Assembly (NCBI GenBank): GCA_022316685.1
Contig: JAKJHU010001078.1
Location: forward strand, 1 to 64,000
Source of the DNA: Progne subis subis
Lineage: Eukaryota > Chordata > Aves > Passeriformes > Hirundinidae
Reading direction: 5' to 3'
DNA: 64,000 nucleotides
Numbering within the stretch: the stretch's first letter is position 1; every line of letters begins with the position of its first letter. The position numbers were made by a program, and so were the translations under genes. Below are positions 1-64,000 of this stretch, in pieces. Below the pieces are notes generated by a model. The model did not search any database. It was not told the origin of the DNA and saw only the letters and a program-made list of their open reading frames with translations.

Positions 1-478
1 GGGCCCTGGCACAGAGTGGGAGGAAAAGCTGTGGCTGCCCTGGAATGCTGGAAGTGTCCAAGGGCTGGTTGGAGGGGACTTCCTGCCCGGATGGGATGGG
101 ATGGGATGGGATGGGATGGGATGGGATGGGATGGGATGGGATGGGATGGGATGGGATGGGATGGGATGGATCTGTAATGTTGATTGCAGTGTGGAGTGGT
201 GGAAAGTTGGGAGGGGTAGGGATTGCAGTGGGGGATGGGGTGGTTTGGGCTCTTGGAGTAGGGGAGTAGAGGGAGGGAAAGCAAGAAGCAGTTTTTAAAG
301 CTGCTGGTGCTTTTAGAATTTTGGGGCCTGAAGTGTCTTGTGGGAGGTTGCCATGAAATTGGGAAGGCTGAGTTTAAGGTGCTGTGCAGGGTGAGGTGGA
401 GGGCAGTGATTTTGGGAGGTAAGGGTACCTGCTCCCAAGAAAGAAGAAGAAAGAAGAAGAAAGAAAGAAAGAGAGAGA
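1..478. repeat. segmental duplication copy (partner 45.65-46.12 kb)
   Basis: The first 90 bases are nearly identical to 45,648-45,745, and similarity continues past the pentanucleotide array to the purine-rich tract. The segment before the array resembles the tail of a CR1 LINE (the consensus-like 'gaagtgtccaagg' phrase). It is non-coding. ERV-A begins immediately after this copy but is absent from the partner copy, so the provirus arrived after the duplication or at a different allele. Confidence 0.75.
91..169. repeat. (GGGAT)n pentanucleotide microsatellite
   Basis: About 15-16 uninterrupted copies of a 5-base unit. Because five is not a multiple of three, all frames stay open and give meaningless Met-Gly-Trp-Asp peptides. 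The partner array at 45,749-45,862 has more copies. Confidence 0.97.
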
Positions 479-523
479 GAGAGAAGGAAAGAAGGAAGAA
501 AAAGGAGGAAGGAAGGAAGGAAA
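437..523. repeat. GAAA/GGAA purine microsatellite
   Basis: Nearly pure A/G run of GAAA, GAGA and GGAA units directly abutting the ERV-A 3' LTR. The duplicate locus at 46,095-46,125 carries a shorter version, which shows what the site looked like without the provirus. Confidence 0.9.
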
Positions 524-1335
524 TGAAGCTCTATATGTCTAATTTAATAAGCACAAAGTTGAATTTAGCAGCAATGCAATTTTATTTAAGTAGCATTTTA
601 TAATCATATACAAAAATTGGCAGTGATTAATTAAAGATAAGTACTTTTGGATAAAGCATAAGCAAAACGACGGGGTATGGAGGGGGGTTTCTCACCCTAC
701 CTCACGTGCAAAACAAAGTAATCCAACTTAAACTCATATACTGTATGCTAATACATATTCATTAATATTTCTGTAAATCTCCTATTTTAATTTTAAAATC
801 TCGTCACTATACTACATAGCTCATGCTCCACTTGTTGTTAGGGGGTCTTCTTGGTTTTTGGTGGTCTTCTTCAGATGAAGGCTCATCATCTTCCTTGTCC
901 TATGAATAACCTTACTGGTTGCGCGTGCACTCTAAGTTTTGTGTTATACATAACTAAGCATTATGTTCCAAAAAGTAATTATTTCATGGATCAAACCACC
1001 ACCCAAACTCCCACCTTGGAATAGTCCCCACTTTGTCCATCTCAAGGCCAGTTCTATCTAAGACATCCTGTATCCCATAACATCTGCAAAGGGCCCATCT
1101 CCTACCTTGGAGTAGTCCCAGCTTTGGCCAATCCAGCTTTGAAACTCTTGCTTATCTCAAACTGCATCCTGTATCTTATTTTTCTCATGTAGCATCTGCC
1201 AAGGGGCCCATCTGCTTTGTAACACTACTCACATCTACTTTTTCCTTTACTACTTTATAACAACGATTTTCTAAAATAATATTTCTAAAATATTAATATA
1301 GTTACAATTAGCATGAATCATTTTCATTTATTACA
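521..1335 (-). repeat. ERV-A 3' LTR
   Basis: Matches 10,081-10,904 along its length with scattered substitutions and small indels. On the plus strand it ends ...TTATTACA, directly before the polypurine-tract complement. The first seven bases present in the other LTR are missing next to the purine microsatellite. An ATTAAA-type polyadenylation signal lies on the minus strand at about 543-548. Confidence 0.9.
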
Positions 1336-1358
1336 ATTTCCCCATTTCTCTTTTTAAT
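1336..1358 (-). other. ERV-A polypurine tract
   Basis: The plus strand reads ATTTCCCCATTTCTCTTTTT, that is a purine run on the minus strand touching the LTR. This is where plus-strand DNA priming would start, and it fixes the inner LTR edge at 1335. Confidence 0.75.
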
Positions 1359-1449
1359 CATATTGATTCATGCTTTTTAATTAAAACTGAATCTCGATTT
1401 CTTCTATATTCCCAATAATCCAGGTTTTCACGCTCTCTCATTTCAGCCT

Positions 1450-3612
1450 CTAATTTTTCTAACATCTCCCGTGCTGCATCAAGCTTTTCTCATTCCTTCT
1501 CAAATTTGTTGACATCTCTTGTGCTAGAGTAGTCTCTTTATGTTCAGTCAACATCTCTTCAGGTCTTTCTTTTGAGTGTGAGTAGGTCTAGCTTTTAATA
1601 TCATCAAAGAATTTGGTTTCCCTTTTGCTGCCAATTCTGGATCAATGGGCATTGCTGTAATTTGCATTCCTTGTATCACTGGGTGGATTAGTCTAAGAAG
1701 ACATGGAATCATGCATGGTAAGAATAACAATCCTAATCCAGAACATAACAGCATAAATCCCATTCTTCCACCGGCTCCTCCAAAGAGGTTATCCCACCAA
1801 TCCGTTTTTAGAATAGAATTCCACTTTTGAACAGGTACGTGTGCCACCCTTTTAATTTCTTCAGCAAGTTTTGTGATGGCTTCCCCATGATCATCTCTCT
1901 CCACACAGCACTCAGATTCCTTAAATCTTCCTCAAACTCCCCCTTCTTCAGCCAACAGATAATCTAGGGCAATTCTGGTTTGATATACAAATGCTCACAT
2001 TTGTGAATGCTGCTTGGCCAGTAACTTTAGGGCATCAGAAGTATGGTTTGATACAACCTCCACTCCTGCCTGGAGTCTTATCAATAGATTCAATAGATAA
2101 ATTGGGGTCCTATATCCCCAAGATCCATCCTCAGCCCAAGTTGCTGGGTCATAATACGCTATGATTCTTTCTGCAGGCCATTTGTCTTCCCCCCATTCCT
2201 GGTTTCCCCCTGCCTTTGGGAAGTGAGGTTTAAATCTCTTTATTCCTTTCTAGAGTCTCATCAAGTGGTGTTCCCAGCATATTGCTCCTAGACCTTGGTA
2301 TGACGAAGAAGGAGGGTCGTATAACTCCTAAGGTACAGGTTCCCTCCCACTTTTCGAGGTAATTCACTCTATGCTCATTGCCCACAAATCCAATATATTC
2401 CATCGGGGCTTTCCATTTACTGTCTGTTTTTCTTGTTGTTCCCATAGGATTTTAGGTCTTTTTTTGGATTGGTAGGGGTTAGCTCCAGGACTTTTATGCC
2501 AGCACAAACAGTTTGATTATTCCACTCACAATTAATTTCCTTTGTTATTCCCCAATACCCAGTAAAAGTTTTTGGTCAGGTCTTTTTATTATCCGAATTA
2601 ACTACTAAAGTAGATATACAAGGAGTATATCCTACTACTTCATTATATTCCTTCCTTCTCAAGTCATACAGACTGTTCCAATTACTTGATGACTCAAAAT
2701 CCATCCTTCAGGTCTTTAATGTCTTGGAAATTTGAGTATGATTCCATTTTAAAAATTGTTCTGGAGCTAGACTCTCACCTCTCCACAGCCATCTTTCAGC
2801 CATTCCCACAGATCCAGCACTTGGATAATCCTAATTCTGTAGCAATTTCTTGCATCAAATCTACAAAAAGTTCTTAGCTGAGGTTGTCAAATCCCAGTCA
2901 CTACACTGCTGTTTAATTGTTCATACAGCTTATCCAGTTCCTTTAATTCTTTCCCTATGGCTTTTTTACATCTTTTGTTTTTTTTGTTTTTCTTCTTTTT
3001 TCCTTAGTGCTATACCTCCTATACCTATACTTGGATCATTCCCATTCTCATCTTTCTCAAAACAACAAAAAAATTTCATATTGAGGACAGATTTGATCCA
3101 CTATGGATAAGGAGCTGGTCCATTAAATCCTAATTTTTCCCTACCCAATCCATTTTTCTATTTTTAACACAAACATCTATAAAATTGCTCTGATCGTAGC
3201 AGGCAGCACTAACATGTGGATGTGCCATGAACACAAATTCCATCTTGTCCTTGACCCACATGGAGTGATGGCATTTATTACAGGGATCACATTATTGGGA
3301 CTTTGTTTTTGCATAGATTGTTCTCTCATTGCACTCTTGTGCTGCTTGTTTTATTATTGTTTGTTCCTGCATTGCTCATTCCCTTCTCTCATGGACTCTG
3401 TCCAGAGTGGCTCCATAGTTTTGGCCAGTTGCCAAGGGCATCACGACAAACACAGTGAAAATAATCCTCAGGAATTTCAACTTTCTACTGTCCTCAAGGC
3501 CCTTTGGGTTGCAGCCAAGGGCCAAGATGTCAGGATTCTTGGGAGGAAAGTTTATATCCTGGGATCTAGTCACTGGTGCCTTTGGTCTCACTGGTACCCT
3601 TGGCCTCATGTT
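1450..3612 (-). pseudogene. env: ERV-A env pseudogene
   Basis: Retroviral envelope remnant in several frames. Near the start (3609-3376) a hydrophobic signal-peptide-like run ends in ATGQNYG. A surface-subunit piece lies at 2445-2230. The transmembrane-subunit end is at 2100-1548: a heptad-rich segment with ALDYLLAEEGG, a cysteine motif, then a hydrophobic membrane span (about residues 47-75 of the 1904-1548 piece) and a short tail. The first Cys codon of the motif has become TGA (complement of 1932-1934), and seven codons separate it from the CC pair (1905-1910), one more than the usual CX6CC. Other stops and frameshifts occur throughout. 2450-3370 holds only short broken frames. It cannot give a protein. 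Confidence 0.82.
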
Positions 3613-4225
3613 TGTTTCAAGGATGGCACAGATTACTCACAGTTCTCACAGCACTGCCCTCTCTCTCTCTCTCTCTGGTTAGTCAGCTACTTCTTCTTTT
3701 AGTCTAAACCACCAAAGCTCTGGAGATGTGCCAACCACAATAAGATTTGCTTTTTCACTACTTCAGTTAACAACCTGTTTGTTGGTGCTTTTTGCTCCGA
3801 TGTCGGGGATAATTATTAAGTCTTCATCCACCAATAGGCACATTCACAATGCCAGTTCACGTAAGAAATGTGTCTATAGCGTGGCACACAAATTCCTTCT
3901 CCACAGCAACTGTTAATTATGATACAGTGGTCTATAATACTATGAATTTGCTCTCTTACCTGCTCAAAAGCTAATATAGTAAAAACTCATTGGTCTAAAT
4001 TTTCTATTAATCAAACTGCTGCATAAAAGGTTCCATCTTCATATCTCAAAGGTGTTCCAAAAAAATCACTGAAAAATTTTTAAAGTTAACTGTTCACGCA
4101 TGCAATCTAAGCAAGTTAAACAAATCAATTGTCTCTCTCTTTCTTCTGCTCTTGTTACTCTCCACCACAAATTAAGGCAAAGCGCACAAATAACACAAAC
4201 CCATGGGCGACACTCTAAGCCATGC

Positions 4226-4453
4226 TTAGTACACTCCCAGTGTGTTACTTGTCTTGGACTCTTTTAGTAACAGGTGTTCCAGTCTCTTTTTCTGGAATTG
4301 TAGTTCCTCAATGAAATCTGTTAGTGTTAGTCGCTGAGGGCCTCTTAAAAGATTTTCAATCTGTTCAGGCTGTTCCCATTGATCAAGGAAGTGTCTAATC
4401 CCTTCCACAGCATTGTTCTGCCTCAAACTCAGTGGAGTTGCTGTAACAGCCAA
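4226..4453 (-). other. 75-aa open frame between pol and env of ERV-A
   Basis: A charged, glutamine- and leucine-rich frame (for example QWEQPEQIENLL) with helical character and no recognised domain. It sits between the pol remnant and the env signal peptide. It may be a leftover of the env leader or a chance frame. No function is assigned. Confidence 0.25.
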
Positions 4454-4758
4454 TCCAGAATGCCTAATTTTTCTAATAAATTAAAGTTAGTTGCAATTAC
4501 AAACACAAACCTTTAATGTTAACTATCAAAGGAGTTTTTAACCTGAACAGGTTAAGCAAGACAATTTTTCTGTTGTTTCTGGGTATCCTACTGTATCCAC
4601 ATCTTACTTTTATTATCCTTTGTTGTTCCTGCAGTGTTCTCAAAGCCACTAATCGTTCCATGTGATATGCTAAATAAATAATGCTCTTTGTACTTGATCT
4701 TCTATTATATAAGTATCAATGTTGATCTGTGCTAAAACCCAATTGTGCATTCTAAAGT

Positions 4759-5118
4759 CTACTCTACTCTACTAAAACATCGTATACAATTAATCATAAA
4801 AGCTACATCTCTTTGGTCCCAAGGTACAGTTGTTCTGTGCCAATGTCTTTGTCTCAGCCACTTCATGGTCACTGCTTTACACCGCTCACACTGATGACCG
4901 TGTTTGCAGCACCTTGCTGAAACATGGAAACTTCTCTCTGCGGGATGGCAGCTTCTGACCTTTCTGCTAAGGATATCTTGAATATCCTGGGGCTGGGTTA
5001 TTCTTTCAATATGTGGGTGGCACACCAAATGTGTTGCAGCATTATGTGAAATCCACAGCCGAAAACAATTTTCCATATGAGCTATAGCCTCTGGGCACCA
5101 AATGCTCTCTTCAGCCAT
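4759..5118 (-). other. 119-aa Cys/His-rich open frame between pol and env of ERV-A
   Basis: An uninterrupted frame starting MAEESIWCPEA, with many Cys and His residues and a metal-site-like cluster (CCKHGHQCERCK) near residues 72-83. It lies downstream of the integrase tail on the sense strand of the provirus, where complex retroviruses keep accessory genes. I do not recognise it. Being the longest open frame in an otherwise shredded region is suggestive but could be chance. Confidence 0.35.
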
Positions 5119-5229
5119 GTTGTGGATTAATTACAGTTTTACTTTAAACTGTTTTGGACTCTAATAATAAAAGGTTTAATCAAATTTAAGTCTTTTTAAT
5201 TTTACTTTCAGGTCTCCTGGTGTGAAATA

Positions 5230-7660
5230 ATTTTCCAATCTTTATTGGGTATAGGTCCTTTTACCCTTGAAGCATGAGTCTAGCCTTTTTCTGCCGTTCG
5301 AACTGTGGTTTTGTCAGAGAATCCATTGTCCCTCTTTTAGAGTTGCTCCTAGGTTTTTCATGGCTTCTACTTCTGCTAAAGAAAAGTATGGTGTTTGATT
5401 TTGTGTTCCTGCTTCCTGAAAAGTCATAATTACATTGCTGTTTTCCCTCAGGGCAGCTTTCTTAGCTTTCATCATCAGCCAAATTGTTTCTTTTTTTAAT
5501 GTCTCTCCCCTCTGGTGGCCTTTCACATGAACCACTGCTATCTTTTTTGGCTCTTCAAAGCTTTAAGAATTTGAATTATCAATCCTTGGTGCACTAATCC
5601 TTTTCTTTGAGTGTTTATAAGTCCCCTTTCTTTCCAATTTCTAAATGTATGCACTACCCCAAAGGCATATTTTGAGTGGTGTATATGGTCCCTTCTCGAT
5701 CCTTTAATAACAGCACATGCACAGAATAATGCATGGAGTTCACAGGCTTGTGCTGACCAGGACGGGCTAAGGGGACCAGATTCTTTTACTTCCAGTTTTT
5801 CTCCACGAATTATGGCATACCCAGATTTCCTTCTTCTACCACTCGGGATGATACATCTATAAATAATTTTTCTCCTGTTTTTAATTCTTGTTCTCTAAAT
5901 CTGGGCATATTTTTGTTTGTAACTCTATGACCTCCTGTGAATCATGTATTAATTCTTCCCCTGGGTCCCGTAAAGGAACTGAGCGGGGCTTTGTATATTT
6001 GTCACTCAGCTCTAATCAGGGAGGCTATCAAGATAGCCTCATATTTTAATATTCTGCTATCAGTTAACCATTTTTCAGCCTTTTTAGCAAGGATTCCCCT
6101 AATATTATGGGGGTGTACACTTCCAGTGGTGCCCCAAAGGTTACTTTTGGGCTTCTTCTACGAACACAGCAGTGACTACCAGAGCTTGCAGGCATGTTGG
6201 CCACTCTTACTAATTGGATCCAATAATTTGGAATAATATCCTACTGGCTTTCGGCTTCCTGCCCAATCTTGAGTCAATACTTCATAAGCCTTTGATCAAC
6301 TGTATTAACAAATAATTGAAAAGGCTTGTCTAAATTGGGAAGACTCAGTACAGGAGCTTGCAGTAGGGCTTCTTTAACTTGCTCCAAATTTTCCTGATCC
6401 CTTTCAGTCCATTTCAAGCAATTGGTAGTTAATTTCCATATAGAAATTTTACTTTTCTACTAAACCCTTCTATCTCTTGCCTACAATAACCCCAAAGACT
6501 CAAAACTGCTTTATTTCTCTTTTAGACTTTGGGGGTCCCATGTTCAATATTCCTGAAACCCTTTCAGGGTCTAGCTTTTTCTTTTGCTTACTAATCCAAT
6601 GACCTAAATACCGCACTTCTGACTCTACAAACTGCAATTTTGACTTTGATATCTTCAGCCGTTTTCTCCCAGAAAATTTAGAAGCTTAATAGTACCCTTT
6701 CTAGTTTCCTCTTCAGTTTCTCTTGCTACTAACAAATCATCTACATACTGTAGCAGCTTAATTCCTTTGGTAACTCAAAGGACTTCCAAAGATTTTCTAA
6801 CGCCCTCCCAAAAAGATTGGGTGCCTCTGTAAAACCTTGCGGTAGCACCGTTCACCTGAATTGTTCTCTCCTACCTGTATCTGGGTCCTCCTACTCAAAG
6901 GCAATCCCTACTGCCCTCATCCAGAGGGCAAGTTCAAAAGGCATCCTTTAAATCCACGACACTGTACCAAATGTAATTAGGAGGTATCTGGCTTAGCTAC
7001 TCCTGGAAAGCGGGTAATGGTTCTTTGATTTACCGCTCTGAGATCCTGGACTAGTCGGTAGCTACCATCAGGCTTCTTTACCGGCAGGATGGGGGTATGA
7101 TGTGGTGACACACAGGACTCCAACACCCCCTGATGTACTCAATTCTCAACTACCGGTTTCAATCCCTTCCGACCTTCCAGTGATATCGGATATTGTTTTA
7201 CTCGAATGGGGATTTCTGGGTTCTGTATTTCAACGCTAATGGGCTGAATGTTTAATTTTCCTACTTCACCAGTATACCACACAGTGTCGCTAATCTCAAA
7301 ATATCTTCTTCAGTTAAAGAATAGATTTTAAGTTTTCCTTCACAGGGTTATTTTAACCCAAGGCTATTATTCAGTCCTTCCTAATAAATTATTATCAGCC
7401 TCTGGTATTAATACCAAATCATTCAGTCCAAATTTTTCATCCAATTCAATCTGCACATTTTTAATTACAGGAACCTGAAAAACTTCTCCTTTAACCCCAA
7501 TTACTGGGACACGTTCATGACTTACTTCCCTTGTGGTAGTTTTCTTACTGTGGACCTAGTAGCTTCTGTGTCCACCAAAAATGTGATTTCTTCCTTTTGA
7601 GGACCTATTTTCAGTTTTATCAAGGGCTCTTCTAGGTGTTCAGTCCTCATTAAATAGAGC
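5230..7660 (-). pseudogene. pol: ERV-A pol pseudogene (protease, RT, RNase H; integrase core deleted)
   Basis: Protease lies at about 7640-7320. Its active-site triad reads DTEA instead of DTGA, and an LLGR segment follows. Reverse transcriptase covers about 7200-6240 with a readable LLQYVDDLL catalytic motif at the complement of 6721-6757. RNase H covers about 5920-5314 and ends with the VHVKGHQRG segment. Right after the RNase H/integrase linker (EGQWIL, 5314) the sequence jumps to the integrase C-terminal end (KTTVRTAEKG...HASRVKGPIP, about 5300-5230). In ERV-C some 400 residues separate these points, so the zinc-binding and catalytic integrase domains are gone. Frameshifts occur throughout. 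Confidence 0.88.
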
Positions 7661-7670
7661 CCTGACCCCC

Positions 7671-8981
7671 CTAGTCTTCTTGAAACATTTTCTCATCTTG
7701 CTGCCTCTTTCTACAGATTTTTGTAGATGTCCCTTTTTGTGGCAATAAAAACAAGTGGGTCCTGTACCTTCTGGAGGTAGGACAAGAAGTTTGTAAGTGT
7801 CCTTTCTGGTGACAGGAAAAACACGTGGGTCTCGTATCCCCAGAGGTGGGACCTGCCTTTTTCTGTTGTTTGTTCTTTCCTGAGCGCTTCTCTGTATTCA
7901 TGGTTGTCTGTGTTTCCTTGACTGCTGCCATTAAAATCTGTGTTTTGTCTTTTGCCTCTCCTCATCTCTTCTCACATACACTTTCTGTGCTTCTCTTAAC
8001 AATTCCTGAAGCCCCCTATCCTGCCAATTTTCTACTTTTTCCAGCTTCTTCCTGATGTGCCCCCAGGACTTAGCTACAAATTGTGTTTTCAAAAGGACCT
8101 GTCCTGCTGCAGTGTTGGGGTCTACACCTGAATATAACTGCAAGGCTTTTCTTAGTCTTTCTAACCAGTCTGCCAGGGGTTCATCCTTCCCTTGGTGCTC
8201 ACTTAGAGCTTTCCTTATATTCTGCCCCTTGGGCACTGCTTCCCAGATTCCTCGGATTATCATCCACCGGAGATCACTCATATTCTGCCTGTGTCTTTCA
8301 TTCTGATTATTCCAACCTGGATCTTGCATAGGCCATTTCTGATGCCCCTGGTCTGGCCCCTGACATTCTCTATCCCAAACCCTCATTCCTGAATGTCTAA
8401 TCATTTCTCTTTCTTCCATGGTAAACAAGATTCCTAAGACAGACTGCAGTTCCACCCAGGTGTATATATTCAGCCCCAAGAACTGATCTAATCTCTCTGC
8501 CACTCCAAGAGGATCCTCTAGCAGCCTGCCCATCTCCTTCTTAAACTCCCTAACATCCCCTGTGTTCAGGGGAACACTCACATCACCAATAGGTCTCTGT
8601 TCTGGATTTGCCATTGGAACTTTTCTAAGCGGGTATAGTCCATCTTCCATTTTTGCTTCCCCATCCCATCATCACTTCTCCCTCCCCCCCTCTAGTTCTA
8701 TGTGCTACTGGCCCTCCTGAATAGGGGGTGTTTGCATTTACAGGAGGACCCTCGGGGGCTTGGGGTTGAACGGGCTGATTAGGTTGCCTATAAGGGGCGG
8801 GAGGTGATCTAACGGATCCTAGGGCTGTGTCTGTCTTTTTGGCTGCTTGCCCTCTGGTTTGTAAAGGATACAACAGATGACCTTGCTTCCTTGCCTTGAG
8901 TGACAAATTCACCTTTCCCCTGGGAAGCCACAGAGCAGCATATTCGCTTTCTTCCTGATTAAAAGGTTCTTTTGAATTCAT
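7671..8981 (-). pseudogene. gag: ERV-A gag pseudogene
   Basis: 8981-8625 carries the matrix/proline-rich part. 8650-7931 is an open 239-residue capsid piece of the gammaretroviral p30 type (PLRKVPM start, VYTW-like and MHR-like EPLADWLERLRKAL segments). 7931-7671 has the nucleocapsid zinc knuckle CFSCHQKGHLQTSC (CX2CX4HX4C). A second knuckle copy follows but is frameshifted. The matrix and capsid pieces overlap in different frames, showing at least one indel. It is homologous to ERV-C gag at 40,756-38,816. The myristoylation start is not seen. Confidence 0.88.
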
Positions 8982-8984
8982 ACA

Positions 8985-10058
8985 AATTCAAAGCCTGGCA
9001 AATCCAATCTTCAAACGATCGGACTTTGGCCAATATAAATTATCTTTCCAATCATTTCCTTTGTCCATTCAACATACAATAATTAATCATTTTCTGCTTA
9101 CTTTTTCCTCTTGGGATTCCCATGCATCCCAGTATCATAACATCATCCCCAGTGGACTGTCCTGAGGGATGCTCCCCTTCTGAGAACCCCCCTCACAGTT
9201 CCCAGGTATACCAGGCTCTTGTGAATTCATAATTCAGCTCCTCCAGGTCTAAGGAGTTACTTTTCCTTGGACCCATTTTTGGCGGCAACAAAGCAAGAAA
9301 CCCGGTCCAGGAGAATCTTGGTCTCCCTCACTCACTTGTGGTTCAGTCCTCTCACTTATTATTCTGTTGCACTATCTTGTCTTTTGCCAACTGTTTGCCT
9401 CATGCCTAATTCCAATCTTTCTCCCAATCTGTCTTCCCTGACTATATCCTTCTAGCCACTTTCCCTTGCAATCCCTCTTAGTCTCATACTAAAGTTACCA
9501 ACTATTTACTTCTCAAAGAAAATTGAACTTGACTCAATTGCTCCCTCCTTATTCACCTGCCCAGCATCAGATCACTCCCTTCTCCTCGAGGACCTTCCCC
9601 TGGGTTCTCGGGCCGGGACCCTCCCTGCCAGTCCCTCCCAGGGATCCTCACTCGTTCTCTCTTTTCACTTCCCTCCTTTCCTGCCTGTCTCCTCACAGAG
9701 AGCTGAAAACGTGGTACTGGGAGGTTCACACTGCTTCAGGGGTCTGGGCTACCAGCCCCCATTTTAGATATTCTACACACACAAACACACAGCCGCCTGC
9801 CTGCCCAACCCCGTGGTACTTACACAGTCCATTTTCCCACACGGTTCTTGTGCACAAGACATTTTACAGGCGCCTTTACCTTTAGCTGGCACTCCAATGG
9901 CAGTGTTGGTGTGTGCCTCCTATTGCTGGCTTCCTTTGCTATGCATTATCGTAATTGGAACTCCTTCTCCAAGGGAGCCTGGTCTAACCTCGGGACCACC
10001 TTAAAAGAGCTGGTGGGGAGCTCCTTCCCGAGACTAGCCGTCCTTCCCCAGGCTGGAG
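8985..10058 (-). other. ERV-A 5' leader
   Basis: About 1.07 kb between primer site and gag. It has no supported coding frame, is C/T-rich on the plus strand, and would hold packaging and splice-donor signals. Confidence 0.6.
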
Positions 10059-10059
10059 T

Positions 10060-10077
10060 TCCCGGGTTTCAGCACCA
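10060..10077 (-). other. ERV-A primer-binding site (tRNA-Phe-like)
   Basis: The plus strand TCCCGGGTTTCAGCACCA looks like a tRNA 3' end including CCA, three bases from the LTR. It resembles the tRNA-Phe 3' end with one difference. The primer identity is inferred by eye. Confidence 0.7.
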
Positions 10078-10080
10078 AAT

Positions 10081-10904
10081 TGTTATAAATGAAGCTCTAT
10101 ATGTCTAATTTAATAAGCAACAAAGTTGAATTTAGCAGCAATGCAATTTTTTTTAAGTAGCATTTTATAATCAAGCATATACAAAAATTTGGCAGTCATT
10201 AATTAAAGTAATGTTCGGATAAAGCATAAGCAAAAACGACCAAGGGCAGGGGGAGTTTCTCACCCTACCTCATGTACAAAACAAAGTAATCCAACTTAAA
10301 CTTATATACTGTATGCTAATACTTATTAATATTTCTTGTAAATCTTTCTATTTTAATTTGTAAAATCTACGTCGCTATACTACATAGTGCATGCTCCACT
10401 TGTTGTTAGGGGGTCTTGGCTTTTTGGTGCTCTCTTCAGATGAAGGCTCATCATCTTCCTGTTGTCTCCTGAATAACCTCACTGGCGGCACGTGCGCTTT
10501 AAGTTTTGTGTTATACATAACTAAGCATTATGTTCGAAAAAGTAATTATTTCATGGATCACACCACCACCCAAACTCCCAGCTTGGAATAGTCCCAACTT
10601 TGTCCATCTCAAGGCCAGTTCTATCTTAAGACATCTGTATCCCATAACAGCTGCAAAGGGCCCATCTCCCGACCTTGGAGTAGTCCCAGCTTTGGCCAAT
10701 CCAGCTTTGAGACTCTTGCTTACTCAAACTGCATCCTGTAGCTTATTTTTCTCATGCAGCATCTGCAAAGGGGCCCATCTGCTTTGTAACACTAATCACA
10801 TCTACTTTTTCCTTTACTACTTTATAAGAAATTATTGCTGACATATATAGATTTCCAAAATATTGATAGGATTAGAATTAGCATAAATATTTTCATTTAG
10901 TACA
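10081..10904 (-). repeat. ERV-A 5' LTR
   Basis: On the plus strand it starts TGTTATAAATGAAG and ends TTTAGTACA. It is the more complete of the two LTRs. Visible divergence from 521-1335 (many substitutions plus indels in A/T runs) indicates an old insertion. 10,905-11,084 downstream is AT-rich to mixed sequence with nothing recognised. Confidence 0.9.
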
Positions 10905-11084
10905 TATTTATAGTTTGATATCTACAATGTCCGATTGATATTGATCCTCAGCACATTAAATGCCATCTAAATATATATGAAAATCAAGACCCTTCATGGC
11001 TGACAATCAATCAGACTTTGTCCTCACTCCCTCGCCACCATTTCCCTCATCCAACCCCTGGCACTCCTATGGATCAGGAACAGT

Positions 11085-11394
11085 GTGGCCAGCAGGAGCA
11101 GGGCAGTCATTCTTCTCCTGTGCTCAGCACTGGTTGGGCAGCACCTCGAGTGCTGTGTCCAGTTTTGGGCTCCCCAATTTAAGAAGGACATGGAGGGGCT
11201 GGAGTGTGTCCAGAGAAGGGCAACAAGCTGGTGAGGGGTCTGGAACACAAGTCCTGTGAGGAGAGGCTGAGGGGGATGGGGTTGTTTATCCAGGAGAAGA
11301 AGAGGCTCAGGGGAGACAAGGGAGTGTCAGGGCACAGGTTTGACTTGATGATGTCCAAGGTGTTCTCCAACCTTGCTGATTTTGTGATTCTCTG
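11085..11394 (+). mobile_element. CR1 LINE fragment, 3' part
   Basis: Reads as the end of CR1 ORF2 (tgctgtgtccagttttgggctcc, agaagggcaac.., ggaacacaagtcc.., gagaagaagaggctcagggg) followed by the CR1 3' end (ggacttgatgatgtccaaggt, tgtgattctctga). The same CR1 subfamily occurs at 60,150-60,262 and, inverted, at 59,695-60,130. It is strongly 5'-truncated, as usual for CR1. Confidence 0.9.
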
Positions 11395-11689
11395 AAACCA
11401 CCCTTGCAGCAGTTGCAGGATGAGCCCTGGGCCTCCTCTCCAGAAGGTGCAGCAGCCCAGGTCCCTCAGCTTCTCCTCACAGCCCCAAAGCCCATCCTGT
11501 CGTCCTGCAGAGCCTCTGCAGCTCCTCCTCCTTGCCCAGAACAGGGAGCCCCAGAGCCAGACACAGCAGCCCAGATGTGCCCTCCTGGCCTGTGGTGCCT
11601 CTGGCAAGGGAGCAGCACAAGGCACTGCAGGAGGCTGCAGACAATTCCTGAAGCACTTGGAGGATGATCCTGCTCCCCAAGGGATGTTC
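11395..11689. repeat. recurring CR1 flank
   Basis: The sequence from 'aaaccacccttgcagcag' to 'gatcctgctccccaaggga' recurs forward at 60,263-60,400 and in reverse complement at 59,525-59,699. It is probably the 3' extension of one repeat family that always follows this CR1. ERV-B begins at its end. Confidence 0.7.
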
Positions 11690-12291
11690 TGAGTCATTGA
11701 AAACCGATATAGTCACGGACAAAGACCCTCTAACTAGTTAAAGTTAGAAAGTGGTATGTTTATTCACCGGCGGGCAGCACGGGAGTCATCTCCGAAAGGC
11801 GTGGCCGCCCCGAACAAGGCTCTTTGCTCTCTATTTATTCTCCAAGATCTTACATACAATACATATGCATAACCCCAGCACCTCCCATCCCCGCTCTCTA
11901 TTGAAATGAGGCTATCAGTCCTTCACGCATGCGCAGTTCTTCTCTTGAATTGGGTCGGTGGTCTCGAATTGGGTCAGTGGTCTCAAAGGATGAAGTCAGG
12001 AGAGTCTTCATCAGGTCTCTGTGACCCTCTGGCACTGTCCAAGGTCCCCTGCTTCGTGATTGATGGATACCAAGTCCAGGTGCTGGCCATTGTTCTTACT
12101 GGTTTCAATCTGTTCTTATGACGGTTCACTTACTCCACTTCTTCTATAAACAAGCTCATAATATAATAGTTAGCTCTAGCTTGGGCATCTAATAATCAAA
12201 CCTACCATTTGCTAATCTAACTTACAACTTGATCAATATAAATTGCTTCTAACCCTTAGCTAAAATCTTAACTCTTTAAAGTCATGTATCA
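11690..12291 (-). repeat. ERV-B 3' LTR
   Basis: Plus strand TGAGTCATTGAAAACCG ... GTCATGTATCA. On the minus strand it starts TGATACATGAC and ends CAATGACTCA, a TG...CA pair with short inverted ends. A polyadenylation signal AATAAA is on the minus strand at 11,759-11,764. It matches 18,119-18,230. Confidence 0.88.
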
Positions 12292-12311
12292 TTTCCCCAC
12301 TCCTTCTTCAA
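12292..12311 (-). other. ERV-B polypurine tract
   Basis: Plus strand TTTCCCCACTCCTTCTTC, touching the LTR edge; a purine tract on the minus strand. Confidence 0.7.
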
Positions 12312-12601
12312 AGTTAGTAAATTCTTTTACTAATATGTAAATTCTTCTTCATCTAGCAAAACTGTGGTAGGGGGTCCTTTAAAACTGTACTATATGCTCT
12401 TAATATTAAAGTTAAAGCTGCTAGTCACTTCAGCATTTTCCAATTCCAAAGAAATATTATAACAAACAAAATCAAATTTATACCAACTAAATTAAACAAA
12501 ACAATAATCAAATAAACCAAGGTATTGACCAAACCAGTTGCAGCTGGTGACTACTCCAAAAGCACATCCCACCAATGATGGGATGGGCCTTCTATTAACT
12601 T

Positions 12602-12919
12602 TTAAATACTCCGTATAGTCTCTGTGTCATGATGCATTGCAATCAAAGTTCTCTTTCTTTCTTTTTTTTTCTTATTTGCTTTAATCCATGGTGTTTCAAT
12701 AATTGTGCAACTAAAATTAAGTTCATGTCTATAGGCACAGGCAATATTTCTTGAACAGTAGTCAAGTTTGCCTTTATATGTTGGTGGGATACAACATGTG
12801 CCTAAAAAAAAATCACATTCTTCAATTTTGACAAAGTTTCTTACACAGTTGCATTTGTAATTTTTAAGCATCTGAATCAGAGACTTACAGGAGATAAAAT
12901 CATAAGCTTTCCCTGGCAC
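12602..12919 (-). pseudogene. env: ERV-B env remnant
   Basis: A 105-residue Cys-rich open frame (clusters around CKSLIQML, CNCVRNF, TCCIPP, YCSRNIAC) in the env position, followed on the 3' side by a basic run. It is much shorter than a full Env. 12,312-12,601 holds no clear transmembrane subunit. The call rests on location and cysteine richness, so it is moderate. Confidence 0.55.
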
Positions 12920-13103
12920 TTATATTTACCAGTCACATTATAATGCAGTGGTGCTGCATTAGCTGTGGCTATAGCGATGGTCATAAATGCCACAATTTTC
13001 CAGGCTATACCTATTTGATTACCCATTACAATTACAAGCTTTCCTATTTTTCAAAAAGTTGTTATATTATACTTATCATTTATTTTCCCATTTTAGTTCA
13101 TTG

Positions 13104-15640
13104 TCACCCATATAACTTCCAGAGTTTCTCAGGAGCTTTCTTCACTTGTGAGTGATGGATCCAGGTGCTTTGTTCCTTGATCTTGATTGTATTAAAGATG
13201 ATGAGGAGCACTTGGAATGGTCCCCCACCGTGGTTCCAAAGTTTTTTCTGCAAAAGACTTAATGTATACATAATCCCCAGGCTATACATCATGTACTGGT
13301 CCATCTAGTTCTCTGGTTTGAGCCCCAGTTTTATGATTTGCTGCAATTTGCTACACAATTTTGAAATAAAATATGGCCTCCTATCTAAAAACATTGTGGC
13401 TGGGACTCCAAAGCATGGTATTATTTCTTATACACTGCTTTGGTTACCTCTTGCACTTTGGCAGTTCTGGTAGGGAAAGCTTCTGGCCACCCTGAAAAGG
13501 TATCTGTTAATACCAATAGGTATCCATGCCCTCCTTTCCTGGGTAGTTCTGAAAAATCAATTTGCTATTGCTGCCCAGGTACATATCTTTTCCCAATTTG
13601 CCCAAGCTTGGTTTAAAAATATTTTTGGGATTAGTTTGGAGGCAAAGGCTACATTGGCAAGTCACCTAAATTACTATATTTTACAAATTTCTAGCTATGA
13701 TTCTATCTTTCAAATAATTAGTTTATTCCCCAATGTGTTTTTTTTCATGTTCCTCTTTCACTAATGACTATAGCATGTAAGAGGGGGAACATAAGTCTTC
13801 CTTTCCTTTTACCTGTAATAGCCCACCCCTCTTGTCCTTTTTACTGTGCTTTGGCTTACCTTCAATGGAAATTTGCCCATCTGGAATTAAGACTGCCTAT
13901 CTCACCTTTAGCTGCTTCTTTTGCCTTTCTGTCCGCCAGCTTGTTTTCTTCATCCAATTCAGAGCTCACTTTTTGGTGTGCCTTGATATGCATGATGGCT
14001 GCCTTTTCAGGTAGCTGGGCTGCCTCCAACAGTTTTATTATCACTTGTGCATGTTTAATACTTTTTCCTTGTCAATTCGACAGTCCTCTTTCTTTCCAGA
14101 CAGCTCCATGTGCATGAACTACCCCAAATGCATACCTTAAGTCTGTGTAGATATTAACTTTCTTTCCTTTTGCCAGCTCTAAAGCCCAAGTTCAGGCAGT
14201 TATTTCAGCCTTCTGTGCCGAGGCGTTGGTTGGTAATGGTCCAGATTCTATTACCTCTCATCTCGTGGTAACCGCATACCCAGCATGCCTTCCACTGATG
14301 ACACAGCTGCTTCCATCGGTGGACCAGGTCTCAGTATTCTTCAAATCTGGGCAACTGGAGTGGGTGGCTTCGATGGCCTCCAGGCAGTCATGGATCACTG
14401 GTTCTCCCATACACACGCTGAGGAAGGAAGCTGGATTCACAATGTTAGTTACCACAATCTCAACATCATCTAATTCTACCAGTATGGCTTGGTACTTCAG
14501 GAGTCTCTGTGGGGAGAGCTAATGTCCCCCTTTCACTTTTAGGACTGCAGACACTGTGTGGGATACTGGCACGGTCATCTTCTGGCCTAGGATGAGCTTC
14601 CATGCCTCTTGGATGTTCACTGCCACTGCTGCAATGGCTCTGAGGCACCCTGGCCATCCCTTAGCTGCTGCATGCAGCTGCTTGGGCGAGTGCCCTGCGA
14701 TATGGGCCCAGGTTTTGTGCTGGTATTCCCAAGGCGATCCCCTGCTTCTCATGTGAAAACAAAAAGAATGGTGTAGTCACGTCTGGAAGTCCCAGGGCTG
14801 GAGCTGACATGAGGGCCTTCTTTAGCTGGTTGAAGGCTCGCGTTGCTTCTTTTGGAGATCCCTGCTCCCTTCCGTGATCAAGGCACACAGAGGTTTAACA
14901 AACAACCCATAGTTAAAAATCCACAGTCTGCACCACCCTGTCATGCCTAGAAAAGTGCTCAGTTCTTTTACTGTCTGGAGTTTTGGGGTCTGGCATATTG
15001 CTTCCTTGTGATTTAGGAGGCTTACCATCCACTCCAGACATGCCTCCATATACTGTAACAGTTGTCTTCCTGATGGAGCTTCCCAGGATTCCAGATCTTT
15101 TGCTAGTTGTTCTCCAAACAAGGTGGGCAATTTTTTTTGAACTCCTGCAGAAGCACTGTCCATGTGAGCTGACTTTTTTTTTATTCAAATGCAAAAATTT
15201 TCTGGCTGGCTTCATGGAGAGGAAGGCAAAAGAAAGCATCCTTTAAATCTAAAACAATAAACCATGTTAGTTCAGGTGTTAAACAAGTTAACAAAGTGTA
15301 AGGGTTGGGAACCACTGGGTATAAATCCTCAGTTATCCTATTAACAGCTATAAGCCATCAGGCTTTTTAACAGAAAAAGAATTTCAATCACTAGGCTAAT
15401 CCCTTAACTTTTCTTCAGGGGGTATTGCTTAACTCTAACTAGTTGTTTTCCTCTTTTTAAAACTTATCTTGCACTGGGGGTGCATTCTTTGCTCTCCTGG
15501 TATGTTAGAAGCTCAGACCCCAGAAAATACCTGATCTATTATTTTCCTGTAAATCTCACCTTCACTTTTAACTTTAGCCTCATTAGTTATCTACATCAAG
15601 CCTAACAATTCCACATATTGTTGGTCCTCAACCTCCAAAG
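13104..15640 (-). pseudogene. pol: ERV-B pol pseudogene (RT, RNase H, integrase)
   Basis: RT covers about 15,600-14,660. In its 15,163-14,822 part the LLQY that should lead into the catalytic aspartates is followed directly by MEACLEWM, so the YxDD pair is missing. A connection segment follows (SAPALGLPDVTTPFFLFSHE). RNase H has DGSS at about 14,390 and a KAHQ end near 13,980-13,870. Integrase core pieces appear near 13,560-13,430 (SGWPEAFPT-like) and the C-terminal GGPFQVLLI...WIHHSQVK end at 13,250-13,130. Multiple frameshifts and stops occur. Confidence 0.82.
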
Positions 15641-15673
15641 TAATCTCTCCTTTTTTAAATACTATTTTTTTTT

Positions 15674-15961
15674 TTAGGGTTTTTTGTTTTTTTGGTTTTT
15701 TTTCTCTAATAGTTCCAATAAATCCCTGCCCAAAAGTGCTGATGAAGCATTGGGCATATATAAAAACCTGTGAATTCCCAATTGTTTCCCAAGTTTATAT
15801 TTCAATGGTCTACAAAAATAGGCTTTTTCAGATTGGCCAGTTACCCCTTTCACCATAACATAATCATCTGTTATTGGTATTAAAGCTTTATTTAACACTG
15901 AATATGTTGCCCCTGTGTTTATCAAAAACTTCATTTCTTTTTCTCTGTTCCCTAGTTTCAT
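15674..15961 (-). pseudogene. pro: ERV-B protease remnant
   Basis: Aspartic protease of retroviral type, open over 95 residues. The active-site triad reads NTGA (FLINTGATYSVLN) where DTGA is expected, a loss of the catalytic Asp. The second motif LLGRDLLELL is preserved. It ends in a low-complexity T-rich plus-strand stretch at 15,661-15,705. Confidence 0.8.
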
Positions 15962-16209
15962 TATAACTAGAGGGTCTCCTAGGGTAAGATCCTCCGGTCC
16001 ATCTTAGTTTTTCTTAACGTGAGCAACCACTGCCTCCCCGTTGTGATGTCTCTTCTTTGGTTGTTTCTGAGTCCAGGATGCTGTAGGAACCTCTGGAAAG
16101 GGCTCCTCTTCCTCACTGTCACTGCTGGGCAGTGGGAGAGATTTAGGAGTAAGTGGAGTAGTCGGAGTAGGGGATAAAGATGGAGTTGGAGTTAAAGGTG
16201 GAGCTGGAG

Positions 16210-16440
16210 TTAAAACAGAAATTGTTGCTCTAAATCAGCTTGATCAAGGAGCTGTTGTTTACACTGGGCACATTCTCTGTACCAGTTAGCAGAAGAACAA
16301 GAGTAACATCCTGCACAAATTTTACACTGCAAAAGCACCCAGGCACAGTGACAACCTCTAGATGCACCAAAAGCTGCAGGAAAATTCCCAAAAATACAAG
16401 ATATTCCATTCACTTCTTTTTGACTTTCTAAATTCTCCAT
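16210..16440 (-). other. 76-aa Cys-rich frame upstream of ERV-B protease
   Basis: Contains a dense run CKICAGCYSC and CAQCK, possibly a metal-binding remnant in the nucleocapsid position, but not a standard CCHC knuckle. No confident family. Confidence 0.3.
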
Positions 16441-16574
16441 AGCCCATTGCTCCTACTCCAGAGCCACTAGTCTCCCAACAGACATCTGATATTCACTTCT
16501 TTTTGACTTCCTAAATTCTCCACAGCTCATTGCTCCTACTCCAGAGCCACTAGTCTCCCAACAGATATCTGATA
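16409..16574. repeat. 83-bp tandem duplication
   Basis: 16,409-16,491 and 16,492-16,574 are near-identical direct copies (ttcacttctttttgac ... cccaacagayatctgata), with a handful of differences. Confidence 0.92.
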
Positions 16575-18097
16575 TAAACCTTCTAGATACATTCTCTTAT
16601 TTTCTCTGTCTATTCACCAGTTTGCTGAATTCACAAACTCCTACGAGTCAAGCCTAAACCACTTAGGTAAAGGAATTGCTTTTATTCATCTGGCCAGATT
16701 GAGTTTTCACACTGAAGTTACCCTTATTTGAATTCCAACAATCTACAAACACAGTTTCCATACCTAAAATCACAACTAAGCTCTTGTCAAGGGTTTCTAT
16801 TACTTTGTGGCAAACTGGTTCTGTTCTTTGTCTGTCCTCAATCTACTTCAAAAACATTCACGCTTCAGCTCTCAGAGGCTAATCAACTCTTTCACTCAGC
16901 TTATGCTGCACTTAAAACTTTTAACACAAGATGGATGTTGCCTCAAAAATACAGTTACAGTGAACACCCTCCCGGTAACCAAAACACACACACCACAGTC
17001 ACAGCAGGGAGGGGGCTTTAAGGGTTTTCATACACCCCACTCGCTTCGTTTTTCCCCGGCCGTTTCAGTCGCCCGAAAACGGAACCGCGGGTCCAAACTC
17101 CTCAATCACTTTGTGCTGGTAGCACGTCTCAACAAACTCTCTCACAATCTTTCTCACAGTCAGGACACATTCACACAGTGTAACAACCACAAATCAGGAT
17201 TTGCCCTTACAATAGTCCCGGATTCTAGCAAACTGAGCCCTCTATGGCACAGCAAATGGCAAAATCCCCTTCTGCCAGCAACAACAATCCGAGCCCTCCA
17301 TGGCCCGGTACAACAGCTTAACAGCTTTCTCTGCTGGCAACCAAGTACAACTGACCAGATACCAATCAAGCTTGCAAGCACACTACAGAGGCACGAGTTG
17401 TGCGTGGGACGTCTCCCACGACTTACCAACAGCCTTTCCTGACCATGCTACGCCTTACAGGTCAAATCACTTACGACACAAACTCTTACAAAACACAACA
17501 CACACGGTGCACCAATAATTCTTCCACAGCCTAGACACACAAACCCACAAAACACAAATCTGTGCACACTACACACACCCACACCCACACACACCTGGTG
17601 CGCACGGAGCCGCAATCAGGATTTTCTGCGACGCACGACGGGACCCTTTGCATCTTAAAACTCAGGCTAGCCGCTCGAATTATGGATGACCAAGGTACCT
17701 TTAAACCAAAAACTGACAACAAACCCGGTTATCCTATTGCCGCTGTTGCCCCCACCACGGGACACAGATTATCAAGGCACAACAAAAACCGATTGCCGCT
17801 CCCCACCACGGGACACGGGTTACCAAACCAAACCAAGCCAAACCAGGCTCTGCAGAGCAACCTAGGCATGCGTTGTGCAGGAGACGTCTCTCAGTGTCTT
17901 ACCAACCGCCTTTACCAAAAAGGTACCTATTTTTCAAGTATAAACATACCTTTTTGTCCGGAGTTCTAGTAGTCAGGAGTTCTTGTCTGCTGCTGGATGA
18001 ACAGGTCGGGCAGCGGAGCCCACTCTTCCAGGAATATCCCGGGGGCGCCCTGAGGGGGTCCTCCACCCGAGCTGGTCTCACAGCCGAGCAGAACCTT
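16575..18097 (-). other. ERV-B leader / unassigned internal region
   Basis: About 1.5 kb where gag should be. No retroviral gag motif on the minus strand and no credible coding frame on either strand. It includes a CA-rich stretch at 17,560-17,600 and a pair of imperfect 'ccaccacgggacac' repeats at about 17,750-17,820. Gag was deleted, replaced, or has diverged beyond recognition. Confidence 0.5.
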
Positions 18098-18115
18098 CTC
18101 CTGGCTGGCTCGCCA
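18098..18115 (-). other. ERV-B primer-binding site
   Basis: The complement of the plus strand reads TGGCGAGCCAGCCAGGAG, three bases from the LTR, in the correct TGG-starting form. I could not assign the tRNA by eye. Confidence 0.6.
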
Positions 18116-18119
18116 AACT

Positions 18120-18320
18120 GAGTCATTGAAAACCGATATAGTCACAGACAAAGACCCTCTGACTGATTAAAGTTCGAAAGTGGTATGTTTATTCACTGGC
18201 GGGCGGCACGGGAGTCATCTCCGAAAGGCGTGGCCACCCGCCGGTGAATAAACATACCACTCTCTAACTTTAATCAGTTACAGGGTCTTTGTCCGTGACT
18301 ATATCGGTTTTCAATGACTC
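18120..18320. repeat. LTR palindrome at the provirus/rDNA junction
   Basis: Arm 18,120-18,203 is the end of the ERV-B LTR. Arm 18,237-18,320 is its reverse complement with few mismatches. They are separated by 33 bp that continue the first LTR copy. The second arm stops within one base of the LTR terminus, and rDNA spacer starts at once. This is a head-to-head LTR junction able to form a cruciform. Confidence 0.93.
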
Positions 18321-19141
18321 GCTACCGCGGTCTGGGGCGGCCCCGCGATGCCAGGTCTACCCGGCTCCGGGGCCGGCCACTGCCAGCCGCCGTGCCCGGC
18401 AGCGGTCCCGGGAGTGCGGCCGCAGGGGTCCGCCAGCCAGCAAGGCCTCGGGCGCTCGCGATGTCAGCTCGGGACTCGGTGGCGTCCGCCTCCGCTCGGC
18501 GGCGGAGCGGGCCGCCCGACGCTCGGCCCTTCCGGCGGGAGCGGTCCCGCGGGTCGAGGCCGCGTCGGCGAGGCGGTCATCGCCGTCTGTCGTCTCGGGC
18601 GTTGTAAGGCCGCTGGGGAGAAGGCCGGCCGCGCGGCGGCGCGGCGGCGCTCCACGAGCCCGCAGAGCGGTGGAGGGCAGTCGAGCGTGAGCGGGGGCCG
18701 GCGGGCGTGCCCCCGGCCTTTGTCGTCCCGTGAAGAGGAGGCAGGGCGGGCTGCCGTGCCCCTCCGCGGTCCGGCGCGTGTCGCGATGCCCCCTCCGTGC
18801 GAGGCTGGGCCGAGCCCGGGCGCCTGGGCCGCCTCCAAAGGACGGGCGTCTTTTGAGGCGGCGTCAATCCCCGCCTGGCGGGGGGCGGCGGTCAGGGGTG
18901 CGAGCCCCCCTGCCTTTTTGCTGGCCTTGGGAGCATTCCATGGGCTTCTCGCCCCTTTTTTTTTTTTTCTCCAACCTTTCTCACCTCCTCTGTTGGTGGT
19001 TGTGCTCGTACGGTCCGAGTGAGGTGCACGCGTGCCAGCCCTTCCCATCCTCACAAGGGGAAAAGAGAAAAAAAGGGGGCCTGCTCCACGCTGAGCCGGT
19101 CCCCGGCCCCTCCGCGTGTGCGGGGTCGGTGCCGAAAGCCA

Positions 19142-19143
<2 letters not shown>
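18321..19143 (+). other. rDNA internal transcribed spacer 1 (partial)
   Basis: Very GC- and CpG-rich sequence directly upstream of the 5.8S gene, ending GTGCCGAAAGCCAGACA. The 18S gene that should precede it is absent, since the LTR palindrome cuts in. Long open frames here are by-products of GC richness. Confidence 0.85.
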
Positions 19144-19199
<56 letters not shown>

Positions 19200-19300
19200 T
19201 GAGAATTAATGTGAATTGCACGACACATTGATCATCACACTTCGAACGCACTTGTGGCCCCGGGTTCCTCCCGGGGCTACGCCTGTCTTGAGCGTCGCTT
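19144..19300 (+). rRNA. 5.8S rRNA pseudogene
   Basis: About 157 bases clearly matching vertebrate 5.8S rRNA, the small RNA that pairs with 28S in the large ribosomal subunit. Departures from the highly conserved sequence are visible: second base A instead of G, AGCTGTGAG for AGCTGCGAG, GCACGACAC for GCAGGACAC, a lost G in CATC(G)ACAC, CTTGTGGC for CTTGCGGC, and an extra T in TCTTGAGCG. Several are CpG decay. Such changes in an essentially invariant RNA mean a dead copy. Confidence 0.9.
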
Positions 19301-19955
19301 GACGATCAATCGCCGTCTGGGGGGGGGGGTCACTCCACAACGGCGCGGCTGGGGGTTGCCTCGCAGGCCCCGTTGCCCGCGGGGGCGGCGGCGGTGGCGG
19401 CAGCCGTTGGCCGGTGCCCGCAGGGGAAGGCGGTTGTGGCCGGGGGGTCGGCGAGGGAAGCGTTTGCTTTTCCTCGGCGGCTGCCGCCCTTCCCCTCTTT
19501 CCCTGCGGCCCGGCAGCGTCGCGGTTGTCGGCAACCGCGCGAGGGCCTTCGTCCCCCTAAATGCAGACTCGGGGAGCGCTCCGCAGCTCCCCGCTCCCGG
19601 AGCGAGCCGCAGGGCTGGAGCTCATCCTCACCCCTGGGGCCGCACGCTGCGGTGTGGCGCCAGCGGCCGGGGCAGAGCGAGAGAGACGGCGTCGCCAACG
19701 CCACCGAGGGGACACCCAGCAGAGAGAGAAGGCTTCGAGAAGGTGGGAGGCGAGGCGCGGGCCTCGCCCCCGGACTCCACCCCGCACGGCGGCTGTCTGC
19801 GGGTGGGTACCGCGCGAGTACCGTGCTGTGCTGCCGCGTGCACGCGAGGCCGCGAGCGCCGGGGACGAGGAGGGGGGCTCCCCCCTCCTCCTTCCCGCCC
19901 TCTCGCCTCTCCGCGGCGGTCGTCTCGGTGCATGTGGGACGGGGCCGGACGAGGT
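19301..19955 (+). other. rDNA internal transcribed spacer 2 (partial)
   Basis: GC-rich spacer starting GACGATCAATCGCCG right after 5.8S. The conserved 28S 5' end (GACCTCAGATCAGACG) is not found downstream, so the spacer passes directly into internal 28S sequence. The exact switch point is hidden in GC-rich expansion-segment sequence and is uncertain. Confidence 0.7.
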
Positions 19956-20386
19956 GCGCGCGGGGTGAGTGCGATCCGCGTGGCCCGCCTGGGCGCCGGG
20001 ACGCGCGTGCTCGCGCGTGGCGGCGACTGGACGGCGCCAGGCCCTTCCCGTGGATCCCCAGCTGCGGTGGGCGCCGCCCGCCCCCCCCTCCACCTGCCCT
20101 CTGCCTTGCCGCGGCCGGCGCCCCGGGGGCGGCCGCCGTCTTCGTCGCCGCGCGCCGCCGCCTCGTCCGGCTCCCCGCCGGGCGGGGTTCCCGCGGCGCG
20201 GTGGGCGGCCCGGCGCGGCCGTCGACCGGCGTCGGCCGAGCGGTTCGCGCGGGGGAGGGTCCCCGCGGGCCGGCGCCCCGCCTCGGCCGGCGCCTAGCAG
20301 CCGGCTTAGAACTGGTGCGGACCAGGGGAATCCGACTGTTTAATTAAAACAAAGCATCGCGAAGGCCCGAGGCGGGTGTTGACGCG

Positions 20387-20418
<32 letters not shown>

Positions 20419-20441
20419 AGTGAAGAAATTCAATGAAGCGT

Positions 20442-20474
<33 letters not shown>

Positions 20475-20484
20475 TCTCTTAAGG
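19956..20484 (+). rRNA. 28S rRNA fragment up to the R2 target site
   Basis: Contains the conserved GGCCCTTCCCGTGGATC block near 20,040, a GC-rich expansion segment, then the very conserved GCTTAGAACTGGTGCGGACC to GGAGTAACTATGACTCTCTTA stretch. The first roughly 2.5 kb of 28S is missing. Small differences from the vertebrate sequence (for example GAAGCGTGGG for GAAGCGCGGG) fit a decaying copy. At the R2 site TCTCTTA is duplicated (20,468-20,474 and 20,475-20,481) before AGG and the element. Confidence 0.88.
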
Positions 20485-20485
20485 T

Positions 20486-21170
20486 GATAAAATTAGTAAC
20501 CATTGGCTCCAATTTTATAGGCGCATACCTCACAGGAAACTCCTCACTTGCGTTACAACTCAGGGCCAACATTTACCCCACAAGAGAATTTCTCGCTCGG
20601 GGTAGACAGGATACGTACATCAAATCCTGTAGGCATTGCGATGCAGAAAACGAAACCTGCGCCCACATCATCGGTAACTGCCCAGTGACACAGGACGCTC
20701 GAATCAAGAGGCACAACAACATCTGCGAAATGCTTCTTGAGGAGGCAAAGAAGGCAGACTGGGTAGTGTTGAAGGAACCGCACATAAGGGACACCAGCAA
20801 GGAACTGTACAAACCAGATCTAATATTTGTGAAGGACGGTCGTGCACTTGTTGTCGGTGTGACAGTACAATACGAAGCAGAAAAAACAACGCTAGAGGCA
20901 GCTGCTGCAGAGAAGGTAGACAAGTACAAACATTTGGAAACCGAGGTACGAAACCTCACCAACGCAAAGGACGTTGTCTTTATGGGCTTTCCCCTCGGGG
21001 CGCGAGGGAAACGGTACCGCGGAAACTTTGAACTTTTAGGGGCCCTTGGCCTCTCCAAATCAAGACAAGAGTCAATTGCAAGGACTTTAACCACAGTTGC
21101 ACTCTTATCATCTGTGGACATTGTACATATGTTTGCCAGTAGGGCTAGACAGTTACGGAATTCAGACTAG
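20486..21170 (+). pseudogene. R2a endonuclease domain (C-terminal ORF fragment)
   Basis: Restriction-like endonuclease end of the R2 protein, which nicks 28S DNA. Visible: the linker IPHRKLL, the conserved YPTREFLARG, the CCHC knuckle CRHCDAENETCAHIIGNC, and the PD-(D/E)xK core KPDLIFVKDGRALVVGVTV. The second catalytic Asp, present in R2b as VVDVTV, is Gly here. A one-base insertion near 20,560 puts the first ~25 codons out of frame with the rest. After that the frame is open to the stop at 21,168. The ATG in 28S at 20,463 is accidental. Confidence 0.88.
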
Positions 21171-21507
21171 TATAGTATGTTTGTTTGCGTTGTTATAATT
21201 TTTATATTTTTGCATTTTCTTTACTGCATTGTAGGGGTGTTTTTTGGTAATATTTTTCTAGTTATTCTTGTATGTTTTAATTGTTCTTATTTTTTATATA
21301 TTTAATAATAAAGTAGATGGTAGCTGGGGCGTAGGGCAGCCACAAGCCAGTTAGGTAGCTGATAGTAATTAGGGACAGAATTTATTATTTCATAACGCGT
21401 CAATTACCACCCGATTTGGACCAATTTACCGGATTTGTCCAAGGTGGACGGGCCACCTTTACTTACCCCGGAAAAGGAGCATATATAATTTATATGTGTT
21501 CGAAAAA
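21171..21507 (+). other. R2a 3' UTR
   Basis: A/T-rich, then a conserved block CATAACGCGTC...GGTGGACGGGCCACCTTTACTTA that recurs at the R2b end (25,609-25,675). This element end is what the R2 protein binds to start reverse transcription. It ends in a short A run. Confidence 0.75.
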
Positions 21508-21543
21508 TAGCTTGAGAGAGCTAGTTACTAACTGGGCTTAGCT

Positions 21544-21608
21544 GCAGAAGTCACACCTCCACATGGTCCCGCCGGATGCCCGTAAAGGGTAACAAAGTTG
21601 ACTTCTGC
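21544..21608 (+). ncRNA. HDV-like self-cleaving ribozyme fold of R2b (core)
   Basis: P2 is a perfect 9-bp helix, GCAGAAGTC (21,544-21,552) with GACTTCTGC (21,600-21,608). P3 is ACC/GGT closing the loop TCCACAT. P4 is the hairpin CCC-GTAAA-GGG (21,579-21,589), followed by a joining strand AACAAAG with the candidate catalytic C at 21,593. The strand CCCGCCG (21,568-21,574) sits where the P1 3' side belongs. Its exact partner, CGGCGGG, is in 28S at 20,449-20,455, ~30 bases before the R2 site. R2 elements are known to carry such ribozymes to release their RNA from rRNA precursor. Here R2a separates the two P1 halves. Confidence 0.8.
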
Positions 21609-21847
21609 CCCAGCGTGAGCGAGGGTGCACTGGTTGCCCCCTCTCTATCGTCTGGCCTCGCCATCCAGCGGTAGTTTCACGACTCGCAGAAACAAGAGTT
21701 TCTTGGCGCGGCTTTTTGCTGTCGCCCGAAGCCTTGTCCACGGGCTAAGTTGGACACAGTCTGCAATTTGGTCGAGGGTTCCGACTGCAGACTTTGACAA
21801 CCCTCACTGGATTGTGACTTTGACTAAACGCCATCTTCTGTCAAACT

Positions 21848-22700
21848 ATGGTACAATCACTGACTTTACGATACGCGTCAACGGGCACTCAGACTGACCC
21901 ATTAGATCTGAGGGTCAAAGGGGCTGATATTCCACCTCCTCCGGTGGCGTCAGGTGAGGTTAAATTCGATCTGGTGTCTTTGGAGTTTGTAAACTCCAAC
22001 CTGATTTCTTTTGGTGGTTTCCATCTGGGTAACGCCAGGGAGTGTTTGGCCAAACTACCTGAACCATATGAGATCTTGCCTTTGGGCAGGTTCGGGATGT
22101 ACGTTCTGAGTGCGAAACAAGAGAGTCTGAAGAGTCTAAAACACCTGAGGCTCCACCGGTGATCAGCGGTGTTGCGACACTTATTGGAACACCTACTGTG
22201 TCCATCCCGGACAAAAATCCATCATGTCCACTCTGTATGACCCGGTTTACACGGATGCTGGGGCTGATTGACCATCTTAAACAGGCCCATGGGCACGAAA
22301 GATCTGGTTTAGATGCTCTAAGTGTGGGAAGCAAAATCTTAAGTACCACAGTATCGCCTGTCACTTCCCTCGGTGCAAAGGCGAAGTGTGTGTGGTTCCA
22401 AGAGGTGATTGGGTCTGTGAGGTGTGTTCACGTGGTTTTGCAACCAAGATTGGTCTGGCCCAACACAAGAGGCTGAAACATCCTCTTGTACGTAACGAGG
22501 AGCGGATTGTAGCCTCCCATCCCAAAGGGTCATCTTGAGAGGGGCCCACAAGAGGGTACGGACGGAAGAGGAGGAGGCTCTCCTGAGTCAATTGGTGGTG
22601 AAGTATGCTGGTAGCAGGAACATCAATCAGTTAATTATGGAGCATATACCATCAAAGACGGCCAAGCAGATTAGTGACAAATGACGCCTTCTGGTGAAAG
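21848..22700 (+). pseudogene. R2b N-terminal DNA-binding region
   Basis: Open from 21,848 to 22,162, then shifts frame. The first CCHH finger (CPLCMTRF...HLKQAHG) lies at about 22,228-22,295. A second (CGKQ...H...C) and third (CEVCSRGFATKIGLAQH) lie in another frame at about 22,325-22,480. A Myb-like segment (TEEEEALLSQLV...TAKQISDK) lies at 22,560-22,683 and ends at a TGA probably derived from CGA. This region would bind the 28S target. Several indels make it non-functional as read. Confidence 0.8.
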
Positions 22701-22803
22701 GTCCCTCTAAAAAGGTCCAACTTATACAGAGCGTCGAAAGGGGGAGGGAGGAGCCCCCCAGTCTGCTAAAGGCCCCGTAGAGGGACGCTTAAAGCTCCAT
22801 TAC

Positions 22804-24675
22804 GTGGATTCCATCAAACTGAGGCTATCGGCAGGCAGAGTCACCAGTTGCCAGGAAGCCTTCAAGAAAATATTAGATGGGCATGATCCGCAGGTGGTGG
22901 TAAATGAGGTTTATGAGAAGTTTCGGGATAGTCTGAATAAGCTCGGCCTAAAGCCCAGTGGTCCCAAGTCTCAAAGGTCATGTGGTCGTGATGCATCCAA
23001 GGTTAATACCAAATGGATGCAGAAAAGAGCTAAGAAGCGGGGGCAATATCTTCGTTATCAGCGAATGTTTCAGTTTCATAGAGGACGGTTGGCACGTGTT
23101 ATCTTGGATAACACGGAAACCCTGCAATGCCAGATACCAACTGGCATTGTCCACAATGCGTTTCAGGCAAGATGGGAACCATCTGGTGGTTTTATGGGTC
23201 TTGAAACTTTCCCTGTGTATAGGGATGCAGATAACACCATGTTTCAGGACCTGATTACAGAGAAAGAGATTGGTAAGAACTTGAATGAAATGCGTAAATC
23301 CTCCGCTCCTGGGCCTGATGGGATTACTCTGGGTCACATTATTACACTTGACCCTAAGTTCTCCTGGTTGAGTGAAATCTTCAACCTATGGCTTTTAACC
23401 GGAACTATTCCGGATGCACTTCGGGACTGTAGGACAGCTTTGATACCCAAGTCTACATGTGCCGAGAGACTTGGTGATATCAATAACTGGAGACCTATCA
23501 CCATTGGATCTGTGGTGTTTAGGTTGTTCTCCAGGATCGCTACGGCGAGGCTGTCACGTGCATGTCCCATCAACCCCAGGCAATGGGGTTTTATTTGTGC
23601 ATCCGGATGTTCTGAGAACTTGAAGCTGTTCCAGCTTCTTGTTAAATGTGCAAAACAGGAGCATCGAGATCTGGGGCACGTATTCGTGGACATTGCCAAG
23701 GCCTTTGACACTGTAAGTCATCAGCATATTATTGCGGGTCTAGTCGAGAGAGGGGTTGATGCCCACATTATTCATCTGGTAGGTGAGATGTACAGAAACA
23801 TCAAAACGTACATCATCACCAAAAAAGCGAAAACAGACCCAATTAACATCCGTTCTGGTGTCAAGCAGGGTGACCCCATGTCACCTCTGTTACTCAATTT
23901 GGCACTCGACCCTCTTCTATGTAAACTTGAGACAGAAGGTAAAGGGTTCCATCATGGAGGGTTTCAAGTTACGGCCATGGCTTTTGCGGACGATCTGGTG
24001 CTACTGAGCGACTCTTGGGACGGCATGCAATATAACATCCAGATCTTGGAGACCTTTTGTGAACTTACCGGTCTCCAGACTCAAGGGGAGAAATGCCACG
24101 GTTTTTACATCAAACCGACTAAGGACTCGTATACCATCAATGATTGTCCTGCCTGGCTGATTAAAGGGACTCCCCTTAACATGATCGACCCAGGAAGCTC
24201 AGAAAAATATCTTGGCATCCATATCGACCCCTGGGTGGGCTTTGCCGATTCAGACTTATCCAGGAAACTTGAAGACTGGCTCCATCGGATTAGTGACGCA
24301 CCACTCAAACCTTTCCAGAAGGTCGATATACTCAGGACCTATACCATCCCAAGGCTGATATATCTGGCCGACCATACCGAAGTAACATCTGGGCTCCTCA
24401 AATCCCTTGATCTATTAATAAGGAGAATGGTCAAGGAGTGGCTTCACCTTCCATCAAGTACCTGTGATGCCATCTTGTACTCAAAGTTTAAAGATGGAGG
24501 GCTCGGACTCATCAAATTGGCTGCGCTCTTACCAAGCATTCAAGCGCGAAGATTGCATAAACTGGCTCAATCTTCGGATGGTACTCTGGTTTCATTTTTG
24601 AAGGGTGAACATCTCGAGAGGATACACAAAAAACTGTGGGACGAGCAGGAGGAGTTAAGGAGTCCATCCCGCTGA
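22804..24675 (+). pseudogene. R2b reverse transcriptase domain
   Basis: 623 open codons, the longest intact retroelement domain in the window. RT motifs in order: SSAPGPDGI, FVDIAKAFDTVSH, GVKQGDPMSPLLLN, the catalytic FADDLVLL (codons near 23,980-24,005), and GLQTQGEKCHG. It synthesises element cDNA primed from the nicked 28S strand. The frame is in line with an upstream start only after frameshift and ends prematurely at 24,673 before the endonuclease, so it is the open middle of a broken ORF. The long open stretch suggests modest age. Confidence 0.9.
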
Positions 24676-25538
24676 TTTGGGAGCCCATCCCTGAGATAGA
24701 GTTTGTTACAGGAGAGGAAGCCTTGTCGGAATGGGAGGCTCCCCGTCCTCAGATACACCTTCCTAACTGTGTGATTGGCGGAAGGTGGAATTCAACAAAT
24801 GGAAAACAGCTGGTCGCTCAGGGCCATGGAATTGGGAACTTTGAGAACGATAGCATCAGTAATGGTTGGTTGGTGCATTACCGCAGCATCCCTCACAGGA
24901 AACTTATAACTGTGCTACAATTAGAGCGAATGTTTACCCTACACGTGAATTTCTGGCAAGGGGTAGACATGAGTGCTATGTAAGATCCTGTAGGCACTGT
25001 GGCGCCGATTATGAGACAACCGCCCAGTGCCATCGGGAATTGCCCAATCACGCAAGAAGCCAGAATAAAAAGACATAACTCCATCTGTGAAACTCTTAGC
25101 CGTGAGGCCAAGAGAGAAAAATTGGACAGTGTTCCAGGAACCACACTTGAGAGACGCACAAAATGAACTATATAAACCGATTTAATCTTTGTAAAGGAAG
25201 GGAAAGGCACTTGTAGTGGATGTGACAGTTCGATACGAGCATAGGCAACTCATCTTTAAAAGAGGCCGCTACCGAGAAGGCAGAGAAATACCAGCATCTC
25301 CTTCCTCAAATTCGTGGAACTTACTAACGCTACAACGGTCGAGTTCTTGGGCTTTCCCTTGGGAGCGCGGGGAAAGTGGTTCGAGAAGACCTCTGAGTTG
25401 CTACAGGCCCTGGGTCTCTCTAAAACGAGGCTAGGGAAGATAGCCCAGGCCCTGGCTTCCAGAGCGCTCTTCTCTTCCATTGACATTGTTCATATATTTA
25501 CTAGGAAAGCACGGGAGATTGTACCTTTGAACGAATAA
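24676..25538 (+). pseudogene. R2b linker and endonuclease region
   Basis: Continues the R2 protein in at least three frames: WEPIPEIEF..., then YPTREFLARG with a knuckle start CRHCGADYE (24,940-25,010), then VVDVTVRYE near 25,213-25,240 with the catalytic Asp intact, then FLGFPLGARGKWF to the natural stop at 25,536. Single-base indels, including one missing base near 24,915, break it. It is diverged from the same domain of R2a. Confidence 0.85.
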
Positions 25539-25714
25539 AGGCCCCTTCCCTGAGTGGTATCAGCTGGACAGATGGAATTGGTTTCGGGAGGGAGGGGTTC
25601 ATCCAATCATAACGCGTCGTTGCCCTTTTTGGGCATCAAATTCCAATCTGGACAGGTGGACGGGCCACCTATACTTAACCCGGAACAGAAACATAATTTT
25701 ATGTGTTTATAGAA
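25539..25714 (+). other. R2b 3' UTR
   Basis: Shorter than that of R2a. It shares the CATAACGCGTCGTT and GGTGGACGGGCCACCTATACTTAACCCGG blocks, the latter able to form a stem. It ends exactly at the 28S junction. Confidence 0.75.
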
Positions 25715-25759
<45 letters not shown>

Positions 25760-25836
25760 GGACGAGATTCCCACTGTCCCTACCTACTATCCAGCGAAAC
25801 CACAGCCAAGGGAACGGGCTTAGCGGAATCAGCGGG
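25715..25836 (+). rRNA. 28S rRNA fragment downstream of the R2 site
   Basis: TAGCCAAATGCCTCGTCATC to GGAATCAGCGGG matches conserved 28S except for a few bases (GGATGGACG for GGATGAACG, GGGCTTAGC for GGGCTTGGC). It then breaks off into a minisatellite, so the last part of 28S is missing too. Confidence 0.92.
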
Positions 25837-26757
25837 ATCACAGTGAGAGCAGCGTGGTTCATGCTGGGTGAGACTGGGATCACACTGAGGGTGACTGGAA
25901 TCATAGTGGGATTGACTGGGAGTGACTGTGAGCAACTGGAATCACACTGAAAGCAACTGGGATATACTGGGAGAGACTAGCAGAATGCTGGGGGTGACTG
26001 GGATATACTGGGAGAGACAGGCAGTCATGGGGATCATACTGGAGGCTGCTGGGCTCATACTGGCATTGACAGAGAACAAGTGGGATCTCACTGAGGGCCA
26101 CTGGCCTCGTACTGGGAGTGACTGGGATCATACTGGGATTATACTGTAAGTGACTGGAATCATACTGGGAGTGGCTACAATCATACTGGGATTATAGTGG
26201 GAGTGACTGGACCCTGACTGGGGGTTACTGGGAGCTACCAGGCCCATACTGGGAACCAACTGTGCTCACACTGGGAGAAACTGGGAGCAAGCGAGAATGA
26301 CAGGGTGCATGCTGGTGACAACTGGGATGTCCTGGCAGTGACTGGGATAAAACTGGGGACAACTGAACCACGCTGGAGTAACTGGAAGTGCCTGGCAATG
26401 ACTACGAGAGTGTTCAGGGCAGCTGGGATATACTGGGAGTGCCTGAGACCATGCAGGTGCTGACTGGGACCACACTGGGAGCCACTGGGAATGTGCTGGG
26501 GGGAACAGGGACCGACGCTGGGGGAAAACTGGGGGCAATTGTGAGTGACTGGGGCCCTGCTGGGAGAAACTGGGATTGTACTGGGACTCATACTGGGATT
26601 GTACTGGGAGTGACTGGGGCTACGCTAGGAGCAAGTGGGAGAACTGGGAACACACTGGATGAAAGTGGGAGTAACTGGGACTGTGCTGGGGGCAAATGGC
26701 ACCATAATGGGGAATGACTGGGAGTGACTGGGCTCATACTGCGAGCAGCCACTTCCA
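25837..26757. repeat. degenerate minisatellite block 1
   Basis: About 0.9 kb of loosely repeated units of the form GGGAGTGACTGGGATCATACT, roughly 20-26 bp, with variable spacing. The segment 26,385-26,490 is homologous in reverse complement to 32,190-32,310 of block 2. Non-coding. Confidence 0.9.
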
Positions 26758-27455
26758 GCACCGGGACCCCCAAACCCCTTTCCCGGCCATCCCGCCCCTC
26801 CAGCCCCAGCACCCCCGCCGGGGTCCCGCCAATCGCAGGGGTCCCCCCCTCTCGGGGTCCCCGCTTTGGGCCTCTGGGGCTCTCCTCACAGTCCCGCTCA
26901 GGGAAGCCGCAGCTCTCCCGGGGCTCCCCAAACCCGGTGTCCCCCCGCCTGTCCCGCCGGTCCCGCGCTCCCCACGTGGCCCCGGCAGAGCTCGGAGCGC
27001 CCGGCCCGGGAAGCCCAACCCCCACCGCGGGGGGACCCGCATCCCCCCGCCCCACAACGGGGTTCTGCCGCCACCGCCACCGGGACCCCCAAAAACACCT
27101 CCCGGGGAGCCCCCGATGTCCCCTCGAGGGGCATCTGCGGCTCAGCTTTGAAGTCCTGCAAGCTCCAAACACCCGCCCAAAAACCCCAAACCCCGGGAGC
27201 CCCGGGATATTTGGGGCGAGCTCCCCCTCCCCGGGCACCTGCGGGATGGGGGACGATGGTCCCGGGGCTTCTGCGGCTTCAGGGGGCGTTGGAGCCGCCC
27301 GCTCCCTCCTCTCCTCTTCTTCCTGCTGCTTCCTGCTGCCGCTCAGCCTCTTCCTCCCTCCCTTCCTCCTCCCTCCCCCCGTTCCCTGAACCCCTGGCAG
27401 CCCGCGGGAGCAGCGGGGATGGGAGCCGGGACAGGTTGGAATGCAGAGAGGGGTG
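26758..27455. other. CpG-rich segment upstream of the MHC class I remnant
   Basis: GC- and CpG-rich unique-looking sequence between minisatellite blocks. It holds several long but overlapping open frames on both strands with proline/arginine bias, typical of GC-rich non-coding DNA. It may be the remains of a CpG island promoter for the MHC gene. I see no definite core promoter. Confidence 0.4.
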
Positions 27456-27535
27456 AGGGGGGATGCCAGCAGTGGGAGCGACTGGGCTGTACTGGGATCA
27501 TACTGGGATCATAAACTGGGAGTGCGTGGGAGCAG
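27455..27535. repeat. short minisatellite stretch
   Basis: Three to four units of the ACTGGGATCATACTGGGA type, related to block 1 and lying just before the putative MHC exon 1. Confidence 0.75.
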
Positions 27536-27538
27536 CGC

Positions 27539-27600
27539 CATGGCTCCAGCGCTGGGGCTGGGGCGCTCCTGGGGGTGCGAGGGGGGGAGTGGGTCCCCCC
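27539..27600 (+). pseudogene. possible MHC class I exon 1 (signal peptide) remnant
   Basis: ATGGCTCCAGCGCTGGGGCTGG at 27,539 reads MAPALGLG, the style of start seen in avian MHC class I leaders. The hydrophobic run is then lost (RSWGCEGG), suggesting an indel. Its position upstream of the alpha-1 and alpha-2 exons supports the call, but the motif is short. Confidence 0.4.
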
Positions 27601-28298
27601 GGCACCGGGACCCCTGAACCGCCATTCCCGGCACCGGGACCCCCCTGTTCCCTTTTTCCTGCACAGATACACGCCCCCCCCCCCCCCCCCCCCCCAATCC
27701 CTATTTCCAGACATCAGAACCCCCCCGCTCCCCTATTCTCGGCCATCCAATGGCTCCCAGCCTCCAGTCTTCCCGTGTGCTTCACCCTGCGATGCCCTGG
27801 AATGCCTTGGAACCCCCATTCCTGCCGTTCCCAGCCCCCCAGCCCCACCTTTCTTCAAAACCAGAGACCCCTCCGAACTCCCCCTTCCCAAACATTCCAA
27901 GACTCCCCACCCTGGTCCCCCCTTCTTGGGGAAACCCTGGAATCCCCTTTCTTGGCGTCCAAGGACCCCATGGAACTCCCTTCTACCTCTCCAAGTCCCT
28001 GCCCCCCATTTCCCTGACCCTGAGACATCCCTGCACCCCCATTCCTGAGAGCTGAGATGCTTTTTTACCCCTTTGCCCGGGACTGAGATCCCCCTGCACC
28101 CCCTTATCCGGCACCAACACAACCTATTCCCAGCCACCCCACCTCTCCCAGCCCCCAGACCCACCCTTTTCCCTGATCCTGGGGCCCCTGGGCCCCCACT
28201 TCTGCATTTCCCAGCCCCTCCCTTCCTCACTCTGAAGAGCCCTGGTGATGCCTTAAGTTTTAGCTTTCATATTTTTCAGGTTCTGTGCTGCCTTGGTG
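27600..28298. other. C-rich intron-like sequence with poly-C run
   Basis: Pyrimidine-rich (CCCC/CCTG) sequence with an uninterrupted run of 22 C at 27,674-27,695. The G-rich complement could form G-quadruplexes. No coding evidence. It fits the first intron of the MHC remnant. Confidence 0.6.
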
Positions 28299-28700
28299 TG
28301 GAACTCTGAGCTTCCTATTCAGTAAGTTCTCTTCACAGGGCAGGTAGACAAAACAAATCCTTCTCCAGCTTGAGACCAAGGACAACCCTTACAAGCTTCA
28401 GGCCCAAAAAGGAAACAACAGGGAACTGAAGAGAGCAGACAAGGAGGATGAGACTTCACACCCTGAAGCTGAAATTGGACAATTAACCCTGATATGAAAA
28501 TGGACCAAAAACTTATCAAAGTGTGCAACCTCGTGACTGGTCATCCATTTTGTGACCATTTTGGGTTCATCTTGGGTGTAGCCCTGGCCAGACTCTTGCT
28601 CTGCCCAAGGTGTATCCTTTTAAGGCCATTTAATGAATAACTACTTTATTCTTTTAGCTCTGTCTAGTCTCTGTTTCCAGGTCAGCCTCCTCAAGGCATC
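28299..28700 (+). mobile_element. possible solo LTR
   Basis: A compositional island within the C-rich intron, starting TGTGGAACTC and ending CCTCAAGGCA, with a TTTATTC-type end region and no coding frame. It looks like a short ERV LTR, but target-site duplications were not found, so the call is tentative. Confidence 0.35.
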
Positions 28701-29075
28701 ACTGGCAACCCCTTTTCCTGGGCGCAGGATTCCCTGGACACCCCATCCCCCCTCTCCCAGTCCCTGCACCCCCCTTTCCTTGACTCTGAGCCCCTGAACC
28801 TCCTTCCCAGCTCAGCCAGTTCTTCCAGTCCTCCTTTCCTTGACCTGTAACCCCCCTGGATCCCCAAACTCCCACTTTCAGTCCCCCAGCTCCCCCAAAT
28901 CACTGTGTCCCCGCAGTTCTCCACTCCCTGCAGTCCCTGGAAGTGGCAGTGTTGGAGCCCAGTGTGGGGGTCCCCCAGTCCTTGATTGTGGGGACGTGGA
29001 CGGGACCCCTGTGAGTGCTGGGACAGCGAGCGGGGACAGATGGAGCCACAGACACTGGGGATGTCAGCGGGAGCT

Positions 29076-29463
29076 GAGCCAGGATATTGGGACAGGCAGA
29101 GCTGGGATATTGGGATAGGCAGAGCTGGGACATTGGGACAGCCAGAGCTGGGACATTGGGACAGGCAGAGCTGGGATATTGGGACAGGCAGAGCTGGGAT
29201 ATTGGAATAGGCAGAGCTGGGATATTGGGATAGGCAGAGCTGGGACATTGGGACAGCCAGAGCTGGGATATTGGGACAGGCAGAGCTGGGATACTGGGAC
29301 AGGCAGAGCTGGGACATTGGGACAGCCAGAGCTGGGACATTGGGACAGGCAGAGCTGGGATATTGGGATAGGCAGAGCTGGGATATTGGGACAGGCAGAG
29401 CTGGGATATTGGGATAGCCAGAGCTGGAATATTGGGATAGGCAGACCCAGGATATTGAGATAG
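29076..29463 (+). repeat. 23-bp minisatellite grown out of the MHC alpha-1 exon
   Basis: Seventeen units of GAGCTGGGATATTGGGACAGG(CA), with variants GATATT/GACATT, GACAGG/GATAGG/GACAGC. The first unit is the exon's own GGATATTGGGACAGGCA (Gly-Tyr-Trp-Asp-Arg-Gln). Since 23 is not a multiple of three the frame rotates, yet no stop appears in the sense frames used, leaving open reading through the array. Confidence 0.95.
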
Positions 29464-30117
29464 TGTCCTAGGATGACTTTATGATGCTTGTATCCCAAGT
29501 CCTCTGTTCTGTTTATGCTGTATATTGAGTTCTGTGCTTTTAAGACTGGTTCTAAGAGCAAGGAGAAGCGCGGAATTTGTTTTGAGAGAATTGCCTGACT
29601 CCTCCACATTCTTCTCTGGACAGGGTGTTCAGTGGAGGCTTGGAGAGACTGCAGGAGAGATCTTTTTGCTTTTACTTAGTTTCAGCTAGCTAGGGCAGAG
29701 AAGTTCCCTGGACTGTATTTTTTCTTTTTTTTTTTTCTCCTGGGACTGTTTAAACCTGCTCTGGACTGGAAAAACCCAGGGAGCACTGGGGGCTTGCACC
29801 TGCAGCCCACCAGGGCCTGGACCTTGGCATTTTCCAGCAGGACGGACCGGGACTGATGAGAGACTGAGAGAGAGCTGAGCTCCACCCACGGCAAGAACTT
29901 TCTCAATTTGCCATCTCACTCCAGAACGAGAGGTTTTATTGTTTCATATTATTCATTCTTTGTACTTGTATGCACTTTGTTTGTTAAGTAAAATAGTTTT
30001 TTTCCAGTTTTCTCCAAGGAAGTTCTTTACCAGAGTGGTTGGGGGGAGGGGCCATTTGGGTTTGCTTCCCAGAGGGATCCCATTCAGGGGTTTTCTCCCA
30101 AATTTGCCCTAAACCAG
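29464..30117 (+). mobile_element. solo LTR with GATAG target duplication
   Basis: About 654 bp starting TGTCCTAGGATGAC and ending ...GCCCTAAACCAG, flanked by GATAG at 29,459-29,463 and 30,118-30,122. A 5-bp duplication fits ERVL- or ERVK-type integrases. The interior carries a T-rich tract and an A/T-rich end region, no coding. It inserted into the last unit of the 23-bp array, so it is younger than the array. Confidence 0.75.
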
Positions 30118-30378
30118 GATAGATAGCCACACCCGACTCAAGGAGAGGAACCAGTACGTGGCTGGCAGTGACCTGGAGATGGGGCCGGTACACGCAGAAG
30201 AGGGGGGAGTGGAGGGAGCTAGGGGCTGGGATCTCTGGGAATGGAGGACTCTAAGGGGGCTGGGCTGGGATCTCTAGGGATGGGGGGATCTGTGGGGCTG
30301 GAATGGAATCCAGGGAACTCCCAGAGGCTCTGTGGGACTGGGACACGACTCCTGGGTTCCTTCTCTCCTCATTTCCAG

Positions 30379-30656
30379 GTCTCCACATGGTGCAGGTGGT
30401 TTCCAGCTGTGACCTCCTGTCCAACGGAGAATCCATGGATCCCATGGATCCCTGTGGCTATGACAGGTGGGATTTCATCTCCTTCCAGCTGCGATCCAGG
30501 AGCTTTGCAGTGTCTGATGGTTCAACTGGATCACCCAGAAGTGCTGGGAATCCAAAGGGATCATGGTGGAGCAGATGAAGTATTACCTGGGACACACCTG
30601 TGTGAAAGAGCTCCCAAAATACATCAGATATGGTTGGGATGCTGTGGAGCACAAAG
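30379..30656 (+). pseudogene. MHC class I alpha-2 exon remnant
   Basis: Acceptor TCTCCTCATTTCCAG is followed by HMVQVVSSCDLLS, then YDRWDFISFQL, and after a one-base frameshift near 30,529 WITQKCWESK, EQMKYYLGHTCVKEL and KYIRYG. Both cysteines of the alpha-2 disulfide (CDLLS and HTCVKEL) and the EQ.K.YL helix are kept. There is no good splice donor at the 3' end (AAAGATGGGTGTG). No alpha-3 or transmembrane exon was found downstream. It is a partial class I pseudogene. Confidence 0.88.
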
Positions 30657-31394
30657 ATGGGTGTGGGAGGGGAATTTCTATGGGAATGTGGGATTCAGAA
30701 ATGGGGGGACTTGGGAAGGCCGGAATTCCCATGGGATTTCCATGGCTGGATCTCACTCTTATCCCAGTCAGGTGAGAATTCCATGGATGGCTCTCCCCAC
30801 TACCAACTGCCATGGGAATTCCATGGGGAAATGATTTGAATCGATGACCAATCCAATGACAGCAGTGAAAATGAGAAGCAATCCCTGCTGGGATTGCATG
30901 GGACACAAACACCAATCCTTTCCCCAGGCCGCTCTGTTGTGCCCGTGGCAGCGCCAGGGGAGTGCCCTGTCCCTGCCCTGAGCCCAGCACGAGCCTTTCC
31001 TCGGGTGTTCCTGCCCTGCCCGGGGCAGGAGGGCACTGCCGGAGCGGCTTTGGTGGCCCCGGGCACCCAGATGCCTCCAGCCACTGCAGGTGGCTCCTTG
31101 GGAATGTTCCAGAGCAAAGCTTCAAGCAAACAACACTTTGTGGAGGGGATTCTCCCCCCTTGGCCTGTGCTGGGAGCCCAAGGGCAACAGCCCAGGCACA
31201 ACAGCCCAAAGTGCTGGAGCTCAGTGTCCCTGGGCCAGGCCGTGTTCCCTGGCTGTCCTGTGTCCCTCAACTGTCCCCTGTCCCTCAGCTGTGCCCTGTC
31301 CCTCAGCTCTGTGGGGCCGGGGGTGGCAGCAGGACCCGGGGCAGCCCTGGGGGAGAACAACCCTGAGCCCCAGCTGGGCCAGTCCCCCCAGTTC
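30657..31394. other. unassigned sequence downstream of MHC remnant
   Basis: GC-rich mixture with short overlapping frames on both strands and small local repeats of the 'ctgtcccctgtccctcagctgtg' type near 31,255-31,310. No alpha-3 exon recognised. Confidence 0.5.
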
Positions 31395-32420
31395 CCCCTG
31401 GGTGGCCCAGGTCACTCCCAACATGGGCCCTGTGGCTCCCAGTCACCCCCAGTATGATCCCATTCACTCCCACTATGGCTCCAGTCCTTCCTAGTTTGAT
31501 TCCAGTGTGAACCCAGTCACTCCTAATATGGTGCCATTTGTCTCCAGCATGGTCCCAGTTGCACCCAGTCACCCAGTAAGGTTCCAATCACTCCCAGATA
31601 CTCCCAGTATTATTCCTGTAACTGCCTTTATGGTTCCTCTGCGATCCCAGTCACTCCTGGTCTCTGCCAGGAAATCCCAGTTTATTTCCACTGACTCCCA
31701 TTTGCTCCTAGTAGCTTCCAACATGATTTCCTACTCAGAGCCACTCCCAGTCAACTCCAGCATGATTCCAGTCCCTCCTTTTATATCCCAGTTTCCTTTT
31801 CCTCAACATTGCCCTCAGCCTGCTCCCAGTCACTCCCAGTATGATCCCAGAATGACCCCAGTCACCCTCAGTGTGCTGCCAGTTGCTCCCAGTATGATCC
31901 CAGTTGTCCCCAGCATGGTCCCATTTCCTCCCAGTGTAATCCCAGTTGCACAGATCCAGTCACTCCCAGTATGATGTTATTCTGAAGCCATCATGGTCCC
32001 AGCTGCCCCCAGTATTGTCTCAGTAGCTCCCAGTTCCTCCCAGTCTGGTCCCAGTTGCTCTCAGTGGCCCTAACATAGACCCAGTCGTTTCAAGTATGAT
32101 CCCAGTATGAGTCACCATGATCCTAGTCTCCACCAGCATGGTCCCAGTCAAACCCAGTTGCCTCCAGTACAGACCCAGTCACTTCCAGTCCCTCTCAGTG
32201 TGTTCCCAGTCACCCCAATATAGTCACAGACATTCCCAGTATATCCCAGTTGCCCTCAGCATACTCGTAGTCATTCCCAGACACATCAACTTGTCCCAGT
32301 AAGGTTCCAGTTTCCACCAGTATGATCCCAGTCACTCTCAGTCCAATCCCAGTATATCCCAGTTGGTCCCACATTGATCCCTGTTCCCCAGTTCTGGTCC
32401 TGCTGTGTCCCAGTGTGCTC
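31395..32420. repeat. degenerate minisatellite block 2 (inverted)
   Basis: Units of CAGTCACTCCCAGTATGATCC, the reverse complement of block 1 units. Segment 32,190-32,310 matches 26,385-26,490 in reverse complement beyond the simple unit, so it is an inverted duplicate and not just the same motif. Confidence 0.9.
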
Positions 32421-33687
32421 TGATCCTGCTCCCAGTGCACACCAGTACCGGGCCCGGTGTACCCCGGTGTATCCAGTAGGATTCCTGCCTGACCCAAGCA
32501 CTGCACTTAGGGCTCCAGCATTGATTTCCAACAAAAACAGAGGAAGGCAAACTGTGTGTAACTCAAGGTATTTTACAGTGTCCAAAACTTGCCAAGTCAT
32601 GGATATTAGAGATAAGATCCATCTGGAATTCATGGGAAGGAGAAGTAGTGCAAGATGGAAAAGGGTAGCATAGAAATAAACAGAGGGAAACATTTTGGTT
32701 TATTTCTTTTCATTTTCAATTCACTTCTGGAAAGCTGTTTCAGTTTTCCAGGAATCTTCTCCACAGTCCTGTCTGCTCTTTTCAAGAACCTTTCCTGGAG
32801 AATGAGATGCAGCTTCTGTCACAAGATGTGCCACCAACTGCAGCTTCTCTTGGCTTGCCACACCGTGTGTGCAGCACGACTCTTGCAGCAAAGCAAGATA
32901 AATGTATGGAGAACTTTACAACTTGTTCTTTCTTTTCCTTGTGGACTGGGGACTTGTGCCATTGGTAAGGTTTTCATTGTTACTGTTCTACCCTAAGAAA
33001 ACATGATGGGGTACCAGGAATTATTAGGGAATACAAGCCTGGCTGAATGCAGAGAAAGAATCTCCAGAGGCTGCAGCCTGGAGTGGAGTTGTGTGAAAAT
33101 CATTCCAACATTTCCATGGGTGCCTGGAAAGTGATCTAGAGAATGAAAATGGGCTGACAGAGAGAGTTTGTTTCTGTGTTCAGTTTAGATGATTCTACAT
33201 CTCTTGCATTGATATAAATCAAGAATACAATCAGTTCATGAGAAGCACCAGAACAAGGTGAACCTCTCCAAGGAGGTGACTGAAAGAATCCGAAAATGAA
33301 AAATGCAGGGAATGACTGGGTGAACTTGGTCTGTAAGAATGGTTATTTTTTTCTAATAATTTCTAATCCATTCCCTCTGCTTTTGTCTTTCTGCAAAAGG
33401 CCATGTTCATCCCCGACGCCTCATGAAATGAGAAGCCTGAGCTTGTGGAACTGCCTGAAAGATGCCCTGTTCCTCTGCAGGGATACTCAGTCTGAAACAG
33501 GAGTCTGAGCTCTCTCTGGGGGAAGCCTCCTATGAGCTGGAATTTGTTTCATGCTGGGAGAGAAGGAGGTGAGGGAGAATGATGAGTGCTGTGTGGCAGG
33601 AGGCAATTTCTGTGATGGTCTCTTGTCAGTTGATTCTATTTCAGCAGCAGCAACAGGGCTGTGTTTGAGTGCTGCAAATGTGGCCTG
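32421..33687. other. unassigned sequence left of ERV-C
   Basis: Mixed-composition sequence with no supported gene. A 113-residue frame at 32,655-32,996 has no recognised domain and is probably chance. No ERV-related or SINE sequence touches the LTR on this side. Confidence 0.5.
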
Positions 33688-34299
33688 TGTTCTGGAAAAA
33701 AATAAGAGAGAGTCAGAGACTTGCTGGTTTTGTATGTTTCTTTATTATCAAGCTTGGCCTTGGGGGAGAGCTTGCTTGCTCCCTTGGCAACGTGGAGGAG
33801 GAGGTACACACAGCTTCGCTTCACAGCAAAGCTGGGGACTCCCACCCCCCCTCACGGGCTTTTTCCCCTTGCCGGGGAGTCCGTTTCACGTCGCTGATCA
33901 GGGGTCATCCAGCGATGGGGGACTCCTTCTCAGGTCACGGCGACTAAATGAAGCTGCTTCGGCGGACCCCCGTACTTCTTGCACTAGTCTAAAATGCGAC
34001 TACAGTCCTGGATTTTACTTTGGTTCCCTGCTTTTTAGAGTTCTTGTTCTTGAGTTGTTCCCAGTATTCCAGCGTTCTTTTTATTTGCATATTCAGACAC
34101 TATCCGGCAAATGGGAGCAGAGATACAGGTAATAAGGTGAATTCTTAATTAACAAACAAGTAAATAAGGTGATAAATCAGTATTAAAACAGGAATAAGGC
34201 AAATTCTTTATACAGAACTAGCATTAACAATCTTAATGGAATTACTTAACAATTAAGTAACTAAAACATAGATTATTTGAATAGTATTTATTTATAACA
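33688..34299 (-). repeat. ERV-C 3' LTR
   Basis: Plus strand TGTTCTGGAAAA ... ATTTATAACA, with a polypurine-tract complement (ACTCCCCCCTCTATTTC) at 34,300-34,318 just inside. On the minus strand AATAAA lies at 33,741-33,746, and an octamer-plus-TATA-like ATGCAAATAAAAAG lies near 34,078-34,092. Confidence 0.95.
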
Positions 34300-34318
34300 A
34301 CTCCCCCCTCTATTTCTT
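34300..34318 (-). other. ERV-C polypurine tract
   Basis: Purine run AGAGGGGGGAGT on the minus strand touching the 3' LTR. Confidence 0.85.
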
Positions 34319-34357
34319 TGATCGAGCTTTAGCTCGCATCAATTTGTCAAAGCATAA

Positions 34358-34630
34358 CTAAGTATCTCCTATAGGACATTCCCCAAACAGGCGCTGTGCA
34401 TAACTAGCTGTGGTTTTTGTGGTCCAATAAACTTTTCCATCCTCTTGGCAAGTATTCAACTGGGAGTGGTCAAAGCAGTTTGGGTTCACGTTAGTATGGA
34501 CCCTGAATAAGGGTCTGAGATCCTCTCCATCGTACACTGGATGGTAGCAGTTAGTACAGGCTTTTGTTTCATAGGTGTGCTTTATGAACATCACCAGTAC
34601 GATCCCTCCCAAGAGTCCGGTATGGGCCAT
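34358..34630 (-). pseudogene. ERV-C env-position remnant, 90 codons
   Basis: Open frame starting MAHTGLLGGIVLVMFI, a short hydrophobic run like a signal peptide, followed by a Cys-containing ectodomain-like stretch (CTNCYH, NPNCFD, NTCQED). By position it is the start of env or a leader-coded piece. Surface and transmembrane subunits are absent. I cannot place it in a family with certainty. Confidence 0.45.
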
Positions 34631-34759
34631 CCTTCCTGGATCTCTTGCTCCACCCGGCCTTGCCTCTTGCAGTGGAGAGGTCTCCTAAAGAACCCATTTA
34701 AATGCTTCCACTTCCCTCCCCTATTAATTTAGTTGCCTTTAGAGAATGTTCTGTAGGAG

Positions 34760-35190
34760 ATCTACCCCCCTTTTTTTTTCTTCAAAAAAAAATTTTATAC
34801 TCTTTTAATTTTTTTATTGCTTAAATTTGTTCAAACTGCTACTTATAGAACTTAACAACTTTTAAAATTAACATATAAAAAATCTTAAACTTATTTAAAT
34901 CACTATTTATAAAACCTAAACAATATTTAAACTTAATAAAAAAACCCTGATTCTTTTTTCTATTACTTAAACTTATTTAAATTGCTATTCATAAAACTTA
35001 CAATTTAAAAATTATTATTTAAAAAAAAAAAAAACCACCTTAAACTTACTTCATATTTTAGGATTAAAATTAATACAAAAAAAAACTTATACCCTTTTTA
35101 ATATATCTATTACTTAAACATATCTAAAATTGCTAATTACAAAAACTGACTTAGGTTTACATAAATTAACCCCTATTGTGCTCCCCCCCC
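34760..35190. repeat. AT-rich degenerate tandem repeats in place of env
   Basis: Four related units with a core like ATTACTTAAACTTATTTAAA followed by TTGCTATTCATAAAAC begin near 34,816, 34,881, 34,962 and 35,109, in strongly A/T-biased DNA with A and T runs. It ends at a C9/T8 run (35,182-35,199). Unlike any other part of the provirus. Confidence 0.75.
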
Positions 35191-35260
35191 CTTTTTTTTG
35201 AGTTCGTTGATTATGGGAGAGGCAACGGAAACAAAAGGTTTTCACAGTCTCTGTTATCTC

Positions 35261-37503
35261 TTATTTCTTTTTAAAGGCTAATTTCAAGTCTTTCGGGTGT
35301 GGTGTTACTGTCCACTCGGTTTCATCCGGTGAGGGTGCTGAACTCGGGTTCTCTCCAGGAGGGGGTACTGGCCCTTTAACTCTGGTGATGTGGGTCCATC
35401 CTTTTTCCTTAGTGCGCACTGCTGTGTGAGTTGTTAACAGTACTTGGTAGGGACCTTCAAACTTCGGGGTCAGCGGGGTATTAGTCCACGTTTTGATCAA
35501 TACCCGATCTCCAGGATTGATATTATGCACATTTGCATCCAAAGGGGAAGTTTGAGGAAGATAGCCTTTCTTTCTGAGATTTTCTAGGGTTTGTCCAATG
35601 GTTTTTAGATATTTTCTAGTGATTTCCTCTCCTTCCAGGTAGTCTTTAGAACTATAAGGAGATAACAAAAAGGGAAGCCCAAATAACATTTCATATGGTG
35701 ACACTCCTAGATCTGCTCGTGGCTGTGTTCTGATTCGTAGTAATGCTAGGGGTAAGCATTTAAGCCAATTTAGTTGAGTTTCTGCTATTAGTTTAGTCAG
35801 TACATTTTTAATGGTTTTGTTCATCCTTTCTACTCTGCCTGAGCTTTGGGGATGCCATAGGGTGTGTAACCTCCATTTTATCCCCAAGGCTTGTGTTACC
35901 TGTTGTAGAATTTGTGCTGTGAAATGTGGCCCTCTGTCTGAATCAATATTATTTATCAGCCCATACCGAGGGAGGATATCTTCTAATATTATTTTTGTTA
36001 CTACTTCTGCTGTTTCCTTTTTGTAGGGAATGCCTCTACCCAATGGGTAAGGTGATCTATGATCACTAACAAGTGTTTGTAACCTTGGACAGGGGGCATC
36101 TCAGTAAAATCAATTTGCACATTCTGGAAGGGCCTTAAGGCTAACTCCCTCCCTCCAGGCTCAGTTTTTCTCATGACTTTTTGATTGATTTTCTGACATA
36201 TTATACATCCCTGAGTAACTGCTTTTGCTAATTTTTGTACTCTAATACATAGGTTTTCCCTTAGGAAATGGTCACATAACCCCTGGGTTCCCCAGTGGGT
36301 TAAATTATGTATTTCTGTAAGTATTTTTCTGGCTAGGGCTTTATTTAAGAATTTCCGTCCGTCAGCTGTTAACCACACTCCGTGTTTCCCCTGGTGTAAT
36401 CCTAATTCTTTTATTGCTTTCTGCTCTTTTTTACTAAACACTTGCTCTATCCTTTCTTCTTCTTTTCTTGGTATTTTTTCTAATTTGAGGATTTTTACTG
36501 GTTCTCCTGGTTCTAAAGCTGCTTCTCTGGCTGTTTTATCAGCTAACTGGTTTCCCCTTGTCTCGGGCATATCTCCCTTTTGATGTCCTTTTATGTGAAC
36601 TACTGCAATTTCTACTGGTTTTTGTAAAGATTTTAACACTGACTTTATTAATTCTGTGTGTATTAAGTTTTTCCCTTTTGAATTTAAATATCTCCGTCCT
36701 TCCCAAATTTTCCCAAATGTGTGCACTATACCAAAGGCATATCTAGAGTCTGTGTAAATAGTCCCTCGGTCATCTTTAAGTAAGTCTAGCCCTCTCTTTA
36801 GTGCATATATTTCACAGCACTGCACTGACCAATTACTTGGTAACTTTCCCTTTTCTAAAACTTTCATTTTCTCTCCCTCAATTACAGAGTATCCGGATAT
36901 TCTTTTCCCTTCCACCACTCGGGATGACCCATCTGTGAACAACACCCTCCCATATGGAAGGGGTGTATCCTCTAAATCTTCTCTTACTTTTGTCTGCATA
37001 TCAATGAGTTCTAGGCAATGGTGTTCTATTTCTTCAGTGGGCTCACCAGAGAGAAATTGAGCTGGATTTAGGCTTTTTGATGTTGTTAGTTCTAGGTTAT
37101 TTGAATTTATCAGTATAATTTCATATTTTAGGATTCTAGAATCTGTGAGCCACTTTTGAGCTCTTTGACTTAAGATTGTTTTCAAATCATGTGGAGTATG
37201 TATCTTTATCTTTCCCTGTAATGTTAACTTTTGAGCTTCTTCTATTAAAATAGCTGCAGCTGCAACTGCTTGGAGACAAGCCGGCCATCCCCTAGCAACC
37301 GGATCTAACAGTTTTGATAAAAATGCTACAGGTTTTCGGTATCCTCCCCATTCTTGGGTTAAAACTCCGTATGCTATCCCTTCCTCAGTGTTTACAAATA
37401 AATCAAACTCCTTTTTAAGATCTGGTAAGCTTAAAACTGGTGCTGAGGATAATTTCTCTTTTAGATCTTGCAGCTGCCTCTCGTCACTCTCTGTCCAATT
37501 CAT
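35261..37503 (-). pseudogene. pol: ERV-C pol: RNase H and integrase
   Basis: 37,503-36,001 is open for 500 codons: connection domain, RNase H with catalytic aspartates in LFTDGSS, IYTDSRYAFG and NQLADKTARE, then the integrase zinc site HNLTHWG ... CIICQK, and the first catalytic Asp in VQIDFTEMP. A small indel at 36,001-36,043 shifts to 36,043-35,261, with the second Asp (DSDRGPHF), the Glu (GRVERMNKT), and a C-terminal GPYQVLL/ITRVKGP domain. All DDE residues are present across the two frames. RNase H removes RNA from hybrids; integrase joins viral DNA to the host chromosome. Confidence 0.92.
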
Positions 37504-38240
37504 TGGTTCCTGGTCTATTAATTTATCATAAAGAAATTTGACCCCTTGAGTGTACTTATCTATCCAGTGCTTGCAGTATCCAAACAGGCCTAGAAGTTTC
37601 CTTATGTCTCTCTTAGTTTATGGAGGTGATATAGACACTATTCCTGAAATTCTTGCAGGGCTTAACCTTTTACTCCCCTTTCCGATTATGTGTCCTAAAT
37701 AAGTGACTTCATTTTCTACAAACTGTAGTTTACTCTGAGATACTTTTAACCCCTTTTCTCCAAGAAAGTTTAGAAGTTGTATACTTACATCTTTAACTTC
37801 TTTTTCTTTCTCCCCTGATATTAATAAATCATCCACGTATTGCAGAATTTGAACTCCTTCTTTGGGACTAAACTGTTCTAATAATGTTTCTAGGGCCTGT
37901 CCGAAGATATTTGGCGATTCCGTATACCCCTGTGGTAACCGGGTCCACCTTAGCTGTTGTTTCCTTCCCCTGTCTGGATGTTCCCATTCAAAGGCGAACC
38001 AATCCCTACACTCTTCTGCTAGGGGACATGCCCAAAAAGCATCCTTTAAGTCTATCACTGTGAACCAGGTATGCTCCCTTGGAATTTTACTCAGCAAGGT
38101 ATAGGGGTTAGGTACTACTGGGTGTCGAGCAATAGTTCTTTTATTTATTTCTCTCAAATCCTGGACTAATCTAAACTTTCCCTCATCTTTCTTTATGGCT
38201 AATATAGGGGTGTTATGAGGGGACATACACGGTTCTAAAA
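37504..38240 (-). pseudogene. pol: ERV-C pol: reverse transcriptase
   Basis: 38,226-37,618 is open and carries RT motifs VIDLKDAFWACPL, RLPQGYTESP and the catalytic ILQYVDDLLISG at about 37,815-37,845, then the VTYLGHIIG thumb entry. A TAA (37,618-37,620) stops it, but the same frame continues to 37,503 and joins the RNase H part. The link to protease needs a frameshift near 38,250. RT copies the viral RNA into DNA. Confidence 0.92.
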
Positions 38241-38260
38241 TATTTTCTTTTAAAAGATGC

Positions 38261-38818
38261 TCAATTACTGAAGCTAGTTAGCCCTTTCTTTCCTTCTGGT
38301 GACATTGGGTATTGCTTAACTCTGATGGCGGGGGTATCTTTTTGCATTTCTATCTTAATGGGAGGGATATCTAAACACCCATATTTTCCCTCTGTAGCCC
38401 ACACTTCTGGATTTGTCTCTTGTATATCCCCTTGGGTCAGTTTCATGATATGCACAACCATTTTTCCGTCTTTTGGGATAACTCCTACCCCGAGCTGCAC
38501 TTGTAAGTCTCTGCCTAGTAAATTGGTTTCTGTATGTGGTAAATAAAGAAAATCAGCTACACAGTGCTTTGAGTTCCCTTTAATCTCTACTCCTTCAACT
38601 ATTAATGCTCGAAAGGGCCTCCCTTCAGCCCCTAACACTTCACAAGTTTTTGTCCTGATTGTTACCCCTGTTGGTAATTTCCTTAAACTCGATCTATCAG
38701 CTCCTGTGTCTACTAAGAATTCATATTCTTCACTTTGGGGCCCCACATCAAAGTTTACTAGAGGCTCATCTTGTTGTTCTATTGGGTCCCCTATTTTATA
38801 GAGCCTCTGACACCCCTA
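38261..38818 (-). pseudogene. pro: ERV-C protease
   Basis: Retroviral aspartic protease with intact FLVDTGADRSSL active site and LLGRDLQVQL second motif. It lies in the same frame as gag, immediately after the TAG at 38,816-38,818, with G as the next base. This is the gammaretroviral stop-codon readthrough layout, which yields a Gag-Pol fusion. It runs on into a part resembling the RT N-terminus and then hits a stop at 38,261. Confidence 0.92.
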
Positions 38819-40756
38819 ATCCTCCCCTTTCAGCACCCTCTCCAGGGCATCTTGCTCCCTTGCAATAGCTTCATCAAGTGATAATTTCTTACAATCCCTT
38901 TTTAAATGCCCTATTTCACCACAGTAATAACAAGTTCTATTCTCTCCTGGGTTACTTCTTTTCAAATTCACCCATGGTGGTACTATGGGTGACTTTGGTT
39001 CTTTAAATGAGGGTCTTGGTCCTCCCTCAATAGATTTCAAGGAGGAGTTTTTCTGGTTTTCTGCTACTCCAGTACTTTCTCTTGCTACAGCTACCATAAT
39101 GCGAGCCTTGGCTTTAGCTTTTTCTTCTTCTCTCCTCAGGTAAACTCTGAAGGCTTCTTTTCATAATTCATTAATACTTTTCTCCTGCCAATCTTCAATT
39201 TTTTCTCATTTTCTCCGTATATCTGGCCATGACTTTGTTACAAACTGCACTTTTAGAATTACTTGTGCCTCAGGACTATCAGGGTCTATGCTTGAATAGA
39301 ATTGAAAATTTCTTTTTAATTGATTTAGCCAAGTGGCAGGAGTCTCATCTTTTTCTTGGGACCCATCAAAAGCTAATTTAGTATTATTCCCTCTGGGGAC
39401 AGATTCTCTTATACCTCTTACTATCAAGGACCTATAGTCTCTCATATTTTGTCTTTCTTCTTCTCGATTTGGGTCCCACCCTGGGTCAGTTATCGGTAAT
39501 TTATGATCTCCAGGTGGCCCCAACCTATTTTCCCTTTCCCAGATTCTGATACTTGCTGTTCTAATCATTCGTATTTCCTCAGGGGAGAACAAGATGTTTA
39601 ATATAGAATTCAACTCTCCCCATGTATAAACATTGGGCCCAAGGAATTGGTCTACCTGTGTGGCACTACCTATGGGATCTTCAACTAAATTTCCTAGCTC
39701 TTTCTTAAATCCTCTTACTTCAGAGGCTGTTAATGGGGCATTTACAAATCCCACTCCTCCAATTACTCCTCCCATAGGCACTTCCCTGAGGGGAAAAAGT
39801 CTTTCTGGCTTTAAGGCTTTTGACCTTGTGTTACAATAGGGTCCTACACTCACATTATTAACTGATAACACTGTCTGAGTTACAAATTCCTGGGGAATTC
39901 CAGGAGAACGGGATGACTCACGGGAGTCTGCAGGGGTTTTGGTTAACTCCCAATTAGGAGGTGGCAGGGGAATTACTGTAGGTGAGGGGGAGGTAGTAAA
40001 ATCTGGAGGGGGAGAAACAGAGGATGGTACTGTGGGAGGAAGGGGGGCTAGGGAAGAGGTTGTGTTTTGGGAGACTGAAGGGGTTATAACTGGGGCTAAA
40101 GAATATTGACTGTTGGAAGGAGGTGGCAAAGGGGCTGTTGGGAGAGAAGGGGGAGAAGGTACTAAGGACTGGGGAGGAGAGGTGTTAAGGGGGGGTGATG
40201 ATGGAACCACTGGGGGAAGAGGAGGAGAGGGTTCTGAAGGAGTTTGAGTTTGACTCGGGGAAGTTAGTAGGGGAACTGGGACAGGATTTTGAGGGACTTG
40301 GGGCACCTCTGGGTAAATTGGAGGGGATAAATGGTTTAAAGGGTCCCATCTTTGATTCGTTTCTGTTCTTTCCTCTTTCTGTTCTTTTCTTTCACACTTT
40401 TCTTTTTCTTTTAATTTGCAGACTTTTATATTCTCTTTACTCGTGGCTCTCTTTTGCCAACAAGCAGCATAAGCTAACTGGTTTACGTCTGGATCTTCCT
40501 GAGTTCTTAGGTAGTGGTTTAACTGATAGCACATCCACTCATCATGTGTTCCAAACCATGGCCACTCTCCTGGTAATTTTAATTTTGGCCAGACTTCTGT
40601 GCAATAAAACACCATTTTAACCTGATCTAGTCCTTTTGTGGCCTCTAAAGAATCCCATTTAGCTAAAAGTTGTTCTAAGGGACTACCGGGTGGAATACTC
40701 TTTACTTTGTTATTCTCCTTTTGGGATTTCTTTTTCTTACTAGTACATTGTCCCAT
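38816..40756 (-). pseudogene. gag: ERV-C gag (two in-frame stops)
   Basis: Starts MGQCTSKKKK: Gly-2 for myristoylation plus a basic patch for membrane binding. Matrix covers about residues 1-130, followed by a long proline-rich linker with a PPIY late-domain motif near residue 145. A p30-type capsid begins around residue 310 (PLREVPM, QFLGPNVYTW). A nucleocapsid with one zinc knuckle CYYCGEIGHLKRDC (near 38,900) ends the protein. The frame is the same from 40,756 to the TAG at 38,816 except for TGA codons at 39,206 and about 39,163, both plausible CGA decay. Roughly 646 codons in all. Gag forms the virus particle. Confidence 0.93.
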
Positions 40757-42128
40757 TTTCTTTAAACTGAAAAAAATTCAAAGGTGCCCTTTACTGACTG
40801 GCAACACAGGGTTTTTTTAAGCAAAAAAAATTCTTCAGCTTTTCTCCCTTTACTTCAAATCTCCTGACTTAATTCTTGAACACTTCAACATAAAACTCCT
40901 AAACTTTATGCTTTTCTACTCTTTCCTACACTTTTGCTTTCATTAGGGAACAAATTCTCCCTCTTTCTACTCACTTTCTCTAACCTTCCTCACTTTCTTG
41001 GACGCTCACACTTTACTTACCCCAGGGGCTCAGACTCTCTTCTGACCCCTTTGAGGTGAGTCCTAATGACCTCACCCCCTATGTACCCCCGCGCCTTGCC
41101 TCACCCCTGAGACTCTGGACACGCTTTGCGGCGCACGACAGGGTCCCTAGTACTGGCATCCCCTTCCGGGCCCCAGGACCTTCCCACGCCTGAGCCCCCG
41201 CCGGGCCGGACACCTTCAGTCCGAACCCCGGACTAGACTGCCCTGTCACTAGCACCGTCCCCCTCTTCACTTTTTGAAACGGAGGTAAGAGGTCAAGACT
41301 CCGTACAGGTTACCTGGGGGGGTATCCCTTCCTTGTTTCCAAGGATCAACCCCAGCAGGGCCCGACCCCTTTGCCTTCCACCAGGACTGGCTTGACTACT
41401 TCTCCCCAATGAAGCAGCCTCGGCAAGAGGGATGAGTGTGTGTGTGCAGGATGCCCGCCTTGCCTCCAAGCTGACTCCCCACCCCGGTGTCCTCGGGCTA
41501 TGGGTTTACGGCCTCCTCCCTGAGACCGCGGCAGCACACCCTCTCCGGTGCGTCTGGCTCAGTCCTGGGAAGCAGGGACTCTCATGAGCTCTCGGCACCC
41601 GCAGTGTCTGGGGACACCCTGTCAACCCTGGTACGGTTTTCCCACCCCTCCAGGGACTCTAAACCCTCCTAGGCTACTCTAGCCTTTAAGGGGGGGGACT
41701 TGCCCCCAGTGCGTGCCACTCACACTTTGTTTTCCCCTGCACGCCCAGGGGAGGGGTCTTTCTGCCCCCAATGCGTGCCACTCACACTCTGTTTTCCCCT
41801 GCACGCCCAGGGGGGGGTCTTTCTGCCCCTAAGGAGACGCCTCACTCACTAGTTTCTCTCGCTTCCCCCTTTTCCTGGCCGGCCCTCTCGCGGGAGTTCC
41901 GAAACCGCAGTACCGAGGGGTCCACACTCATTTCTGGGGGTCCGAGCTGCCGGCCCCCGACTCTCTCACACTCCCACTCGCACGTCTCCTTTACCCGCCT
42001 CCGGAATGCTCACCCTCCGGCGCTCCTCCTCGTTGCCGGTCCCAGGCTGCTCCCGCTTCGCCAGCTGTCCCGGAGGTCCGAAGGGCGAGCGGCCGTCCCG
42101 TCCTCAGTCCCTCTTCAGGCGTGGCCAA
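40757..42128 (-). other. ERV-C 5' leader
   Basis: About 1.4 kb without a supported gene, expected to hold packaging and splice signals. It includes a 62-bp tandem duplication: TGCCCCCARTGCGTGCCACT at 41,701 and 41,763, each followed by the same CACGCCCAGGGG sequence. Confidence 0.7.
41701..41824. repeat. 62-bp tandem duplication in ERV-C leader
   Basis: Two direct copies, 41,701-41,762 and 41,763-41,824, differing at a few bases and in the length of a G run. Confidence 0.9.
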
Positions 42129-42146
42129 ATCCCGGACGAGTCCCCA
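42129..42146 (-). other. ERV-C primer-binding site (tRNA-Pro-like)
   Basis: The minus strand reads TGGGGACTCGTCCGGGAT, one base different from the classic tRNA-Pro primer site of gammaretroviruses. Spaced five bases from the LTR. Confidence 0.85.
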
Positions 42147-42151
42147 AAAAT

Positions 42152-42763
42152 TGTTCTGGAAAAAATCAGAGAGAGTCAGAGACTTGCTGGTTTTGTATGT
42201 TTCTTTATTATCAAGCTTGGCCTTGGGGGAGAGCTTGCTTGCTCCCTTGGCAACGTGGAGGAGGAGGTACACACAGCTTCGCTTCACAGCAAAGCTGGGG
42301 ACTCCCACCCCCCCTCACGGGCTTTTTCCCCTTGCCGGGGAGTCCGTTTCGCTTCGCTGATCAGGGGTCATCCAGCGATGGGGGACTCCTTCTCAGGTCA
42401 CGGCGACTAAATAAAGCTGCTTCGGCGGACCCCTGTACTTTTTGTACTAGTCTAAAATGTGACTACAGTCCTGGATTTTACTTTGGTTCCTTGCTTTTCA
42501 GAGTCTCTTGTTCTTGAGTTGTTCCCAGAATTCCAGTGTTCTTTTTATTTGCATATTCAGACACTATCCGGCAAATGGGAGCAGAGATACAGGTAATAAG
42601 GTGAATTCTTAATTAACAAACAAGTAAATAAAGTGATAAATCAGTATTAAAACAGGAATAAGGCAAATTCTTTATACAGAACTAGCATTAACAATCTTAA
42701 TGGAATTACTTAACAATTAAGTAACTAAAACATAGATTATTTGAATAGAATTTATTTATAACA
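42152..42763 (-). repeat. ERV-C 5' LTR
   Basis: Same length as the 3' LTR. It carries the same ATGCAAATAAAAAG promoter-like element near 42,542-42,556 on the minus strand and the AATAAA signal. Transcription would run towards lower coordinates. Confidence 0.95.
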
Positions 42764-42875
42764 AGAGCATGGTGCTAGTATCACTGAGGTTGGGGGTTCA
42801 ATCCCTGTGTGGCCCGTTCACTTAAGAGTTGGACTTGTGGGTCCCTTCCAACCAAGAATATTCTTTGCATTTGTC
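42764..42875 (+). mobile_element. tRNA-derived SINE (TguSINE1-like), 5'-truncated
   Basis: AGAGCATGGTGCTAGTATC, a B box (GGGTTCAATCCC), a CACTTAAGAGTTGGAC linker and a CR1-like tail TGGGTCCCTTCCAACC. This passerine SINE joins a tRNA-Ile-like head to a CR1 tail. The head with the A box is missing because the ERV-C LTR starts there. Confidence 0.8.
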
Positions 42876-42954
42876 CATGTGGAGAATATCTGGTTGGTGT
42901 TTCTCCCGTTCACCAAATGCATGTAAAGAAACCTTTGGTCACCCCCAGCATTTA

Positions 42955-43115
42955 AGAGTTCTGGGGTGTTACAGCCCTGCAGGCTCACAATGGCCTCTTG
43001 TTTCCATGAGGCCCCACAGTGTCACACTGGCCCCTTGGTTCCATGGGTCCCGGCAGTGCCATAAGGATCCCCTTGGTTCCACAACATCCCACAGTGTCAC
43101 CCATGGCCCCATTCC
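42955..43115. repeat. short tandem repeat, ~38-bp unit
   Basis: Units of CCTTGGTTCCATGGGKCCC..CAGTGTCAC, three to four copies. A related array in opposite orientation occurs at about 50,330-50,510. Confidence 0.65.
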
Positions 43116-43135
43116 ACATAGTTTATGTGTCAGAG

Positions 43136-45748
43136 GAGGGGAATTCAGAGCCTTTTTCTCCCCTGTGGGCTGAGGGTCTGCATTTCCAATGGCCCTGCAG
43201 CTGCCAAAGGGGCCTTTTTTGCTCAGCTGAGAACAGTTCTGCTAGTGCCTGTCCTGAACCTGCTTTTCCTACAATTGTCCCCAAAGAATCCTAATTATTT
43301 GCAGCCCCAGGTCTTGTGTGCATGCAGGTGTGAGAACTGAGGGATGGAACAGTTCTGCTGTGGGGAAATTCTCATTTTCTTGATTGTTTTTTACTTGCAG
43401 TTATTTTGATTGTTTCTTTGGGTGTTTTGTTCTTTGTTTTGGGATTTTGTTGTTTTTGGGGGGAACTTTTTTGGGGAGTTTTAGGTTTTGTTTTGTTGTT
43501 TTTTTAATTGGGGGTGGAGGGTTATTTGTTTTGGTATGGGGTGTATCTGTTGTTTTTTGCTTCTGTTTTGTTTTGTTTTTAAATTAACTCCCCCTGGAAG
43601 CCCTGGGCAGAGCTCTGTAACTCTGTGTGACACTTGCCTGTGGCACTGTGGAGGTGGCCAAGGGGACCTTCCCCGAGCTGTGTGCACAGCAGTGCACATC
43701 AGCCCAGGCCGGGGGTGCTCAGTGCCCGCTCAGTTTTGCTGTCTGGCTGTGGCTCTGGATGCTTCCCTTGGAGCGTCCCACAGCATACTCCTAGATAAGC
43801 TGGCAGCCCATGGCTTGGACAGGAGCACTCTTTGCTGGGTTAGGAACTGGCTGGATGGCTGGGCCCAGAGAGTGATGGTGAATGGTACAGCATCCAGCTG
43901 GAGACCAGTCACCAGTGGTGTCCCTCAGGGGTCTGTATTGGGACCAGTTCTATTTAATATTTTTATAGACGACATGGATGAGAGCATGGAGTCCTTCATT
44001 AGTAAATTTGCAGACGACACTAAGCTGGGAGCTTGTGTTGATCCATTGGAAGGGAGGAGGGCCCTGCAGAGAGACCTAGATCGGTTGGATGAATGGGCAG
44101 AGTCCAACAGCATGAAGTTTAATAAGTCTAAGTGTCGAGTTCTACATTTTGGCCACAAAAATCCCCGACAGCGTTACAGGCTGGGGACAGTGTGGCTGGA
44201 CAGTGTTCAGGTGGAAAGGGACCTGGGGGTGCTGGTCGACAGCCGGATGGATATGAGCCAGCAATGTGCCTTGGTGGCCAAGAAGGCCAATGGCATCCTG
44301 GCCTGCATTAGGAATTGTGTGACCAGCAGGAGTAGGGAGGTCATTCTTCCCCTGTACTTGGCACTGGTGAGACCACATCTTGAGTACTGTGTCCAGTTCT
44401 GGGCCCCTCAGTTTAGGAAGGATATTGAGATGCTTGAGCGTGTCCAGAGGAGGGCAACGAGGCTGGTGAGGGGCTTGGAACACAAGCCCTATGAGGAACA
44501 TTTGAAGGAGCTGGGATTGTTTAGCCTGGAGAAGAGGAGGCTTAGAGGTGACAGTTATTACTCTCTACAACTTCCTGAAGGGAGGTTGTAAACAGGTGGG
44601 GGTCGGTCTCTTCCACCGGGCAGCAACTGACAGAACAAGGGGACACAGTCTCAAGCTACGTCAGGGAAGGTACAGGTTAGATATTAGGAAAAAAAATTTT
44701 CACTGAAAGAATAATAAAGCACTGGAATTGTCTTCCCAGGGAGGTGGTGGAGTCACCATCTCTGGATGTGTTTAAAAAAAGACTGGACATGGCACTTAGT
44801 GCTATGGTCTAGTTGAGGTGTTAAGGCATAGGTTGGACTTGATGATCTTAGAGGTCTCTTCCAACCTCATTATTCTGTGATTCTGTGATTCTGTCTCCAG
44901 GCAGGGAACGTTGGAGCTGTCACCACCGTGGTGTCACAGAGAGGGGAACGCTGGGGCTGTGCCGCTCCTGCCCCAGCCCCAAGAGCTCTGCCAGCGCCTG
45001 GAGGAGACACAAAGACTGAGCCCAAGGGAGAGAACTGCAGAAGGGGCTGAGCTGGGAGGGAGGCAGCGGGATCATGAAGTCCAGGCCCTGGCCCTGCACA
45101 GACAGCCCAACAGTGGCAGCCTGGGCATTCCCGGGAGCGGTGTCCAAAGGCTCCTGGAGCTGCCACAGCCTCGCAGCTGTGACCATTCCCTGGGGAGCCT
45201 GGTGAGTGGTCAAGGCCCCTGCAGGGGAAGAAGCTTTTGCTGGTCTCCAGCCTGCAGCTGGCCTGGCCCAGCCCCAGCCGTTCCCTGGGGTGCATTCCCT
45301 GCTGGCCCCGGGGCAGAAGTCTCAGCTGCCCCTGCTGCTGTCCCTGGGCAGGAGGCGCAGCCCCCGGGGAGCTCTGAGCTCCGTCTGCTGCTGGGCTGCG
45401 GCCGAAGCGAGCCAGTGCCGGCAGAGCTCTGGGGAAAGGTCCCGGCCCTGGCTTGGGGCTGGGCCAGAGCCCAGGGAGCAAATCAACTTGCAGCTGCTGC
45501 CCCAGAGCAGGGAAGAGCAGGAATTGCTGGCTGGGAGAGACTCTTGCCAAGGGCCTGCAGTGTCAGGACACAGGCCATGGCTGGACACTGCTTGGGGCCA
45601 GGGTGAGCTGGGATGTGGGAATGGACTTGTTCCCTGGGAGGGCGGTGGGGCCCTGGCACAGAGTGGGCGGAAAAGCTGTGGCTGCCCTGGAATGGCTGGA
45701 AGTGTCCAAGGGCTGGTTGGAGGGGACTTCCTGCCCAGAAGGCAAGGG
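43136..45748. repeat. segmental duplicate copy A (contains a CR1)
   Basis: Parallels 46,643-47,755 (copy B): shared ...CTTTTTCTCCCCTGTGG, GCACATCAGCCCAGGCCGGGGG, GGAACGTTGGAGCTGTC, ACTGCAGAAGGGGCTGAGCTGG. Copy A has a G/T-rich stretch at 43,380-43,590 and a CR1 at 43,776-44,893 that B lacks. Open frames here (for example 44,911-45,606) are not conserved in frame with B and are not taken as genes. Confidence 0.8.
43776..44893 (+). mobile_element. CR1 LINE, 5'-truncated, with long RT fragment
   Basis: The end of CR1 ORF2: RT motifs [15 protein letters not shown] and FADDTKLG, then the conserved C-terminal region ([37 protein letters not shown]), open from the insertion edge to 44,591, where a frameshift occurs. 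The 3' end carries TTGGACTTGATGATCTTAGAGG and tandem ATTCTGTG units. The unoccupied site is preserved at 47,150/47,151. The long open RT stretch marks this as the youngest CR1 in the window. Confidence 0.95.
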
Positions 45749-45862
45749 ATGGGATGGGATGGGATGGGATGGGATGGGATGGGATGGGATGGGATGGGAT
45801 GGGATGGGATGGGATGGGATGGGATGGGATGGGATGGGATGGGATGGGATGGGATGGGATGG
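45749..45862. repeat. (GGGAT)n pentanucleotide microsatellite
   Basis: About 22-23 copies, partner of the array at 91-169. The minus-strand frames read Pro-Ser-His repeats and the plus-strand Met-Gly-Trp-Asp; neither is a gene. Confidence 0.97.
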
Positions 45863-46119
45863 GTTCCATGGGGTGGGATGGGGCAGTGTAATTTTGGGAT
45901 TGCAGTGTGAGGGGTTTTGTGAAAGTAGGGAGGGGTAGGAATTGCACTGGGGGGATGGGGTGTTTTGGGCTGTTGGAGCAGTGGGCAGGAAAGCAAGGGG
46001 CAGTTTTGGGTGCGTGTTGGTGCTTGTAGCAATTCTGTAGCAGGGCTGAGGTGGAGAGGCAGTGACTTTGGGAGGGTAATGGCAGCTGGTTCCAAGAAAG
46101 AAGGAAAGAAAGAAAGAAG

Positions 46120-46640
46120 GAAAGATAGATAATTTTTTTTCAGCATCTGGAGCCTGAAATCTGGTGTTTCCTGGCACAGCCGGAGCGCAGATTCAGAAAT
46201 TCCCTGGTGCTGGAACAGCCCAAGTGCGGCAATTTACTGGCACAAAAAGCCAATCTGCGGCAATTTACCAGTGCTGGCATTGGAACTGCCCAGATCTGGT
46301 CCATTGGTGGTGCCAGGACTCCAGATGCAGTTGTTTGCCATCAGCCAGATCCGGCAATTTCCTGCTGCTGGGGCACACGAGGGGTCTGGATGGGCAGGAA
46401 AGCTGAGCCTGAGCCAGGAGCTTTCCTTGGCTGCAGCAGAGGCTGGGTGTGCAAAGGCCTTCCCGGCGCTGTGCCCTGGCCAGGAGGGATTGTGCCACTG
46501 GAGCTGAGCCTAAATTTCTTGCAGGCAGCTTTAGGACACAGAAAATGGAGAAGGCAGAGCTGACTGTCAGCTTTCCCCAGTCCTCCAGAGGAATGATGTG
46601 TGGAAAGCAGCCTGGGAGCAGGCTTGATGTGCCAGGGGCG
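46120..46640. other. unassigned, with weak internal repetition
   Basis: A GGCAATTTACCAGTGCTGG-like phrase recurs imperfectly between 46,190 and 46,360. No gene seen. Confidence 0.45.
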
Positions 46641-46642
46641 GG

Positions 46643-47755
46643 CAATTGAGAGCCCTTTTCTCCCCTGTGGCCTGAGGCTCTGGCCTCTGCTCTTTGCAAG
46701 TGCCCTAGAGCTGCCTGCCAAGGGGCCTTTTTCACTGGCATGAGAGGAGTCCTGCTCCAGGGCTGTCCTCAAGCTGCTTTTGCAACAGATGTGCCTGAGG
46801 AATGGTCATTCCTTGCAGTCTCAGTGCTGTGTGTGAGTGCAGCTGAAAGCACTGGAGGAGGCAGCAGCTCTGCGGGGGGCAGAGTTGTCTTTTTCTTGGT
46901 GGGGGTTTGGTTTGGTATTTTTTTGTTTGGTTTGGTCTTGTCATTGTTTGTTAATTTTTTTACTTTCCCTGTCAGCTCTGGGCAGAGCTCTGTAACTCTA
47001 TGTGACACTTGCCTGTGGCACTGTGGAGGTGGCCAGGGGGACCTTCCCCGAGCTGTGTGCACAGGAATGCACATCAGCCCAGGCCGGGGGTGCTCAGTGC
47101 CCGCTCAGTTTTGCTGTCTGGCTGTGGCTCTGGACGCTTCCCTTGGAGCGTCTCCAGGCAGGGAACGTTGGAGCTGTCCCCACCGTGGTGTCACAGAGAG
47201 GGGAACGCTGGGGCTGTCCCGCTCCTGCCCCGGCCTCAAGAGCTCTGCCAGCGCCTGGAGGAGACACAAAGGCTGAGCCCAAGGGAGAGAACTGCAGAAG
47301 GGGCTGAGCTGGGAGGGAGGCAGCGGGATCATGGAGTCCAGGCCCTGGCCCTGCACAGACAGCCCAGCAGTGGCAGTCTGAACATCCCTGGGAGCGGTGT
47401 CCAAAGACTTCTGGAGCTGTGGCAGCCTCAGGGCTGAGCCCATTCCCTGGGGAGCCTGGTGAGTGCCTCAGACCCCTCTGGGAGAAGCTTTTCCTGATCT
47501 TCAGCCCAGCCCTGCCCTGGCCCAGCTCCAGCTGTTCCCTTGGGTTGTGTCCCTGCTCACCTGGGCAGAGATCAGAGCTTGCCCAGAGAAGCTGTGGTTG
47601 CCTCTGGATCCCTGGAAGTGTCCAAGGCCAGGCTGGATGTGGCTTGGAGCAGCCTGGGATAGTGGAAGGTGTCACTGTCCATGGCACGGTGTGGAAAGAG
47701 ATGAACTTTAAGATCTCTTCCAAGCCAAGCTATTCTGTGATTCTGTAATTTTGGT
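46643..47755. repeat. segmental duplicate copy B with CR1 tail
   Basis: Homologous to copy A without the CR1 insert: ...CCCTTGGAGCG/TCTCCAGGCAGG at 47,150 is the empty site. Its end, 47,579-47,755, is a CR1 3' tail (GAAGTGTCCAAGGCCAGGCTGGA ... CAAGCTATTCTGTGATTCTG). Confidence 0.85.
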
Positions 47756-50254
47756 AGAGATGCTGAAGCTCTGTTTCAGCTTTATCCCACCAAATGTCTG
47801 GACCCAGCAGCAGCCATGGATGGGATCATCTCCTCCTCCCTCTCCCTGTGGCCATAACTCACCCAACAGCAGCCACTGAATAATGTCCCTCATGGGGCAG
47901 TGAGTACCAGAAAGGAAGGTTACTCCTTGGGGAAACACAATGTCCTTGGACTTCAGCAGAGCATTGAAATGGGCCCCCTCAAGCACCTCAGCACCAGTGA
48001 AATCTCCTCTTATGGACTCGGCCCAGGAGATCTCCCAGAGCAGCTGCAGAGGAGTCGCTGTCAGGAGGAGGGACGTTTGTCAAAGTTTGATGTAGATCAA
48101 AACAAGCTCTGGCACCATTCCACATTTTTGTTTGTCACTGGGAAATAAATACAGATGTCCCCATGTCACAATGTCAGTCCCCCCAGGGTTCCTGTGATTG
48201 GTTTTGTCCCCTGATATGGAGACACAGGAGCTCTCCCAGCTGCACAGGGTGTCAGGTATCCCTTCCTGAGCTTGACACCCTTGGAAAGGGTGAACAAGGA
48301 GGTTCCTTGCTGCAGGAGTAAGTATGGGTTTTGGAAACAGGTGAGACCTGGAGAAGGCTCCTTCTACAACCCCTCAGCACGCGGCAATCCCACATCTTTA
48401 TTTGTGTGACTATCTTCTCAGGGCAAGGAGAGGGGAGAGAGGAGCCTCCTTTGGGCAGGGAGAGGAGGCAGAGAGACACCAAAAGCAGGAGTGCCAAAGG
48501 GATGTGGGCAGATCTGGATCTAATGGCTGCATTAGGGGTGCCATTCCTAAATCCAGTCTGGGAGAGTCACGGCTGTGTTGCTTTGTAACCTCTGAAGTAT
48601 CTGATGGTGGGAGATGCTCAAGTTTGTCCTGTTTGCATCCCCAGTTCCTGCAGGGCTGGTGTTAAACAGCGCCAGGGGATGCTCCTGGGCACTGAGCCTG
48701 GCATGGCTCAGGGTTCAGGTTTCCTCCATCAATCCCACTTCAGAGGTTCAGTATGGTGAGAAGGTCTTAGTGGGTCAGGAGCAGCACAATCCAGAGAACT
48801 GAAGGATGGTTTTATGTTGGTAATTCTGGGAATGGGTTTCTCAGGCAGGATGCTGGATACCAGGGATTTATGCCCTCCTTTTTAGGAAAACTTTGGATTC
48901 CTGGTGTTAGTGCTGTTCCACAGCTTCCAGCATCCCTACTCCTTTCATTTCCACTTCCCCAGCTTCCCTGTGTCCTTTCTGAGGGGGAAGAAAGGAACAT
49001 CGATGGTGGCACCACTTGGCTGCCTCGGCCTCCTGCTGGTCCTGGAGTTCCAGGGTGTCTGGCACAGCCGCTCTCAGTGGGGCTGGGACTTGGTTCAGGC
49101 CCCCACAGTCCTGTCAGTGGCCACTCCCCACTGGGCTCACGCTCTGCCCATGTGGGGCTGTTGGAGGCTCAGCGGCTCTGGCTGAGCACTCCCAGCTCTC
49201 CAGTTCCTGACTCATCCCAGGGATGGGGTCCCGCAGTCCCGGTCGGTGCCCTGTTGCCAATGGGGCCCTGTTTTGGGGTGGCCATGGGTACCTGCTGTTC
49301 CTCCAGCCTCAGCAGCCCCACAGCAGAAGGGTCCTCTGGGAGCCCAGGCAAGGGATTCAGCTGTGGGATTCCCTCTGTCTCCACAGCAGCTCTCCCAAGA
49401 GTCCTTTGGGCTCCCTGAAATACTGTCTCCTGAGGTGATCCATGCCAGGGAGTCCCGGGGCCTCTGGGCCAGTCCCAGTGGGTGTTTTTGCCATTCCCAG
49501 TCGTGGTCACTTCAGCTCCTGATGTGCTTAGGCCTGAGTGGCCGACCTCAGCCAGAGCTGACTTACAAGAGGAGCCCTGGGCATTGTGTGCCTAACACCA
49601 TCAGTTTTATTTAGCTAAAAATAGATGACCGAGATGCTTATGCCAGCTGTTTAACACCAAAATGGATGCTTTAGAAACTTTTGCATGATCTTGTGTAGTT
49701 ATCTGCAAGAAAGGTATCATTTTAGAGGCATTTCCCAACTGGTACGAATAGAGTCTTGCAGGATATTTTAGGGGAAATCCTCCAAGCCAAGGACTGGGAT
49801 CTGGTATAGTCCTGGCCCCTCCTAGTCAGGAAAAGGGCCACGAAATCCAGGAGTTTATGTGCTAAAAATAAAATTTAGTCACTTTTACGCTTATAAATGC
49901 TAAGTGAATTTACACTTTCAGAGCAAATTCAGAGACCTCATCTACAACTGGATTGCTTGGAATTGCTTGGAAGTGTTCTCCAGGTCCTTGCTGTGAAACA
50001 GGGCTCCCATATGACTGCAGACTCTGGATGAGGCTGGAATATTGAGGCAATTTCTCAATCCCTATCCTTTCTCTTGTATAATAATGATTAGGTGCATTGC
50101 CTTGCTTTCTTTTTGCTTGTTGCAAAAGCCAAGCACATAGTTTTATTGAATGTATAATTTTTCATTTTTGTTGCCTCGGTATTCACAGTAGAATAAGACC
50201 ATTCTTTCCATGGGTTTCTGTGTTCTTTAAATCACCCCCATCTATTGGCAGAAC
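47756..50254. other. unassigned intergenic sequence
   Basis: 2.5 kb with many short overlapping frames on both strands and none with a domain, start context or conservation cue. A phrase in 50,020-50,110 (minus) resembles 52,705-52,760 (plus), pointing to an inverted repeat pair of unknown family. Confidence 0.5.
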
Positions 50255-50329
50255 AGGTATCAGAGCCTGATGAAAGCAAGGCTCTGCTGTGATCTAGCTG
50301 GGCCTCATGGAATGCAGACGGCCACTGTC

Positions 50330-50520
50330 AGTCGATGGAACTCCTGGAAGCAAGGCTCAGATGTGACAAAGGCTTGTGCACCATGGAACCCAAGAGACCC
50401 TGATGGAACCAAGGCTGCAGTGAGTCACAGAGGGAGCCCATGGAAGCCAGGAGAGCATTGTGAGGCTGTGGAATAATATGGCACCAAGGTTCCACTGGGA
50501 CTTGACAGAACCCCCTGGAA
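50330..50520. repeat. ATGGAACC-type short tandem repeat
   Basis: Phrases such as ATGGAACCCAAGAGACCC, ATGGAACCAAGGCTGCAGTG and GGCACCAAGGTTCCACTGGG recur every ~35-45 bp. It is the reverse-complement relative of 42,955-43,115. Confidence 0.6.
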
Positions 50521-50554
50521 GTGAATCGTCCCAAACTGGGCCAAGAGACACTTC

Positions 50555-51079
50555 TGAGACAAAGTCCAAGAAGCGGGGATTTGCTTTATTCAGCACACCG
50601 GGTGTGCAGGGATATCTCCTCCCAACAGCACACACACAGGCACACAGCAGATGACAATATATGATTACACTTTATGCATAGTCGTAGTTCTCCTTAGAAA
50701 AGGTGGGGTTATGTAAACTATTTCTTAGAACTCATTACTATCATTAGCATAGGTGAGGCGCAGGTTCAACATCCTGGTGGTGGCACTGAGGAAGGCTACG
50801 CATCTCCTCCTCAGTGGTCCCCTGATGAAGGCTGGACATCTCCATCACTGTGCCCTTTTCATCTTTCTCCTCTAGGCATGCACAGTCTCCAGTTTGCCAT
50901 TTCAGCAACTTCCTCACTGGTTTTAGCAAGCTCTGTCCTTCATTGCTGCAAGTTTTGTTCCCTATTTCTTGACAAGTTTCATCCTGTGTCTTAAGCTTGT
51001 GGTGAACATTTGCTAGCTTCCAGGTGTATCTTATTCTTGCCCAAGGATGCCCAGGCACAGTTCTTTTAACCCTTTCACA
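50555..51079 (-). mobile_element. probable LTR (minus strand)
   Basis: Plus strand starts TGAGACAAAGTCC and ends CCCTTTCACA. AATAAA occurs on the minus strand near its start (complement of GCTTTATTCAGC at about 50,581-50,592), as expected for an R-U5 end. It lies 0.45 kb from an env remnant of the same orientation and may belong with it. Confidence 0.45.
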
Positions 51080-51480
51080 GCCAAGCACAGGAGAACCACT
51101 CCCAGACACTGGGAATTCCTGCAGGTGCACCCACCTTTGCAGACAAGGAGGCTCCAGCCTCGCTGGGAGAGGGCCCAGCTTTTACACTGTTAATCAAAGA
51201 AGCTGACATCACTCCTAGTGTGGGAACATCTGGTTTCATTCTCCTGGTTGGTTTCTCCCAAAGCCTGGCCAGGGCTCAAGGAGGAACCAAGGGAGTTGGC
51301 TTAGATCCTACAGCCCCAGACAAAGCCAGATTGGGTCTGGTTTCCCAATATAGAAAGATAAATCCATGTTTCACCAATGAACACATACAGAGATCATATT
51401 GCTAATAATGCTTTGTTAATGAGCAGATGGGAATAAACCATTTGGTTGGAAGGTTCATCTAGAGGTCAGCTTTGGCTCAG
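51080..51480. repeat. direct repeat, copy 1
   Basis: Parallels 52,829-53,265: GGAGAACCACTCCCAGACACTGGGAATT, GGGAGAGGGCCCAGCT, TCCCAAAGCCTGGCCAGGGC, AGGAGGAACCAAGGGAG, TTGGTTGGAAGGTT. The copies flank the env remnant below. Confidence 0.85.
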
Positions 51481-51499
51481 GGCCTGTTGTTCAGGTCTC

Positions 51500-52340
51500 A
51501 GTACTTCAGTCAGTGCTTTGACCTACAGATGAACTACAACCTTCACAACAATTCTTTTGATAACAGAGTTTAGATTTAGGTATTATGCATAAAGGCATCA
51601 TCTCTTCTTCAATTACATGCTCTTCATGTTCATTACTCAGAGCTATAATTTGCATTCCTTTCAAAACATGCCTAATTAGTTGCTGTTCTCTGTTCTTTAT
51701 CAAATGTCCCTGTTTTCTTGAGACTGTGTCTCTTTTTAGACAAGTCACAATACTCCACTTCCCAGAACGAAGTGTTAAAAATCTAACATGGAATCATAAC
51801 ACACCAAGTTATCACACTGCAATGATTACAGTGACTGCCCCGACTGCATTTTGCAGCAGCCTCCAATTTGGAAGCCAATCCCACCATGAAGAATTTTCTT
51901 CTTTCTGCCTCTCTTCTCCTGCTCTTTCTGTTGAGGTGATTCCTGATTGTTGGGCTTCAAACCCAACAGTGATTCCTGCAACATTCCTTCCTAGAATAGC
52001 ACAAGCTCCTCTCTAGAGGGCAAGCAGATAATCCAAGGCCATGCAGTTCTGTAGAGCCCCATTTGTGTTTGTTGGAGCTCAGTGGATGTGCTATTGGGTA
52101 TTTGAATAGCATCTCTTTTTACTTCATCTATTAATGGATTTAGCTTGTTAATGTAAACTCCACAGACAAGGCAGCGCACATGGGGCACAGGGTGAACCAG
52201 AATCTTTGGTTTTCTGAGAGCAAAGGCACTCTCTGGGGAGAAAATGTTCTCTTGCCACCAGCTCTTCTTTGTGGATGTTGCTGAAGTACCCTCAAGAGAG
52301 GCATCATTATTGCCTGGAAACAGGACCCAAACCATCATTT
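51500..52340 (-). pseudogene. env: orphan retroviral env (transmembrane end) remnant
   Basis: Read on the minus strand: Env pieces from 52,338 down (a CLVCGVYINKLNPL segment, then LQQTQ), the landmark MALDYLLAL at about 52,015-52,045 with a stop directly after it, GACAILG, then a WDWLPNWRLLQNAVGAV segment near 51,850 and a C-terminal IRHVLKGMQIIAL resembling ERV-A's IQGMQITAM. No gag or pol is nearby. Many stops and frameshifts. Confidence 0.72.
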
Positions 52341-52828
52341 AGGAATCTGTTTATGGGCAGTCTCCACACACCCAGCAGCTCCCATTCCCGGTACCAAAGG
52401 ACTGATTTCCTATTTCCCACTGTGGGTTGATGATGGATCCAGGGCTCCTTGCTGTGCTGCTGTTGTGTCCCCAGTGCCTTTGGGCCAGAGGAGTTTGACA
52501 GTGGTTCTGTTCCTTCTGTTGGTGCTGTTTCCAACATTGTGTGACCAAAATCCATCCTCATCTTCCCAAACCCACAGGTTCTTTTCCTTTTTCCATATGC
52601 AATTTTTGGATGCATTTTAGCGCCAAAGCACCAAAGACACCAACACCACCTGAAGGAATCAGTGTCATTTACTACAGCTGAAAGCAGCAAAGGAGCACAA
52701 AAGGAGCAGCTCAGCAATGCACCCAACCATCACTACCAAAGATTGCCTGCAGGGATTGAGAAAGATCCATCACCAGTTCCCCTCAGACTTTCCCATCACC
52801 CACATGCACACAGCAGCTGGGGGAAGCT

Positions 52829-53265
52829 GTCCCAGCCAAGGACTGGAGAGCCACTCCCGGACACTGGGAATTGCTGCAGGTGCCTCCAGCCACAGGTGAG
52901 GCTCCAACCTGGCTGGGAGAGGGCCCAGCTCTGATAGTGCTGAATAAACCAACTGACAGCACTTCTAGGGCAGGAACAGCTGGTTTCCTCCTCCTCTTGG
53001 GTCCCTCCCAAAGCCTGGCCAGGGCCCAAGGAGGAACCAAGGGAGGTGACTTTGACCATCCAGCCCCAAACAAAGCCAGATGTCAGATTTCATGGCCTTG
53101 TCCGGCTTCTAAACACAGAAAGGTCAATACATGTCTCACTAATGAGTGGATACATCTATCACAGCTAATGATCATGCATATTTCACTAATGAGCAGATGC
53201 AAAGACAACCTTTGGTTGGAAGGTTGATGCAGAGGTCACCTTTGCCTCAGGGCCTGCTGTTCAGG
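52829..53265. repeat. direct repeat, copy 2
   Basis: Partner of 51,080-51,480, with moderate divergence. 52,341-52,828 between the env remnant and this copy has no recognised feature apart from the phrase shared with 50,020-50,110. Confidence 0.85.
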
Positions 53266-53279
53266 CCTCACTCAGGCCT

Positions 53280-53475
53280 CTTGTCCAGGCCTGGCATGAG
53301 CAGGGACATCTTTCACCACATCACGTTGTTCAGAGCCCTGTCCCAGCTGGACTTGAATGTTTCCAGGGATGCGGTATTGACCACCTGCAGCCCCCCACAT
53401 CCCCCCTGGCCACAGAACCTGGCTGCAGAAATGGGTCCTTGGGGTGCTTTCCAAGGAACCTTGAAGGGATGAGGG
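53280..53475 (-). mobile_element. CR1 LINE 3' fragment
   Basis: CCCTGTCCCAGCTGGACTTGAATGTTTCCAGGGATGCGG is the complement of a CR1 3' region. Short and diverged. Confidence 0.55.
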
Positions 53476-53479
53476 ATCC

Positions 53480-54050
53480 AAAGCCAGCAGTGGGCTCAGT
53501 GCAGTGTCCATGGCCACAGCCCCTTGCCATGGCCCAGGGCAGGTTGGGATGATGATCCACCCTCACTCCTGGCCCAGGGCAGGGCTGCAGTGCTCTTGGT
53601 GGCACCTTGGGCTTGGCACACACTTGAGGAGGGTGTTTGTTTTTAATGGGGAAACTCAGGAGTTTTAGATTGCTTCAAAAATAAAAGAAAATCCCTCTTT
53701 GCTTAATGTGCAACCAGGTCTCCAAGGAAAGCAGGTCCCAGGTGAGTGAGAAGAGATAGGACGTGGTTTGGGAATGTGGAGCAAGGTTGTCCAAGGCTCA
53801 GATCTCAAGGCAGAGCTTCTCTGAGCAGGCCATACCTCCTTGGGAGACCCTGGTTCAGTATCAATCACAGAATGCTGCAATCACCTCTTGTCTAATGAGA
53901 ACAGTAATGAAATACACACTTGAAAATAGCAATACATATTTCTTAGAAGGTCTTTGAAATATTTCTCCATAACTGCAGCAGGAAAACTTCCAAATGAATG
54001 GCACCAGGCCAGAGGGAACTCAAGGCAGAGCCATGGTTTGTCAGGACTTG
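53480..54050. other. unassigned sequence
   Basis: No supported gene, RNA or repeat family seen. Confidence 0.45.
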
Positions 54051-54054
54051 CTTG

Positions 54055-54990
54055 ATCCTGATGAGCCCCGTGGTGGATTTGGTGTTAAACCCTGGAACCT
54101 CAGGGCCTGAGAGGAGATTGCACAAACCTTTCCAGGAGTGAAAGTCAGAAGAAAAACCCAAAGTGTCTCGATGCCTCAATGGGTCCCACAGAGGTCCATC
54201 CCCAACACAGGCTCCTCATGGAGTTCATGAAGGATAGAAATGGAGGCCAGGGTTGCACAAAAACCTTTTCAGAGACTCAGTGAGGGAAGGAAAATCCAAA
54301 GTACCTTAAACACCTTGATTATTTCAAAGTATTAATGAGCCCCACTGTATGTCAGTGCAAAGCTCTCAAGGGACTCACTAGAGCAGATAATAGGGGCCAT
54401 GATTGCACAAAGCTCTTAGAGACTCAGTAGCACAAAGAAGTACTTAAATTAACCCTGAGTACCTTGAAGCATTAATGAGCCCCACTGGGTGTGGTAACTG
54501 GCTAAGAATCTCTAGGGACTAACTAAAGCAGATAATTGGAGGCCATGATGGCACAAACCTCTAAAACTCAGTGTCAAAAAAAAGAAAGTTCCTTAATAAA
54601 TCTTGAGTATCCTGTACTATTAATGAGCTCCATTGAGACTTTACTCTGACTAAGAATCCCAACGGACTTGTTCAAGTAGATAATTGGGGGCCATGATTGC
54701 ACAAACATCTCACTGAGTCAGTTTTTAAAGGGAAACACCAAGAACCTTAAAACAACTGAAGTACCTTGAAGCATTAATGAGCCCCACTGAGTGTTGTTCC
54801 TGACAAAGCCTCTCAAGGGACTCATTAGAGCAGATAATGATTGCAGAAAGCTCTCAGAGCAGAACCCAAAGTCCTTTGAAGAACCTGCAGTACCTAGGAG
54901 CATTCAGGAGCCCCCCAGGGCCATTGCTGACCAAGGCTCCCCAGGGACTCCTTCCAGCACATCCTTGAGGCCACTGGCATGTGAGGGGGA
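54055..54990. repeat. degenerate ~145-bp tandem array
   Basis: The phrase TTAATGAGCCCCACTG or a relative recurs near 54,063, 54,178, 54,339, 54,473, 54,619, 54,773 and 54,897. Each is followed by CTCWAGGGACTnACTnnAGCAGATAAT and GGGGCCATGATTGCACAAA. The spacings of about 115-161 bp reflect indels. Non-coding, 2-3 kb upstream of the olfactory receptor. Confidence 0.88.
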
Positions 54991-56429
54991 TGCTGAGGGC
55001 AGCACAAGGGGCTGACAGTGCCCAGCCTTGCTGGGGCTGTGCCAGGAGGCCCCAGGGCCTCAGGATAAGGTGTCTCCTCACAGCCCTTGGTGGCACAGAG
55101 GCTGCTGTGCCCCAGGACACTAAGACTTGGCTTCTCTTCGTCCCCACCTGTCATCACTGCCTCCAGTTCTCTGCTCTGCCTGGGGCCTGGGGACACTTTC
55201 TCTGTCCTGTCCCTCAGTGGGACCCATTAAAACTTCAAGAAACTTTGGAGTTAGATTCTGACTGGGAGTTCTTTAGAGGTTTCTTCAGCTCCCTCTCAGG
55301 GACTGATGTTCAGGGCCTCAGCACAAGCCCCAAAGAGGGTCATTAAAGTCCTTGTGCTGTGTCTGTGCTGCTGAGCTGGGCTGGGCTTCTGGCACAGAGG
55401 CAGCTCCTGGCAGCCAAGAAGAGCTTCAAAAACACATCTCTCTTGATGAGCAACTCTTCTCCCAGCCCAGCAGGGCTGGGGCACTGCCTGCAGCCAGCCT
55501 GGGGACAGCACACAGGCACAGAGAGCTTCAATCACTCAGGGCTGGGAAGGAGCTGAGAAGTGACTGAGGGAGAATCACTCCCAGCCCTTGACACAGGAAC
55601 CTCTGGCTGCAGGACACAAGGCAGCTGCAGCTCCTGCAGGGATCTCCTAAAGCTGCAACATCCCAATGCCTACAGACTCTGTGAGTACATTCTCTGATTA
55701 TCTCTTGTGGAGAGCAGCCAGGGGTGCCCAGGGCTGTCCTGCAGAGCAGGGTCCTGCAGCCCAGGGCGCTGTGCTGGGCCAGGGACTCTGCTGCCTGCCA
55801 GGGACAGCTCTCAGCCATCCCTGGGAGCTGCTCCCAGCACTGGGGGACAAGATCTGGGTGGAAGGAGACAGCTGGTAAGGCGTGGAAGTGTTCTCCATGT
55901 GTACTGAGGATACTGCATTGTTCAGGACTGCTCCCAGCATGACATTTAACTGCAGAATATTTCCAAGTAGATTATGCAGGGAGCACAGACAGGCAGGGGC
56001 TACATGAAATTAAAAATCCTGCTTTATTAATCTACTGCTCTGTGTTGCCTGAAGGGGAAATTGCACATAGTTATTCATCTTTCAGTTCAGGGTGAGAAAA
56101 ATAAGACAATTTTTGTGTCAGACCTTAATAAACCAGGCAGTGACAGCAATCAGCAGAGGGTCCCTTGCAGGCAGCACCAGTGTCACTTTTCCAGTCTCCT
56201 CAGGGTTGCTCTGAGGTTGCCATCAGAGCCTGCAGAGCCAGAGCTGCCCCTGGGCAGTGCCTGAGCTGAGAGGACTCTGCAGGGCAGAGCTGAGCCCCCA
56301 GGGCTGGGCTGGGCTCTGGCAGCACTGGCAGGGCCCAGCCCTGGGCACAGGGAAGCAGCTGCAGGCAGGGACAGCTGCAGGCAGCAGAGCCCTGGGCAGG
56401 CAGTGAGGGGAAAGTGCCACCGAAATGTG
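54991..56429. other. unassigned sequence
   Basis: GC-moderate sequence with many short frames and no domain. Confidence 0.45.
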
Positions 56430-56478
56430 CTGGGATATTGAAAGCCCTCTCCAAACCAAACCATTCTATGATTACTTT
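56430..56478 (+). mobile_element. CR1 LINE 3' tip
   Basis: TATTGAAAGCCCTCTCCAAACCAAACCATTCTATGATTA is the very end of a CR1 copy. Confidence 0.6.
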
Positions 56479-56479
56479 T

Positions 56480-57287
56480 TTAACAGATCCCCATGCCAGA
56501 ACACTGCAAATGGAGTGTCTCAGCTCCCTCTGCCCCAAGGATCTCTGGGCAGGGCAGGCTGGAGGCTGGGAATGAGCTGACTCTCCTCCAGCAGTGCCAT
56601 GGACAGGACCCTAGGTGTGTCCTGGGGATGCCATCCAAGCTGTGAGCTGCCTCCATGGGACACTGGGGATAGGAGTGTCCTTGGCCAGGAGTGGTGCTGA
56701 GACTCTGAGAAAGGCTGAGCCAGTTTGCTCTGCTGTGGCTCCCTCTGCTCTCCGCTGTGTCACGCTGATTTTCAGGGGAACACAGGGACTGCCCTCGATC
56801 TCAGAAAGGGCAGCTGGGGACAGATGGAGTGACAGAGCAGCTCCCCTCAGCCTTCATTGAGTTACAGCCAATGCTCTTGCCTTGCACAGTTCTCTCTGAT
56901 CTCCCTGGGCACAGCAGGAAACCCTCTCCAACTGCCTTTGGCCATCACCGTTCCTTAGCCCTGGCACAGGAGATGCTGCCAAGCTCCTCTGCCTCAGGAG
57001 CAGTTTGGGCTGATGAAGTCCAAGCCCAGGACTGGCCCCTGTCCCTGTTCCCATGACCCCAGTGCTGCAGAGCAGAGCTGACCCCTCGCTGTCCATGGGC
57101 AGAGCCCCTGCTCGTCACAGCAACGGGGCCAGATCCCAGCAGAGCTCCAGGCACGGGGCTGAAGGAAGGGCTCTGAGAAAAGGAAAATTGGGTGGCAGAG
57201 AGCAGCAGGGACAGGGCTGGGAGAAAGGGCTTGGACACTGCTCAGCGAAGTCTCCCCTGACTGTGTCTCTGTGTCCTCCTTCACCAG
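56480..57287 (+). other. upstream region of the olfactory receptor
   Basis: No coding evidence. It ends in a good splice acceptor, TGTGTCCTCCTTCACCAG at 57,270-57,287, consistent with the non-coding 5' exons usual for olfactory receptor genes. Promoter not identified. Confidence 0.5.
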
Positions 57288-57310
57288 GACTCCATGGCCA
57301 GAGTGAAGAA

Positions 57311-58245
57311 ATGTCCAACAGCAGCTCCATCAGCCACTTCCTCCTGCTGCCATTGGCAGACACGTGGCAGCTGCAGCTCCTGCACTTCTGCCTCTTCCTG
57401 GGCATCTCCCTGGCTGCCCTCCTGGCCAACGGCCTCATCATCAGCGCCGTAGCCTGCGGCCACCTCCTGTACATGCCCATGTTCTTCTTCCTGCTCAACC
57501 TGGCCCTCACCGACCTGGGCTCCATCCTCACCACTGTCCCCAAAGCCATGCACAATTCCCTCTGGGACACCAGGACCATCTCCTACACAGGATGTGCTGC
57601 ACAGATCTTTTTTTTTTTGTTTTCTGTGCTGCAACAGAGTTTTATCTCCTGACCCTCATGTGCTATGACCACTACGTGTCCATCTGCAAACCCCTGCACT
57701 ACGGGACCCTCCTAGGCAGCAGAGCTTGTGCCCACATGGCAGCAGCTGCCTGGGCCAGTGGCTTTCTCAATGCTCTCATGCAAACAGCCAATACGTTTTC
57801 CCTGCCCCTGTGCCATGGCAATGCCCTGGGCCAATTCTTCTGTGAAATCCCACACATCCTCAAACTCTCCTGCTCACGCTCCTACCTCAGGGAATATGGA
57901 CTCATTGTATTTTCCATCTGTTTTCAATTTGGTTGTTTTGTGTTCATTGTTTTCTCCTATGTGCAGATCTTCAGGGCTGTGCTGAGGATCGCCTCTGAGC
58001 AGGGAAGGCACAAAGCCTTTTCCACCTGCCTCCCTCACCTGGTTGTCCTCTCCCTGTTCCTCAGCACTGGCTTTTTTGCCTATCTGAAACCCCCCTCCAT
58101 CTCCTCCCCATCCCTGGATCTTTCACTGTCAGTTCTTTATTCCATGGTGCCTCCAGCCCTGAACCCCCTCATCTACAGCCTGAGGAACCAGGAGCTCAAG
58201 GCTGCAGTGTGGAGACTGATGACTGGATGGTTTCAGGAACATTAA
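57311..58245 (+). pseudogene. OR14: olfactory receptor, OR14-type, one frameshift
   Basis: A seven-transmembrane odorant receptor of the class expanded in birds. The start MSNSSSISHFLLLPLAD carries the N-glycosylation site near the N-terminus. TM1-TM3 landmarks: LANGLII, MFFFLLNLALTDLGS and the conserved Cys in YTGCAAQ. Then, in another frame: MCYDHYVSICKPLHY (the usual DRY is DHY), the KAFSTCLPHL block before TM6, and PPALNPLIYSLRNQELK in TM7. The total of ~311 codons is normal for the family. A run of 11 T at 57,608-57,618 is one base short (or two long), shifting the frame in TM3. Nothing else is broken, so it is a recent pseudogene, a polymorphism, or a homopolymer sequencing error. Confidence 0.93.
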
Positions 58246-59520
58246 ACTGCTGGCCAATTTCTGCAAATCACTTTGAATAAGTCACCTTTGTTACTTCTTG
58301 TTGTTTTGGTTATGGTTGTTTTTCCTGTGATTTACTTTATTGATATTGTCCATAAAGAAATGTCATTCTTTGTGCTATTTCTCATTTTGTTTCCCGCCAC
58401 CGTGCCTGTGGCCACAGAATTAGTCAATTAAAGACTTCACTCTTGGTGGCTTTAAAGGGAATCAAGGATCTCCCAGCCAAGTATTCTGCAGAGATGCCCC
58501 TTTTGTTCCCTCCTCTGCAGCTGCAGCAGCAATGTCTGTGTGCAGAGCTGGGGCAGATCAGTGCTGGCACAGCAGCTGTGCCCAGGAGCAGCAGCACTTG
58601 GTGTTGCCAGTGCTGCTCCCGTGGCCCTGCCCCGCTGCCCTCCTGGCCCTGCTGTTGCTGTAGGGCCTGAGTGGTCTCGGGGCCGGGCACAGTGCTGGGG
58701 GTGGCAGTGCCGGGGCTGCAGCAGGGACAGGCCATGGGCACTGCTGGGGCAGAGCTGACGCCTCAGGGCAGGGCCTGGGGGCTCCAGGCTCCTTGCCCAG
58801 GCTCTCTCCAGAACACGCCCAGGCCAATGCTCAGCAGAGAAAAGCCCCCGTGAGCAGCCCCAGGGTGGCCGTGGGCAGGCTGGGGGCAAACAGCATGGCT
58901 GGGGCTCTGCAAGGTCCCTGGGGGAGATGGGAAGGAGCAGCAGAGCAGGGGCTGATCCATCCCCACTGCGCTGGACACTCCAGGGCAGCGTCCCAGAGCG
59001 TCCTCATGCACCTGCCAACAACATCCCCCCGCTGCAGCCCTGGCCTCTCCCCCAGCTCACACAGGTGCCGCATCCTTGCAGGCACAGACACGCAGCACTG
59101 GCTCAGGAGCCCCTGTGTGCACTGCCCAGAGCAGGCGTGAGCACCCCCATGGTGTTTGGTGTGGGGAGATGAACCTGAGGGAGCACAAATGCCATCATCA
59201 GCCCCTGGGGCCAGGAAGGGCTGGGGGCCAGCAGGGAAAGCACTCAGGTTTGTGGTGGCCTCTGAAGTCAGGCAGAAAATTTGTTCCCATGAGCTGTGAG
59301 TTTCCTGTGCCACTGCAAGATGTTTGTTGCTCAGAGCCAGGGCTGCCTGGCAGCACCCCCAACTGCCCTCAGCATTTCTTTGCTTCACCTTGGCTTTCTT
59401 TACTCTTCCTGGTACAAATTTTGCCCCTCCCTGTTCCCTCCCTGCAAACAGCCCATCCCTGGTTGACCCATTCCTCTCTGGTCCCACTCCCCATTTCAGT
59501 TCCTGACTTGGCACCATGGG
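58246..59520. other. unassigned sequence downstream of OR
   Basis: A/T-rich 3' flank, then GC-rich sequence without a supported gene. Confidence 0.45.
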
Positions 59521-59694
59521 AATGTCCGCTGGGGAGCAGGATCATCCTCCAAGTGCTTCAGGAATTGTCTGCATGCTCCTGCAGGTCTGACATGACGGGC
59601 TTTGGTGCTGTGAAGAGAAGCTGAGGGACCTGCGCTCCTGGACCTTCTGAAGAGAAGGTCCAAGGCTTATCTTGCAACTGCTGCAACGGTGGTT

Positions 59695-60130
59695 TCAGGG
59701 AATCACAGAATCAGCAAGGTTGGAAAAGACCTTGGACATCATCAAGTCCAACCTGTACCCTGACACTGCCTTGTCTCCCTTGATCCTCCTCTTCTCCAGG
59801 ATGAACAACCCCAGCTCCCTCAGCCTCTCCTCACAGCACTTGTGTTCCAAACCCCTCACCAGCCTTCTTGCCCTTCTCTGGACACATTCCAGCCCCTCCA
59901 CTTCCTTCCTAATTTGGGAGGCCCAGAAGTGGACACAGCACTCGAGGTGCTGCCCAACCAGTGCTGAGCACAAGTGAAGAATCACTGCCTTGGTACTGAT
60001 GGCCACACTGTCTCTGAACCAGGCCAGGAGCCATTGGCTTCCTTGGCCACCTGGGCACACTGCTGGCTCTTGTCCAGCCTGCTGTCCATCTGTCCCTGCA
60101 TTTCCCTTTCTGCCTGGCCACTGTCCAGCC
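59695..60130 (-). mobile_element. CR1 LINE 3' fragment
   Basis: On the minus strand it encodes the CR1 RT C-terminal end ([29 protein letters not shown]) and the 3' tail at 59,695-59,770. Confidence 0.88.
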
Positions 60131-60149
60131 ACTCTGTCTCCAACCTGTC

Positions 60150-60262
60150 GGTTGTTATCCTGGAGAAAAGGAGTCTCAAGGGAGTCAAGGCAGTGTCAGG
60201 GCACAGGTTGGACTTGATGATGTCCAAGGTCTTTTCCAACCTGGCTGATTCTGTGATTCTCT
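60150..60262 (+). mobile_element. CR1 LINE 3' tip
   Basis: TCCTGGAGAAAAGGAGTCTC ... CTGATTCTGTGATTCTCTGA, same subfamily as the inverted copy and as 11,085-11,394. Confidence 0.85.
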
Positions 60263-60400
60263 GAAACCACCGTTGTAGCAGCTGCAGGATGAGCCTTGGG
60301 CCTCCTCTTCAGAAGGTCCAGCACCCAGGTCCCTCAGCTTCTCCTCACAGCCTCAAAGCCCTGCAGTCAGTCCTGCAGAGCCTCTGCAGTGCAGGGGAAA

Positions 60401-61197
60401 CACTGGGCAACTGAATAGCAGAATCGATATGATTTTAGCAGAAGCTGTTTTTTTGTTCACATTATACTCCAGTTATAGATTCTACCACAATGTCCACACA
60501 CACAGGTGTCTCTCAATTGGCTGAGCCATTTGTTCACAGGGCAGGCACACATCCTTCAGGACACCCAATTGGTCAAGCGTCCATGATCGTGTTGTGTGTC
60601 CTCTAAGTTTTGCGTTGTTTGTAAACAATTTCTCACGCTCTTGGTTCTTATTTGTAGTCCTGTTGTTATCTCAGTAGCCTTGAGGGAATTCCTGAAGTCT
60701 CCTGGGCAAGAAGCCTCAAGTCCTGTCTTGAAATGCAAGATTTGACCAAAAAAATGCATTCTATTACCATTTGTTAAAACCAAGAGGGCAGGTTGTTTAT
60801 CTCTTCCATGACCCATCCCTCCTGTCTCTGAGGGGGATCTTCTCTTAATGGGCAGCTGTTTAAAACCAAATGGGGCAGTGTTCTTGATCTCTTCCATGAC
60901 ACATCCTCCCTCCAGGGAGATATCTTCTGTTAATGGGCCATTGCCATTTTGGGAAGGGCTCTGGTGACCCAGGTTCCTGTGACCCACGCTGAGAAGTCAC
61001 CTGTCCCTTTCTCTGCCCCTGGCAATGATGTGAGGTGGGACTGAAGAACATGAGGGTCTGGCCATGGTCCTATCCATTGCATTTGAGCCCATCTCAGGTC
61101 ATTTCTGGATGGGCTCTGCCCCAGCCCACAGAGTGTGACCTCAGCCCTGACTCTGTCCCAGCCGCTGTGCCTGAGCCCTGCAAAGCCCAAAGGTCAC
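60401..61197. other. unassigned, partly LTR-like
   Basis: No gene seen. A 'cctctaagttttgcgttg' phrase near 60,600 recalls the ERV-A LTR (ctctaagttttgtgtta), so an old related LTR may lie here. Not firm. Confidence 0.35.
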
Positions 61198-62760
61198 TGT
61201 CATGGATTAGCACAGTTTGGTTTTTAGTTAGGGAGGAATGTGAAGTATTACCCTGTCAGGACCCTGGAAATAGTTTTAGAAAGGACAAGGAGCTATCAGA
61301 AGCTGGTTTGAGATATTGGCATCTGCTTTGGCCACTGAGAATGTTGAATGCGACTTTGGGCAGTACCCATATAAATCCTGGGTTTGTTCAGGTCAGGCCC
61401 TTTTCCTCCTGCCTCAGCTGAACAGGTAACATCGAGTGGGTCCTACTGCTCCCCCACATCCCACCTCCCCCTTCGGGGGGAAGCTCGCCCGAGGCCCAGC
61501 CGGACTCCATCGGCTCCCCGGGGGGAGGAGAGATTGCAGCTTAACATCAACCACTTTGAAAAAACCTCCCCAGAGACCCCAGAGCAGGGAGGGATCTCCC
61601 CTGATAACAACTATGGGCACGGTTTGGCCGAGGCTGCCCCGATTGTCACCGAGGGGTGGGCAGAGCTCTCCTCCCGCTCCCCTCCTCCCGTGTCTTCCAG
61701 ACGGAGAAGAAAGAGTGGAGGGAGGAAACCAGGCTGATCTGAAATGGAGAGACTGCTGCCTGGAGCAGAAATCACCTGGCCACTGCAGGCCTGGGCAGAG
61801 TTAACCCTGTCCTGGCAACATGGACCTTCCAAGGCCCGACCTTCCCTGAGAGAGAAAAGAAGAGACAGAGGGGACGTAGGAAAGACGCCGCAGGAAGTCA
61901 GTGGAGCAGGAGTGAAAGAACTGATAAAGATTATTAGAAGAGGGATTGAGGATGTGGACATTTTTAACCAAACTTTTCCGTTGTAAACTATGGAGAAATG
62001 GACTGTTTCTTGTAACATCTTTAAGTTGTTTCGGGGAATGCTAGTTCTTGTCAAATTTGGGGATTGATATGATTGAGATTGAAGTGGGAATCTTAAAGCC
62101 CCTCACTCCTGGGGTAAAAGAAGGTCTCAGCCTTTGAGAGGCCAAGATAATTTAGAGAGGACGTGATTTGAAGCCCTCAGCTCCTGGCATAAAAGTAGGT
62201 CTCTATTTCTTTTGAGATAGAAATGATTTTAGAGCTAGAAGAGAATCCTTGTTTTATACTAGAAGAAGCTTTCTTAAGCAGTACCCCAGATATACTGAGA
62301 GGCCTATGAGTAGCCAGGGGAAAGGCTGAGAATGGGTGGAACAGCACAAACTGCAAAAATTCCAAGCAGCTGCAGATTTGTGACATTGAGAGCCTCAGGA
62401 CTGTTTTTGTCTTGTGGCGAATGAGTCCATAAGACTCTAGAGAGACTCCTCTCCCAAAGTGACAAAAGATTATATTTAAATGGTGAAACTGATTGAAAAT
62501 CACAGCTTGTGTCTCTCTATATTGTTTGTAAGAAAGTTAACAGTTTGTAAGGGAAGGGAAGAGGGTTTTGAAGTTCATTTTGGTTTTTTTGGGTTTTTTT
62601 CCATCTTTTTCTTTTCTTATCTTTTCTATTCTTTTAGTGTGTGTTAAAAAACCTTTGTTTTTTAAGCTTGAGCCTGCTTTGTTTCTCCTGATCCTCTCCC
62701 ACAAAAAGAGAGTAAATACTACTACTCTAAATGTAGCAAACAAAATTTCATGAATGTGTA
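61198..62760 (+). mobile_element. possible long LTR-type element
   Basis: Starts TGTCATGG and is flanked by GTCAC at 61,193-61,197 and 62,761-62,765. It holds a TATA-like CATATAAATCC at about 61,368-61,378 and a GC-rich block at 61,440-61,540, then A/T-rich sequence. The right end ...GTGTA is not a canonical CA end and there is no coding, so the call rests on the 5-bp repeat and general layout. Confidence 0.35.
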
Positions 62761-62765
62761 GTCAC

Positions 62766-64000
62766 TATATTAATTAGTGTTTCTGCCTAGTTTTAACTAA
62801 AACTATTACACCTTCCTATGGAAAAGAACTGTCCTTCTTGTCTAGGTGCCCATGGCCACAATTGGGATTCCCCCTCTAGCATTGCCTCTTGTGAGAGACT
62901 GGAGGAGATTGTTGGCTGGAAACATTTTGTGTGTGAGGGAGGAAGGGGCAGGTCCAGCCTTGCCCTGCCCTGAAACCCCAGCACTGCCCTGCCCTGTAAC
63001 CCCAATCCCCCCAGAGCCTCTATCCCAGCCCAGCAGTGTCTGCCAATCCCTGGCACACCAAAGGCAATGCTCCACAGCCACCTCTGCAGCCCCCAGCCCA
63101 GCTCCTGAGAGACCAAGTGACCCAAAGTCCCTCCTGGGGGAAGGGCCCAGGAAGACCATGGGGTATTTATGGTTGACCACAAGGCAAGCACACATCTTGA
63201 CCCCACCTCTTCTTGGAATTTCTGTCTGAACACAACTGGAATCCAGGAGGTGGTAGCTGTGTGTGTGCTTCTCTAAATCTTTTTTGATCTTTCTCTCTTT
63301 CTGTGTCTTATTATTATTCCCTCTTCTTAGAAATTCTGATTAACTTAAAATTGATCAGGCTTACAGTTTGTGAAGTTGAATAGGTCAAGTAATGCTTTGA
63401 GGAGTGTTTTTTGCTGACTTGAATGTTATATTAAACCTTTTGCCAAAGTTTATCTGATTTTCTAATGTTGCCAGTAAAGTCTGTTTTATTGTTTTGAGCT
63501 CTTGAGAATCTCTTGTTGCTATTTCTCCAGTGCATTCAACTCAGAGTACACAAATAATTGTAATTCCTTTTAAATGTCTAAGTGAGAGAGTTATTTGGAG
63601 GATGGAGGTCAGGGCTTGTCTGTCCTGCTTGGCACAGCCCAGGCAGGGCTTTCACAGCCACATTGCACACTCCATTTCCCTCCTGCACCCGCTGGTGCCT
63701 CTGAGTTCTGCTTGCCCAGCCCAGGGACGCTCTCCTTGTCTGCCCATTCCCCCACGGTCTCTGGGCAGGGATGGCCTCAGTGGGGGCTGCTGACATCCTC
63801 AGACACTTGGAGGCTGCTGCTGGATTGGACTTCTCCAGAGGCTTGTTCAGCTTCCAGCTGTTCATTTCAGGAATTCGGTGCCCCAGGGCTCATTAACATT
63901 CAGAACACCTTAAAAGGCCAAGCCTCTGGGTATAATTTAAGTTTTCAAATCTTTTGTGGTTAATTCGACAGATTTCAGAAGTGTATTCAAAGTGAATATA
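62766..64000. other. unassigned sequence to window end
   Basis: No supported gene or repeat family. Short overlapping frames only. Confidence 0.45.

Follow-up and report, generated by a model that had tools for sequence, protein, structure and literature searches.

Avian R2 proteins are under development for gene placement in human rDNA. The A-clade R2 proteins of the zebra finch (TaGu) and a turtle (PlaMe) are described as binding DNA upstream of the target site at initiation, and PlaMe also binds upstream DNA after second-strand nicking (PMC12180492). Avian R2 proteins require an RNA tail complementary to the primer, for which 4 nt is reported to suffice (PMC11371274, PMC12222951). Repeated use of an occupied 28S gene is described for the tandem R1 elements of Drosophila, which arise when a new copy inserts into target sequence that a resident R1 has retained at its 5' end; in D. 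ananassae such tandems include R1A placed upstream of R1B (PMC2718515). A search for R2 tandems in a literature set with few subscription papers returned a single paper, on Drosophila R1/R2. According to a 2016 survey birds retain a single R2 lineage, and a 2026 survey recognizes two avian subclusters, largely passerine and non-passerine; the available parts of the two surveys make no mention of a split within songbirds.

The locus described here lies in a 64,000-nucleotide stretch of the Progne subis subis genome (contig JAKJHU010001078.1, positions 1 to 64,000; hereafter the window), in which two R2 elements, R2a and R2b, stand in tandem within 28S sequence, in the order 28S, R2a, TAGC, R2b, TAGCC-28S:

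19145..19297, + strand: degenerate 5.8S rRNA copy (Rfam RF00002, 121.9 bits)
20289..20484, + strand: 28S piece on the upstream side of the R2 site (sequence; Rfam RF02543 from 20,319, model position 2121)
20485..21507, + strand: R2a, a 5'-truncated R2 comprising part of the C-terminal zinc-knuckle/endonuclease domain and the 3' UTR (protein alignment)
21508..21511, + strand: TAGC, the first four 28S target bases past the nick, between R2a and R2b (sequence)
21512..25714, + strand: R2b, a near full-length R2 with 5' region, zinc-finger and Myb stretches, reverse transcriptase (RT), endonuclease and 3' UTR
22804..24675, + strand: 623-aa open reading frame of R2b across the RT region, containing the FADD motif (PF00078, 101 bits)
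25715..25836, + strand: 28S piece on the downstream side of the R2 site, beginning with TAGCCAAATG (105 bits against Rfam RF02543, alignment to 25,823)

The Rfam consensus was taken as the canonical 28S target, with the R2 site at AAGG^TAGCC. The upstream piece (165.5 bits against Rfam LSU) has an approximate left edge, positions 20,289–20,318 being presumably 28S by assignment from the vertebrate gene. It reads GACTCTCTTA to 20,474 and then TCTCTTAAGG at 20,475–20,484, which amounts to a 7-nt microduplication (TCTCTTA repeated) in otherwise canonical 28S at the 5' joint of R2a. The sequence thus confirms the original prediction that 28S is interrupted at the R2 site (20,474/20,484) and that a truncated R2a and a near full-length R2b follow before 28S resumes at 25,715. 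TAGC directly follows the 3' end of both elements (R2a ends in ...TCGAAAAA at 21,507 and R2b in ...TATAGAA at 25,714), and at the R2a/R2b joint, where it had been predicted, it is read directly. The 28S flanks bracket the pair, and the downstream flank ends at 25,836, abutting an ACTGGGA-type repeat. The proposal that both elements had used one rDNA unit holds for the shared 28S site and fails for the unit, which is a degenerate rDNA fragment. At Rfam gathering thresholds the 64 kb contain one 5.8S match and one LSU match starting at model position 2121, with neither 18S nor LSU positions 1–2120, which rules out an intact array unit. Matches to MIR841 and mir-1990 near the rDNA scored far below their gathering thresholds and were taken as chance.

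The coding part of R2a begins at 20,485, or at 20,483 with the shared GG included, and matches R2Tg over the C-terminal part of that protein (PDB 9nl3, E 8.2e-106; 9dou, E 1e-105) with a single frameshift at about 20,550; its Pfam match to zf-RVT falls below the cut-off. The RT reading frame of R2b matches R2Tg with an E-value of 2.9e-262. Elsewhere R2b carries 16 frameshifts and one stop, unevenly spread: the 1.8 kb RT region is free of them, while 10 of the frameshifts crowd into the final 0.96 kb, where no stop occurs. This clustering could partly reflect sequencing error rather than age. In its N-terminal part CCHH, CCHC and CCHH zinc-finger patterns were recognized on visual inspection, in segments of three frames, and the zinc-finger and Myb regions are 47–79% identical to two avian R2 proteins (P0001 and P0033); no Pfam zinc-finger or Myb match in R2b exceeded the curated cut-offs (best Myb 20.2 vs 24.4 bits). 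With three N-terminal zinc fingers plus Myb, R2b fits the A-clade type (avian R2A3); R2a does not include that part. Neither copy has an intact reading frame, and both look dead, in a degenerate piece of rDNA.

Assemblies are described as unreliable for R2 within rDNA (PMC13188248), and the clustered damage of R2b, in which 16 shifts of one or two bases stand beside a single stop, resembles that of unpolished long reads. An assembly or gap-filling artefact that fused two R2-bearing rDNA pieces is nevertheless unlikely: an ordinary R2a-28S junction and the observed joint agree over 4 bases only, too few for an overlap-based misjoin, the joint coincides with the ends of both elements, and the Rfam-aligned 28S stretches have no indel besides the 7-nt duplication. 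Recombination between a 28S-R2a and a 28S-R2b unit of the rDNA array, followed by dispersal of the product, would be in keeping with the recombination known among array units and with the rearranged state of the fragment, devoid of 18S and of the 28S 5' part. It is very improbable all the same, as merely 4 bp are shared at the joint, which sits on both element termini.

As predicted, the two elements share 3' UTR sequence (a 59-column alignment near the 3' ends, 83% identity) and differ strongly in the endonuclease domain (62.5% identity). The divergence has proceeded under constraint, as indicated by pS 0.76, with silent sites saturated, against pN 0.24. The further prediction of two R2 lineages was examined with endonuclease trees, a check set beforehand for which a single lineage had been named as the refuting outcome. 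Three trees of hand-picked rows, with unnamed, short or duplicate rows mostly omitted, were built. Besides R2Tg, R2a and R2b, the 26-row tree, which was also used for the AU test, drew 3 rows from the set of 164 RT hits and 20 from a second set of 57 proteins; the 36-row tree drew 3 and 24, with 6 of 10 additional proteins; and the 40-row tree drew 4 and 32, with R2Pm. All three separate R2a from R2b, with support of 97–100/91–99 for the smallest and the next starred sets that hold them, in distinct oscine groups, and a single clade for R2a and R2b is rejected (p-AU 4e-73). R2a falls together with R2Tg in one oscine lineage (lineage I) and R2b in the other (lineage II), a placement of R2b with which an RT tree (25 hand-picked hits among the best 120 of 164, plus R2Tg and R2b) agrees. 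That R2b is a mere decayed element of the R2a type is ruled out by this placement together with the pS and pN values.

The compared proteins reveal a further R2 split within songbirds, with both branches represented in three genera and in the window. Both lineages appear to be present in Corvus, Zosterops and Chloebia, judging from their protein sequences; the AU test rejects a single clade for each of these species sets, with p-values that do not come from a planned test, the sets having been picked after the 40-row tree was viewed. The Chloebia lineage-I row fills just 43–45% of the columns, and that of Zosterops sits on a fairly long end branch (0.35–0.37). Lineage II is a supported clade distinct from the R2Tg type and apparently coexists with it in the same species. 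On whether the two oscine lineages parted ahead of the suboscines, the 36-row tree did not discriminate (p-AU 0.20).

The 5' end of R2b contains further sequence related to the upstream 28S target:

20450..20456, + strand: 28S −28..−22, GGCGGGA, candidate 5' strand of P1, a ribozyme stem of R2s that are cleaved at −28 (position exact; role by analogy, PMC3774820)
21511..21529, + strand: near-inverted copy of 28S −22..−2 at the 5' end of R2b (alignment score 23)
21544..21608, + strand: HDV-like ribozyme elements of R2b, with P2 GCAGAAGTCA (21,544) / TGACTTCTGC (21,599)

The inverted copy comprises 18 identities, one mismatch and two gaps over 21 columns; its score was reached by none of 5000 shuffles that preserve base composition only (best shuffle 22). 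When TAGC is left out of the 5' hairpin, its folding is equalled by 2 of 200 shuffles. The putative ribozyme pairs perfectly with its target in P1, where P1' (TCCCGCC, 21,567–21,573) complements 28S −28..−22 in 7 of 7 positions, and within itself in P2 (10 of 10). Its L3 motif, CCUCCACAUGG against CCUCCUCGUGG, differs at 2 of 11 positions, one of them a G-to-A change, presumably at the position where such a substitution has been reported to stop cleavage (PMC3774820). Cleavage at −28 has been proposed for zebra finch R2 (PMC3774820). Given the perfect P1', cleavage at −28 is predicted for R2b as well. Rfam detected no ribozyme at the 5' end of R2b, giving three sub-threshold matches to unrelated families, and a search of viral contigs, a set that possibly omits the window's own genome, returned neither related loci nor the 5' motif. 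The conserved ribozyme motif occupies nucleotides 37–47 of the zebra finch element and lies 8 nt further in within R2b (12 counting TAGC), so that the exact 5' end of R2b is uncertain. Cleavage at −28 would be expected to give a clean AAGG/R2b joint without TAGC, and the TAGC therefore requires a separate explanation.

It is conceivable, if doubtful, that lineage-II R2s carry a built-in TAGC and an inverted copy of upstream 28S at their 5' end, each insertion thereby re-creating a complete avian R2 target, with upstream recognition DNA as well as 4-nt primer homology. A built-in TAGC would mean that every insertion leaves the occupied 28S gene open to more R2s, so that occupancy is not protective, and that rival lineages could stack on genes already disabled; pairing of the inverted copy with rRNA would give rise to a hairpin located between P1 and P2 of the ribozyme.

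The arrangement is best explained, with a probability of about 0.62, by the insertion of R2b first and of R2a later, the latter entering the 28S/R2b boundary through target-primed reverse transcription, with TAGC presumably in place before R2a arrived. R2b would have inserted nearly complete at its 5' end, keeping or carrying TAGC beside intact upstream 28S. This boundary would have offered upstream DNA for the zinc fingers and Myb domain, a nicking point just past AAGG and, for the tail of an R2 RNA, four complementary bases. A lineage-I R2 would then have nicked the bottom strand there and used the nick to reverse-transcribe its own RNA, synthesis halting in the C-terminal region to give the 5' truncation, and R2a may have been joined to upstream 28S through a two-base overlap (GG) with a short 28S microduplication. 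R2a would have landed directly ahead of R2b because TAGC and the upstream recognition DNA were still present. This order, which had been suggested from the TAGC joint, finds support in the A-clade biochemistry, in the missing copy of 28S −28..−1 and in the contrast in damage. The primer homology available at the joint is four bases, TAGC.

TAGC on both sides of R2b could also be read as a 4-bp target-site duplication, in which case R2a came first and R2b later entered the R2a/28S boundary. Putative off-target insertions of avian R2 are described as matching rDNA little beyond the downstream primer (PMC11371274); the upstream recognition DNA would, however, have been R2a 3' UTR, and the off-target set of R2Tg also matched the 28S target 19–25 bp upstream (PMC12222951). 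With cleavage at −28, a late insertion of R2b would moreover be expected to leave 28S −28..−1 between the elements, and no direct copy of it above chance stands ahead of R2b (21,481–21,660; 625 of 1000 shuffles reach the best match), which favours R2b as the first. R2a is also the less damaged element: over the same domain R2b has 7 frameshifts and R2a 1 (one-sided binomial 9/256, by hand), supporting an older R2b, albeit as weak evidence of age given the small numbers and the uneven damage of R2b. An earlier R2a is thus quite improbable.

The same two observations bear on a single event of template jumping, in which R2b RNA was copied from the 28S nick, the enzyme jumped to a UAGC-tailed R2a RNA, copied it in part, and the product was attached upstream. 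This would yield the order 5'-R2a-TAGC-R2b-3'; R2 proteins jump between templates in vitro, and head-to-tail copies are reported as the major class of 3' junctions among the few cells recovered with endonuclease-dead proteins (PMC11371274). Yet an R2b RNA cut at −28 is expected to bring 28 nt of rRNA in between R2a and R2b, and no such copy is found; equal ages are predicted, against 7 frameshifts and 1; both lineages must have been active simultaneously; and the 3' tail seems to be left uncopied in target-primed synthesis, although a jump may differ (PMC11371274). We regard this event as unlikely, and the later arrival of R2a at the 28S/R2b boundary as the preferred reading. Whether an occupied site can be targeted anew bears on the number of copies per gene and on the coexistence of rival R2 families.

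With R2Tg / R2-1_TG and other avian A-clade R2s the locus shares the 28S site, the RT and the C-terminal endonuclease, along with the zinc-finger and Myb stretches and a candidate ribozyme stem matched to 28S −28; it differs in that a single site is shared by two elements, both damaged, one of which, R2b, is of a second oscine lineage. The 5' junctions of sow bug, earwig and sea squirt R2s likewise place 28S-derived sequence at R2 5' ends, described there as duplications (PMC3774820), whereas that of R2b copies the upstream target in near-inverted form. R2/R1 hybrids and degenerate replicating R2s are also defective R2s at the 28S site, but as listed in the available text they do not combine two neighbouring R2s from different lineages whose ends are clean (PMC3414825, PMC4370867). 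In arrangement the locus resembles the R1 tandems of Drosophila, where a new element inserts 5' of a resident by way of kept target sequence and two lineages share one site; target bases that may likewise have been retained, TAGC, lie at the 5' boundary of R2b in this one R2a/R2b tandem. The R1 tandems, as described, differ in family, in 28S site and in having a 14-bp duplication, the joint between R2a and R2b being just 4 bp (PMC2718515).

The rDNA in the window is an orphan piece, in which the 28S gene is broken at the R2 site and restarts at 25,715. The sequence itself and Rfam both bear out the borders first assigned to the 28S segments and to the two intervening elements, R2a and R2b.

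Layout of the rDNA piece (forward-strand coordinates)
19,145-19,297: 5.8S (Rfam, gathering threshold)
up to 20,484: upstream 28S, with an Rfam match starting at LSU model position 2121 (gathering thresholds)
20,485-21,507: R2a, a 5'-truncated R2
21,508-21,511: TAGC
21,512-25,714: R2b, near full-length, comprising a ribozyme-like 5' region, zinc-finger and Myb stretches (recognised by eye, Pfam matches falling below cut-off), RT, a damaged endonuclease region and a 3' UTR
25,715-25,836: downstream 28S, abutting an ACTGGGA-type repeat

Neither 18S nor earlier 28S was found in the 64 kb at Rfam gathering thresholds. The piece looks like a decayed copy because its 5.8S, set against the vertebrate sequence, carries single-base indels and CpG-type C-to-T changes. 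A near-palindrome at 18,120-18,320 (about 200 bp, 85% self-complementary) adjoins the left edge of this GC-rich piece; it may be a fold-back that marks the breakpoint of a rearrangement.

Other features of the window
7,934-8,668 and 35,264-40,777, minus strand: retrovirus-like pieces with Gag p30, RT, RNase H and integrase domain matches, partly below Pfam cut-offs
33,688-34,300 and 42,152-42,764: 613-bp direct repeat, 97% identity, the highest among the listed window self-matches longer than 150 bp
43,485-44,588: further open RT-domain frame (PF00078, 65 bits)
57,307-58,242: olfactory-receptor-like open frame (7tm_4, 106 bits)

Positions 20,483-21,167 encode part of the R2 C-terminal domain, with one frameshift and no stops; a PDB match to zebra finch R2 (R2Tg) was found for the R2a product, which is 86.0% identical (196/228) to an Acridotheres tristis protein (P0007). 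Its endonuclease motif at 20,856-20,858 reads VVGVTV, compared with VVDVTV in R2Tg and R2b, the missing aspartate presumably being a catalytic residue. A 3' UTR follows the coding part and terminates in TCGAAAAA. At the 5' junction there is a 7-nt tandem duplication of 28S, whose AAGG possibly overlaps the first R2a codon by its GG; an excerpt of PMC3774820 lists R2 5' junctions with short repeats of the same 28S stretch.

The original prediction of two R2 lineages is upheld by the endonuclease tree, in which R2a groups with R2Tg, Acridotheres, Corvus P0121, Zosterops P0130, Lonchura and Chloebia P0170 (support 100/98), and R2b with Corvus P0139, Gymnorhina, Zosterops P0099/P0183 and Chloebia P0010/P0132 (100/99). 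Corvus, Zosterops and Chloebia thus have rows in both lineages, the Chloebia row beside R2a being partial. A tree constrained to unite the two elements is worse by 103 log-likelihood units and is rejected (p-AU 4e-73). The RT tree likewise places R2b with Chloebia, Zosterops, Haemorhous, Turdus and one unnamed row (100/99), and R2Tg, Ficedula, Acridotheres and another unnamed row in a separate group (99/98). The placement of both elements in the element trees suggests an oscine host. An AU test on whether the two lineages parted before the suboscine branch did not separate the two orders (p-AU 0.20). Comparison of R2a with R2b over the 224 endonuclease codons they share gives a protein identity of 62.5% and a DNA identity of 64.4%, with pS 0.76 (beyond correction) against pN 0.24, so most of their difference arose under constraint. 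A 2016 survey concluded that birds retain one R2 lineage. An excerpt of a 2026 survey (PMC13188248) places avian R2 proteins in lineage A only, in two subclusters, largely passerine versus not; the songbird split may already be on record in these surveys.

The open RT region of R2b spans 623 aa (E 2.9e-262 against R2Tg; PF00078 match). Ten frameshifts and no stops fall within 24,562-25,520, and six frameshifts and one stop in the N-terminal part (two reference proteins combined). Since this damage is clustered and mostly indels, sequencing error may inflate the apparent age of R2b. The 3' UTR sequence first noted as common to both elements aligns at 83% identity over 59 columns.

The 5' end of R2b looks made to adjoin the 28S target, as judged from an inverted copy, a ribozyme match and a modelled hairpin. 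Its start (21,511-21,529) is a near-inverted copy of the upstream target with a score of 23, reached by none of 5000 shuffles (best 22) and by 3 of 18,242 window 40-mers, all three overlapping the 28S target itself, in a scan that omitted 40-mers around the two places in question. The modelled 28S/R2b joint is predicted to fold at -23.2 kcal/mol with TAGC (z -3.8, 0/200 shuffles as stable) and at -18.5 kcal/mol without it (z -2.9, 2/200). The ribozyme P1' (TCCCGCC) complements 28S -28..-22, counted upstream of the nick, perfectly, and P2 pairs 10/10. Two changes affect the conserved ribozyme motif, one of them a G-to-A that we take to be equivalent in position to the cleavage-abolishing change of Nasonia R2. 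Excerpts of PMC3774820 describe that loss of cleavage by a similar G-to-A change and propose -28 as the zebra finch cleavage site; in part of PMC11331408, a sparrow ribozyme predicted to cleave at -28 self-cleaves in vitro. Cleavage at -28 alone does not account for the TAGC ahead of R2b.

Had R2b inserted after R2a, or had template jumping brought in both at once, R2b should be preceded by 28 nt of rRNA; no such copy above chance was found there. According to excerpts of PMC12180492, A-clade R2 proteins use three fingers and Myb to grip the upstream DNA at initiation; the turtle protein also holds it after second-strand nicking. The 28S/R2b boundary would keep this DNA intact for an incoming R2, whereas the R2a/28S boundary would not. 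Avian R2 proteins require pairing of the RNA tail to the primer, for which 4 nt suffice (excerpts of PMC11371274 and PMC12222951); the TAGC at the joint would supply these four bases to an incoming R2a. Because of the intact upstream DNA, the TAGC, the missing rRNA copy and the greater damage in R2b than in R2a, we favour the predicted order, in which R2a inserted at the 28S/R2b junction after R2b, no one of these points being proof. Drosophila R1 offers a precedent for such stacking: as described in part of PMC2718515, R1 tandems arise when a new copy inserts into target sequence that the resident retains at its 5' end, and every R1A tandem of D. ananassae is located upstream of R1B, much like the proposed insertion of R2a 5' of a resident R2b.
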